From contig OX344751.2 of NCBI GenBank assembly GCA_947034885.2, forward strand, positions 8,680,001-8,744,000: a DNA stretch of 64,000 nucleotides. The letters are read 5' to 3'. This DNA comes from Thuidium tamariscinum (taxonomy: Eukaryota > Streptophyta > Bryopsida > Hypnales > Thuidiaceae). Every line of letters starts with the position of its first letter. Positions within the stretch are counted from its first letter, which is position 1. The notes below the pieces were generated by a model that worked only from the letters and a program-made list of their open reading frames with translations, ran no database searches and was not told the origin of the DNA. The position numbers were made by a program, and so were the translations under genes. Below are positions 1-64,000 of the stretch, in pieces.

Positions 1-280
1 ATTAAATTTAGTTTAAAGTACAAAAAAAACAATTTGTTGAAGTAGACTCTAGATCAATAAAAAAAGTAAATGAATGTGTTGAAGTAGGCTAGAGGTAATG
101 TAAAAGAATGTTCAAGTATAGAAAAAGATTAAATTGAGGTAAAGTACAAAAATTTATTGAAGTAAAATTGAAGCAAAGTAAAATTGTATATTGACGTAAA
201 CATGAGATGCACCTAAAGTACACTTTTTTTATTTTTACATAGAAGTTCATTTATAAAAATAAAAAATAAATCTATTGCTG
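1..280. other. AT-rich spacer without gene
   Basis: The stretch is AT-rich with short recurring words such as TTGAAGTA and AAAGTA, which suggests old, degraded repeat DNA. I see no coding frame or RNA gene in it. Confidence 0.6.
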
Positions 281-561
281 TGTGCTTGAGGTGTGCTTGA
301 GGTCACCTCAAGCACACCTCAAGCACACCTCAAGCACAATTTCATAAAAGTAAAAGAAAAACAAATTTAATTCCAAATTCAATGGGAACTACATTATTGT
401 GCTTCAGGTGTGTTTGAGGTGACCTCAAACACACCTCAAGCACAATTTGATAAAAATAAAAGAATAAGAAATTTAATCCCAGATTGAATGGGGAATAATT
501 TCTTGTACTTGAGGTGTGCTTGAGGTGTGCTTGAGGTGACCTCAAGCACACCTCAAGCACA
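281..561. repeat. Three near-perfect palindromes built from TGTGCTTGAGG units
   Basis: Three palindromes lie at about 281-338, 398-445 and 504-561. Each is made of the unit TGTGCTTGAGG (or TGTGTTTGAGG) running inward to a GGTCACC or GGTGACC centre and then back out as CCTCAAGCACA. They are separated by related AT-rich spacers that include the words ATTTCATAAAAGTAAAA and AATTC/GATTGAATGGG, so the whole block is an imperfect tandem array with a period of about 110-120 bp. Apparent short ORFs here are only the repeat read through. Each palindrome could fold into a hairpin of about 22 bp per arm. Function is unknown; it could be a satellite seed or the hairpin end of a transposon. Confidence 0.8.
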
Positions 562-720
562 ATTTCATAAAAGTAAAATTATGTTGCACATGTTGTTGAC
601 ACTTCCAACCTATACCAACTGTTGAGAAAATTAACTGGCACCATAATTTGTTTTGTCCCGCGTCAATTTGAAATTCAAGTTTCGTTTCCTGCACATTCTT
701 GAGGATTAGGGTTTCTTTGG

Positions 721-3700
721 ATGTTGTTCAACGGTTTAGGTGGTTCAGTGTGTGCGGTTGCTTGCGGTCTAATTTCGAGTAGAGTTTTGCAATTGCTAGG
801 AAACATGGCTGCTGAGAAGGTAACAATGTGGACGTTGGAGTCCGATGCGGTTGAAGCTGAGTACCTTGGGAAGCTCGATGTCGGAGGAGCTTCCACTCTG
901 GAGGCACTAAGGTTATATTTGGATTCCAACGAAGTGTTGGAGTGGCGTTTTGATTTTTGGGATGCCGAGGATAGACGGCGGGTGCGGAGCAAATTGGAGC
1001 GCCTCAACGGCTTCGGAAAGGAGGTTCATGTTATTCGGGCTTTGGAAGCAAATGGTAATGGCGTTGATGGCAACAAGCGCAGGTGACTGGGTGACGGGTC
1101 GTTTGCAGTGATCAACGTGGATCATCCACCCGAGGAAGCAATGCAGGTCGAGGAAGCTCCATTTAGGGTTGAAGTTGCAGCTGAAGATGCTGCTGCTCCG
1201 CCTGCTGGCTCGTCTAGGGTGAGTGGCAGCACTACCTACGAGGAGGTTGACAACAACCCTCTTCAGTCGAAGCTTCTCCCGAATGCAGTTACTGATCGAT
1301 ATTTGGAGAGAGCGAAGAAATTGCGCGTCGAGTTGAAGCGGGTTGCCTTGGACGACCACGATTGGTGGGTGAAGACCTTCGACCTCAATGGTTGTGGTGT
1401 CGTGAAGCTATGGTGCGCCGAGTGCAAGAAGGATTGTGGTGGGTGCAACACCGACTACACGAAAGCACAAATTGAAAACTTGTTCAACAATTTTCGTCGA
1501 TCGCACATTGTGAGTGTGTCACATGTTCGGAACTACTGTGCAGCCAAGTACGTCAATTTTGAAGATCACCCGCAGTCGGAGTCCAAGAATGGGCGGCCTA
1601 TCACCGTCACTCCCGAGGATCATAAGCGGCTGATTGCAGAGGGGGTTCAGATTATGGAGGCCGTCAATCTATTACTTCCGGAGGGAGTTAAAAAATTCAC
1701 AGTCTTGGGAAACTTGGCGGCCCTAGACACCCGCTGTTACTGGTTCAAGGTTAAGTGTCCCTACTGTAGGGAATTGATGGTCCTGTGCCCACCAAGGAAA
1801 ACGTTGGAGGCGAATTTGAGAAATCATCTCAGTGGTTTCAAACACTAGAGGGCTGTCGAAGATGCTGAGCAAGCTCGGAGGCAGCCGTTGAGGACGGGTC
1901 GACCTGGACGCCCCACCAAATCAAATGCAGGGAGCTCACTATCTACCCAATCCGACCTTCACTTGTGATTAAGCGGAAATGCATCAAATGGCGCAGAAGG
2001 TATGTCCGCAACCCTAGATCAGAACTCTCTTCGTTGTTTGCTTTGTTATGGCTTTCGTGGTCCAAATGTCAAATATGGACATCATTCCTACGTTATCACA
2101 GGACTGTTTGACGATCCTCACAGCGATGTAGTGTGGTATGCTGAACCGCATCTCACTGCTGCTATTGATCTTCAAGGTAAAATCGTGCAGGTCAAGGGGG
2201 CTCTCCGCCATAAACAATGTCATCGAATCTCTATGTCTGCTGTGCCCTTCCCTAATTTGACTTGCTCCATGTGTGCGCTCATACTGCTTGAGACAGACTT
2301 CAGACTTAGGGTTCGAAGAGAGGAGTACGCTCCTGTGAAAAGAGGGTACCGTAGCACCGTTGGAGGAATTCGGTTAGGGTACTTATCTGCAATAGAAGTG
2401 AATAGGCATAGTATGCAGCTCTCTAAGAAATTTAGGTTGCAGAAGTTACATTTTTGGCATGCTCGGACACGCATCGTCCAGTTGAAGGCCAAGAGGCCGA
2501 CTATGCGTGAGAGTGCTAAAAATGCTTCTGCAGATATGAACCTCATAAAATTCTGCAACAACATCATTAGTGCTCACAGGGTCGGAGCCTTTGGAGGCAA
2601 GGATGCATTGTGGGACTTCTTGAAGGACGTCGCACAAAATTTGAATAGGAAAGACTCGGGGAATCGATACTCTGAAAACACAAAGTGCTTTTCCCAGGCC
2701 ATGAGAATCTATGGTGGCTGCCGTCTAGGCGATTTGTTTTCCCTCAATTATGCAGGACCTAGCTATGACAGCATTCGGAGGGACAGTAGGAAGGGAGTTC
2801 TCTTCGTTCCAGGTGAGCATGCTGACATTTTCAGTTCAATTGCAAGCATTTACCATGATGCAAAAGTGGTGCACGGAATCTCTGGCCCCATTCCAGTTAT
2901 TCTTGCTGAGGATGAGACAAAGGTTTGTGGTAGGGTTTCCTGGGAGGCCAGATCAGACACTATGTTGGGTTTTTGTGGACCAAAGGAAAGTCACACTTGC
3001 ATAACAAATTACAAGCCTAAAGTAGGAGATGGTCACGCTGGGTATAATAAATTGATGGAGTCTTTCAAACTAGATAAAGTTGGGGGGTTTGCGAGGGTCA
3101 TTGTCGTCAACCCCTTGCATGAAAAACTGCCGCGACTAGTCCTAGCCGCTTCTTGTACCTGTAGGTGTTTCGATTTAGCCTGGGTTAGAGCACAGTGGAG
3201 ACGAATAGATGACCTGTGGACACAACACTGCTATGCTGCAGTAGGGCCCATAATCGGACACGCTAGTGATGGGGATTCCCAGAGGCGTCAGTTGATGCTG
3301 CAGGATTACCGTAGTTCGTTGGGGTCTCGGTTAACGGTTGAGTGGGAAGGCTGGATTTTTACCTCAGCATTGAATGTTGATGGGGAAGCCACAAGCCTGC
3401 ACGACTAAGATTATATACACAATGGTAAGAAATTGCTGAATGCGCTTGACAGCAATGTTCGGACATTGAGGTTAGGTGCCGATATTGCACTTCATCAGCA
3501 AATCTGTCAGGTGTTCAACCGCTTCATAGTAGATCAACATGGTTTGCTTCAGGAGGATTACGATAAGAAGGACCGCCAGAATTGGGCTAGCGCTCAACGG
3601 TTGTGTTCACGAAAGGTACGTGGTTGCTTACGGGATCTTTGTTCATCCTCCGATTTGCACCGTGAACGGACACTAGGGACGGAGATGTACTTAGAGGTAT

Positions 3701-5310
3701 GCGCAGACTACATTGATATTTTTTTATCCCCACGTGACAACATTCGCTCCCGAATTGTGAAAGCAGCAAAGGTTTCTTTCTTTTTCCGACTCTGGAAACT
3801 CTGGTTGAAGCACGGTAATCATGGTGTTTTGGAAAACACCGAGCCTGTGAATCCAAAGATATACTTTGTCAGTCAGCAATGTTTTCTGGATGTGCAATTG
3901 TCTTGTCATTTTGTTGTTCTTCTCATATGCCATTTCCGTGACAAGTTTCCCCACTTGAGTGTGCCTTTCCATTTAACTGGCAGCGATTCCTGTGAAGTTT
4001 TTTTCTCAAAGGTAGGGGGTATGGTGGGAATGGAGAGGGCATACGATTTCCAGGAGTTGCTGGGTGCTGCGAATACTGTTAACCACTTGTCGCAGATTGA
4101 ATATGGCGGGAATGGGATCAAATTTGGCAGGGCACATAATAAAATGAATAATATTTGGGCGAAGCTGCACAAGCTGCAGGACGATGAGGTGGAGCCAAAT
4201 CTTGGAGACTACAGTGCTATCTCCACTAACGAGGACGTCGTGGCAGCCTTGAAGGAGGGGTTGAAGGAGGCGTAGCCGGTGATAAACTCGTTGAACATGG
4301 CCCCTAATCCGCAGGCATCTGCAAAGAAGAAGGTTTGGTTTGAAAAACCCTGGATTCTAGAACGTGCAGATTCGCAGTCCTTTGCCTTCGCTGCTACTAA
4401 GAACTTGGTTCGAGGTGAAGATGGCGACATGGAGGTGCTAAGAGAAGATCTCCGACACAAGGAGGAGGACTTATGACGACGTGCAGAAGCTGGCGACCTT
4501 GAACCTCCGACACCAATAGAGGCAGAAGACGACTTGTGCGATGACGGAGTCCCAATACTGAGTGTTGTGGAGAGTGAGACCCGAGACATCGTCTCGGAGA
4601 TGCTAAGCCACCAAGAAAACCACGTTGAGGCAGAGAAAGTGCCAGTGAAAGTTGAACCCTTCGTAGAGTTCGATGGAAATCGAATTTTCAAGTCGACATT
4701 GGTGGGCCAGCTAAACGGTAATCCATTTCTATCTAAGGACAGGTTGACTCGTGTTAAGAAGTCACTATACTTCAACAACAGTGAGGATTATCTGAATGCG
4801 TCTCAGTCGTTGAATACTTGTTTCGTAGGCATTGGTTCGGATGTTGGTGTTTTTTTTGTGCAGCACTCCACAATTTCAAGGGCGTCTACAGTAACTGCAG
4901 CCAAGAAGAGGGGAAGGAATCGAGCATCAAAGACAGATCAACCAGTGTCCACTATGCAAGGTGTTGACGAGGGTACATGGTGGGTTGGACGCATTCAGAA
5001 GATGCGGAGGCGGGTTGGTGGTACTTCGTGGGGGGCGTTAAAGCAACCTGTTGACATTGCGAATCATGAAATCACTTCCGGTAAAAAAGGGATTGCAAGT
5101 TGTGATGTTCAATGCATCTTGCACTATTATACCCATGTCCCGGGTCAATACAAATTTAAATACAACTTATCAGATTCACAATGGATTGGACTGGAATCTA
5201 TAATAACGAATGTCACCCTCACTTATAATCCGGTGAATCAAGTATACAGCATGGACAGGTTCGAGGCCCTAAACCTAAATGAATATGTCTCTAATAATTC
5301 AATAGGATAG
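721..5310 (+). pseudogene. Decayed transposase-like gene: one frame, six in-frame stops, no frameshift
   Basis: Reading frame 1 stays coherent for 1,530 codons. It is interrupted by stops at 1084 (TGA), 1846 (TAG), 1966 (TGA), 3406 (TAA), 4273 (TAG) and 4474 (TGA), and ends at 5308. The best start is the ATG at 805 (AAACATGGC context); 721 is an upstream in-frame ATG. Parts in order: an N-terminal domain with WRFDFWDAEDRRR; a BED-like finger with Cys codons at 1414 and 1423 and His at 1504 and 1522; a second finger with Cys at 1756 and 1765 and His at 1825 and 1843; an AT-hook-like RTGRPGRPTK near 1891-1920; a large core (2002-4275) with candidate acidic residues in LAEDET, SDGDS and GSDSCEVFFS; an acidic linker; a segment with FKSTLVGQLNGNPFLSKDRL; and a C-terminal domain starting WWVGRIQKMRRR. 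I infer an immobile DNA transposon or domesticated derivative. I cannot name the family, and I see no introns or flanking terminal repeats. Confidence 0.72.
1414..1845 (+). other. Two BED-like zinc finger segments within the decayed gene
   Basis: The first finger reads Cys-x2-Cys (WCAECKKDC), then a long spacer and two His (RRSHIVSVSH). The second is Cys-x2-Cys-x19-His-x5-His (CPYCRELM to HLSGFKH), a spacing close to BED fingers of hAT-type transposases. A stop codon follows directly after the last His. The assignment is by pattern only. Confidence 0.55.
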
Positions 5311-6217
5311 TGGTTCAAGTTTTTGTGCTTTGGCCAATGTTGTGGCTGAATTGCTAATGTTATAGATTTTTTTTATTTCAATGTTGCTGACTTCATGATG
5401 TGGAGGAATCTGAAGTGCGAAGCTAAACAATATCTTCCTTACTTTTGTTGTGGAAATAGCTGCAGACTTGTGATGTTATTACTTTGTTGATACTTCGGAG
5501 CACTTTATTAAACCCCTTCTGTGTTGCTGAGAGAAGAATGTGTGACATTTCCAGATGAGCTTGCTCTTAATCTTAAACCTCTAAATCTGCCTATCTTGTT
5601 GTCTTCATGCCTTGCCACCATGAAGGCTTTGCAATTGTCCCTGATGCCTGCATAGTCAAATAAATTAGAAAACACCTAAACCTGTATCCTAAACCTATAC
5701 GCTTGGAATGTTTGAAGATGAAAGCGTGGTTTTATAACTTTTTTGATTAGCTTGAAACTACTTGAAATTGTATTCCCCTGACTTGACAGGCACAAGTCTT
5801 GTCATGTGACACACGAAGATTAGGGGCTGGGGAATGGATAGCTACGTAATTAGCCGTCGCCTCAGGGATCTCCATAGATCCCAACATGATTTTGAGTTGA
5901 TAGGTGGGAATTCTGGGGGTTTACGGACTATCTAGGAAATCATTAGAGCGCCGGTGCTTGTGGGTGAAATCATTTTGTCTCCTCATCCTCATGTGACAGT
6001 TCGGGGCGTCTTCTTCTGCGTAAGCTGATTTGTCTAGCGCCCAGGAATTCGCTCCTGCTTTAAATTTTGCTTGTGCTTTTCGCTATGAGATCTGTGCTCG
6101 TTGTTGCATATCGGCAAAGGCGCCAAACTTTAGGCGCCGTTGAACTTCACGTTTCTGTGCTTTCTCGTGCTTTTTTTTTCCTTGTTGTGATCGCTGGGTT
6201 TTGTGGGGTAGTTGGAT
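5311..6217. other. Spacer after the decayed gene
   Basis: No convincing coding region is present. The second half (about 5800-6217) is GC-richer and could be the promoter and leader of the small ORF that follows. I see no tRNA or recognised repeat. Confidence 0.5.
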
Positions 6218-6721
6218 ATGGAATCAATGGCGGGATCAAGTGGAGAAATAGTACTTAGTGATCAACTTTTGAACTTTCTCTTGGAGTACATTAGCGAATC
6301 GCCCTCTGCTTGGATTTGCTTTGGAAGGCGACATGTGAATAAGACGACGTTGTTGCAGGGGCTCGGTAAAGTTGCTTGTATTTTGCAGAACCTGAACAGG
6401 AATGCACGTTGTTCTCTCTATTACACTGCGCTGCGCCTTGCATCTTTCAATGTCGTTGGGTTGCAGGTGAGACCTACGAAGAAGGCAAGATTAGTAGCTG
6501 AGTCGTTCGACAAGAACATGTTGATCTTTGGCAAGTCCTGGAGAACCTCGCGCCCTATCCCGCCTCGTCTGCGAATGCTCCCTCTCTCGGAGCTTGGTGC
6601 TGCGGAGCTACAGGAATTGCGCCTTGTACTTACCAACGGGTGGCAGGTTGAAGTCCAAGTGTGGAGGGGAGATGACCACGCCAATTCACCAAATGTCTGG
6701 GTTACCCCAGCTTCTCGTTGA
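6218..6721 (+). CDS. Hypothetical protein, 167 aa, unrecognised
   Basis: An ATG at 6218 (a second in-frame ATG is at 6227) opens a 167-residue frame beginning MESMAGSSGEIVLSDQ and ending VWVTPASR. Codon content is balanced compared with the AT-rich surroundings, which favours real or recently real coding. The protein has a hydrophobic amphipathic N-terminal part (LLNFLLEYI), a basic middle (RPTKKAR) and a C-terminal part rich in LSELGAAELQELRLVL. I find no known domain. A GTGAGA donor-like site at 6467 (after TTGCAG) could mean the real gene is spliced. It lies 900 bp after the decayed transposase-like gene on the same strand and may be part of the same mobile unit, a separate lineage-specific gene, or a remnant. 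Confidence 0.35.
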   Translation: MESMAGSSGEIVLSDQLLNFLLEYISESPSAWICFGRRHVNKTTLLQGLGKVACILQNLNRNARCSLYYTALRLASFNVVGLQVRPTKKARLVAESFDKNMLIFGKSWRTSRPIPPRLRMLPLSELGAAELQELRLVLTNGWQVEVQVWRGDDHANSPNVWVTPASR

Positions 6722-8280
6722 GGTAAGACCATGAACCCTGTACTTAGCATATTGTTTTCGTTTTTGACTTTCTTATGCATTTTTGTTATACAGGCTCTCA
6801 TGCTCAAGTTTGCAAACATGCAGATCAGGAGCAGGAGCTTTTCGTTTGAGGAATCAAACATTTTGTATGCCCGGTGTCTAAGTTTTATACAAAAAGATTT
6901 TGGCTTTGTTTTCCTTGGACTGTGAACCCTAGGCTTCAAAATTCTTTTTTGGCACACTTGTGAATGTGAGTGATGTGTTTGTAAACACATACACATGAGA
7001 TTTCTGTGCAGCTCCTATGGTACTTTTGCATTGATTATAAACACATACACTTAAATTTTGTAAGTGTTTTACAGCCCCTATTTCACTCTTGCATTGTTTT
7101 GTCATTGCTTTTCATTAGTATTAAGGTAGGAGGTGTAGTAAGGGGTCCACTTGTTTCATGTATTGCATTCACAAAATATTTTGAATCCAATTTTCTCACA
7201 CCCAAAAAGTGATATGGAATTTAATAGAAGTGGTTTCATATTTTTTTAAACATTTTTGGATTACTTATGAATTTCCAAAGGCGTTAGGTTATAGGTTTGT
7301 ATTTACGACTCTAGGTCTTGTATGAACCATTCACTTGGAGTTCTTGGAAAAAAAATGTTGTATTTATAATAAACATAGGGTATAAAGAATGAACACCCAA
7401 AAAAATTTCAACTAAAATATAGGGTATATGAAATAGGCAAGTTTTAGAAATTTAGGTAAAAAAAGCCCCCTATAAATTACAAAAACTTACCTAAATAGCC
7501 TACACATAATAGGGGCTTGTTCGCACGTGATCAACAGAGTTCCTAAATAGTGCACCCCCGAGTAAAGGTACCTAATTCAAATTTAGACAATATATTAAAT
7601 TAACTTACAGCCCGGTTACCAAAGCTATTAAATGTCAAGCTAAACCTTCTAAGTACTTATAGGAAAATAAAAAATTTGGCATCTTATTTTTTTCTACCTC
7701 TAAAATAATGAGGAATTTCTTCCCACCCTATTTTATATATAAATCCAACTAAGATATATTACCAATGCTATTGTACATCTACAAAAAATATAAAATTTTC
7801 CTCCTATGAATTAAATTGATCCTATTTTTTTTATCTCACACTACTTTCTACTATCGGGAGTTTACCCCATAGCATTCTCTGCAATTTTTTTTAAAGATTT
7901 CGAGACCTTAGTGAAGTATAGAGAAAAAATTGATGTATTTACTACATGTGAATATGTTGAAAATGTTCTTTGAGTAGGCATAACTTTTTGCCCCTTCATT
8001 TTTTTACTTTATTTTTTAATCTCACAATTTGTACCACAACTTTGCCGAGATGTTTATAATTTCAGGTTTTGTCCAATGCATAAGAGAACCAACCAAAAAA
8101 AAGGGGAAATACTAGAAATCAAGCCCCAGGCATTAGAGATCCCCAAACTCACTAAATTTCGCTCATTTTCTACTTAATTTTTTCATGCCCTTTATATAAA
8201 TTTTAAAAAATCTTCCAAAAATGAACATTTGGCTAAAAACCTTAAATCTGTTCTGAGATCACTACTAGACATGGTCTCCA
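6722..8280. other. AT-rich spacer
   Basis: This region has many short A/T runs and frequent stops in all frames. I see no gene, RNA or clear element boundary. A TATAAACACATACACWTRA-like stretch occurs twice (about 6981 and 7036). Confidence 0.5.
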
Positions 8281-8289
8281 TCCTAAAGG

Positions 8290-8670
8290 CAACACCCATT
8301 CCCATACATGTTCCTTGGAATGGACCATAGATTCACCCAATTGTATCAGTAAACTTTCTTTAATGTGTTCACCACATGTATAATTATAATTAGCTGACAC
8401 AGTTGAAGGACACATAGAAGAATCTAGTTGGCTGAATGCTGATTTTCGCAAGGTTCAGTTTGGGGGGCACCTACTGGATGGTTTCACAGGTTTAGGGAGT
8501 CAACACTTTGAAAATTTGTAAAAATTACATATTGTATATAAAAGTTTTATTTTATTTTTTTGAATATTTTTGATTTTCACTCGCTAATACTAGAAAAATG
8601 TCATTTTTAGAAAACACTACCTCCAACTATGCTGAATTCCTTATTTGCACGGTTTTGGGTGTTTCCACTG
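8290..8670 (-). repeat. Dispersed repeat, inverted partner of 60575-60970
   Basis: The reverse complement aligns along its length with 60575-60970. Shared landmarks are GGTTTAGGGAGTCAACACTTT, TGATTTTCACTCGCTAATACTAG and CACGGTTTTGGGTGTTTC. Its function and class are unknown. It directly adjoins another dispersed repeat at 8671. Confidence 0.75.
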
Positions 8671-8990
8671 TAAGGAGGAGGCTCTTGAATGGAGCGGGTT
8701 CTAAAATGGTGCCCTATCTTAAATGTACAGTACTTGTACATGTTGCATTTTCATAGCCTTCAGCAGTGTACTGACAGTGTACATTTTAGCTAGGGCACCA
8801 TTTTAGAGCCCTATGCACTTTCAACTTCAGAATTTGATAACTAATTCTAGAGAGCTCCAAAAAATATGAAACGACTTGGGTTAGATGCCTATTCAAGCTG
8901 TCTTTCAAGGAAAATTCTCTGAAAAATATTTCAAGATGTTTGACCTGCCCAAAATTCTGTTCCAGCCCTTAGATGGTCGGTTTATGGACC
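8671..8990 (-). repeat. Dispersed repeat with a 116-bp internal inverted repeat, partner of 54664-54988
   Basis: The reverse complement matches 54664-54988. Inside it, 8696-8811 begins GGGTTCTAAAATGGTGCCCTA and ends with the inverted copy TAGGGCACCATTTTAGAGCCC, giving about 20-bp arms; the partner copy is also 116 bp. Flanking sequence is shared by both copies, so the 116-bp palindrome is part of a larger repeat and not an independent insertion. The ends (GGAGGCTCTTGAATGG) resemble those of the larger family at 44903, 46778 and 55128. Confidence 0.8.
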
Positions 8991-10264
8991 TCCTCCCCTA
9001 CATGGACCCTCTGCCTCATGAAGTTGGAGTACAGTATGAAAAAGGACCAATGGCAACGGTACCCGCCAGTACCGCAACTGCCGGGAGAAATAAGGCGCCA
9101 AAATGAAGGCCACTACTGCCACCCGGATCTTCAACGTTACACTAGAATTAGTTCTAGGGTTCCTCACCCTCTCTCTACATCAGCCCCTTTGTTATCATTT
9201 AGTAACCGCCTGAACGCTGTAGAATGGAAGGGAGCCTTTCCATTGCCTTCACTCTGTCCAGGCGCACACAGTGACCTCTGCATCTCTTGATTCCGTGCCA
9301 ATTTGCGATTTCAGCTCCCAATTCTGTCATCTCCGCAGGTATTGTAGTTCTCTTTTTCCCTCCTCGACGCCCGTTGCACTTCTCCGGCACTTTCATCTCC
9401 TTTCTGTTAAATTTCCATGACGCCGCTCAATTACGGTGTCTTTTTGACGGGATGGGTTTCTAGAGGTTTAAGGCTTAGTTCTGGCGCTGGCTGTGTTGGT
9501 TCTCTTTGTAGGTTGTCTTTTGACAATCTGGTCTGAATTGGAGATGTGCCAGTTGCTGTTCGAGGCATGTTGTTATAAAAGACTCTGGTTCTTGAATGTG
9601 GTCGCAGGAATTTGGAGGGTGGAGGTGATTGGTGTGACGTGGCGTGCCACGGCTTATGGTTTTGAAGCTGTGGAATGAGAAGGAGTGGTCAGGGCTTGGT
9701 GGATGCTGTTTATCTTGAAGGAATTGCAGCTGGTGCCGGTGTGGGGATTGTAGGCCCCGGATTATTGTCGTGGGGTGAGGAGTAGTATTCTTGCAGCATG
9801 CCCCAAGGTGTCGGCGACCCCTTCGGGCTAGGAAGATCAGGTGATCAAGCTGCTTCTCATGGTTTTGAAACTCTTTTGTGGTATATGCAGCGTATTATTT
9901 CTATAAGAAGTTCTTGACTGATTGTATTACAGGGGCGAGCAGCCAAAATTTATAATTTTAATTCTAGAATGAGTCAAAATTAGCAAAAAAATTCAAAAAT
10001 GTAGAGAGTGACGCTGGAAATCTACCTAATTTTTTAAACATTGACCATCTAATGCTGGCATACTTAGACTTTATTTAAAATGAGAAAATGAATATGACTT
10101 GACCGTTGGTGAAACTGAAAATATTGTCGCTTTTGCTAGGTGAATGTCGAGGTGGACAGAATTTGTAGCTCCAACGGGTTTGTGCAATTTGTTTTGCTGT
10201 TGTGATACTGACGACATTTCTGGAATTTCGTGATTCTTCAGGTAATCTTGGTCGAAGGAGAGAA
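8991..10264. other. Upstream region of RAD5A
   Basis: This region is GC-richer than the spacer to its left, with no recognised protein. It probably contains the promoter and a spliced 5' leader: donor-like and acceptor-like sites occur (for example TTCTTCAG|GT near 10241) just before the start codon. Short ORFs here show no conservation that I can recognise. Confidence 0.45.
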
Positions 10265-13200
10265 ATGGCGAAACAGGTCAGCAAGCAAAGCATTGCCGAA
10301 ATGCGGGCTATAGTGGGCTTAGATCCCAGTGACATGGATTTGATTCGTGCACTTCATTTAGCAGGAAATGATGTTGCTGCTGCTGTGAATATATATTTCG
10401 ATACTCCCAAATCCAGTTTTGTTCTGAAGCCGAAAGCCCCACGGCGACCTGCTCCTCCTCCTCCTTCTCCTCCTCGAGCTAGTCCTCAAGCACGACTCTC
10501 GGACGAAATGTCATCTTCAAACTCCCGTCTCCCTTCTCATACAGTAGCCCCTAAACCTCCAGCAGGAAGATCTTCAAATCCAGCTAGTGTGAAAAACGTT
10601 TCTTCAGCCAGACCTAGGCCTATTTCGGCCTCACCGAGGGATCACTCAGCTCCTGGTGGGTCGCGTCCTGTTATCAACCATGCTCGATCAGACTCCCACG
10701 CCAGTCCTTCACGTAAATTCTCGCCAGGAAATGCTTGCATTAATGGACTGGAAGCTGTACACCTATCCCCGCCTGCAGTTGGGAGCGTTCCTGCCCCGAC
10801 TCATGTCGAGGAGACTAGTGTACGTATTGTGAACCTTTTTGTCCGATTGCTTGGTGTGGCTATAATGTGAACCGACCTGTGCTTATTGAACACCTGGCAT
10901 GGGTTTCAAATTCAATCAATGCCGGAAGTTGTCTGGCTTTGGTAGTTTTTATTCGGCTCCATGTCGTGGTGATGAATCTTCAGACCTTGGTCAAGGTGGA
11001 TTTGAGTTACTTTAAGGATTGTAACACAGTAAAAGTGCGAGGTTTTTGGAGATGTATTCAACTGTGGAAATTTTTTTGGGTTTAAGAGTTCAATTTGCTT
11101 GGATCAGATTTACTTCACTAGATTAATGATATTCTTATGCAATTTCAAAAGGGGGCGGGGTTTGTAGACCGCTGGATAACCCCATGACATGCGAAGATCA
11201 GTGACTAAAGATAATTCGCCCAGTCATCATGCTGACACCACTTGTTAATGAATCCTACGGACTGGATGAATAGTTGAGTTGCTATTGGTAACAGGGGTCA
11301 GTGAATGGGAGACTGGATGAGTTCCCTACAGGTTTCAGTGTCCTCTACCTTAGATGGTAAAGAGTCAGTGCTGAAGAGGAAGGAAGATTGTATTTTTGTG
11401 CTCTATTTTCGTCCTCATTGGCATACTATTGGTTCAATGCAGACCCAAAGACTCTCTCCTGCTCTCATTCCGAGTTTTGATTTACTTCCAAGCGATGCTG
11501 GCTTGTCCTCTGCGCCTTTAATGCCGACTGTTCCTCGTGACCCTGTCAAGTCTCTTGATCTGTTTCCCAGCGACCCTGATCTATCCATTTTCTCAGAGCG
11601 TTTTGCGAAGAAGTCTCTTGATTTGGAACCTCGTTCCTCGCTTGCTGCACGTCGGAGTGGTGGCTCCGACAGTGACTGGGTTCTGCTAGGCGAGGCAGAA
11701 GTTGTGGGCTTTTCTACTTGCAAGGGTCCCAAGCTTCGAGTTGGGGATTCTTTGCAGTTCAACTTTCCTAAGCCAGCTAGTGCTGCAGATGTTAGGAGAG
11801 GACCTTGGGGACGAGGCAAGGGTGCAACAGCAGCCACTGAGATCGTCCGGTTTTCTTGTCAGAGGTCAGGAGAGGTAATGTTTTTCTCTCGACCAGGGTT
11901 TTCTCATCACTTCATCGTCTCTGAAAGTGAAAATAACCACAGTTGTCTCTGAGTCCTGCTAGCCATGTACTACCGAGTGAGATTAAAGTACCTTCCTCCT
12001 AATTTAATGTTGCGAATAATTACCTTTGTATGTGCTGGGATATCAGGTTGGACGCATTCCTGGAGATTGGGCTCGTTCCTTGATACCCCTGGTCAATTCA
12101 GGCCAAGTTCAGGTGGAAGGCAAATGTCGCAGTGCTTCAGCAGTCCTTTCACTCATGTCCAGTATCGTCGTTGACTTCAAGTAAGTTAATTAATTATTCG
12201 CCATTTGATTTAATTGATTCATTTTTTTTCCAATATAGACTATGACTATGATTTTGATGAAAATCCGAAAACGAATCCCTCCTGGACCAGAAGGATCAAA
12301 GCTCGTGATATCGATGATATCCAATGGATCCTCATTCACAAATTGCGTAAATTGGTCGAATTTTATTGATTGTTTCCAGTAATTTCCAGTCTCAGAGACT
12401 TGCAAACTTTTTCTTCAGGGTGTATGTGAGTCGATCAATGTTTGCGAAATATAATTGCTCAACAACCCGAATTATGGCTTCATCCGAAGGGACTACAAAT
12501 CAGCCCCTTCCTACTTTGCTTCGTCTTCTTCACAGAGAACCCATTACTAGGGTGAGTTCTGCTGTATTTTACTACTTACAATGCTGACCTGTATAGAATC
12601 ATGGTGTTTAATTTTGTTATAATGTTCAAAGGATTTTATTGTAATTAAGATATGGAACAGAAAGCTAGCTTGCTGTTTTGTATTTCATTGTCTTTCGTCT
12701 ACTGATCTATTGTCTTTTCTTGCAGGCGGCTTTTACTCCTGAAGAGTTGTATAGCCGGAAGCGAACTCTTGACCGTCAAGTTGGAGATGTCACACCAATT
12801 GTGAAGAAATTGAAGCTTTCATCTGCTGAGATCTCGGCTTCTGGAGCTCAAGCAGAGGGCTCTGAAGAGGAAGTGGCTGTACTTTCTGACGAAGATGTGA
12901 CGAAGCTTGTCGGAACAGCAGATGCTTGCAATTTAGAGGTGACTTACACTTTGTAAAGAAAGAAGGGGCTCTTATTCGGAACTTGTTGCGCTTGCCGATT
13001 TGTACATTTTCGTTGCTTGTTTCCTGCATCAGACTTATGTACTGCAGAGCACTATCCTCTGAGTTTCTTCCAGGATCGAAACGCAGTACCGTATGTGCGT
13101 CTTCGATGAAGGCTTACTCTAGTATTTACTCCAGTAGAATTTCTAAGAAGGGTTGGATTATATACTGATGTTTACTTTATGCAGGAGATGGAGCCTCCTT

Positions 13201-16200
13201 CCATCTTGAATTGCGAGCTTCGGCCTTATCAAAAGCAGGCCTTGCACTGGATGACGCAGCTGGAAATTGGCGCTACTGCTGAAGATGCTTCTCGCACCCT
13301 CCATCCATGTTGGGAAGCGTATCAGTTGGCAGAGTATGACATCTTTTGTTTATTTGTGGAATATCTGATTTTCTGTCTATACAATATGATGTGTATGCAA
13401 ATTGTGATCCAGTCGGTGAATATGTCAATATCTCTATCCTTAATCAGTCTGGTTTTGACAGGGAGAACACTACCTTTTATCTAAATGTTTTCTCGGGTGA
13501 AGCTAGTCTGGAGTTTCCAAGTGCCTCTTCAGCTGCAAGGGGAGGGGTAATAACCGGTCTCTCGTTCTTATGAATTCCTCAGTTCTGAAATTCTTCCCAC
13601 CATTGATGACACAATCTCTTAATAAACTCTGATTAAGTTCATGTACATGCAGATCCTTGCAGATGCTATGGGCTTAGGTAAAACTGTGATGACAATTTCA
13701 GTCATAATCTCCAATCCTGGTAGAGGGGGAGTACCTACAGATCCTGCCGTTTCTGGACCGCCAAATACTTTCGATGTATCTGGAAGTCCATTTGGCAAGC
13801 TATCTCAAGTGGCGGATTTGAAAAAGAAGCAAATTGGTCCTAGAAAAGGAGGGGGCACCTTGATTGTGTGTCCAATGACCTTGCTTGGCCAATGGAAGGT
13901 AGCGATAACCATCATTTTCAGGGGTGGTTTCATCTCTTTTAGTTGTCAAAGAAAATCACGCTCCCTGGTACTGAATTGTTTTGGGTATTATATGCTGGTC
14001 GCGCCATTGATTCCTTTTTAATCGTTGGTTTACTGGTGATTGCAGTCAGAGTTCGAGACCCATGTGACTGGAGACTCTCTTTCAGTTTATGCTTACTATG
14101 GCACTGATCGTATCAGAGAGCGTAAGGCGCTTTTGGAACACGACATTGTGTTGACCACCTACGGTGTTCTTGCTTCTGAATCAAATCAACCCGTAAGCAT
14201 TAATGATCTTATTCATAATCACTGTTATTAATAATTCAAAATATTTGCGTTCATGTAGGCCCTGTTTGCGTCGACCAAGAGTCTACTTTGCCTTTAAATG
14301 TCTTGGTGCTTGTGGGACACTATTATCTGCGTGTCCAAGAGCTTCATTGATTACAGTACACATGGGTAGAAACCTGATATCGATGTTTATTATATGCTGA
14401 TGGTGGAACAGAATTTCATGGATGATGGGCCTCTACATTCCATTCACTGGTTCAGGATTGTCCTGGATGAGGCCCACACTATCAAAGCATTTCGCAATAA
14501 TACATCAAAAGCAGTTTTCATGCTCACGGCCGATCGGCGTTGGTGTCTTACGGGAACACCTATTCAGGTAGACCGCGGCCTCTATCTCGGCATGTCCTTG
14601 TGTCTCATTTGAGACATCGTTTTCTCATGAATAAAATTTAATGTGCTCATTATCTGTCGTCGAGTTTCTGTTTTCATATTTGTTGTCTTAGATTTTCCGT
14701 GGCCATTATTCAGGTTCGGCCTGACGAACACGTGATTCTGTTGCAAATCAAGTGTTGATTCCCGTTTCTTTAACACTCTTTTCTCAATGTTGGTGCAGAA
14801 CAAACTGGAGGATATCTTTAGTCTGATTCACTTTCTACGTATTGAACCCTGGAGCAATTACAACTGGTAAGTTCCCCTTTCAACAGTTCTATGAAATTGA
14901 TCTTTGCTTTCTTGTCTCTGATTTGCATCGGAAGGAATACCAAACGACGTGCCTGTCGTGCAGGTGGGAGAAGTTAGTTCAGAAACCATCTGAGGAGGGT
15001 GACGAAAGGGGATTAAAATTACTACAAGCCATACTCCAGCCGCTTATGCTTCGGCGCACAAAAGATAGTCTTGATCAACATGGGAGGTGAGTTTTCAACT
15101 GCAGGAGCCTCGTCGAAGCTATGTTAACTTTTTTCTGATTGCATCATTAACAAAAAGAAGTTTCTGTATTCTAGTTTAGCTTGATGTGTCTGGAATAGCC
15201 CGAGTGCTTGCTGATTTTTAAGACTAATGGTTATGGTGTGGCTGCCCACCTAAATGTTGTGCAGACCCATCCTAGTGTTGCCTCCTGCAGACATGCAAGT
15301 TGTGGAATGCCAGTTTTCAGAAGCTGAACAGGATTTCTACACTGCTCTGTACAAAAAATCCAAGGTGACTCGCGACAATAGTTATTCCCACTTCTGAATT
15401 GGGCGTAAACTGGATCCATTTCTATCATATTGTTCTTATCATTCATGCAAGAATCAACTCTAATAAGTAAACTATTGGATCTGCAGACCAAGTTTGACCA
15501 GTTCGTTCAGCAAGGAAAGGTGCTGCATAACTATGCGTCTATCCTTGAGTTGCTACTACGTCTACGTCAATGCTGCGACCATCCCTTTCTAGTTATGAGG
15601 TATTTTTATTGCTTTTTCAGGTGTACTTAACTTTCTGAAACGGCACTCCATTTAGATTGGTCTTGGTGAAATCCGACAGCTAATAATGAATTTTGGGGTC
15701 TTTGCAGCCGTGGTGACACCGAGGAATATGCGGATCTTGGCAAGCTAGCGAAACGATTCCTGAAAGGAGGACCAGAGGGGCTTCTGAATAGGCCTACAAA
15801 GGCATTTGTTGAAGAAGTGGTCAAGGACTTGCAGAGTGGCCAAAAGGGGGAATGCCCAATCTGTCTGGAGTCTGTCGAAGATGCTGTCCTTACGCCTTGT
15901 GCCCACTGCATGTGTAGGGATTGTTTATATGCTTCATGGCGAAGCTATGGGGGTGGGCCCTGTCCTATCTGCAGGTAGTTACGTATTCTATCGTAGTACA
16001 TATGAGGTGTCTCTATTTTTCTTTTTTTTTTAGTGAATGGATGTGAAAATTCTTACTCCTCAAGTTTCAGGCTATTGATGTTGGGATTTTTTTGGCAGGC
16101 AAACTTTGACTCGTCAAGAGATTATAACTGCACCCTCTGACAGCCGTTTCCAAGTCAACGTGGAAGCCAATTGGACCGATTCATGCAAAGTCACGGCACT

Positions 16201-17533
16201 AATGAAAGAACTGGAGGAACTGCGGCCATCTGGCGCTAAAAGTGTGATCTTCAGCCAGTGGACTGCTTTCCTGGATCTGCTTGAGATACCTTTCAAAAGG
16301 TAATGTTGATTTTCATGTCTGTTTTTCTCGGATAATCTTGAAGCTCTGAAAGTATCCCTTCTTCTATATCATTAGGCCATCTTATCCTGCAACAAATATC
16401 ATCGCTGAGATTTCCAGCTTTGGCCCAACCCTAGCTCCCCCTAAAAGTACTTTTATGTGGCCGTGGTCACCAGGAAGAAAATTAAGTTTGTTCGGCTGGA
16501 TGGATCGCTCTCTCAGCAGCAGCGAGAGAGGGTGCTGAAAGATTTTAGCAGTCAAGAAGACATCCTGGTGAGATGCTATCAAATGATAGCTCATCTTTTG
16601 AGAACTTTGGTCCGGAAGTTAAATGAGTTATTCCATGGATTGTGGGGTTCAGGGGTATCATTACGCAGGTTATGCAATTTTTGGTTTATCGTGACCTAGA
16701 GTGGAAAGAAAATGATCGCTTTTCTGAGTGGCCGACAGGATTTGATCCGTTTACCTTGAGTTGTCTCGGATATAAGACCGCTAACTTTTAGGCAATGATT
16801 TTGCAGGTTATGCTCATCTCTCTCAAAGCAGGAGGAGTAGGCATCAACCTCACTGCTGCTTCTAATGCATTCCTTTTGGTGAGTTTCTCTCAAATGGGAA
16901 TTTACAAATGAATTGACCATGCATTAGCACCTACTGATCACTGGTTTATCATCGTTCCGCGCATATTGGTATAGAAATAACCTGTCTTTTTGCAGGATCC
17001 ATGGTGGAATCCAGCTGTTGAAGAGCAGGCTATCATGCGGATACACCGAATTGGTCAAACAAAAGATGTTAAAATCAAGCGCTTCATTGTAAAAGTAAGC
17101 ACATTGCTTGTTTACTTCCAAGTGAACGTATGAAGTGAAAGTGGTCTCCAAGATTGTTTATGCACGTATCGCATCAAACGTCAAATAGAAAGTCCTCTTG
17201 CAAGCTAGTAGTTGATATTATAAACTTTCACATCATAATTCTATCATACGAATAAAAGGTGATGATTTCTACTTATTATTGATGCATTTTGTTACCTTTC
17301 CTGATGGATTTATTTCAACTCCATAAGATTTGGAGTCAGCTACTATACTGGCCCCTAAGGTGCCCAAATGGTCAGAAAAATGTGTTCTTATATTTTACAT
17401 GGTGTTACAGGGATCAGTGGAAGAAAAGATGCAGGCAGTGCAAGCAAGAAAGCAACGAATGATTGCTGGGGCACTTAATAACCAGGAAGTTCGTGTTGCT
17501 CGAATTGAGGAGTTGAAGATGCTCTTTTGCTAG
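10265..17533 (+). CDS. RAD5A: RAD5A-type SNF2 translocase and RING E3 ubiquitin ligase (HLTF/Rad5 family)
   Basis: This gene acts in nuclear DNA damage tolerance: Rad5 proteins polyubiquitinate PCNA with Ubc13-Mms2 and remodel stalled forks. Exons: 10265-10819, 11443-11874, 12047-12180, 12419-12551, 12726-12938, 13185-13333, 13462-13546, 13653-13898, 14046-14192, 14412-14567, 14799-14866, 14964-15086, 15265-15364, 15487-15599, 15708-15974, 16099-16299, 16474-16567, 16807-16878, 16996-17094, 17411-17533, giving 1,169 aa. Visible parts: a plant RAD5A N-terminus ([19 protein letters not shown]), a Pro/Ser-rich linker, a HIRAN domain from about 318 to 400, Walker A DAMGLGKT near 571-578, the DEAH box RIVLDEAH near 713-720, a C3HC4 RING inserted between the helicase lobes from C934 ([16 protein letters not shown]), and a C-lobe with [11 protein letters not shown] and RIHRIGQ. 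All key motifs are intact. Exon 2 could instead start at 11332, which stays in frame and adds 37 residues. The start ATG precedes the conserved N-terminus directly. Confidence 0.95.
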
Positions 17534-18586
17534 TTGCAATCGACGCTTGTACTTGCCCCTGTACTGTACAGTGGTCGCCACCAGCAGGCCGTAGAAGGCC
17601 AACTATTTTCCCATTGCTTTTGTAGAAATTGAGGACCTCGCTGAGTGACGAGATACCATTCTTTTCGAATCCCAGTTACTTGGAGCTGTTTTTAGTTCCA
17701 GAGTAAGCTTAAAGGAGGGAGTCACACTTGAATCACGAAGTGGCCAAGTGGAGATCGAAGCTGTATATGTCTTCGGTGAATTTTAGATTTTGATTTAAAG
17801 AATCCGTAGGATACCACACCTACAACATTCTTGAGGAGATGCCTCTACACCAGTGAAAAGCAATTCAGATTCCTGTCGTGCACAATGTCAGGTGGTAGGT
17901 ACCGATAGATCCAGGAAGAAATTGTGCACCGATCACATTGAGTGAAATGTGTGCTGGTCCGCAGTGACTGTCAGCCTCTTTTTTGTGGTTGCTGTACTGT
18001 ACAGTACCAGTTAATAATCATACAAGCTACTTATTTTGCCATTCCAATTTTTTTGCATAGTGTGGATAAGAAGTGAAATTTTTTGTCTTGCATAATTGAT
18101 ACTCACCTCTTATACAATTCTGACCAAACACACCGAAGTCCAATTTCCAAAAATCGAAACTCCAATTTTAGCTAATTTTTTCATGTAGTTTTCAAGTTAA
18201 TTCACTGGAAAACATTGATGATGAATTTTTAAAATTTGATTGCAGAGATGTTTAGGGAACATCCATATGCATATCTTTCCTTCAACAAGCATCTTCAAAA
18301 AAGTAATACAATTCTCTCTATAGAAATTTCAATGTTTGGGTGATAATGCCCTAATTCTTAAAAATAAATGCTTTTTTATTGTTATTAGATTTTGGCATGG
18401 TAATTCGACCATCATGTTGAAATGTTTGAAATTATTTACAATGTGAGGGTCAAATAGAAAAATTTAGTTAAATTTGAAATTATTTACAATGAGGGTTAAA
18501 TAGAAAGAATGTAAACATATCTATTTCACAAAGTTTGGTCATATGACACTTCATGTTGAACTCTACCTAAACTATATTTTTGTTAC
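17534..18586. other. RAD5A 3' region and AT-rich spacer
   Basis: The first part is the probable 3' UTR. The palindromic word CTGTACTGTACAG occurs near 17559 and again at 17992. No gene is seen. Confidence 0.5.
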
Positions 18587-18590
18587 TTAA

Positions 18591-18830
18591 CCCTTGAGCG
18601 CCCAAAGAAATTCATTGAAATCCAAACCTCTCCAAACTCATTCCACTCAATCTTTTTTCTAAGAAGAAATCCACATAAACCAACCGTACTGATTGGTAGT
18701 CAAGAGAGACTTGGAGGTTTGGGGAAAATGACACGTCCTTTGACCGTACCACGCAAAAGATTATAATAGTCAAACAAGAAAGTTTTTCAAATTGGAGAGG
18801 CCAGATTTTGGTCTCTTGGGCGCTTAGGGG
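18591..18830. mobile_element. 240-bp TTAA-flanked miniature inverted-repeat element
   Basis: The element starts CCCTTGAGCGCCCAA and ends with the inverted TTGGGCGCTTAGGGG, and is bounded on both sides by TTAA (18587-18590 and 18831-18834). TTAA duplications with CCC...GGG ends are the hallmark of piggyBac-type elements. Because TTAA contains TA, a Tc1/mariner-type TA duplication with ACCC ends is also possible. It has no coding capacity. Confidence 0.75.
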
Positions 18831-18869
18831 TTAATGGGGTGTTTTTTTAATTTGAAAGATGGATGGATG

Positions 18870-20134
18870 GATGTTCCTTACATATCTTTGCAATTGGATA
18901 TATATAATATGTTACCTTTTCCCACAATGTTTGTCAAATTTGCATATTAATTTTTGGGGGGATTGGAGGTGACATGAACAACTACATAGAATATCAACAT
19001 ACTAAAATACACTTCTAAAAAGCTTAATTTCACATTAGAACCTATTAAACTCATTACATAGTCTACCTTGCAATTGTTGAAATGCAATTATTTTTTATAA
19101 GTAGAAATTACAAATAGCTCCAAATCAATAGTCACATGTTTAAATTTTCAATGGTGAATATCATGAATACACTTACTTTTTCCATTGGAACCATTTTCAA
19201 AGAAAATAGATATATATAATTGTTTAGATCTCAAATCAAATGAAATTTGAGGTGAAATTGCTAAACTTCGCATAAAGCTAGGAAATGAAGTAAAAACATT
19301 GCTCTTTACTTATGGTACATGCATGCCTTTGAAGACCTCTCAATAATCAAATATGTACTTTTTTCAATGAAAAATGTAAGTTTTCAATAGTTAAAACTAC
19401 CTGCACAAAAATGGGCCTAAAATTTCATCTCAACCATATATGGTTGACTAGGTAGTTAGAAGTTAAGTATACTAATTTTGAATGCAAAATTGTGGAGTTG
19501 TGAAATTGTAAGGAGAAAAGTGTAACATTATCTATATTTAGTATGCTACCATTTTCCCACAATGTTTCACAAATTTGCATATAAAGTTTTTTTGGGATTA
19601 GACGTCTTGAACAATTACAAAGAATCTTAGCACACTAAAATGTACTTTAAAAAAAGTTAATTTCACATGAAAAGTTATCAAACTCATTACACAATCCACC
19701 TTTCAATTGTTGAAATGCAAATATTTTTTTAGTAGAAATTGCAAATAGGTCCAAATCAAAACTTATATTTAAAAATTTTCAATGTTGAAAATCATGAAAA
19801 CACTTTACTCTTTCCATTGGGACTCTTTTTAAAGCAAATGAATAAGTACAATTTCTTAAATCTCAAATCAAGTGGAATTGACAAGCTCCACGTAAAGCTA
19901 GGAAATGAAGTAAAATTGACAAGCTTTACTCTCCACTAATGGGACATATGTCTTTGAAGACCTTTGAACAATCAAATATATACTTTCATCACTGAAAAAT
20001 AAAAGTATTTAACAGTTAACCCTCAAAACTGCCCCTCCAAAATTTGAAACGGTCAAAACAAAATTTAACTTCCGGCATAGAAATGAGCCTGAAAATTCAG
20101 ATTGAGCATATATGGTTGATTGGGCAGTTAGGGA
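18870..20134. repeat. Tandem duplication of an about 600-bp non-coding unit
   Basis: Unit 1 (about 18870-19475) and unit 2 (about 19530-20134) align in direct orientation at about 635-670 bp offset. Shared words include TTTTCCCACAATGTTTG, GCTAGGAAATGAAGTAAAA and CATATATGGTTGA. Many substitutions and small indels separate the two, so the duplication is old. No gene is present. Confidence 0.8.
20020..20134. mobile_element. Possible 115-bp TTAA-flanked mini-element
   Basis: CCCTCAAAACTGCCC at the left and GGGCAGTTAGGGA at the right are imperfect inverted repeats, bounded by TTAA at 20016-20019 and 20135-20138. It forms the end of unit 2 of the tandem duplication; a diverged counterpart ends unit 1. 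This is tentative because the arms are short and imperfect. Confidence 0.4.
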
Positions 20135-20137
20135 TTA

Positions 20138-21840
20138 AAGACCAGACAGGGATTCCAAATTGCCAATGGTCTGACCTTTCATGAGGATTAGCTGAACTCA
20201 AGGGCATTGAGCACTTATTCAAGACATTGGTTACCGCACACCTGGTCTCTGGAGTGACAGGTCACAAGTTATCGAATCGATTACAGATCAAGGCAACATG
20301 GGTGGAAGTCATCCATGTGCAGTTGTGTACTCATGCAGACTTAGCTTATGCAAGACTCTGATAACCTCTAAACGAACAGGCGTTCAAATTTCAGACAATG
20401 GGTGAACACAAACACATTTTCAAGCACACAAAATAAGCTTCTTCATCCATTCATTGTTCTGAAGATTTTTGTAATACATTAACTTCTACACAATGATTAC
20501 ACTTTGCATCAAATTTTTGAAAGGGTTAGAGTGAAGTACCTCACATACTACATCTTCTGTATTAAAACTTCCGCTTTTTCTTCACTCATTCTTGCGGTAT
20601 GACTTTGTGAATATAAATGTACCTAACACTGACTCAGTTTCGTGAGTCACTCAGTTTCGTTTGACAGGTCGCCATGATTCAGCCCGGAGTACTTCTCCCA
20701 CAATCCCGCATTAACTTACTGGGACTCTTAACGAGCCCTCCCTTTAGGCAAGTCGAAATGGCACTAAGTCGTGGATGCACGTCCTTACTTAATAAACTTC
20801 ATCCGCGCGTGTTGTGGCTGCAGTACCCGTCTGACAGTCTGAAAAAATTAACTGCCTCTGCTTCATACTGTCAGAAATCAGCAAGCGATGGGAGGCAATT
20901 AAAGTCGGGCAACGCTCCAGAGCTCATGTTACTAAGTCAAGAACTGAAAGCAGTCAAGGACTGAGCACAGTCACACCAGTTTCTGCCACCCATGTCAGAA
21001 AGACTGCGGAAATCAAACACTAGCTGTCAGTCTGTGAGAGTGGGTGATTGGCTTCCCTGCAAAACCATGTGTGCCGATCGTCCTTGAACTCCTGTTGCCC
21101 ATGTGCAAGTCATAAGGACTAGTCATTTTAGCTCATGAACATTGCCGCTTGCCCTTAACTTAACTTCACGTCCTTCGCTGAGACACAGAATAAGCAACAA
21201 GAGCGCGCAGCAGCTCGATCAGTGTGCTTCGCTTCTTCAAGTGATGCAGGGCAAGCTATGGTGCAGTTGACAACCTCCGTGGAAAAAGATGCGGACCTTT
21301 TGGGGCAAGTATTGGTGCTACATGCCCTCGGCTGATAGCAGGTGAGCACACACCAAACTGGTCCGCTTCCGAAGCTCGCATCGACATAGAACTTGAATGG
21401 GATGCACTACTTGACTCTGAACTTCAATCTCGTTTCTCCATTCATGTTGATACTGCTATTGTATGATACTTCAAAGATATAGCCGATATGTTCGAGAATG
21501 TGCATATTGTAACCGCACTCTAGCTAACCAGAGCTTCATCCTCGTTGGATTTGAGAAAATCCTACGTAATACTTCAAGGACATGCAAGAACAGTTGTAGT
21601 GAAAACGACACAGTAAGGATAATTATGGCTAGTGAGGGCCTAGAGGCACGCTACACATTGATTGAACTCGAGGATGTGACTAGGTCTGTGTTAGTAAAGG
21701 GCGATCTTCTTACTTCACCTCAGAACTTTACACATCTTTCAGCTCTCACTCTGCACTTCGATCCCTTCCTCACTCGAAGGTGGAGTATAGTTTTGGCAGC
21801 AAGCTTGATCGTCAAGATTCAATTTGTGGAATTGTAGTCA
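20138..21840. other. Region upstream of the kinase, no recognised gene
   Basis: GC content rises here and two open frames occur on the plus strand, 20674-20964 (96 codons) and 21463-21837 (124 codons). Neither resembles a protein I know. They could be 5' leader exons of the kinase, remnants, or chance. No kinase-family extracellular or membrane segment is seen, which fits a cytoplasmic kinase. Confidence 0.4.
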
Positions 21841-23763
21841 ATGCTGACGAATCAGTATGTCGGATTGATCAGTCTGTGCAGGCCTGTGGATAGCAAGAGA
21901 CAAGGAACATCGCGTAAATTTTCTTTACGAGAGTTGCAATCAGCTACCAACAATTTCAACTATGACAACAAGCTTGGGGAAGGGATTATTGGTAGCGTCT
22001 ACTGGGGTCAACTGCCGAGTGGCGACGAAGTAAGGCTTACTATTTCAGATTTAATCATTTACAAGTTAAAGACCTTTTGGTTAGCTGTGGTCGCGCTAAT
22101 GTGATACTAAATGTCCAAAGAAAGGTGAGCTAAGCCTCGATGGACTACAGTAGCCTGAAGTCACCTTCGACACAGATTTTCCATGTAATTATTTAAAATT
22201 CGAAGGGCTAATTATTAATAACATGTTTTATTAATAAAACATGTTTAGTAAGTGCTGAAGCAGCTAGCCATGTTTACTAAACTAGCTGCTTCAGCACTTA
22301 CCATGTTTTATTAATAAGTTATTTGGCATTTTCAAAAATAGTTTTTTCTTACATTTGGCAACCCTTCAAATAATCTTGGAAGTTGAATCATTGCATAGGA
22401 AAGTGATGGTCAAGGCTTTCGATGAACTTACTTTTCTAGTGTTCGGGCTTTAGTTAGAAAAATGAATTTGGATTCTAATTTATCTAGTGGACATGTATCT
22501 TTACTGACGTTTTGACTTAGTTCCTTCATGTTCTTGGATTCAATAAAGTGGCTTATTGATTCCCAAAACCATTTGGCTTCAAGAATTTTAATTATTTCTC
22601 ACCGAAGGTGACCTCAGGCTACGACATTTACAATTGATAGTGACAAAGTTACATACCTCCATAATGCAAGATCACACAGCTCAACTCCGTGAGCTCTTTA
22701 TGCAGATTGCAGTGAAAAGGTTGAAAGTGTGGAGCACGAAGGCAGAGAGGGAATTCGCTGTCGAAATTGAGAGTCTCGGACGAGTGCGACATAAGAACCT
22801 GCTGAGCCTGATGGGATACTGTGAGGAAGGTCAGGAACGCTTAATCGTGTATGATTACATGCCGAACTTGAGCCTCTTCTCGCACATGCACGGCCACCTT
22901 GCGGTGGACTCCACCTTGGATTGGGATCAGAGAATGAAGATTGCAGTCGGTTCCGCAGAAGGTCTTGCGTAAGTAAATCGAAACTCAACCTTGCCGTAAA
23001 CTCACCGAACTTGGACATTCAAGGTATATTTTCATTCTGATTTGCTGCTCTCTGCTTTATGATGCACAGCTACTTGCACCATTACGCCAAACCCCAGATC
23101 ATTCATCGAGATATTAAAGCCAACAACATTTTGTTGGACGACAAACTCAACCCAGTAGTGGTGGATTTTGGCTTGGCCAAGTTCATTCCCGAAGGCTCCC
23201 CTCTTCTCAAGGGCACCTCCGGATACTCAGCTCCGAAAATCGGTTCAGGAAAAGTCTCAGAAAGCTGTGATGTTTTCAGCTTCGGAATACTACTCATGGA
23301 GCTCATTAGTGGGAAGAGACCAATCGAGCGAATTAGCAGAGAGAAGCAAGCAATTATGAAATGGGCTAGGCCATTAGTACTGCAACGCAAATTCCATAAC
23401 CTGGTTGATCCTAAGCTGGAAGGAAAGTTTGACAAGGACGAGCTGACCAGACTAGTTCAGGTAAATTTTCTGCATTCTCAAGAAATTCCTTCCTCTTATT
23501 TCGGTGTTTCAGCGTTTTTATCAACGAAATCTACTACTCGTCCTTGGCAGGTTGCAGCTCTCTGTACAGATATTTTACCTGAAGAGAGGCCCTCCATGCA
23601 AGATGTGGTGGAGATACTGAAGGACGGGGCTAAAGATATCGTCAAGCCTCCATTGCAGCATGGCAGCGACGGTTTGCGTCCTTATGAAGCTATTCTTCTC
23701 GGCTCACACCCTGTAGGTACTGATGTTAACACCATACCTGTCAGCAAAACCAGAGTAATTTGA
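21841..23763 (+). CDS. PTI1-like receptor-like cytoplasmic kinase
   Basis: Exons 21841-22029, 22706-22968, 23070-23460 and 23551-23763 give 351 aa, close to the length of the At3g15890-type PTI1-like kinases that this protein resembles throughout. Such kinases relay signals at the plasma membrane or in the cytosol. Visible: the juxtamembrane motif FSLRELQSATNNF, glycine loop GEGIIGSV (46-53), lysine K67 in IAVKRL, glutamate E83, catalytic loop HRDIKANN (163-170) and DFG (183-185). The family glycine loop is GEGGFGSV; here the GF pair is II. The APE motif reads APK (205-207) and the activation segment is short. There is no signal peptide or membrane span. Start 21841 is the first ATG after an in-frame stop and leads straight into the conserved part. 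Intron 1 is enlarged by an inserted element at 22150-22622. Confidence 0.88.
22150..22622. mobile_element. 473-bp inverted-repeat element inside kinase intron 1
   Basis: Terminal inverted repeats of 20 bp, GTAGCCTGAAGTCACCTTCG at the left and CGAAGGTGACCTCAGGCTAC at the right, differ at one position. A large internal hairpin sits near the left end at about 22213-22320: TAAGTGCTGAAGCAGCTAG and its complement CTAGCTGCTTCAGCACTTA surround a 14-nt loop, with outer TTATTAATAAAACATG arms. It is non-coding, so a MITE or foldback element. I could not find an unambiguous target-site duplication. Confidence 0.8.
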
Positions 23764-24887
23764 TTTCCCTTACGTAAGCCCAGATTTAAATATGTGATTG
23801 CGATCGTTAGAATTGCAACACGTAGAATGTCCATCATTATAATATCTGAATAAATACGTGCCGTTCTGCCTTTGCTTTCTGAAATTGCACATCATTGAAA
23901 ACTAACTTATGTTACGTAACTTACACAGAACTAGAAAGAGTACTCTGCTCAAGAATACAGATCAATAAATACATCAATACCCTAGTACAACAACCGACAA
24001 GTAATGCAAATAAAAAAATTAGCAGGCTTTCAATAAATAGGTTAATAAAATTATGAATAGGGCAAAACCGTATATTGACTGAATGAACAACTCGACACAA
24101 TTAGCAAAACGTCAGCCTCAGGACAACTTGACAATTTAGCCAGAGCTTTTTCCTAACTAGAACATTAAGAGTGGCTCCTCCTAGGGCTGCTACTCAAGCA
24201 GTGATCAGACATAAATAAGTCCGTCTTCAAATGCTCACAAGTACTATGTCATACGACATTTACGAGTGAAACATCAGCTTGTCAAACTAAACAAGACAAC
24301 TCAATAAATAACCCATGCGAACGAAACTAAAGCCTCCTCTCGCTTCTCTCCTCTCACTTACACTTCTGCTGATTGAGGTGGTATATCACCTCCTCATTAC
24401 AAAAACTCTAGAACCCCGTCTGTACTTACGGCTAGATGGCTCACGGTCTCATATTCTCTATGGCTCCTAAACTAGAGCTACAATGACAGCACCAGCAGGA
24501 TCTAGTTAGCACTTTACTTTGTAACAATGCATCAGATCCCCTGTTCTGATAAGAGTGCCCACGGAGCCCTAAACATTAATCTGGAGACAAGATCCAGGGA
24601 TCCCTATATCAGGGGTGGCTACGTGACACCCTTCGAGACCCACCACTTAACAACCAGAACCAGAATGTGAGGGCCAGGACTGAATTGCAGGCCACATCGA
24701 TTCTGGTGTTGGTAAACTAGGGTAGATCTATATTTTTCTCACTGTTGACAATCTCTTGACGCGACAGCCACACTTGAAGGAGCCATATGCATCCAAGTGC
24801 GCAGTAGCCATTAAGTGATGACATATAAGCAGGATTAGCATTAGATGCTTCCTAATAAGTAGGAGACCCAATCAGTCGGTGCCTTGC
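23764..24887. other. Convergent 3' regions of kinase and transportin
   Basis: The two genes point toward each other here. The region should hold both 3' UTRs. I see no further gene. Confidence 0.5.
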
Positions 24888-27800
24888 TCAAAGAGCATAA
24901 GTTTTCTGCAACTTCTCACGCAGTAGGCCATCCAAGACTCCGAAATACTGTTCCCAAGAGCCGGATTGAGATAGCATCTACAATACCCACGAATTTTAGG
25001 TCAGATTGATACATTAAGGCAAAAAATTACATTGCTCGTAAGAAGTCCTCTAACATCCACATTACCATACAAGTCCATACTTGCAAAACATTTAGCATAC
25101 CTGTTTGTATCCGTGTAGCACTTGCGCAACTTCTGACGAAAGCTCTTTACTGCGGATCTCCTGCATAACTCAAAAGCTACATATGTGAATAAACAAAGAG
25201 ATCAACGATCCTATCACAACTAATTTGCAGTAAAAATCTCGAGAACAGAGATAAACAGGCGACAAGAACAAATAGTGCAGAAACAAAGAGATCAAACTCA
25301 AAATGCAATTGGCAAGTATCATGATGTCCGTTATGGTCGGCCCCGGGACAAGACGGGTCAAGTATGCTTACATGCCAGCTACCAATAGCTTCACACATGG
25401 ATACGAAGGAGTTCACAGCGCCACTAGGGTTAAGCCGTACCTAACATCCGACAAATGAAACGATTAGGGAAACATGCTGCTAGTAATTTCAAACTTTTCA
25501 TGACAGAAAATATCTCATAAAATACCACAGAAAAACTCATTAAGAACCGCACGAGGATACTTCATCCATGCATTACTTCTAAAGGATTATCAAGACTGTA
25601 ATTGTAGTAGTGGATGAACTGGATCTACACTGGGAATACCATTGCGCACAAGCCTCGAAAAGCATCTTCCTTCTCAAAATCATCTCGAATCCTGTTGAAA
25701 GAAAATAGTGAGTACCGGGAATCACACATCAATGAACAATAGACAGCCTTCGTTTGAGAGGTTGAGTACAATCTAGACTTTACCGTGTCCACAAAGATGT
25801 CCACACTAGTTGAAAACATATCAAGTAAAACCAAGAGAACTTGCTCCAAGAAAATTAGATCTCAGTAAAAGTAGACACTCACGTGCAAAGTGCACGGCAC
25901 CAAGGCTGCATAAAATGCTCCATATGAGGAGCAACAAGCTCCGGACACACCCATCCCAACCTTCCTAATGTGATGGCACTATTCTCCAAGAGTGACTTAT
26001 TAAGACCCTGCACATGTGCCTCATTTAGTCAATTATCTGCAAGATGTTCTGATGGCAGACGTTAGGAAAGAGTCATAGATCCTCTACACTACATCAACGA
26101 CAATACTGAAGCAACAAGCAAGTCGATGATTCAAATTACCTCAGTATTTGAAAGGATAGGCACCAAAGATGAAATCACGGTCAACACAATGGGTGAAATC
26201 TCTTTCCTAACCTGCATTGTTACAGCCATTGTGAGTAACTCAGTTTACTGGCATCACACTACGATAACCACTTATCATTTTCATGTTGAATCGCTCGTAT
26301 ACCAAACAAGAAAGTTATAACCGTGAGACTCTGTACTAGGTGAACAACAATATTAATTCATTGATCAATCAGACCCCACATTGCCACTCCAACCAAACCC
26401 TAACTGCGTTGTGCAGTGTGAATGCGGTTGAAGATAGGATTTGGAAACTGGGATTCAGAAACCAGAGTCGATACCATAATCTTTGTCCAAAGGACAGAGA
26501 CAACAAAGACAGACGGGCAAACACAAGAACCCAAGAGCACAAAATGGAAGGCATGCTAACATCGGAACATATATCCTTGAATGTTAATAATCTTTCAGAA
26601 CACGCAACCCTACAGCATGTATAAATGGGGAAATAAAACAACAGGGTTAACCTTGATGGCCACTTCCCCAATAGCCCAGCAAGCATTGTTTGCTACGGAA
26701 ACATTCTCCTTCACATCGTGACCCTGCCATGCAAAAAGTAACGATGAGTAATGAGCAGAACGTAAAGCACCGATGAGTAAGGAACAGAACCAAACTATCA
26801 CATACATACAAGTACACCTATAATATCTCCAAAAGTAATTTTCTTACCAGCTGCTTGGCCGCTAAATTAAGAAACTCTGCAAGTCGGGGCTGCAGATGCA
26901 CAGCGCAAGCCTGTTGATTGCCAAAGAACAGTGACTTGTCATCACAGATGGTCCCATTTCTAAATAGAGTATGAACAAGAGACAAGTTGCCAAGAGGTTC
27001 CGGATGATTCAAATCACTTCGGAACACCTTTTTTGACGAGTTCCCATGTTGAAGGGGACAATTTCTAAGGCATTAGCTGCGTACCTTCACAAGATCACCC
27101 AAAAGGGCCAGAGCACTTTGGCGCACATCGGGGGCTTCATCAGCACAGCATTGCAGTAAGAGATCCCGAAGATCGCTTCTAGATACCTGCACAAGTAACT
27201 CGAAAACTTTCAGGAATAGCGCAAGACAACAAACAAGGTACATTATCAATAAGAAAATCAGCAAACTACTAAAGTCATGGCAGCAAAGGACAATATACGA
27301 TATAGTTAGCTGAAAAATAATAAAGCTGTCACCTATTGACTTTGCCAAGGGATCGAGTGTATGATCAGATTTAAGACAGCCCTATTTCACACAAAATTAT
27401 AAACTCTATGTGAATGCAATTGCATAGATGAAAGGTCTAAGAAATGGTCACTCAGCTTGACAATTAGCTGCATAATACGTACCAGGCTCTCAATGCTGCT
27501 GCCAAGGCCTTCTGCAAGACCTGATAGCAAATCTAAGGAACAAACTATAAATTCTTTATCGTAATTTACGCCTGCCCTCTGTGGATCCGCCTGCATAAAG
27601 AATATCCGCACATCATTTCGACGAAGTTTCACCGTGTCATGCATACTAAGGTGTGAAAATGGTGGAAATAAAATTTTCGAAGTTGTAGAAAACCATCCGA
27701 CATGAACAGAAGGGCAAAAAAAACATGGATGAAGAATAGATGCCGGTAATAGACCATCTTGGTAACACGCGCTTTTCCCAGACTCAGATTAAATCAACTG

Positions 27801-30800
27801 GATGCAGAGAATCTATTTCCATTACTAGCAAAGAACTATGAATCTCTATACATGTACAAATGCATATCACGAATACCTTAGCAACTTCATGTGTGCGAAT
27901 AAGATTGATGCACCTCACAAACACAGGCTCAGCGTACTGAGTGAAACCTGGCCCAAGTGCCTGGAAACATCATGGATACACGTAAGAAACTAAAAAGATT
28001 AAACTACCCCCCCACTTTACAAAACTATAATCATCAAGTTCAATTCAGCATTCGCATACGACAAAACGGATCTAGAAATCAAATACTCCACTAATCCAAT
28101 ATAGTAAAAGATATTCCAACCATTAACAGTATCAGAATTAGATAACCAAAGATCCAAAGATCTATGGGTGGTTTTTATCCAAACCACCAACAAAAGCATC
28201 CTCTATCAGCTGGATTAGCCAGTGCGACCGTACCTGAGCTATTGAAGTAAAGCACTCGAGCAAAGGGAATAAATCCTTGTCATTATCTGGCAGTAGCTGC
28301 CACTTCGAGATCAATGGTGGCATCAAGATTTCCAAGTATTTAGGCTGCAGGCAGATATGGCGGATAGTATGAGCATGCATGCAAACCCATTACAACAGAA
28401 CACGATCCCTGAAAAACGTTCAAAACTACGCAAAATCTAGTTACATCCATTGGCATGCTAAACCCGGTGATACCACTTACATTGTTGAGCTCACTGCCCA
28501 CAGCATCCGCTAGTGTGCCAATTGCATCATATAAGATACGCAAATTTCGTCTCTGCAACAAAGAAAATCACATCTTCAAGACAAGATGGTACAAATACTC
28601 GGATATAACACGAGATTCATGAACCAAATAGTAATAACAAGTGCACCTGCTTTATCGAATGCAATTAGCACCATATTTCCATAATTATCAACTTAAGACA
28701 GCCTTGAGTGTATATCCACGTAGTGTACTATCCATTCAGTATTATTACAAGAGAACCGAACATATTTATCCCGATGACTCCAAAATCGGTACCTGATAAG
28801 TTCCAAAGGCGTACATAAGATGCTGAAGTATGGGTTCAAGCCTAGGTGCTAAGTCTTCAGCAGCCTCCTGCAATTTGGACGTCAATCATGGAACTGTTAA
28901 ACAATAGAGACGCACTAGTTGGCAACAACAATAAATTAATAAATTGAGCTTGCGTTATCATGTTGCCAATTAGGCCACAAAGCCCTTCACGCGACTTGAT
29001 AACAATCAACAATCAAGTGATAAAATGGGGACACAATGAAGCAAATACCTCCTCAAGAGTGGCAAATGCAGAACACGCAGCCTCCTGGACGCGTTTATTA
29101 GAATCCAAGATTCTCCGAAGCAATCCTGTGAGTATCGCATCGAATTGTAATTGTCCCTCTGTAGATTGTGCAACCTGATTTACAAGAGATTCAACACAGC
29201 TCACTAAAACCACACATGAACTCAAAGGTAGACACGAGAAGTAACCAGTACTCAAAATGCTACTATCAGTCTCCTCTACCAATTCTTCACGGTTATCATA
29301 GATTTAATGGAAAACCAGCATATATCCATGTATGTATTTTAGCAAGAAAATACCTGAACTATCCATTTGCTGTAGCGAGATAGGGTCCAACAAGATATAC
29401 TCCGCACAAGTGGCCGTACATCCTCCATAAATGATACAAGATATACTACAATCTGAACAACAAAATCCAAAGCAACCAGATTATTGGTAGCAGGTTCTTC
29501 CATTTTGAATAGTCATTTCCAAGGTCCCATGAGAAGAAACTAAATGACTTCAATTTGAACATCAGTATCTTGATACAAAACTTGGGTCCGTCAGTAAGTC
29601 AAGTGACCAAGCTTGACTACCAAAGACTGTCGGATAATGAAGCCAAATACTAACCAGGCCTATATATGAGCGTTCACCAAGCCATACCACCATCAAACAT
29701 TTGACGGCAAAGGAAATACAATGTAAAGCACATATCTCCACTTTGTCTTACCTGAGCTAGATGGGGTAACAAGCCTGAAATACAGCCCTCTGCAACAGCA
29801 CCTAGAGCTAAAATCGCAGCCTCCTTCTCTTCCCATGCCGAATCCTTCGTAGCGGACAGTCTCACCTTCATAGCGTAGCAGTTACTTGTGAGCAACAAGA
29901 TATCAATAGCTTGCAAATTTCATTATAGCAACAAGAACTGGATCAGCATGTACCTGAACAAGAGGCATGAGAACTGGGAGAATTTCATCCCCAAATACTG
30001 TTGATAATATATCTAGTCCAGCAGCACTACATTTCCGCAAATTCCAGGAGTTAATAATGTCATCATCGTCATCATCCTGCACTCACGAAGTGTCATAGGG
30101 GAGGAATGTTAGAGAAATCGGTACTTGAATTTGCAATCCATCGTTCCAGAATGACTGGCCGATATAAAGGACAAAATTCTGCTATAACCACTACATCAAC
30201 AGTCTCACAGAGATCTTGCTAATGAACTCTCCTAAAACACTTGGGAAATTTCAACACGTGCAACAGGCAAAATTACAGATAAATGCAATTTACTTTCTAA
30301 ATGCCGCTTGATCAACCACGCTAACAATCAGAAAGTGAAAAACAGGCCTTAAGGAGGGAACAGTAAGTTTAGAAGGTTTGCACGAATGCTAACCTCGTCC
30401 CCTTCAGCACCATCGGCAACCCCAACCATTCGTGATTGATGAAACCTTGGCTTAATATCCTGATGAGAAATACACCCATCAGATATTGAAACAATTTCAT
30501 GATTGACTATACACTGCCATGATTTCTCTATAAGTCTACAAGTTCTAGATTGCAAGCAGCGGATATAATAGTCTCAGTAAGCAAAATCATGGGCTGAGAC
30601 ATTTTGTAGTCCTAGATGATATTATGATACAGAATAGAGGGACACTCAATACCTGCTCTCTGTCAGGTGCATTCTCATCCTCCTGAAGATGCACAAGAAA
30701 CTTGACAAAGGTTAGGGAGGAACACTGCAAACAAGAGTGAAAGCTGAAAAGCTTTCTTGCCAACAATGATAAAATCTTGAGGAACAGAGGAGGTCTGATC

Positions 30801-33800
30801 TCAAGAGAATAACTCAGAACTCTAGGAAAATTGAATCACCAAATGTAAAACTTATGAGAGCACATGATATCTTACATCCCCATCTTGCAAAGCTTCATCG
30901 TCGTCCGCATATGCCATATTATCCAATAAAATCTACGACATCCAAACTTAAGAGTCAACGGCAATCAATGGACAGTATGTATGCGATGCATGCGGTCTTC
31001 ATTGGAAGCTAATGCTTGACGTGAAATCGTGCACCGAAGTTAAAAATACGGTGAGAATGCTATAATCATTCACAAAGCAGAAGACATTACACTGACTTAC
31101 ATCAATAAGGCGTGGTAAAAACCCTCGAAGCATTTCTGGAGGCAGCTGTGCTTCACAAAATGCAGACCTATAGATATCTTAAGTTAGTTTCTCTTATTCA
31201 CATACAGTTGGGGACTGGACACGACTATCAGGTTGCAGCCATTTTCCTCTATTATGGTGTAACACCAAAAGAACATAGGGCCAACTTAGAACTGAAGTGT
31301 CGAAAACGGGGCCCTAATTGCAAATTCTCAGCGTACCAGAACTCACAAGCCTCCAACGCCACATCCCTATCAGTATCTTTATTGGCTTGTAGCATGTACT
31401 CAATCACATTTGTCATGTGAGGCTGCACTCACCATTAAATATGTCACTACATATATAATAATAATAAAATACAAGTGAAGGCCTTAATGACAACAGCAGA
31501 TCATAAATCTGAACCGATCATGAGTCAACACATGGAAATACTATCCTGCGCATACTCGCCTCATTAGGTTCTCAAACTAGACGCTCATCTAGACTCTTCA
31601 ATAATGTTCTGAACTGATGAGACTTAGCGAAATTAGGGTTGCTGCTCACATACCTGCAGGGCATTAGGCTGCACTTCCAACAATTGCACCAAAGCAGCGC
31701 AAACCTTCAGATTTAAGAGGAAAATCAGAAAATGTGCATTGTCCTATGTTCCAATATGGAACTGGTAATCAATCGATACAAAGTGCAGAAATACATTTTC
31801 ATTGATACTAGTCAATCCGCAGAAAGAGGATTCTAAAATATTATTAAGCAGACGCAACCAACACTGAACACCTATATCGTGATTGTGTTGAAGAGTTGAA
31901 CACACTCCGAAAGGAAAGAAAAGGCACAAAAACTCCACGCATACCAATTTTCGAACATCCCCGGAACTATCATTCGCTAATGAAAACAAGCCTTGCAAGT
32001 ATGTTCCCATGTTGATAAAAAGTGCCTGCAATCAAAACTTACGTGTAAGAAAATGCACACATGTTACGACGTAATGTAGAGAGAATGCTCTAGAGGAAAA
32101 ATCAGCACCCATTGACAAAAGTCATGGATTAAGATTCAAATTGCGAGTAGTAGATAAGTATATCAAGTTTAATACATCTTCAGTGTGAACACACAATTTT
32201 CAAGTTCACTCAATACTAGATACCATGGTCGCCGTTTATATAAATTTGTCTCTGAAGGTAAAGAAAGAATCAACTTACAGCAGGCAATAGGACGATAAAT
32301 TGGTTGACAGTGCCCAGAGCCAATCTTCGCAACATAGCATGTTCTGAAGCAAAAAACTGCATCACAACTGAAAAATGTTAGAGGTTACAACGATCAAGTA
32401 GGGAGAAATGCTCTCACAATATTAACACTAATTATTAACAAAGAACTTTTCAACGTAAGAGGTAAAAGAATTTCATCCACACCTGAAGCAATCTAGGAAT
32501 GAAGATTGCAATAGGGCGCTCTGCAAATCCAGGCACCTCCGAGTCAAGCATTTCGGGTAAATCCTCTGAAATCTGCACTTTCACCCCATCGACAGTCAAC
32601 TATTTCTGGTCTCAAGATTCCGCTGAAAGTCAACTTGCATCCCATTGTCCTGATCAGCATTGTTCTTGCAGTGACGAGAAACTCTTTCGCTAACTCAAAC
32701 CTCCTTTTAGATACATGCAGACTCAATGACGGATAACCAACATTTGCAACCCTAATCATACTTTAGTACAGGCTCGAAAAGAAATCTGAGAATGAAAATC
32801 ATGACACCATATTCTGGTGATTAAGAAAATACGATTCCCAAATTCTAACATGTTGTAAATTTTAGGGTTTTCAGACTGATATTTGCAAGTGAATGTCACT
32901 CAGATGAGGCTGATCAATATCGGCAGCCAGTGCACTGAGACCTCCAATGTTAACTTGAGAGAAGAGACTACACCTTGAAAAGAGCACCAAGCGCACCCTC
33001 CATGTGGTTGTAGTCATTGCTGTCAAGGCATTGAACTAGTGCCTGAAGAACTTCTGGCCAACCCTCAAAACCCCCGTGCTGCACCACAACACTCACTATA
33101 GTACCAACAGTTGTTCGTACCCCAAAATCCGGGGACCCAAGACAGGGCAGCACTTCCGCCTTAATATACTGAAGGTGAGAGGGTTGAATTAACTGATAAT
33201 TGCTCTTCAAATTATTCTTCAACAGCAATCCCGCCGCTTGACGAATATTGGCAGCGTCTCCCTGCAATTGAGAAGGTGTCAGAATCCCAATCCGGACCGA
33301 TCAATTCTTCTCTTGAGTAACCAAAAACGCAAACGGGGACAAATGCAGGAACGGCACAGAGGAGCGCACAGTTTCCCCGTAATGATACGACTGAGCAAAA
33401 CTCGACAGCTCTACAGCGGTAATGCAAGCGATGTAACCGACGATTCAGGAAATACAACCTGATGAGTCCAAGGCCTACACTAATTTAAGCTCGTCAAACT
33501 TGCATATTAGTGTCCGGTCAACGTATTATCAGTAGACTAAAGGGTGTCATAAGATTCTATACAATAAGTTAGCAAGTCCAGGAGCAAACTTACAAAAACT
33601 AGGTCAACCGATGGCTACACCCCTAGCAGTGCAACAAGTGCTCAGTGAACGAAGCAATAAGGAGAGCAACATTACTACACATTTACCATTTGTAATGATC
33701 AGAAACTGAAACAAAGTGCGCAGAATGTAATACATTGTGGAGAAAGACCTGAAGGCGAAAAATGTAAGGAATTCCATGGCATCCTAACGAGGCAGGACTT

Positions 33801-34129
33801 CGCCATAACTGGCTTGAGAATTAAAACGCAAAATGAGGAGCACTCGTCCAAAATTCATTAACCACCGGTATCCAAACCACTCGGAATTCTACTCCATCTG
33901 AGCTGCTGCAATGTCAATCAACCCGCTTCCCAAACATACGGGAATCGACACAAACCTCCGCACGGCACAGAATGAAAGCAAGATAATTGTTGAAGTCCGG
34001 TAGCTGGCTGCATCGCTGATGTTGCTGCCAGATGCGCGACTGGTCCACAGTCGGCAACCTGTACTGCTCCAGCAATCCACATATCTCTTTCAACCCGTCC
34101 TCCTGCGGACGCCACACGGCAGTCGCCAT
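24888..34129 (-). CDS. TRN1: Transportin-1 (karyopherin/importin beta-2)
   Basis: This nuclear import receptor binds PY-NLS cargoes and Ran-GTP and shuttles through nuclear pores. Twenty-nine exons on the minus strand give 894 aa, the usual length: 34129-33956, 33261-32974, 32572-32483, 32356-32279, 32025-31945, 31704-31654, 31422-31337, 31167-31101, 30932-30876, 30682-30653, 30459-30394, 30076-29954, 29865-29752, 29452-29354, 29174-29049, 28867-28793, 28552-28481, 28344-28234, 27960-27877, 27590-27483, 27186-27085, 26910-26848, 26723-26652, 26211-26140, 26007-25883, 25691-25640, 25440-25372, 25160-25101, 24977-24888. Conserved landmarks are [17 protein letters not shown] at the N-terminus, [12 protein letters not shown], the acidic HEAT-8 loop (about 306-362), [38 protein letters not shown] and [10 protein letters not shown]. 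All lie in HEAT repeats and every exon keeps frame with GT-AG borders, so the gene looks intact. The promoter lies between this start and the copia element 0.7 kb upstream. Confidence 0.97.
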
Positions 34130-34629
34130 GCCACCTCAAAACTTAATCCAGGCACCCCCACGGAATCCCACGGAATCCTGTCTCAATCCACCAACGCCCC
34201 CTGCTGCACACTGCACCAATCGTGTGTTCTACACCCTCCGCACAATCACGCCATAATCCAGCAGCTGCAGCGCGGAAATCAACCTCATGCTATCGCTGCA
34301 GCCATCCTGCGGGCTGCTGCGGCCAAGTCCGATCGCCGCGTGGAAACGTGCCAAGGCAAGCGCGATCGAATGAGAGATGGTGATGCCAAACTAATCTCTA
34401 TCCGTGAGGAGAACGTCAAGTGCATGTCGAGGTCGGAATGGCACGAAGCAGGGCTAGGGCTTCCGTCCGCGGCCTTGATCGTCGTCGTCGTCGTCCTGCC
34501 CCCTCTGCGAATAGCAGGTACGGCGGTCGCCCTGTTCCGTCCAGAGGACGGTAAGTTCTCCCCGGTCTGACCGATGGACGGAGGACTGGTCAAAGTGAAG
34601 GGCGGACTTCTATATTTGGGATGTAGAAT
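34130..34629 (-). promoter_or_regulatory. Transportin promoter and 5' UTR region
   Basis: This is GC-rich, unlike the spacers, and lies just upstream of the transportin start on the minus strand. The long minus-strand open frame crossing it shows no conservation and looks like chance in GC-rich DNA. No defined promoter element can be assigned. The region is cut off on its far side by the duplicated segment and the copia insertion. Confidence 0.45.
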
Positions 34630-34846
34630 TAAGGGGAGGGAGTTCGCCGCAGGAGAGACCAGTAGTCGGCGCCCGTCTGTCGGTCGTAGCGGGAAGAATA
34701 TTGGGTACGCATGACGAACGACTTTCATCCGCGCCTCTACGACGGAGGCCTTCATCATGAAGATGATTCTCTTCATCATCCACCATTCGCGATGGGACAG
34801 ATGATAATTTTGTTCGTGGCTGCACTGAAAACTAATTGGTCCACTC
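34630..34846. repeat. 217-bp direct repeat flanking the copia element, left copy
   Basis: It matches 38869-39085 over 217 bp without gaps. The copies differ at about ten positions, almost all G-to-A or C-to-T in the right copy. It is separated from the LTR by only ACAAACC. See the right copy for the other side. Confidence 0.9.
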
Positions 34847-34853
34847 ACAAACC

Positions 34854-35415
34854 TGTTGTGATAAGAGAGAAAAATAGAGAGCAAAGAGATCCAAGCAATA
34901 CTACAAAGCAATACCATAAAATATTTTCAACTGTGTTCCACCCATAAGGATGATCCATCCCCCTATGAAGATAGGCTGTTTGTTTGTTTGTTTGGTTGGT
35001 TGTTTGTTTGGATGTTTGTTTGGATGTTTGTTTGGATGTTTGTTACGTTGAGATCTCTCGGACCGTGAGTCCCCCGGGTGCGTGTTTGGTACCGTCGGAA
35101 AGCCCTCGGCGAGGAGGGGTGCACGGGCTTTGATTCATGGTGTTCCAACCTACAGCATGAAAGTTATTGAATTTTGAAGTTTCTATACATTAAAAAAATT
35201 AGAAAATTATTTTAGCTGTTGTTTTCCCGGACCGTGGCAACGGCACGGGCCACCCTAGTCTATATGATAAGATGGGTGAACCTATTGAGGCTTGTTACAT
35301 ATACATAACTCCCAGTAGGAGTTGAGTTTAACCACCATTTGGATTGGCAGTAACTGGTGTTCGCTTAGTTTATAGATAGCATCTTTAGTCTATGGATAAG
35401 ATCTTTATTTTAGCA
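34854..35415 (-). repeat. Left LTR (3' LTR), split by a Helitron-like insertion
   Basis: The two parts, 34854-34957 and 35259-35415, together make 261 bp and match the right LTR with about eight differences, mainly transitions. The break falls inside the word GATCCA|TCTATATG, which is intact in the right LTR. Confidence 0.93.
34958..35258 (+). mobile_element. 301-bp non-autonomous Helitron inside the LTR
   Basis: The insertion starts TCCCCCTATG and ends CCACCCTAG, sits precisely between host A and T, and leaves no target duplication, as shown by the uninterrupted right LTR. About 10 bp before the CTAG end is a hairpin with arms GGACCGTG and CACGGGCC. TC start, CTRR end, a short subterminal hairpin and A|T insertion are the four Helitron marks. 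The body holds a TTTG-rich microsatellite (about 34979-35043) and a GC-rich middle. It has no helicase gene. Confidence 0.85.
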
Positions 35416-35591
35416 CTCCTCCTCGAGCACTAAGTTACTACTAAAAAATTTTAAGCTTTGTAAACTAGTGATTGCTATGGCACCTAAGAGTAACTCCTCC
35501 TCAATCACTAGGATACCTCGTTAAAAACTATCTCTGAACAGAAAAACCTTCATAGTAAGGAAAAATGTGCAGAGTATAGAAAAGAGTGTAT

Positions 35592-36113
35592 CTATATGGA
35601 AGTCAGCTCATGTAGGAGCTTCATTCCGGCCTTTTGGACAAGTCTGCGATGTGTGTAAGCAGGGAGGGCCTTCGTGAGGAGATCAGCAAGGTTGTGAGCA
35701 GACTCAATTTTCTTGACTTTGATTTGCCCGTTGGAGATCAGCTCCTGAGTGAAGCTAAAAATTTGAGGATCAATATGCTTGATACGGTCACTCTTGATGA
35801 AGCCCGTGCCTACCTGAGCTACACATGCGGCGTTGTCTTCAAAGACGATGGTTGGTGTGGATGCCACGTTCAGGCCGCATTGTTGCATGATGATCCTGTG
35901 TAGGTTTTGGAGCCAAACAGCTTCCCGAGTTGCTTCATGAAAGGCAATGAGTTCGGAGTGATTCGTTGATGTCGCGGTCACTGTTTGCTTGACGGACTTC
36001 CACGAGATCGGGGCATTGTTTTGGAGGAAGATATAACCGGTTTTGTGACTTGCCAGAAACCGCATTAGACTTGTATCCTGCGTCTGCATAGCCCACAATC
36101 TCTGATGTTCCAT
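35592..36113 (-). pseudogene. copia RNase H, C-terminal part
   Basis: It contains TNHSELIAFHEATREAVWL, FEDNAACVAQV and KHIDPQIFSF, the family's RNase H core and its end, up to LLTKALP and a normal stop. It overlaps the previous frame near 36075 through a frameshift within the GYADAGYKS segment. Confidence 0.85.
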
Positions 36114-36756
36114 CCTTCATGTAGTGAAGTCCTAAATCTTCGGTGCCTCGTAAGTATCTGTAGAGGTGTTTCACCGCGCTCCAATGTCGGGTTGATGGTT
36201 TTTGGTTGTGCCTTGCTAGCACGCTAACCGCGAAGGAGATGTCCGGCCTGGTAAAAGTTGAGAGATAGAGTAGTGCTCCTACGGCCGCAAGGTAACGTGT
36301 TCTATCAAACTCCTCCTCCTCCTCCTCGCAAGGATGATAAGGATCATCTTTGGTTTTGCTTCGGCCGATCATTAGAGTTGACAAGGGGCTGGCCTTGTCC
36401 ATTCCAAAGCGCTTTAATACCTTCTGAGTATAAGTGGTTTGGTGTAGAAATAAACTTCCATCCGGTAGATGTTCAACCTGGAGTCCTAGACAATAGGAGG
36501 TCTTACCCAGTAGCTTCATTTCGAAGCGGTCAGTAAGCAAGTTTACTACATGCAAGCATGTAGCCGCGGTTCCTATGAGGTTCAGATCATCTACGTACAC
36601 GGCTACTATGGCAAATCCTGTGGTATCACGAAGGGTAAAGATGCAAGGTAGACTTTGATCATGTTGAAACTTATGATCAATAAGAAAGGAATGAAGATGG
36701 GAGTACCACATCCGGCCGGCCTGAAGGGTCCTGATGCGGGAGTGATGGGGCCACAA
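35935..36756 (-). pseudogene. copia reverse transcriptase, C-terminal part, and start of RNase H
   Basis: It begins at the deletion junction with AGRMWYSHLHSF and carries the catalytic YVDD motif (IVAVYVDDLNLIG), SYCLGLQVE, the run of five Glu in the thumb region, and RPDISFAVSVLAR. The fingers and most of the palm before YVDD are missing. The frame is lost after GYADAGYKS. Confidence 0.9.
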
Positions 36757-37472
36757 ATGTCACCTTGAAGTCGTTGGAGCGGAGGTGGAAGCTCGCTTGG
36801 CAGCTTCCAACGTGAAGGCTTCAAAATCAGCTCTCCTTGGGCACAGGCATCACACGCTCCAACCTTGTTTGCATCACTAGTACAAACCTCATGTCCCGCA
36901 AGTAGGGGCAACATCCTTCTGAACATCGTAGCTCCTGGGTGACCCATGCGTCCATGCCATAAGTTGGTCTTATTTGGAGCGATCACTGAGTATGAAGAGC
37001 CTCCACTAGGTGGAACAGTTTTACGTCTGCTAGGCAGACGGGAGATTACAAGCTCATACAGGCCACTTGCTCCGCATTGTACGGTGGCAAGGCAAATTTG
37101 CTCTTGCCAAAGGTCAAGTGTCTCCTTTCCGTCCTTAATCGAGCTTAGGACATGAATACCATTTGCCTAGAGGTCTCGAAAGCTGATCAGGCTTTGGTTA
37201 GCCTCCGGCACGTACATGGCATGGTCACAAATGAGGGTGGCGCCTCCAAGCAGTGTGACACGTGTCTGGCCCTCACGGAACTTGAATGTCCGTCTTCCAG
37301 CTACTGTGCTTAGTTCACAAGTCTGCCAGGTACCAGTTTCGGAACCATGTCTCGAAAATTCAAAGTACTTTGGATCCCTAAGGATCGTGTGAGTGGATCC
37401 ACTATCAATCAGGACTATGTCCTCATCTGCCTCTAACTTGCTAGATGTGTGATAAATTGACGTGATTGTCAT
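36606..37472 (-). pseudogene. copia protease, GAG-pre-integrase and truncated integrase
   Basis: The protease active site reads VLIDSGSTHTILRD. After an in-frame TAG at 37167-37169 the same frame continues into LWHGRMGHPGATMFRR (GAG-pre-integrase) and LQGDICGPITPASGPFR, the very start of the integrase catalytic domain with its first Asp. There the sequence jumps into reverse transcriptase in another frame, so the rest of the DDE core is deleted. Confidence 0.9.
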
Positions 37473-37544
37473 GTAGTTTTCGGGGTCAATTCCATCTAGG
37501 GATGGAGCATCTAGGGAGTGAGACTCTCTCAGACCCTTCCTAAA

Positions 37545-38516
37545 TTATTGTAGCTCCTTGTATATCTTAACTAGATACTCATCGGCCCGACAATTTTGTA
37601 CTACATGGCCTGGTCGGCCACACTTTTGACATTGACCGGTTCTACAATCTTTAGATGGATGACCGAAATGACCACACTTGCTACATTCGGTGGACCGACA
37701 ATTTCGTTGCAAGTGACCAGGGCGTCCACACTTGTGGCAATTGCGAGTTTCTGACCTAGACTGAAAGCTAGAAGAATTGTGATCAGATAACTTATCATTT
37801 GATTTTGGAGGGTATGGTTGGTTGGGCTGTTGTCGCCTCCACTTCTGGTTGCCCCGTGGTCTCCTAGTCGGTAGCTCCGTGTTGTTCACCTCCCTAGCCG
37901 GTTTGCGTTCCTCATTCTTCAAGAGCAATTGTTGTTCCTTTTCAGCTAGTAGCAAGTAGGACATTAGTTCCGAGTGTGTTGTAAACCTCATGTTGCGATA
38001 TTGCTGAGCTAACAAAGCAGAAGCAGAGGGAAAAGTTTGGAGAGTCTTATCAATTAGCTCCCGTTCGGTGACCGTCTCCCCGCATAGGCGCAGTTGAGCA
38101 ACTATTCGGTGCAACTCAGCATTGAAGGAAACCAAGTTGGTGAAGTCCAAGACTCGAAGCGCCACCCAATCGTTGCGTGCTTGCGGGAGAAAAATGGTTC
38201 TCTCATGTTGGAACCTGGCTGCGAGTTGTCTCCATAGTTCCGCCGGATCATCAATCTGGATATACTGCTCCTGGAGTGCAATATCCAAGTGTCTTCAAAG
38301 AAGAACCAGCGCCCAACTTTTTGTTGCAGTTGATATGCCCGCCGGTATTGGAGAAATCAGGGCACCTTCCCAACCCTCCGCAGTCATATGTGTCCTGGCA
38401 TTGATGCTCCACCTCATATAGTTGTTGCCGTCAGCCTCCAATGGTCCAAATAACAGCGGTTGCAAGCGTGGAGCCTTCTTCTTCTCTAACAAATTCTTTG
38501 AGGTTGATGCAGCCAT
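37545..38516 (-). pseudogene. copia gag with three CCHC zinc knuckles
   Basis: The start is MAASTSKNLLEKKKAP, and the typical gag features AELWRQLAARFQHER and ELMSYLLLAEKEQQLL are visible. Three CCHC knuckles follow in a row: CHKCGRPGHLQRNC, CSKCGHFGHPSKDC and CQKCGRPGHVVQNC. Copia gag usually has one. A TGA around 38293 breaks the frame after WALVLL. The frame continues past TAA at 37545 in the same phase toward the protease, so both breaks are point nonsense changes. Confidence 0.9.
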
Positions 38517-38604
38517 GGTCTTGCAAGTCTAATAGCAAAAACAAAAGAAAGGACAAAGGCAATTGAACTCTAAGGAAGAGAGACTAGCTATCGTGCTGAT
38601 AACG

Positions 38605-38865
38605 TATTGTGATAAGAGAGAAAAATAGAGAGCAAAGAGATCCAAGCAATACTACAAAGCAATACCATAAAATATTTTCAACTGTGTTCCACCCATAAGG
38701 ATGATCCATCTATATGATAAGATGGGTGAACCTACCGAGGCTTGTTACATATACATAACTCCCAATAGGAGTTGAATTTAACCACCATTTGGATTGGCAG
38801 TAACTGGTGTTCGCTTAGTTTATGGATAGCATCTTTAGTCTGTGGATAAGATCTTTATTTTAACA
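38605..38865 (-). repeat. Right LTR (5' LTR), intact 261 bp
   Basis: It is uninterrupted and matches the combined left LTR. The outer CA end gives TGTTAAAATAAAG at the element's 5' end. The inner edge has changed from TG to TA on the plus strand (TATTGTG against TGTTGTG). Confidence 0.93.
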
Positions 38866-38868
38866 TAG

Positions 38869-39085
38869 TAAGGGGAGAAAGTTCGCCGCAGGAGAGACCA
38901 GTAGTCGGCGCCCGTCTGTCGGTCGTAGCGGGAAGAATATTAGATACGCATGACGAACGACTTTCATCCGCGCCTCTACGACGGAGGCCTTCATCATGAA
39001 GATGATTCTCTTCATCATCCACCATTTACAATGGGACAGATGATAATTTTGTTCGTGGCTGCACTGAAAACTAATTGGTCCACTC
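38869..39085. repeat. 217-bp direct repeat flanking the copia element, right copy
   Basis: A gap-free copy of 34630-34846 begins three bases after the LTR end. Differences are nearly all G-to-A or C-to-T in this copy, as expected from deamination of methylated cytosine after the region became silent. Beyond it the two sides share a further CACAAACC. Confidence 0.9.
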
Positions 39086-39351
39086 TCAGGGCGTCACAAA
39101 CCAAACAACTCTGAAGACGGAACCATTCTAAAAAAGCAACATAAGTTAACTTGAATTTGAATTGATTATTGCACTCCTCACCATACAGATCTATAGCCAA
39201 ATAAGCCAACAACCTCATCAATCTAAACTCATTTCTTTTGGAGAAATCCATTGTACAAATGCAAACATTTTGAGGTTTGATGAATCTAGTCTCCTAGAAT
39301 CAAAAGTCTGAAAAACATCCCCTTGTAATGTTCAAGGATTAACCTGAAATA

Positions 39352-39695
39352 ACATAAGAGGATTTTCAGCTGCTGTACAAGACTACGAGTTCCCAAACGC
39401 TGGGAACGCATTGGGAACGCTGGGAACGCGATGTTGATGTGGTTGAGCGACTGCCATGTCAAAAAATAATAATCTTTTATTAATTTTAATTAAATATTAA
39501 ATATTTTTTAAATATTTTTTAAAATCATTTTTTTTCCCTTTAAAACATTCTGAAGTTTTTTGAAAAAATTTAATTTAATTTATTTTTTCAAAATTCAAAA
39601 ATTCATACCAGTAAGGGGCTGGTCTACAGTAGTGGGAACAATTTCGGGGAACACCCCTGAAACGGTCTTCTGGGGGCCCAGAAATCCTCTTATGT
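39352..39695. mobile_element. About 344-bp inverted-repeat element, diverged member of the CATTAGA family
   Basis: The ends are ACATAAGAGGATTTTCAG and CAGAAATCCTCTTATGT. The interior has a cluster of TGGGAACGC words and GAGTTCCC, resembling the interior of 55451-55726 (GGGTTCCCGAATTGCGGGAACG), followed by GCCATGT and an AT-rich tract. It is non-coding. Confidence 0.7.
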
Positions 39696-41413
39696 GAAGT
39701 AGGAGGTTCTTGAAAAGAGGTGAAATTTTAGAGAGGGTCACCATGGAAATCATCCTTTTGGAAAGAGTGCAAATCATCTACTTTAAAATTTTCTAAAGCA
39801 ATGATTGGAGATCAAACTACTATGCAAGAATTCTCCTTTCATGCACAAAATTTCAATTATAAACAATTGCACTTCTATCTTACATGGTAGAATTCTTTGT
39901 CATCATTTGACACTAAGGGCCTTATTGAATTAAACTAATTGAAGTATGTCCCAATAAATTTTCTTTGAAATGCAAATGGAATTTGCATTTGACCCGAGTT
40001 GTCTTGTATATTTTAAGTTTTTGTTGGATTAGTTATAGATTTCTTTAGCTAAAATGCAATGCAATGGGCACTAAAGCATCCACCTCTTGAAATGTTCATT
40101 GTGAGTATATTGCTAGTATAATGAAAAAGCAACATGTACAAATAGTGATTGTGCATTTGTAGAGGTACTAGATGATTTTACAACCCAAGTCTTTGAAAAC
40201 CTCCTATCTTAACTTTTAGAACATGTTTTACAATCCAAATGTATAGGCACAACTTCTAATTCATCCATATGCAACCTACTTGATTTAAGTTAAGGTGCCA
40301 ATTAAATCAAATGAAAATTTATTTTCACTGTGGTGTTTTAGTGGCCAAAAAAATCACTTGTTAAACAACAAGAATGAACCATTTGTGCTTCACCTTCATA
40401 ATTTTCAAGATTTTATAAATAGAAATAGAAATTTTATAATCTATTTAAAAAAAAATAGATCCAAGATCTTTTTCATCTTTTTATTAATAATAATTTTTTC
40501 ATATGCAGCAAAAACTCCATATATTCTTAAAAAAAACCAATAAAATTCAATGATCAAATTTATTTAAGAAGGATATTTTTAAAATTTGGAATTTGGAATT
40601 TGGAAAATTTAATTTCTAATTATCACGCCAAGTATTTTCCTTTTCTATGCAACCCTAAAAAATATAATATTAAGTTTTTAAGAAAATCCAATTTATTATT
40701 TTATTTTTCTTCAATTTTCAAAAGTTATTGACAATTATCATGTTGAAAGTTATACAAATATTAAGATTCAAAATGTACCAAAAATTTAAAAATTAAAATT
40801 AAAATTAGTAAATTTTTATTGTACAAAGCTAAAGTTTGCTAAAGATTGTAATATGTTATAGGTAAGGATTGTTATAAATATAGATGCCAAATGACTACAT
40901 TTTTTTAATGATTTCATAATACATCCAAATTTGGCTTCACATTCTTCATGCATACCTTAGTGAACCATTTTATAAAATGTTATTTCAATTACATGAGTAG
41001 ATACTAGTAGAATTAATCATATCAACTTGATTGGATATGAAAAGTTACATATGGAAATATATTAAGGTATGCATTGTTGTTTTACTAGGAGAACTTTTTG
41101 TTTTTGTCTTTTCACAAAGTAAGCAACTTTATATAACACTTTTGTTTTGTTGCTTGACATCATCCTATACAAAAATAATATTGCTACACTTTTGGTATCC
41201 AACTAGTAATAAATTTAAGCAACTTATATCTTGTGGATTTCTTCCTTTGTAAACTTAAATAAGTGTACAAAATTTTAGAATACAAAAAGAAGCTCTTCAT
41301 TGTGGTGATTCTTTATATAATGAAAATACAATGTGAAGTGGTGCTAAAACAAGCTTCTAAAATATCCATGAAGAATCAATCAAAACTACTATACAAGTAG
41401 TAACTCATGTAGG
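39696..41413. other. AT-rich repeat-derived spacer
   Basis: Part of this (about 39700-39960) matches, in inverted orientation, 46550-46660 (shared GGAGAYCAAACTACTAT and CACAAAATTTCAA), so it belongs to a dispersed family. The remainder is AT-rich without a gene. A short hydrophobic frame at 41031-41252 is probably chance. Confidence 0.5.
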
Positions 41414-42067
41414 ATGACAAAGAAAGAATGTAAAAAAGGAAACTCAACAAATCTTGCTCATAACAAAGAGTCATGTGGCTTGGCTTGTCTCAAAGAAGTT
41501 GAAGTTCAAAATACCAATGATAGGAAAACATATGTAGATAATAACCCTACAAATATTCAAAGTACTTATTCAACACCACGAGAATCGGCTCTTGAAATAC
41601 CTAACAATTCAAAATACTCTAATGAATCTACAAATAGACCGCATTCATTACCTCAAATACAAACTACAAAAAAACAATGTTATCAACCTCTAAGATCATC
41701 AAGAAGAATTCTTGAACGACAAGATACACCGCGACCAAGATCAGAAACACCACCTATTATTAGAAGAGAATCATTTCAATTAAAAGTGCATTCAAAATCA
41801 AAACTTAAAGGGATAGCTAGTCAATTTTTAAAAGCAATTCAAAAAAAGAGCAAGTCAAGATCAAACTCACAAATGTCCCATCATCGCCTTCAACATAAAA
41901 ATTGGAGCTCACGCATTAGTCCAAGGACTTCAATGGGACAATATAGAAACATTCCTAGATCACCAAAAGGATACTATCAATACAATTGTACAGGTCCAAA
42001 ATATAAATGTAACAATCATGAGTGTAATGAAAAAAGATGCAAATCAAGGTTTACATCTCATTACTAA
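41414..42067 (+). CDS. Hypothetical protein, 217 aa, basic, with Cys-rich tail
   Basis: An ATG in the context AGGATGACA opens 217 codons in a region where stops are otherwise frequent, so the frame is unlikely to be pure chance. The protein is rich in Ser, Lys, Arg, Asn and Gln. It has a basic centre (LKGIASQFLKAIQKKSKSRS) and a C-terminal Cys cluster (YNCTGPKYKCNN followed by HECNEKRC). I recognise no family. It could be one exon of a lineage-specific gene, a degenerate transposon ORF or an orphan. No neighbours support a function. Confidence 0.35.
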   Translation: MTKKECKKGNSTNLAHNKESCGLACLKEVEVQNTNDRKTYVDNNPTNIQSTYSTPRESALEIPNNSKYSNESTNRPHSLPQIQTTKKQCYQPLRSSRRILERQDTPRPRSETPPIIRRESFQLKVHSKSKLKGIASQFLKAIQKKSKSRSNSQMSHHRLQHKNWSSRISPRTSMGQYRNIPRSPKGYYQYNCTGPKYKCNNHECNEKRCKSRFTSHY

Positions 42068-44902
42068 GTATTTACAATTGCCAATATTAATATTCTCACT
42101 ACTCTTACATATTTGTATTACAATTCTCAAAAATTTATTATAAAAGGATCATTTTCAAAGAATTAGAATTAATTTTTGTAATTAGTTAATACATCATCTT
42201 GTGGAGGAATATGTATTCTTTTTTCAATAATCAATAGATTTCTTAATTCACAAGAATAGCGAGCTCAAAAGCTTTCTATAATGAAAATACATAATAATTT
42301 GAAAAAATTAATATATTTGTTACAAAGACCAAATACAAATAAAATAATATATCAGATTGTAAATTATAATTGCAAATACAATACAAGTATCATATTTATA
42401 TACATTATACCCATTTTTTAGTAGTTGCTTCTTCATTGTTTAGCAAGGAAAGAATATAAGTTATATACTAAATGTACATATAACTTCTTAACACTGCATC
42501 ATAATATGAATTCTTAATATTATATCATACTATATTATATATATCATATCATATCATATTTGAATATTAAAATGATAAATGTACTAAATGTTTTAAACTT
42601 GAGGATGATTGCAGGGCATGGGGATTGTGTATAATCTCATAGCAACAAAAAAATTACTTTCTATATTTCTATACATTTTTTGGATAATTTTTTTAACACA
42701 AATTCAAAAGTATAACACTTCATTTTGAACATTTATTTGCAATCAATCCAAAACTTAGAGAAATTAACTTATAAATGTTCAAAACCTTCGAGTGTTTTTT
42801 TTGGATGTGTGGACAAGTTCCTATGATGTCAAATTTTACTAAAACCTTTTAAGCCTTTTTGGGGGGTACAACAATATATTTAATCTTGGAAAATACAATA
42901 TTTTTCTCAATTGATGTTCAAGGAAAAAGATGCCTATCAAATTACAAAATGATTGAGCCTTAGCCACAACTACAATAATAATAAAAATCTTCAAAATATA
43001 ATTTCTTAATCTCTTACCTTAATAGAGTATATTTCCTTCTATATAGAAAAAATTAAATTATTAATTCCATTTTGATGATGTAAAATTTATGAAGATTCTT
43101 CGTTTAGGGCAATCATGGTTTTTTCATTAAAAATTACAAATAGGATTAATTTATTAATCTAATTTTCACAAATTTACAAAACAAACACATTTATAGTGTT
43201 TGAATTATATATTGCAACAACCTCATCATCAAGTTTGGTATGTTTCAATTCAATTTTAAAATTTATGAAACATTTCATTTAAAAACTTCCTTCCATCTAT
43301 TAACTACTTCTCAACAACTTTTTTAAAAGAATAAGAACCTAAAAAATCAAATTATTTATTGATGAATTTTTTTCCTAGTTTTCCAATTCAATTCTTTTCT
43401 ATGAAGATTTTAACCTCAAAACTTTGTAGTGCAAAAAGTTTAAATCATAGGATTCAAAGTTTGAAAAACTATTGTTGTAAGGTACAAAACATTGGTCTTT
43501 TCTTTTTACTTACTAGGTCAAATTTTTTGAATTTTTTTCATCACATTTTCATGCAATTTTAATGCAATATCTAAGTGAAAATTCACAATTTATTGCATTG
43601 TAATTCTTTGCACTAGAAATGACTACTAGGGAGTGTTTGAGATAGAAATTAGAGTCATAAACTTTTAGAGGGTAAAATGTATAGTTAGTCATTTTCACAT
43701 TTGAAGTTAAATATTCAAAATACATCAATCAATGAAGTAACCAAGGGATTTCAATCTATGATAGTCATTGAATTTAAGGGATTTTATTATTATAATATCA
43801 ATCTTAATGTAGACTTTTGAGGCAATCCTAATCCATCAAAGTATTAATTTTTTATTTTAGCAATTAAGGTGATTACAATTGTTAGGATTTTTATTGTTGT
43901 AGATTGTTTCATTTACTAGATTTAGATTTGTACATTTTAGCAATATACTCCATTTATGACCTAATTATAAATATAATCATAACAAAAGGTTCACTTTTGT
44001 AACTATGATTATTTGAACTATACTTTGAAGTTATTATATATTCAATCATGCCAATAGACATTATTATTAATAACTATGTACACCATAACTAATGTCATAA
44101 ATAAATTATGGAAGTTGATATTGTAGCTACCAATATTTACTATAGTTATAATTACAATTTATAAAAAGTCATCATGCAATAAATTACAAAGGACTTTCAT
44201 GTAACTATTTGAACATTTTGAATCCTTAAAGAGGCTTCATCCTTTCCATGGTTTACTTTGCCAACTATTGATTAATTTCAAAAGTCTCACAATCATTATG
44301 AAGTCTTTAGGTGAATTGAATAAAAATTGTAAATATTGTTGAAATCTTATACTTAAATTCAAGATTTTATATGATAATATTTTTTAATTCTTTTTGAAAG
44401 GGTTTAAAGGCATATGCTCAAGAATGTTTTCAATATAACTAATTTAATGAAGTGATGAGCAACATTCAAGGAGAAGGAAAGATGATAAGTCAAATGTTGT
44501 TGTATGATCAATAACCAATATTAAGATACAACTCACGTTAATTGTATCTTGCTAGCTCTTTGTAGAAATTTTAACCCTTAATTGGATTTTTTGCTAGTTA
44601 TTATTGCAATTTCAAGTTTGCAACTATATAATTTGACCTTGACATACTAGTGAGGTGGTCATAAGCTCAAACCCAAGATTTGGTAGGGTGCTCCCAATCA
44701 TAAGCCACCTAAATATTAACGGTGGGTGGTTAAATGACCTCATCATTTTATTGGGACTTTAGAATTTTTTAGGGGAAAAAATATGTCAATTTTTTGGTAC
44801 TGAATCTACCTCCTAACAAACTCATCAAGTATGAAATTTGCCTTCTAAAGGTATGAAATTTGCCTTTTTTATACTAACAATATTAGGTTGTGGAACCAAC
44901 TA
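42068..44902. other. AT-rich spacer
   Basis: Long AT-rich DNA with no frame, RNA or clear element end that I can support. Confidence 0.5.
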
Positions 44903-45472
44903 AGGGAGGAGGCTCACAAACTGGTTATTTAAGGGCTAGTCCATCTTTTTCATGTATTTTCTTGGATGGAAATATTTTTAGCTTATTTTTCAGTAAAAGA
45001 AAAAGAGATGAAGAATCTTACACAAGTCGTTTCATAATTTTTAGAGCATTTATGAATTACTTATGAATTTTCAAACACAATCTAATATAGGGCCCTATTT
45101 GTGATTAGTAGGCCTTGAAAACCCACACATGCTTGGTTTGGAAAAAAATATGGCTTTGTTCAGAAATTAACATTGCAACATGTAAAAAGTAATTGAGATG
45201 GTTTCAAAATGCGACCCTTTTTTAATTTGAAATAAATGCTTGAATCAATCATTATTTCAAATTTTTTAACATTTGTAAGAAGATAGTTGAACTACCAATT
45301 CTTATTTTGAATAAAATTAGTAGACACCTATCTACTTAGTTGAAGAAGGAATCCATTTTGGATCTTAAACCATCCATTGAAGAAGTAAAAAACAACTCTT
45401 ATCATACTTTGATGTAATTAAGAGTCCATTTTTCTACAATTAGGAATCCATTTCAGAGCCTCCTACTAGACA
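44903..45472 (-). repeat. Dispersed repeat, about 570 bp, GGAGGCTC ends
   Basis: It starts GGAGGCTCACAAACTGG and ends CCATTTCAGAGCCTCC, so the tips are short inverted repeats. The reverse complement aligns with 46778-47400 and with the outer parts of 55128-55992. Shared landmarks are ACACATGCTTGGTTTGGAAA, CATCAAAGTATGATAAG in complement, and AGTCGTTTCATAATTTTT. It is non-coding and resembles a MITE or deletion derivative. Confidence 0.8.
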
Positions 45473-46777
45473 ATTTGAGAAGCCTGCCACCATTTTCGAG
45501 CCTTCTCCCATATAAATGATAGTGCATTCGTACCTAAGTACTTAGCTATCTAATGAATTCACATGCCATCTAATGTGGCATGAACTTAACAACATTACTA
45601 TGGCCATTTATCAATCTTTTCCAAATGAAGCCGATTTCAAAATGTTTTGTCTACTCTTATCAATTAGAGGTCTTTATAGCCCATTATGAAATTGCAATTC
45701 CACTTTTAGGTTACAATTAATAAAAAGAAGGGCATAGCCACCAAAATTGCAAGCAACAAATCTACCATGAACAAAGGCCATTTCATTTTGACAACCATAG
45801 CATGCTTAAAGAAGACAAATTTCACAACTGTTTAGGTAATTTGATAGCACAAGTAGGAACATCTTCAAATCAAACGAATAGATTTGGCTACATATTCATA
45901 TAAAACTTGGCATCATTATAGACGTTGAGTCTACATTATAGATTTGTAGAATATAGAAAGTAACATACAATACAATATCTCGTTTGTGGTTAACATAGAA
46001 GATGGAGTTTCTAAGTACAACCTAAGGTAGAATCACCCGTAACTGATCATTTAAGGTATTCTAGACATGATTTAGTATAGTGCACGGCAAAACAAATATT
46101 TTCAATTGCAAAAACTTTGGTAATTTTATTACATGAATTGAAATTACTATGAATTTTAGAAGGCAAAAAGTGTACTAGACCCAATGCCAATCACTATAGA
46201 GTCTTCTAATTTTGATCACACAAAAAACTATTTTCTTACTCGTTCCTTCCTACTTTCTTGCACACTACTTTGGGACATATGCCATGAACTTTTAGTCCCA
46301 ACTTTAAAAACAAGAAAAAAAAACATTCTAGCCTTAGTTGGAAATAGGACCATCAACACGTTGGCTATAGGGTGCCAATTGGTTATAGGTGGTTCTACCT
46401 TAGTAGGATAAAACTATGAGGCTTGGGTAGTTCAATAATCTCCAACAAACACTTCATTTACACCAGTCTTTCAAATTGGAATTAACCTTGGCTTAACACT
46501 AGAAGGACACTATAAATACTTAGTTTTTGATCGATGATAGAGAACTTTTGTATGTAAGACAATATTGTAATTGTTCATCCTTGAAATTTTGTGCAAAAAG
46601 GAGAAATCATGAATAGTAGTTTGGTCTCCAATAAATACTTTTGAATTTTTTTTATAGTAGATGATCTACACAGTTTCAATAACGGCATGATTTCTATAGA
46701 AACCAGCCCATCCTTTAGGGGTTAACTTTCTTTCCTCTTCTTGTGATTGGATGCATTCTGAATGCTATTTGACTCTT
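45473..46777. other. Repeat-derived spacer
   Basis: About 46180-46660 matches, in inverted orientation, parts of 39700-39960 and of 56000-56420 (shared words around TAGTCCCAACTT). No gene; the 75-codon frame at 46184 lies in this repeat. Confidence 0.5.
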
Positions 46778-47400
46778 CCAGAATAGGAGAGGGCTCAAAA
46801 ATAGTATGGGCACTTACAATTCTTGAGTAAGAGGTTGTGAAATGGATTCCTAATTGTGAGAAAATGGACTATTGATTACATCAAAGTATGATAAGATTTG
46901 GTTTATACTTCTTCAATGGATGGTTTAAGAGCCACAATGGATTTCTTCCTAACTAAGTAAATAGGTGTCTACTAATTTGATTCAAAATAAGAACTGGTAG
47001 TTCGACTACCTTGAGTTCTTAGAAATGTTAAAAAATTTGAAATAATGATTGATTCAAGCATTCATTTCAATTTTAGAAAGGGTCACATTTAGAAACCATC
47101 TCTATTACTTTTTACATGTTGCAATGCTAGTTTTTGAACAAAACCATTTTTTTTTTAAAACTAAACATGTGTGGGTTTCCAAGTCCTATGAATCACAAAT
47201 AGGGCCCTACACCAGATTTTGTTTGAAAAATTCATAAGTAATTCACAAATTCTCCAAAAATTATGAAATGACTTGTGTTAGATTCCTTGCTTATTTCTCT
47301 TTCATTGAAAAATGAGCGAAAAATATTACCATTAAAAAAATACATGATAAAGGCGGACCAGCCCTTAAATGAGCGGTTTCTGAGCCTCTTACACTGGAGA
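46778..47400 (+). repeat. Dispersed repeat of the GGAGGCTC family
   Basis: It is the direct-orientation copy corresponding to 44903-45472 and 55128-55992, ending AGCGGTTTCTGAGCCTCTT. It lies about 340 bp upstream of the chaperonin start codon and may bound its promoter. Confidence 0.75.
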
Positions 47401-47743
47401 GAAAGTCGACCTTCAGTTACCGATGGATAACTTAAACAGGCTTCGAAGTCCGCTGAACTGGAACAACAACTGCCGGGTGTTTCCGGGTACCAGTATAGAC
47501 ATCGGCAGGGTATGTGGTGCAAAACCCCGAACACCATCGGATAAGACGTCGTGCTGGGGTTTTGGGAGGAGAGAGAAGGTTCTGGACATTCTCATCGTTA
47601 GAGAGCTGCGCTTGCAGTGACCTTATCTTGTGGAATTTCATAGCATTCGGTGTAAATTTTAAGTTAATTGCAGTTCCATAGTGTATTATTTTGCATTCTA
47701 TTGGCGCGGGTAGCTGCGGTTTTGTGAGTGTTGTTGCTGCATC
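47401..47743 (+). promoter_or_regulatory. Chaperonin 60 beta promoter and leader
   Basis: GC content rises immediately after the repeat. Start-site elements cannot be assigned with confidence. Confidence 0.4.
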
Positions 47744-50700
47744 ATGGCTGCCACCACCATGGCCATGGCTGGCGCTGCTGCTGCTTCTCTTAGGGTTGGG
47801 AGCCCGCAGGCCAATGGCGCTTCTTCTCCTTTGAGCTCCGCCGCTGCCATTGGGCGTGTGGGGTTTGGAAAGCAGCAGCAATTGCAGAGGCAACGACGGG
47901 TGGCACAGCAAATGACCGTGAAGGCTGCCAAGGAGCTCCACTTCAACAAAGATGGCTCTGCTATCAAGAGAATGCAGGTGTGAGGATTGGGGTTTTGAAT
48001 TTTGGGTGGGATTTTGCATTTTTCCTTCTACGTGACTGAAATGAGGAAGAGATTTATTCCCATTTACGTTCTTACACTTGCGTGCTTCTTTGCTGTGATG
48101 AGCAGGCTGGAGTTGACAAGCTTGCGGACCTCGTTGGCGTCACGTTGGGACCCAAGGGCCGGAACGTGGTGCTCGAAAGCAAGTATGGGTCACCCAAAAT
48201 TGTGAACGATGGTGTTACCGTGGCCAAGGAGGTAGGAGTTCCCAATCCTTGCGTTTCTCGGAGTGTTGATTTGAAAGAGTTCTGAACAGGTTGGACAAGC
48301 AAATCTAACCGTGGACTTAACTTGTTTACTTGACTTGATGAATGGCCACTAGGTTGAGCTCGAGGATGCGGTTGAGAACATTGGTGCCAAATTGGTCAGG
48401 CAGGCGGCTGCCAAAACGAATGACTTGGCCGGTGACGGTACCACCACTTCTGTCGTTCTTGCACAAGGGCTCATTGCTGAGGGTGTGAAGGTAGATTCCC
48501 AATTTCCGACATGATGGCTTGCATTAACCCTTAATGGACTAATTGAACCAGATTGTGCCTTATGCTGGTTTAAATCTCTGACCTACGCATGCAATATTTT
48601 TCATTGATTTTCATGATAAAATTTGTTCCTATTTGAATTCTATTATTTTCACGAGACGATTATTCGAATTTGTCATTTTAGAACCTTGAATCTTTGATCC
48701 ATTAGGGTTCAATACCTGTTTTGCTGTTATCCCTTTCGACTTATCCTGTCTGTGATGTATATTGCGGTGCATATCTGATGAACAAACGCGCAAACATGTA
48801 GGTTGTAGCAGCAGGAGCAAACCCAGTACAAATTACCAGGGGTATTGACAAAACCGTGGTTGCTTTGGTCAAGGAGTTAAAGAAACTTTCTAAGGAAGTA
48901 AGTGATGAGTCTGCCTACTGTGGGTTATTTTTGTTCCATGGATCTTTTTCATTGCCATCGTTTTTCCTCTTCCAGGTCTTTTGAGTGTATTATGTGCTCT
49001 GGTCATTTGGTGTAGTTGGTGTCTGATTGTGCTTTTTGATATACAGGTCGAAGACAGTGAATTGGCTGATGTTGCCGCCGTGAGTGCCGGTAACAATCCT
49101 GAGGTTGGGCAGATGATTGCGGAAGCCATGAGCAAAGTGGGACGCAAGGGTGTGGTGACTTTGGAGGAAGGAAAGAGTGCTGAAAACAACCTGTATGTGG
49201 TCGAGGGCATGCAATTTGACAGGGGTTACATTTCGCCCTACTTTGTGACTGACCCAGAGAAGATGTCTGTGGAATACGACAACTGCAGGGTATGTTTTTG
49301 CCTGCCTTCTGTATGCCTAACAAGTAACCTATCAGCACTTTGTTTGTGGTTATAAGCAGACGGAAGGTCGGGTGCTCTAGAGTATATGGTTAATCCTTTT
49401 AGTTGGTTTGTGGTCAGAGCAATTGATTTCCGACTTACAATCGTTTAAGTTGATCTCTCGTTCTGTGAAATACCCGGGTTTTTTGTCTTCGAAGTTGCTC
49501 TTGCTTGTATCGTTCTTCATGTGTAAATGAAGCTTTTTCTTTTAACTCCTGAAGAAACGAGAGTTCATGGTTCTAGATAGACCAATCTAATTGATCATCC
49601 TGTGAAAATTACAATTCAAGCAATTCAAGATTTAATGCCACCTTAATCAATGAAGAACACCGCATTTGTTGGTCAAAAAATAAAGAGAAGAAAAGAAAAT
49701 CCCTGTGTGACCTACTCATGGATACAGCAGGCCTAGTGTGGGCCTCTTATTTCTCTACGGGTGCAGTGGCCTGCGTAGGATTACCTCCGTCTGAGTCTAT
49801 AAATTGGTGGATGTATGCAGCTCCTGCTAGTTGACAAGAAGATCACAACTGCTCGCGACATGATTGGAATTTTGGAGGAAACCATCCGTGGGGCATTTCC
49901 ACTCCTGATCATTGCGGAGGATATTGAGCAGGAAGCTCTCTCCACATTAGTGGTGAACAAATTGCGGGGTTCGCTGAAGGTAGCGGCATTGAAGGCTCCT
50001 GGCTTTGGTGAGAGGAAGAGCCAGTACCTGGACGACATTGCGATCCTTACCAATGGCACTGTGGTTCGTGATGAAATTGGTTTGGCCCTTGACAAGGTGG
50101 GCACTGAAGTGTTGGGTACCGCTGCTAAGGTCGTCGTCACCAAGGATGCAACCACCATTGTGGGTGATGGGAGCACACAAGATGCAGTTACCAAGCGTGT
50201 GAACCAAATTCGCAATCTCATTGAAGTTGCGGAGCAAGATTATGAGAAGGAGAAACTGAACGAGAGAATTGCAAAGCTCTCAGGGGGTGTAGCTATTATC
50301 CAGGTACCTTTTATGAGCCTCGCATGTAAATTCGTATCATGTTTTTTGCTTCGCCCAAGTAGTTTCTTTTCCTTGTCATCGTCTTGTTGAGTATGGTAAG
50401 GTAGAGGTTCTATTTGCATCTCTGTGTGCATATTTACATACGAAGGGAGTGAGATTTGGGTACATGTAGAGAGCTTTGGGAGTGATCACTATGGGTACAA
50501 GAGCCAAATCTGTTGAGATCAAAACTGCGTAAGAGTCTCCTATGCAATTTCAAAGTGGGAGGTTGTAGATCACTATGAGCGACCGCAGACAATCCCATCT
50601 CCATTCGAAGATGATTGTCCATCGACAATTAACCATGTCTTGTTTGCTCTACTTGCTAATAAGTCCAACCAAGTATATTGAATAGATGGGTTGATGTTAT

Positions 50701-52117
50701 TCAGTACATGAGACTGGATGAGGTCCCTGACAGTTTAGTACCTTTTACATTTGTAGTGATATTGACAGTAATCACCAATGAGCTCATGCAACACCATTTG
50801 TTCAGGTCGGAGCCCAAACCGAGACAGAGTTGAAGGAGAAGAAACTCCGCGTTGAGGATGCGCTGAACGCAACGAAGGCTGCTGTGGAGGAAGGCATCGT
50901 TGTAGGTGGAGGGTGCACTTTGTTGAGATTAGCTAGCAAAGTGGATGCCATCAAGGCCACTTTGGACAATGATGAGCAGAAGGTTAGTGGGACACCGCAG
51001 AATCACTTGTAGCCTCAGTTACTTGAGTATAGAGCACGAAGGGCTTGCCATGTTGAGATTCAAATTCTCTCGACGGACCATTTCTTTTGGATCAGTCCCT
51101 GACAGATTTACTTGAATTCTCTGCAGGTTGGTTCAGAGATTGTGAGGCGGGCTTTGTGTTACCCTCTGAAACTGATTGCTAAGAACGCTGGTGTGAACGG
51201 AAGCGTGGTGGTTGAGAAGGTTTGTGCCGCATCAAGGGATAACTTGGGCTCAGATTGTATGTTGCATTTGAATATTGTTATTTTTGAGCCTACCGGTGGT
51301 GAACGAGTTAGGTGTTTTGTTACCATTAATTGTTTTGGCAAACTTGTGTTTATGATCTTCAGGTATTGGCGAATGACAACCCATCTTTTGGTTACAATGC
51401 TGCTACGGGTGTGTACGAGGACCTCATGGTTGCTGGTATCATCGACCCGGCCAAGGTATGTCTTGATTCACTTGTATTTTGTCCATCTATCCTGCAGCCG
51501 TTGGGTAAACATCGCTTGTTCACCCCTACCCCCGAAGTGCCCGAGGGGCTAAAAGTAGACGCTCCATACATAGGTGTCGACATAAATGATTTACGAAGGT
51601 AACAAAATCTACTTATTTTGTAGAATTATGGTTTGAAAGAAACTAGAATTGACTATTTTAGCTTCCAAAGAGAATTTCGTTTTTCTGTTTGGGCACTCGG
51701 GTTAACCCTGGAAGGTCCCTGTGGAATTCATCATTTCTAAAACCGTGGGAACTATTGGTAATAAAATTTTCAAAAAAACTCATTTGAAGTCAAAGAACTG
51801 TAGAAGATCTTCACTTTCCACTCCTAAAACTGAGGATGAATGATTGCATTTCTGTCCTACATGGGAGAATTCCTTGTCATTCATCGGAGCATTCTGGTCC
51901 GCGGCATCCTTACAGGGTTAAGCACGGTATTATGATTATCGGTTCTAATACATGTTGCGTAAACAATTATTTTCAGGTTGTCAGGTGTTGCCTGGAGCAT
52001 GCTGCCTCAGTAGCTAAGATCTTCTTGACATCCGATGTAGTAGTTACTGAGATCAAGGAAGAACAGCCTGCTCCAGCAGGGAACCCCATGGATGCATCAG
52101 GTATTTCCACGGAATGA
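47744..52117 (+). CDS. CPN60B: Chloroplast chaperonin 60 subunit beta (RuBisCO-binding protein beta)
   Basis: This protein folds plastid proteins, including Rubisco large subunit, as an ATP-driven tetradecamer with alpha subunits in the stroma. Exons 47744-47977, 48106-48231, 48353-48490, 48802-48897, 49047-49289, 49821-50303, 50806-50982, 51127-51219, 51363-51455 and 51977-52117 give 607 aa. Residues 1 to about 54 are Ala/Ser-rich and end in a basic stretch ([13 protein letters not shown]), a chloroplast transit peptide. The mature part carries [24 protein letters not shown] with D148, the apical-domain start [22 protein letters not shown] with the catalytic D458 and [12 protein letters not shown]. 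ATPase residues are present. The tail ends [12 protein letters not shown] and lacks the GGM repeats of bacterial GroEL. Every exon is in frame with GT-AG borders. Intron 9 (51456-51976) contains a fragment of a dispersed repeat. Confidence 0.97.
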
Positions 52118-53640
52118 ATGAGTTGTGGCCTGTGTGTTTCATCCTTTTGAACTTCTGTTTGGACTTTATACTGAGGCCTTTGCCTGAAAGCAAATGTTTA
52201 ATACACGTTGATTGATTGGGGGCTGCAGGATACGGTTACTAGAGAGATGTGTTAAGCTTCTTGAATGGGGCCTCTGATTGCAATTATTGGCGATGGATGG
52301 ACCTAGTAGTGGAGGCGATTGCTGTAGGATCGGGAATATTTGGAGTAGGGCGCTCGGTTTTGGAGATGACCTTAATATCTTCCAGTGCAACGTTGGATTC
52401 TGGACATGGACTACATCAGGTAGAAGGCTCAGAAAGCGCTCACTTAAGGGAATCAGGCCTGTTTGGGGAACTTGCAGGACCCAAATTTTTTTCCCTTTTT
52501 GAGTGGAAGAAAAATGAAAGACGGTGCTTTGGTGATTTTTTCAGAATTTGTGGAGTCAGAATGAAATTATAGCAATTTTTGAAGGCTGATGTTAGTTGGC
52601 TGCTATTCTTGTTCCTAGGATATTGCAATAATGAAAGAGACAAGGTGTTGGAAAAGATCAATTGATTGCAAGAAACAACTAATACAATGGAAGAAATATT
52701 CATTTTAAGCTTAGAAAGCATTCAATAGAATCGAGAATTTTTAATTTCTCTAGTGCTTCAATTATGCAAACCACATTTTCTTCCAATGAGCTTCTCAGGC
52801 TAGATAAAGTTTAGTAATTGCAACTCATTTTTAGCTTCTCCTTGTTAGGTTGGACACAATTTGGACACAATCAATTATTAGCCACTTACGTGGATTCTTT
52901 CATTTGCTTTGATTTGTAGAATTTCACACTTAAAAGGGCAATTAGTCAAATTTCATGGTCTGCTTCATATTTAGATTCCTTTATGCTTCATATTTAGATT
53001 CCTTTATACTATTCATGGCACATTTATAGGAAGAGACTCAAAAATCGTTGAGGCTTTTCAAACCACCCTTCTTAAATCTTTGAAATTGTGTAGAAGGAGA
53101 GTAAGAGTTTCTAGAAAAGATCCAAAACAAACTACAAAGTGAACATTCAACTCTTATCTTTCTATAGATCCTACTAGCTATGGTGCATGCATATGATGGT
53201 GCATGCATATGAATTGCTTTCACATGTGTAGCTCCATCTTTGTAATAAAGCGCATGGTTTTAAGACTAGTCTTAGATTGTTGCACATTGGAACTCAGCGA
53301 CACTATCCACGGTGCCTACTTATACAATTGCACCACCTGTCTACAAGCAATTCTAGCAACACATGCTATTGTGGCTTCAAAAAAAATGTACATAATTCAT
53401 GCTGAACTATAAAAATTTTAAAAAAATTAAGTGCCTTTTAATTCCTTTGAATTCCTTCTTCTTTGGAATTTTGTAAAAAATTTAATAACTACTGCACCCT
53501 TTCCTACACAAGTGTATTCAACCTTAGGTGGTCCATTATCAAGCCTCCTTCCTTATAGGTGTGGTTCATAATGTCCAAACTGTTTACGAGCCTCTTCCTA
53601 TAGTACAATCAAATTTGTTCCAGAGTCCAATATGGTGGTA
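52118..53640. other. Chaperonin 3' region and AT-rich spacer
   Basis: The first few hundred bases are likely 3' UTR. Small tandem copies occur at about 52968-53008 (unit GCTTCATATTTAGATTCCTT, twice) and 53180-53213 (GGTGCATGCATATGA, twice). No gene is seen. Confidence 0.55.
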
Positions 53641-53912
53641 AGGTAGGTACACCCAAAATGGCTCCTGACCTTAAAGCGCTCTGTACAACGTGCATAGATT
53701 TTCAAAATCAGTCATGTACCCAGACTGTAGATGGCGCTTTCAGAAACACACTTTGACTGTTAATAAGTTTTGCATACGGTATCCAAATCCACTGTTCTTT
53801 GGTGCGTTGGAACATGCTTTCACTCACCAACAAGACTGTAAAAAAATTTGAACAACATAATAACATGAACTAGACACAGTAGAGAAACTGGCGCTTTTGG
53901 GTGTACCTACCT
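53641..53912 (+). mobile_element. 272-bp MITE, copy 1 (TA target site)
   Basis: The ends are AGGTAGGTACACCCAAAA and its inverted copy TTTTGGGTGTACCTACCT, with TA on both sides (53639-53640, 53913-53914). The interior holds TTTTGCATACGGTATCCAAA and GGAACATGCTTTCACTC, shared with copies 2 and 3. No coding capacity. TA duplications point to Tc1/mariner-type mobilisation. Confidence 0.92.
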
Positions 53913-54663
53913 TACCTCTTTGTGCAAATACACTACGTAGTTCCCAGAACAGGGATTTTTTCACAGGGCATGTAGGATTGACATCCCTGCTGAAATTTAT
54001 AAATTCATTTTTTTAATTTTGATGTCTTCTCTTGTGTTGTGATTCCTGAATTTCTGTTTACTACTGTTGCCAGTATTGAGTGGCTGTTGGCGGTGTCTTT
54101 TGAAAGCAACGCAAATAATCTATTGACGTTGTTTATCAAGAGCTTTTCAGTCTCAAATTGTTCTGCTCATTTTGTGTAAGCATACATGCAAATAAACATA
54201 TACAAACACACTTCCAAGTTCTTTGTTTTTAATCCTTGAATGTCACAGGGGATGTATTTCAGACCTTGATTATGGGAGATTGGGTTCATCAAATCTTATA
54301 ATGTTTGCATCCATACAGTGAGTTTCCCCAAGAAAAATGAGTTTAGAATGATGAGGTTGTTGGCTATACATCTGTATGGTCAGTATTGCAATAATCAATT
54401 CAAATTCAAGTTATGTTTCTATTTTCAGAATGGTCCCATCTTATGAGCTGTTTGGTTTGTGACATTTAGGGATTAAGCACAACTGTTTTGAAACAACCCA
54501 TTCTCTTCCTTGAAAGGCCAGCACCAGTGTCGATGTCGTCCTTTCATCAGCAAATTTCAAAAATCTCGAAGTCCTGAAGCCCCAACAGGGCTGGTTTCGG
54601 AAGCCATGACACAACAGAGGGGAAGTTGGTTGCCTGCAAATGTGAATAGGGGAGAAGGCTCAG
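53913..54663. other. Spacer between repeats
   Basis: No gene or defined element. The 102-codon frame starting at 54510 runs into the next repeat and is probably chance. Confidence 0.5.
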
Positions 54664-54988
54664 TAATCACCCATCTAAGGGCTGAAACTGAATTTTGGGA
54701 AGGGGAAACATCTTGGAATATTTTTCAGTATATTTTTCAGTATATTTTTCTTGAAAGACAAGTGGAATTGACATCTAACCTAAGTCGTTTCGTATTTTTT
54801 GAAGCTCTGTGGAATTAGTTATCAAATTTTGAAGTTGAAAGGGCATAGGGCTCTAAAATGGTGCCCTAGCTAAAATGTACATTGTGAGTACACTATTGAA
54901 GGCTATGAAAAAGCAATATGTATAAATATTATACATTTAAAGTAGGGCACCATTTTAGAACCCGCTCCATTTAAGAGCCTTCTCTCTT
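54664..54988 (+). repeat. Dispersed repeat with a 116-bp internal inverted repeat
   Basis: It is the inverted partner of 8671-8990. The internal palindrome is 54848-54963, from GGGCTCTAAAATGGTGCCCTA to TAGGGCACCATTTTAGAACCC. A triplicated GTATATTTTTCA unit lies at about 54720-54752. Confidence 0.8.
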
Positions 54989-55127
54989 AATCCACTCATG
55001 GGAGTATGGGACAAACTCACACGGTAGAGAAGGCGGAGATGTCAAAGAAAAACAGATGTGGTGGATTGGAGGAAGCCATGATATGATGTGTGGTAGGTGG
55101 CTCTAAAACTGATTCCCTTCTTCAAAC

Positions 55128-55992
55128 CATCTTTTAGGAGGCTCTAAAATGGATATTTGCTGATGAAGGAATGGACTAAGATTACATCATAACATAATAA
55201 GGTTTGATTCATAGTTCTTCTATGAATGGTTTATACTTCTTCAATGGTTGATTTTAGAGCTGCAATGGGTCTATTTCTAATTATGTGAATAGGTATTCAT
55301 TAATTTTTTCAAAATAAGAAACGACAGCACAACTACCTTCTTAAGTATGCTAAAAAAATCTGAAACTATTAATTGACTTAAGCTTTCATTTAAGTTTGAG
55401 TAAGGGTCACATTTAGGAACCTTTTCAACTATTTTATGCATGCCGCGATGCATTAGATGAAATTTGAGGGCATTAGGAGACTGCGGGTTCCCGAATTGCG
55501 GGAACGTTGTTTCTGCCCTGTGAACTCGAATCCTACGTGGTCACGCCCCTGCCATGTAATAAAAAAATTCAAAATTTTTTTTGAACTCATTTTCATATTT
55601 TAGGATCCAAATTTTTTTTAATTTTTTAATTTTATTAAAGCTGGCCTGACAACGGCCAGCGACATTGGGAGCCGTTTCAGGAACAAACCTGAAACGGCCC
55701 TATAATGCCCTCAAATTTCTTCTAATGCTTGTTTTTGGTAATGTCATATCTTTTTCCAAACCACACGTGTGTGGTTTTTGCAAGGGCTACAAATCACAAA
55801 TAGGTACCTACTACATAATTTTTGAAAACTCATAAGTAATTTGTAAATGCTCGAAAAAATATGAAACGACTTGGATTAGATTCCGCATCAATTCTTCTTC
55901 AAGTGAAAAAAAAGTGATAAAAATTCCAAGCATGTGAAACCCATCAAAAATGTCCAACAGCCCTTAAAGTGTCACTTTTAGAGCCACCTACT
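55128..55992 (+). repeat. Dispersed repeat of the GGAGGCTC family, enlarged by an insertion
   Basis: The ends are GGAGGCTCTAAAATGG and CACTTTTAGAGCCACC. Compared with 46778-47400 it has an extra 276 bp at 55451-55726, a nested element. The outer parts align with 44903-45472 in complement. Confidence 0.8.
55451..55726. mobile_element. 276-bp MITE nested in a GGAGGCTC-family repeat
   Basis: Terminal inverted repeats are CATTAGATGAAATTTGAGGGC and GCCCTCAAATTTCTTCTAATG. It interrupts a sequence that is continuous in the copies at 46778 and 44903. The interior carries GGGTTCCCGAATTGCGGGAACG and CCTACGTGGTCACGCCCCTG. Confidence 0.82.
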
Positions 55993-56691
55993 TTATTGAT
56001 AGAAATGTGTAATAAGGTAACCCTTCCTACAATAGGCAAAATGCCATTCAATCCATTATCCAAATCCGAAATGTGTACTTCTAAGACCAATAACTAGCCA
56101 CATCCAATTCTCAACCTAAGATGGGAAGTATTTCCAATCAAGGTCAAAACAAATTTTCAACAAGATCTTGAATTGCATTTTTTTGGTCTTTTTTGAAGTT
56201 GGGACTAATAAGGTAATGACACATGTTCCATAGTAGTATAAATAGAAGAAGTGAACAGAAAGCAGTTATAGAATTAGTAATTTCAATTTGGAGAATAATT
56301 TTTTTAAAAATTCTATGTCCATATTTCCTACCTTCTTAGATGGGAAAAATTTCCACCACCTCATTCTATGCACAATCTACTATAAAATTGCTTAAATTGG
56401 TTGGTTATCGGTGCTTCAATCTCAAAATATTTTTGTTTGTAATAGGTTGGTTGGCATTTTGCCTATCATGGGTAGACTTATCTTATAGCTCTTCAACCAC
56501 CTCCAATCCTTGAATTTTTTTATAAGTCCCTCAATCTTATGCATCTAACAAAGCATAACACCTACTTATCTTGAGGAAGACAATTTTTTGGTTATATAAT
56601 ATTATAAAGGGCAACGTCTTTGGTGTAAATACTTACTTTAGGCTAAGTAATAAATGATCATTTATGCTCCTAGATTTTTGTTTGCAAATGA

Positions 56692-56945
56692 CATTAGAAG
56701 GGATTTGAGGGCTCTAAAGGGTTGTTTCGGGACTATTCTTATAGTTGCTAGCCACTATCATGTTAGCATTTATCAAAATAAATAAATAAATAAATATTTG
56801 GATTCTGAAATAGGAAAAAAAATTCAAGACGTGGCACTCTCTCAACCACGTAGGATTCTTGCAATTCTACATTCTCGTGGTAGTTTTTGCATTTTCAGAT
56901 TGTGGAAACTCGCGGTCTTCCGGAGGCCTCAAATCTCCCCTAATG
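56692..56945. mobile_element. 254-bp MITE, inverted relative of 55451-55726
   Basis: The ends are CATTAGAAGGGATTTGAGGGC and GCCTCAAATCTCCCCTAATG. In complement, the interior matches the element at 55451 (GAATCCTACGTGGT and GCCACGT). An (AAAT)n run lies near 56777. Confidence 0.75.
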
Positions 56946-58226
56946 ACACATTGTTTTTATTTAACCCCTAAAGGATTGAGACCATTTTTTTTTCTCAAAA
57001 CCACTCAAAATTGTCATTTTTGTTGCATTCATTTATGAAAACAAAAAAAAATACATTTTCTATGGAATCTAATTGTAGGATGTTGTACTTAACTTGTTTG
57101 AAATGATGTGGTAAAAATTTCACAAAGTTTGACGATATAGATTGAAAAATATAAGCAATCAAAGTTATTTTTTTTAAAAGATGCTAAAACTACTAAAAAA
57201 ACAATGTTGTCTAAATTTTTTTCATTAGTAGTCCAAATAGAATGAATCAAAGCTTCAAATGCAGACAAAAATATATGATTTTAGGGAAAATAATAATATT
57301 AATAATAATTTTGTCTTTTTGCAAAAAAAATTGTTGCCCACCAAGTTCAATTTTGGACTTTTTTGTTTTAAAACTTTTGATTCTGAGCATCAATTGAAAT
57401 AAAAATTATATTCCCACAAAGCGAATCAATTTTTCTTTTTTATGAGAAATTTTCAAAAAGTTTCACCAAAAATTGAAGTCATAAGAACCTAGCAAAAATC
57501 TATTTTGTCCCTCAAAAGAACAACAGTCCTTTCGGGATCAAATCCTAAAGATTTGTAGATAAGAAATTCACTTAGAAAATTGAGAAAAATAAAAATTTCT
57601 AAAGAAAAGAGATATAAATCAAATTTTGTTCATTTTTTGATTTTATAATTCTAGAATCTTATTCTTGACAAGTATTAGGGTTACCTACAAAATATTGAAG
57701 GTCTAAAGGTAATACATGTGTAGAAATATAAAGTAGAACAAAATGTTTTCTTCAAGATTGCCATGGCTTATAATAATGAGGCTTTATCAAGCTTCTAAGT
57801 CCCATAACTCAAATTCCTTTGCAAGAAAGATTAAGGGACTTCATATTTGTGTATAGTCTTATGTTTGGAAGAAATTTGCAACTTTTCAAAGCAAAATAAT
57901 ATGACATTCAACTTGCCGAAGTTTGGGACAAAAAATAAATAAAATGCATATGGCTTTCAGGAACAATTGGATTATCATAAGAACTAGATTCCTATATAAA
58001 AAAAATTGTTCCTCTAATGTCAAGAAAAAAATGAGAGAAACAAAAATTTGATACTTCATTTTAGATGCCTAGATTTTTCAAAACTCATTTTGTTTGAAGG
58101 TGCTTATAATATAAACACCTATAATATATGTATCTATAATATAAATGTATTATAAAAATAAAAGTCTTCTTTAATAAAGACACATATATTATAGGTGTAT
58201 AGTCTTCTAGGCCACTCATAGGCTTA
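56946..58226. other. AT-rich spacer
   Basis: No gene. An inverted repeat lies at about 58112-58199 (ACACCTATAATATATGT against ACATATATTATAGGTGT), which could form a hairpin. Confidence 0.5.
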
Positions 58227-58498
58227 AGGTGGGTACACCTAAAATTGCACCTCACCTAAAAGTGCCATCTACAGTAGCTATACATTTCTGAATTCCAATA
58301 TGTACCTATTTGGCTGGAGCGCTTCTAGAATTAGACTTTGAACCTTAATAACTTTTGCATATTGTATCCAAATGCTGCGTTTTTTGGTGCATTGGAACAT
58401 GCTTCCACTTGCTAAGAAGATTGTATGAAAATTTCATCAAACCAGTAATAGTTACTAGGCACAATACCAAAAAGTCGCACTTTTAGGTGTACCCACCT
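58227..58498 (+). mobile_element. 272-bp MITE, copy 2 (TA target site)
   Basis: The ends are AGGTGGGTACACCTAAAA and TTTTAGGTGTACCCACCT, with TA at 58225-58226 and 58499-58500. Same length and orientation as copy 1. Confidence 0.93.
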
Positions 58499-58989
58499 TA
58501 TACTCCAAAGCTCACATAATAGCAACACTCATTGTTGAGTGTACCACTTTTTGTCACAATATATTTCAATATGCCTTTTTCATTATAAAAGAACTTATAT
58601 GTAATCTACATACTATATTAATGTTGATACTAAGAAAATAATGATGTATTGCCTTTCAATTCATATTTTAAATTTTATTTGAATTTTTATTCAATTTATT
58701 ATTATTTTGAAAGTTAGTAAGTGATAAGATACAATTTAGCCATATAGAAAGTTCTAGCTTGGTCTAAATTGAAAATTTTGTCTCACCCGTATGATTTTAA
58801 CTACCAAATGATGTTAATTTTCTTGCACTAAGTTGCCAAACAATATTTGACTCTAAACCATGTGTGTCTGGTTGTGTTCTTGGTATAGTTGGAAAACTCT
58901 TCATGAGGAAGGAAGCAAGGGCTTTGTTTCATGGCATTTGGATTGACAATGTCAAAGTTAATGAATTCTAAAGTTATTTTGAATTAAAA

Positions 58990-59521
58990 AATTAAAAAGT
59001 CAAATTTCTTTCTCATTACAACTTAGATGAAAGTCATCCTAATTTTTGGAGATACTTTATGAAGTTGTTGTCCTATTCAAGGGTTAGATTTGGTGTCGCT
59101 AGAGTACATATTTTTTGAAAATTACAAATGCAAAAGTTTGTCAAGTAGTTGACCAAGCCAAAATTGCATTGACTCTAGTTCAAACTTAGAGTTGCAAAAA
59201 TGAGGTCATAGATTCAAAGAATTCCAAAATTCCAAAAAATCACCATGTCAAACAAACCTCATTTCAAATCCATTCCAAAAAAAATTTACTCAAAAAATGA
59301 CAATATTTTTCTTGTATTTGAATGTAGAAGGAATTTAGAATTTCCCCTTTCAAAATTTATAGAAAAATATTGGTGATAGCATTGGTGAATCTAACCGTAT
59401 GGATAGAATCTAAAACTCAAGCTCTACAATTTTTATTTGCATATCAATTCCAAAATATTCTTCCAAATAGATGATTTTTCCGAATTCATCAATTCTTGAG
59501 ATGAGTCTTGACACTTAGGGG
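58990..59521 (+). repeat. TTAA-ended repeat family, left-truncated copy
   Basis: It aligns with 61032-61579 along its length. Shared words include GATGAAAGTCATCC, GCATTGACTCTAGTTCAA and GGTGATAGCATTGGTGAATC. It ends ACTTAGGGG followed by TTAA. The left TTAACC end is absent, so this copy appears truncated. Confidence 0.75.
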
Positions 59522-59525
59522 TTAA

Positions 59526-60230
59526 TGGAAAACAAAAACTTTTCCAGTCTGAGATGACCCTAAACTACCAAATGAAGGCGGATAGGTACCCAAACCAAAT
59601 AGAGAGGTTGCGGGTCAATACCTAGCTGTGATAGGTGGTTTACCTCGTGTGAAAGCAACCTTTCTTCTTGATGGAAACCCTCGCCGTGTGTTCCTCAACA
59701 CGCTTGTGTCTAAAAAAAACAAAAACAAAAACAAAAACAAGAACAAAAAAAACACATTTCAATAATGAAAATAACTCAAGGCAACACAATGTCACTGGAT
59801 TTGCTTGATCATATGACACGGCACAGCACCACAGCTGTACAGTACAGTGGCAGCACCGTTTCCAATTGCCGCGTAATATACCGTTGCACTGTACATCCTG
59901 AGCCCTTTTTTTCTTTTTCTCTGCAAATACTTAATTACGAAAAGCTAATTACCAGTCTGCTATGCCGGCCAATACTGATAACTTATACCGGTACAGTATC
60001 AGACTCTTGTAGGCCTACTCCTGACTGGCTGTTTCTCCCCAATCATGAATTTGGCTTAACTACGGTTAAATTAAGGAGTCAGCTTTAAACCACAGACCCT
60101 GGTAAGTTCTGACCTGCCTTTGTCCTTCAGGTGAAATTGGTGATTCGTTGCATAAGGAGTTTTCTGATCCGTCACTGGACCGAATAGAGCATTAACTTAT
60201 AATACCTGAAGGCAGTTCTCATGATGGTTA
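59526..60230. other. Spacer with an A-rich microsatellite
   Basis: An AAAAAC microsatellite runs from about 59711 to 59745. GTAC-rich palindromic words occur at about 59835 and 59990. No convincing gene; the 107-codon frame at 59765 has no recognisable family. Confidence 0.5.
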
Positions 60231-60502
60231 AGGTGGGTACACCTAAAAGTGCCACTTTTTGGTACTGTGCCTAGTAACTATTGCTGTTCTGATCAAATTT
60301 TCATATAGTCTTCTTGGCAAGTGAAAGCACGTTCCAATGCACCAAAAAACGCAGCATTTGGATACAGTATGCAAAAGTTATTAAGGTTCAAAGTCTGTTT
60401 CTAAAAGCGCTCCAGCCATATAGGTACATAATGGAATTCAGAAATGTACAACAGCTATAGATGGCACTTTTAGGTGAGGTGCAATTTTAGGTGTACCCAC
60501 CT
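60231..60502 (-). mobile_element. 272-bp MITE, copy 3 (TA target site), inverted
   Basis: It has the same ends as copy 2, TA at 60229-60230 and 60503-60504, and an interior that is the reverse complement of copies 1 and 2. Confidence 0.93.
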
Positions 60503-60574
60503 TATAAGCTTCGCTAAGTTACTCTTGATGCGACCTTCTAAGAGCTGATTGCATTTTGGAAGCAAGCTCAACTA

Positions 60575-60970
60575 CTCGAAAAAAATTTCAGTGATTACAA
60601 TAGAAACACCCAAAACCGTCCAAATAAGGAATTCAGCATACTTGGAGGTAATGTTTTCTAAAAATGATATTTTCCTAGTATTAGCGAGTGAAATCATGAA
60701 TATTAAAAAAAAAAAAAAATTCGGATACAGTATGTAATTTCTACAAATTTTTAAAGTGTTGGCTCCCTAAACCTGTGGAACTGTCCAAACTAAACCCTGC
60801 AAAAATCAACACTTAGCCAACCAAATTTTCCTATGTGTCCTTCAGTTATGTCAGCAAATTACAATCATACATGCGGCAAACACATTAAGGGAAGTCTACT
60901 GACACATTTGGGTGAATCTACAGTCCACTGCAAGGAACATGTGTGGAAATAGGTGTTTTGCCCTTATTCT
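60575..60970 (+). repeat. Dispersed repeat, inverted partner of 8290-8670
   Basis: It matches 8290-8670 in complement (AAACACCCAAAACCGT, CTAGTATTAGCGAGTGAAATCA). No coding content. Confidence 0.75.
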
Positions 60971-61031
60971 ATAGGAAGAAAATTAAAATCAACATTTAAC
61001 TCAAGTTGTTTCATATTTTTTGAACCTTTAA

Positions 61032-61579
61032 CCTTGGAGCGCTCCAATGTCCAATTTCTGGACAATGTGTAGATTGAAAATGAGATTTTTTTTCCTCATT
61101 GCAACTTGGATGAAAGTCATCCAAATTTATATCGATAATTTATAATGTTGTGGTCCCATTCAAAGGGTTGGATTCAGTGTTAGTAGAGTACATATATGAT
61201 TCTAAAATTACAAATGTGGAAGAATGTCAAGTGGTTGACTTGCATTGACTCTAGTTCAACGTGGAATTGCAAAAATGAGGTCACAGAATCCAAGAATACA
61301 AAAATTCCAAGAACTCACCATCTAAAGAGGATCTCATTGCAAATCCATCCAACAAAATTGCATGTAATTGAATTTAGAAGGAATTTAGATTTTTCCTTTC
61401 AAAATTTGTAGAAAATATTGGTGATAGCATTGGTGAATCTAACTATTAAGGATAGATTCTAAAATCCAAATCCTACAACTTTCATTTACATCTCAATTTC
61501 AAATTATTCTTTCCAATAGTTCTTTATGATGATTTTTCGAAAATTGTCAATTTTGGAGATAGGTTTGGACACTTAAGGG
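61032..61579 (+). mobile_element. 548-bp TTAA-flanked element, complete copy
   Basis: It starts CCTTGGAGCGCTCCAATG after TTAA (61028-61031) and ends ACTTAAGGG before TTAA (61580-61583). The tips resemble the 240-bp element at 18591 (CCCTTGAGCG and CTTAGGGG). Non-coding. TTAA bounds suggest piggyBac-type movement, but a TA duplication cannot be excluded. Confidence 0.65.
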
Positions 61580-61583
61580 TTAA

Positions 61584-63716
61584 AAAATTAGTAAGAAGTT
61601 TTTGAAGTTGAAACATGCTTCCATTCATTAAAAACAACCACCTTTTGAAATGTACACTATTCATACATTAAAGAAAGAAAGATATACCTTTGTACCTTTT
61701 ATGTTAGTAGTCACTTTTAAAATAGGGTAGTTCTTAAAGCACTCTACTTTAGTATTATAAGTTTGATTGTTTCTCCCTTTAGTTGATCACCCAATTCCCT
61801 TACAAAATCTATTAATTCCTAAAATAATGTAGTGTTTTGGGGTTCAAAACTACTTCAAAATACTTGTTCACACATTAAGCTAGAATTTTCATATATATGT
61901 ATTTATGCTCTAAAAAATTCATCCATATGATCTATTAGTTGACTTGTACAAATTTATCCCCTCAAAAATTTTAAGCAAAAATTTCCATTGTAGTAATTGC
62001 AAGGTGATTGTCATTGTGTAAAAACTTCAAAAGAAAAGGTAGATTTATTCTAATCCTTTTTGATGGTAAGGTTTTGTCTGTCAAATTTTTAGAAAGCGGC
62101 AAGAATATTCAAAATTTATACAAAGTAGACAATATATTTGAAATTAGGTTGAAAGTATATATATTTTAAATTATTTATTCAAAAATATTTTTGTATTTTT
62201 CTTTCAAAAGACTAACTATAAAATGCAAGATGGTATTGAATGGAAGAAAAAAAAATTGTTAATATCTTTTGATAAGAAATTGAGAATGACAAGAATGTCC
62301 CAATAAGCATCATACAAGTGGTTCCCCTAAAGTTTTCATATACTTAAAAAGTCACCATAATTGAATTTAAAGATTTTTTTTTTCAACAAAACTTTAGGCA
62401 TACTATAGTACAAGTAACATATTTGCATAAAATAAAATTTCAAAGATTCTAAGATAGTTTTTAAACTTTTTAAACTTTTATCAAAATTATAAGGAAAAAA
62501 ACTTATAACAAAAGATGACAATTTTTTTTAAATTGGCGATATTCCAAATGCCATTTTTCAAACTATACAATTTGAATTGTAAGTTGACATTCTGGATAAG
62601 TATAGATTTTCAAACATCTATTACACAAATAGATTTCCAAAATCTATAATTGATTTAGATTTTAGACTATATGGTATGAAATATTTTAGACACATATAGA
62701 TTTTAGACATCTACAATACATATAGATTTCAAAAATCTATGACAATTTTGATTTTTGAACTATAAAAAGTATCAAACTAATGGAATACTACCAATTTAAC
62801 AAAATTCACCATCAAGGGACAATTTTTCAAAACTCTTTAGTAAAGGAATTTTATTGAGTCAAATATTATTGACTAAAATATGACTTAATATATTTACAAT
62901 TTTTGTAGTTTGCTCCAAAAATCTCTAAAGCATCATAACAAATAATATATATAAATATTTTTATATACTTTTCAAAATTCTATAATTTTGAAAAGTATAA
63001 TATTGTGGAAATACTTTTAATTTTAATTTTTTGAATATAAACATTTAGAACCATATTCTATTCTATAATATTTCATTCAATAAAATTTTTAATATAAGAT
63101 ATCCTTACCATAAAATTCTAAAATGAATTTTCATTCCCCTTGTGTGAAGAATCTCACATAAAAATTTTGTATTGATAATTTTTTTCCATTGAAGAACTTG
63201 ATAAAAGAATATCAATGGGCAATGAAGGTAGTGAAATATATTATGTTGTTTATTAAAGTGAAGTTTGCTTGAGAGTTTGAACATTTCCAAATAAAATTTT
63301 AGTGCAAAAGAATTTTGTTACAAAGATTTACAATCTTACAATCTATTCATGTAAGGTACAAAAACACTATTTTTTTCTACTTTTATCCCTAAAGTTCCTC
63401 TGGATTTGTTTTGTCAAAATCCCTCTCAAACTATCATTTTTTTGACTTAGATTTGAATTTTCTTACATATTCAATTGTACAATCTTGAAGTATAATGATA
63501 CTCTCCCTATATTGGATATAAAGTTGCAACTTCTTTGATTACATAGGTTGAAAGACCATTATAGTGTTCAAAATTTGGGTAGAGATTTGGCAAGATCAAT
63601 GAACTTTGACTACTCTAAAGATGAAATTTTTGCACTATGTGAAGTTAGGATTCATGAAATTGTATATTTGTTGAAGTCAGGTACTCGCTCGTTAAGTTTC
63701 AAATGAATCCAATGAT
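61584..63716. other. Very AT-rich spacer
   Basis: Long AT-rich sequence without a gene, RNA or element boundary I can support. Confidence 0.5.
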
Positions 63717-63719
63717 TAT

Positions 63720-64000
63720 CCCTGGAGCGCGCCGACGTCCAGAAAGTGGACGATGAACAGATTCAATGACTTGTAGAATGCAAACGAACAGAGCTTTTCA
63801 TCCAATTTTTTTTGTGGTGCACCTGAGGAGGGTTTTGAACGCAGTGCTGCTTATAGCGACTACTTTTTGTAGCGCTACTGAAAGCGAAAAATGAAAGATT
63901 AGAAACATATTACTTTTGCTATGAAATTTGCTAATGCCCGAGGTCTGAGAAATAGCACATGAGAATTTTCAAGTAAAAAATTCGTCTTGGGCAGTTGTGA
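63720..64000 (+). mobile_element. Left end of a TTAA-family element, running off the window
   Basis: CCCTGGAGCGCGCCGACGTC after TTAT matches the left end of 61032 (CCTTGGAGCGCTCCAATGTC). The related GTCCA...TGGAC inverted words follow. The right end lies outside the window. Confidence 0.5.

Follow-up and report, generated by a model that had tools for sequence, protein, structure and literature searches.

Stop codons with few frameshifts in a moss transposase family: probable decay by deamination of methylated cytosines

How can a frame of 1,530 codons gather six stop codons and not one frameshift? The frame in question lies at positions 721-5310, on the forward strand, of a 64,000-nucleotide stretch of the genome of the moss Thuidium tamariscinum, referred to here as the window. 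A first-pass annotation had reported six stops and no frameshift, and our re-reading of frame 1 bears this out: it contains TGA at 1084-1086, TAG at 1846-1848, TGA at 1966-1968, TAA at 3406-3408, TAG at 4273-4275 and TGA at 4474-4476, shows zero changes of frame, and terminates with TAG at 5308. The remaining five frames of the same interval carry 55-102 stops each, about 85 being expected from composition. An ATG at 805 (aacATGgctgct), which is codon 29 of the 721 frame, is more likely to be the start than 721, judging from 19 more distant copies of the gene in which the alignment starts at codons 16-33 (18 copies) or at codon 10 (one copy). The broken ORF of 1,501 codons plus stop is accordingly placed at 805-5310 on the forward strand; it is open back to 721, and its frame is kept in relatives. 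Introns lying over the stops, the escape that the annotation had itself proposed, are unlikely on this sequence and were rejected, as no stop is enclosed by an AT-rich, T-rich GT..AG pair that is in frame and 60-400 nt long, and a single frame is kept from end to end in 12 of 20 relatives. As for an assembly error as a candidate cause, pieces of a RAD5-like gene nearby give ordinary domain matches.

The frame is part of a larger, 8-kb transposon. The element measures 8,038 bp (C3:8679525-8687562) and spans -475 to 7562, counting the base that precedes the window as 0; positions 1-7562 of the window, forward strand, thus belong to its body, and another 476 bases precede the window. Its closest relative, at locus L010, is 95.6% identical over -476 to 7559, and homology stops abruptly at both sides, where the flanks differ. 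The terminal inverted repeats are short and imperfect: the left terminus, outside the window, reads CCCGGGGGGTGCACT, and the 3' repeat at 7549-7562, on the reverse strand, reads CTCGGGGGTGCACT as its reverse complement. An 8-bp target-site duplication, the right copy of which occupies 7563-7570, differs between insertions, being TAAAGGTA for the window element and CGCCCACA at L010. With inverted ends and insertion-specific target duplications both found, this is a class II cut-and-paste DNA transposon. Neither a second copy nor inverted ends were found within the window alone, the latter because the left end lies outside it. An automatic end-pairing scan paired the ends in one of 20 loci (L010), and blastn finds a stretch resembling the window's 5' end in seven of the 19 loci other than L010.

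A genome search with one piece of the transposase protein gave 90 matches. The copies at ranks 2-21 were fetched and pooled; under a ranking that favours well-kept copies, these 20 contain 84 stops against 10 frame changes. Between the window ORF and that of L010 there are 154 transitions, 13 transversions, two in-frame 9-nt gaps and no frameshift. The alignment with relatives that the annotation had recommended thus upholds its claim about the frame, but not a strict absence of indels; its view that the missing indels are the real signal holds across the fetched copies as a shortage of frameshifts. The comparison with L010 counts 11 stops, none of them shared and nine made by C:G-to-T:A change; such changes account for 39 of the 50 stop-making changes in six sister pairs. 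Over 21 copies the stops fall in 76 different codons and show no uneven distribution (KS P = 0.18), and the number of stops per copy shows no correlation with CpG, CWG or GC. Per substitution, the six sister ORFs show fewer frameshifts (4/879) than do six other pairs of repeats in the window (12/212; P = 3e-6). Per kb, the ORF has about one-sixth as many gaps (11 in 27,024) as the parts of the sister elements outside it (36 in 15,002).

Six stops without a frameshift might be mere luck, the outcome of ordinary neutral decay with no special process. The frame was chosen for looking odd, a neighbouring copia element holds its frame through three stops before it breaks, and for a single copy the chance is 0.003-0.028 if the indel:substitution ratio of the window itself is applied, and 0.0002-0.09 over the full range of ratios tried. 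However, the pattern recurs in the 20 other copies, frameshifts per substitution are much rarer than in the other window repeats, and C-to-T change has a strong context bias, all of which makes luck highly improbable.

This context bias was measured in the six sister pairs. The rate of C-to-T change per site is 0.153 at CAG, 0.184 at CTG, 0.081 at CCG and 0.125 at CGN, and outside CG and CHG it is 0.044 at CAH, 0.036 at CTH and 0.026 at CCH. With 358 C/T and 411 G/A differences, both strands have been hit. Transitions and transversions number 769:110, compared with 150:62 in the six other window repeat pairs (P = 2e-8). The stops comprise 50 TAG, 27 TGA and 15 TAA, against 53.0, 27.5 and 11.5 expected (P = 0.53) from context rates that come partly from the same copies. 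An excess of CWG over CCG is the pattern of plant CHG methylation, and the bias observed here fits methylation at CG and CHG as known from plants. Deamination of methylated cytosine in a transposon, as the annotation had suggested, is well supported by this concentration at CG, CAG and CTG, and the sequence also favours its suggestion of recent silencing. Loss of CpG over the whole ORF, a further candidate footprint of deamination, is absent (CpG o/e 0.77): averaged over its six 1.5-kb windows, the ORF lies above 105 (CpG) and 72 (CWG) of 115 other windows, and the context bias is visible only in the sister-pair comparison. Deamination would therefore not have been long under way. When the 167 differences between the window and L010 were polarised, 45 could not be assigned a direction; of the other 122, 33 ran A>G or T>C. 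An excess of mutations at methylated CG and CHG sites and in transposable elements is reported for Arabidopsis lines (PMC8145854). The moss copies resemble silenced plant elements decaying by 5-methylcytosine deamination in showing C-to-T change on both strands at CG and CHG sites, a lower rate at CCG and few indels; they differ in that the process is legible over 21 long ORFs, as stops with few frameshifts.

Stops made by C-to-T change without indels are also the product of fungal repeat-induced point mutation (RIP), a C-to-T hypermutation of repeats, and one may ask whether repeated copies in this moss undergo a similar enzyme-driven conversion. The ratio of transitions to transversions reaches 12:1 in the ORFs of the window and L010 and 18:1 between loci L025 and L028, and a CWG site is about 40 times as likely to show a C-to-T change (397 of 2,360 CAG and CTG sites) as an ORF site is to show a transversion (110 of 27,024). 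The CpA preference of RIP is nevertheless missing, the rate at CAH being far under those at CTG and CG; the context is CG and CWG instead. Moreover, transitions climb with transversions between pairs, from 54:3 to 170:31, which points to gradual decay and not to one saturating event, and stops, at 5.5%, do not exceed the 6.8% expected from the overall load of C-to-T change. RIP is not known from plants, and a literature search for it in plant or moss transposons surfaced, among the records returned, only a fungal review. We consider a RIP-like process very unlikely, and the active repression by point mutation proposed in the annotation is both unsupported and unneeded. It is just as unlikely that CG/CHG methylation is linked to some active step, such as poor repair or an enzyme, which lifts C-to-T change in new transposon copies above spontaneous deamination. 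If such a step did exist, methylation itself would silence by mutation, destroying open frames yet leaving their register intact. Should C-to-T change prove faster here than at other methylated cytosines, mutational silencing in plants would be indicated.

Synonymous transitions in the sister pairs make up 0.402, above the neutral expectation of 0.316 (P = 3e-6), and part of the divergence therefore arose under selection. Non-synonymous change stands at about 0.69 of neutral (411/304 against 0.616/0.316). The stop-making share, 0.055 against 0.068 expected, is cut like missense change, both to about two thirds of neutral, as would be expected if selection had acted on just a part of the divergence and coding constraint had been lost after insertion. 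If the protein were still made and selected, with the stops bypassed by readthrough, editing or splicing, one could account for the reduced non-synonymous change, for the rarity of gaps in the ORF and for the frame that relatives at 48-93% identity keep. Yet stops occur near their neutral proportion and are scattered over many codons, no intron-like GT..AG pair covers any of the six, and editing is at odds with the nuclear position of the locus, whose neighbours are genes of RAD5, kinase and importin type; the U-to-C editing of stops described for ferns and hornworts (PMC4915041, PMC12548569) is of organelle type. Bypass of the stops is thus exceedingly improbable.

Very probably, then, this is the transposase gene of a cut-and-paste transposon that was functional until about its insertion and has since decayed by deamination of 5-methylcytosine at CG and CHG. 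Function until about insertion is suggested by the kept frame together with the excess of silent changes. After insertion, coding constraint would have been lost; CG and CHG silencing would have introduced 5-methylcytosine, whose spontaneous deamination would yield C-to-T change on both strands, a change that creates stops from CAG, CGA and TGG codons but no indels. Frameshifts would be scarce because the frame was under selection up to insertion and little time has passed since, because deamination yields stops, never indels, and because coding-type sequence gains few indels, as a comparison with non-coding parts of the same element suggests. The decay process is an ordinary one; in this moss transposon family it is unusually clean. 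The family is a natural yardstick, with long frames whose starting state is known and in which stops, missense changes, silent changes and indels can all be counted, and its context rates appear to record the pattern of methylation.

In a protein alignment of 13 of the 21 copies (1,576 columns), four elements of a possible catalytic centre, all on the forward strand, occur in the order D, D, D(2)H, E with spacings of 118, 46 and 191. These are a putative first catalytic Asp (EDETKV, 2911-2913; D703, invariant), a putative second Asp (SDGDS, 3268-3276; D824 invariant and D822 almost invariant), the D(2)H motif DYIH (3409-3420; D869, I871 and H872 invariant), which follows directly on the TAA at 3406, and a putative catalytic Glu (SCEVFF, 3994-3996; E1064, invariant). 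Further upstream, GRPGRP (1897-1914, forward strand), which we take to be AT-hook-like, stands 3' of a presumably finger-like CxxC...HxxxxxH stretch (CPYC at 1756). A single-sequence fold gave a pLDDT of 35, too low to bear on whether the protein has the RNase H fold of DDE/D transposases. Searched against Pfam, the window protein in five pieces gave only two matches, unrelated and sub-threshold, the read-through protein matched zero families at E up to 10, and the matches of 13 family members were scattered over six families (best E 0.021), with no transposase among them; a large transposase family thus goes unrecognised by curated Pfam models. No PDB match was found for the piece 1969-3405 or with the family profile, and no relatives were found in viral contigs, GTDB genomes or phages. 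A pattern match in a viral contig (L001) was rejected as chance (best E 2.1).

The order of the motifs is that of the P-element/THAP9 superfamily signature, D-D-[C/D](2)H-E, which is shared in kind with other transposase superfamilies. The D(2)H-E gap of 191 residues is near that of the fly P transposase (D339-E531), whereas the D-D spacing of 118 departs from the 72 between D230 and D303 of the fly protein (PMC8230255). The moss transposase also differs in its length of about 1,500 residues, and in that its family has no P or THAP model among its Pfam matches and no PDB match. Transposases of the KDZ (Kyakuja-Dileera-Zisupton) group are large, and Pfam includes a KDZ model; those of hAT elements have an inserted RNase H domain. 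The 8-bp target duplication of the moss element is shared with Zisupton and is usual in hAT transposons (PMC12730594). The read-through protein, having zero Pfam matches, has none to the KDZ model, and the 13 family members match neither a hAT transposase nor a hAT dimerisation model in Pfam. No description of this moss transposase family appeared among the literature records and passages covered, those of PMC7466625 included, although we do not claim that none exists.

Two other parts of the element may be mentioned. A second ORF of 167 aa (6218-6721, forward strand), open in the window copy, has no Pfam match at E 0.01, and tblastn finds relatives of it in 12 of the 20 fetched copies, always downstream of the transposase. 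Upstream of the gene, at 281-578, lies an array of three palindromes with TGTGCTTGAGG units and a period of about 106 nt, which has the highest transversion density of the element between the window and L010 (33.6/kb).

The frame at 721-5310 contains six internal stops, as the first-pass annotation had described, and a terminal stop at 5308; each of the other five frames over this interval contains 55-102 stops. The transposase probably starts at the ATG at 805 rather than at 721, as the alignments of 18 of 19 more-distant copies begin within codons 16-33 of the 721 frame. The DNA of the window is of the nuclear plant type; neighbours of the frame include a RAD5A-type UBA domain, SNF2 and RING pieces, a protein kinase, an importin-beta N-terminal domain and a weak Cpn60 match.

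A search of the genome (363 Mb, 19 contigs, with the window at C3:8680001-8744000) yielded 90 matches to the 479-aa piece encoded at 1969-3405, the window's own included; the copies studied are those ranked 2-21, taken as 10-kb loci (n = 20). The nearest copy, L010, shares 95.6% identity from -476 to 7559 (the base before the window being 0), and homology ends abruptly on both sides. Short inverted ends mark the element edges, flanked by a duplication of 8 bp that reads TAAAGGTA in the window and CGCCCACA in L010 (L010 has two extra matching bases beside it, hence 10 in the end scan; the window has one). The two are therefore independent insertions of an 8,038-bp element rather than products of a segmental duplication.

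Across the 20 fetched copies (the best 20 of the 90 matches besides the window), tblastn recovered 84 stops versus 10 frame changes, that is, breaks between matched stretches lying in different frames. The frame changes are confined to eight copies, and 12 keep a single frame throughout; stops with few frameshifts are a general property of the fetched copies. In a nucleotide alignment of all 21 copies, 92 stops occupy 76 codons, 16 of which are hit in two copies, and their spread over the frame is not uneven (KS P = 0.18). L010 has five stops, none in common with the window's six. Window stops at codons 376, 416, 1185 and 1252 of the 721 frame are each also found in one other, distantly related copy (L018, L016, L017 and L018, respectively), and probably represent recurrent hits at mutable codons. 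For a single copy, six stops would precede the first frameshift with probability 0.003-0.028 under the window's indel-to-substitution ratio, and 0.0002-0.09 across all ratios tried. On these values, the absence of indels, regarded in the first-pass annotation as the real signal, is modest evidence in the window alone, but becomes strong once the other copies are added.

A comparison of the window's ORF with that of L010 shows 154 transitions, 13 transversions and two gaps, both in frame. When eight other copies are used to polarise these differences (45 of 167 undecided), C:G to T:A accounts for 34 of 53 decided changes on the window's branch and 43 of 69 on that of L010. The ORFs of six pairs of closely related copies (sister pairs) together show 769 transitions, 110 transversions and 11 gaps, four of them frameshifts. 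C-to-T change per site in the ORFs and flanks of these pairs is highest in CTG (0.184), CAG (0.153) and CGN (0.125), intermediate in CCG (0.081) and lowest in CAH (0.044), CTH (0.036) and CCH (0.026). Plant CG and CHG methylation is expected to give high rates at CG and CWG (CAG/CTG), intermediate rates at CCG and low rates elsewhere, whereas repeat-induced point mutation (RIP) favours CpA; the rates observed are those expected of the former. Stop types in the 21 copies (TAG 50, TGA 27, TAA 15) agree with expectation from the context rates (53.0, 27.5 and 11.5; P = 0.53), although this is a consistency check only, the rates deriving from pairs that contain 12 of these copies. Both the CG/CWG enrichment and the stop types are consistent with the proposed deamination of methylated cytosine. 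The six stops without a frameshift had been read as either recent silencing or active repression by point mutation; the latter has low probability, given contexts of CG and CWG rather than the CpA of RIP, and short-lived deamination in a recent copy is favoured by the sequence comparisons. The element is best read as a transposon that inserted fairly recently and whose transposase decays as expected of methylated plant DNA. This kind of decay is already known; the novelty lies in a transposase family that Pfam does not name and in how cleanly stops are separated from frameshifts.

Two results fit poorly with a straightforward account of silencing. The transposase ORF is not CpG-poor (o/e 0.77), its windows having a mean CpG above that of 105 of 115 other windows, so deamination would have acted for a short time only. 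Stops per copy showed no correlation with CpG, CWG or GC among the 21 copies. Two AT-rich stretches of the window, 40001-46500 and 61001-63500 (CpG o/e 0.04-0.31, CWG 0-0.27), may represent what deamination in the two contexts finally leads to. Five copies (L019, L022, L023, L027 and L029) have ORFs with strong loss of CpG (o/e 0.14-0.20) but not of CHG (normal CWG, 0.96-1.08), 0-6 stops each (none in L023) and largely open frames, as if this lineage had long been CG-methylated.

The scarcity of frameshifts can be separated into three parts. The first would be selection on the frame up to the time of insertion: sister pairs carry more synonymous transitions than expected (304 of 757, 0.402 versus 0.316), and, relative to silent changes, missense changes and stops each reach some two thirds of what neutrality predicts, from which we infer that roughly a third of silent divergence arose under selection and the remainder unconstrained. 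The second would be that deamination contributes substitutions, never indels. The transition:transversion ratio is 769:110 in sister ORFs versus 150:62 in six other window repeat pairs (P = 2e-8), these being the pairs of at least 150 nt and at least 80% identity among 22 listed. Frameshifts per substitution are 4/879 versus 12/212 (P = 3e-6) and, with transversions as the clock, 4/110 versus 12/62, still fewer in sister ORFs (P = 0.003). For comparison, PMC8145854 gives indels to substitutions of 8:31 and 10:60 in Arabidopsis control lines. Thirdly, the coding part gains fewer indels than the remainder of the same elements: counting only each pair's best-scoring alignment, 11 gaps fall in 27,024 aligned ORF bases versus 36 in 15,002 outside. 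GC in the window's element is 0.29-0.42 in non-coding parts and 0.48 in the ORF; the same study places nearly all Arabidopsis indels at simple or tandem repeats (PMC8145854).

The transposase protein has CxxC/H-rich stretches and an AT-hook-like GRPGRP, then EDETKV, SDGDS, DYIH and SCEVFF, arranged as D, D, D(2)H, E; the acidic residues are invariant or almost so in 13 aligned members of the 21 copies, and the stop at 3406 directly precedes the D(2)H motif. P/THAP9 transposases have a similar arrangement (PMC8230255). As Pfam gave no usable match and PDB no match, the protein was placed in no superfamily. A second ORF (6218-6721), with no Pfam match, has relatives in 12 of the 20 loci, invariably downstream of the transposase; it is open in the window copy despite the six transposase stops. 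Upstream, at 281-578, lie three palindromes of TGTGCTTGAGG units with a period of about 106 nt and similar, AT-rich spacers, possibly transposase binding sites. Elsewhere in the window, a copia-type element (34630-39088, minus strand) has LTR pieces 95.5-98% alike, differing in order between its ends, one of which carries a TGTTTGTTTGGA array. Its reading frame passes through three stops over 38528-36606 and then breaks near 36755 and 36070, positions estimated visually from overlapping frames.
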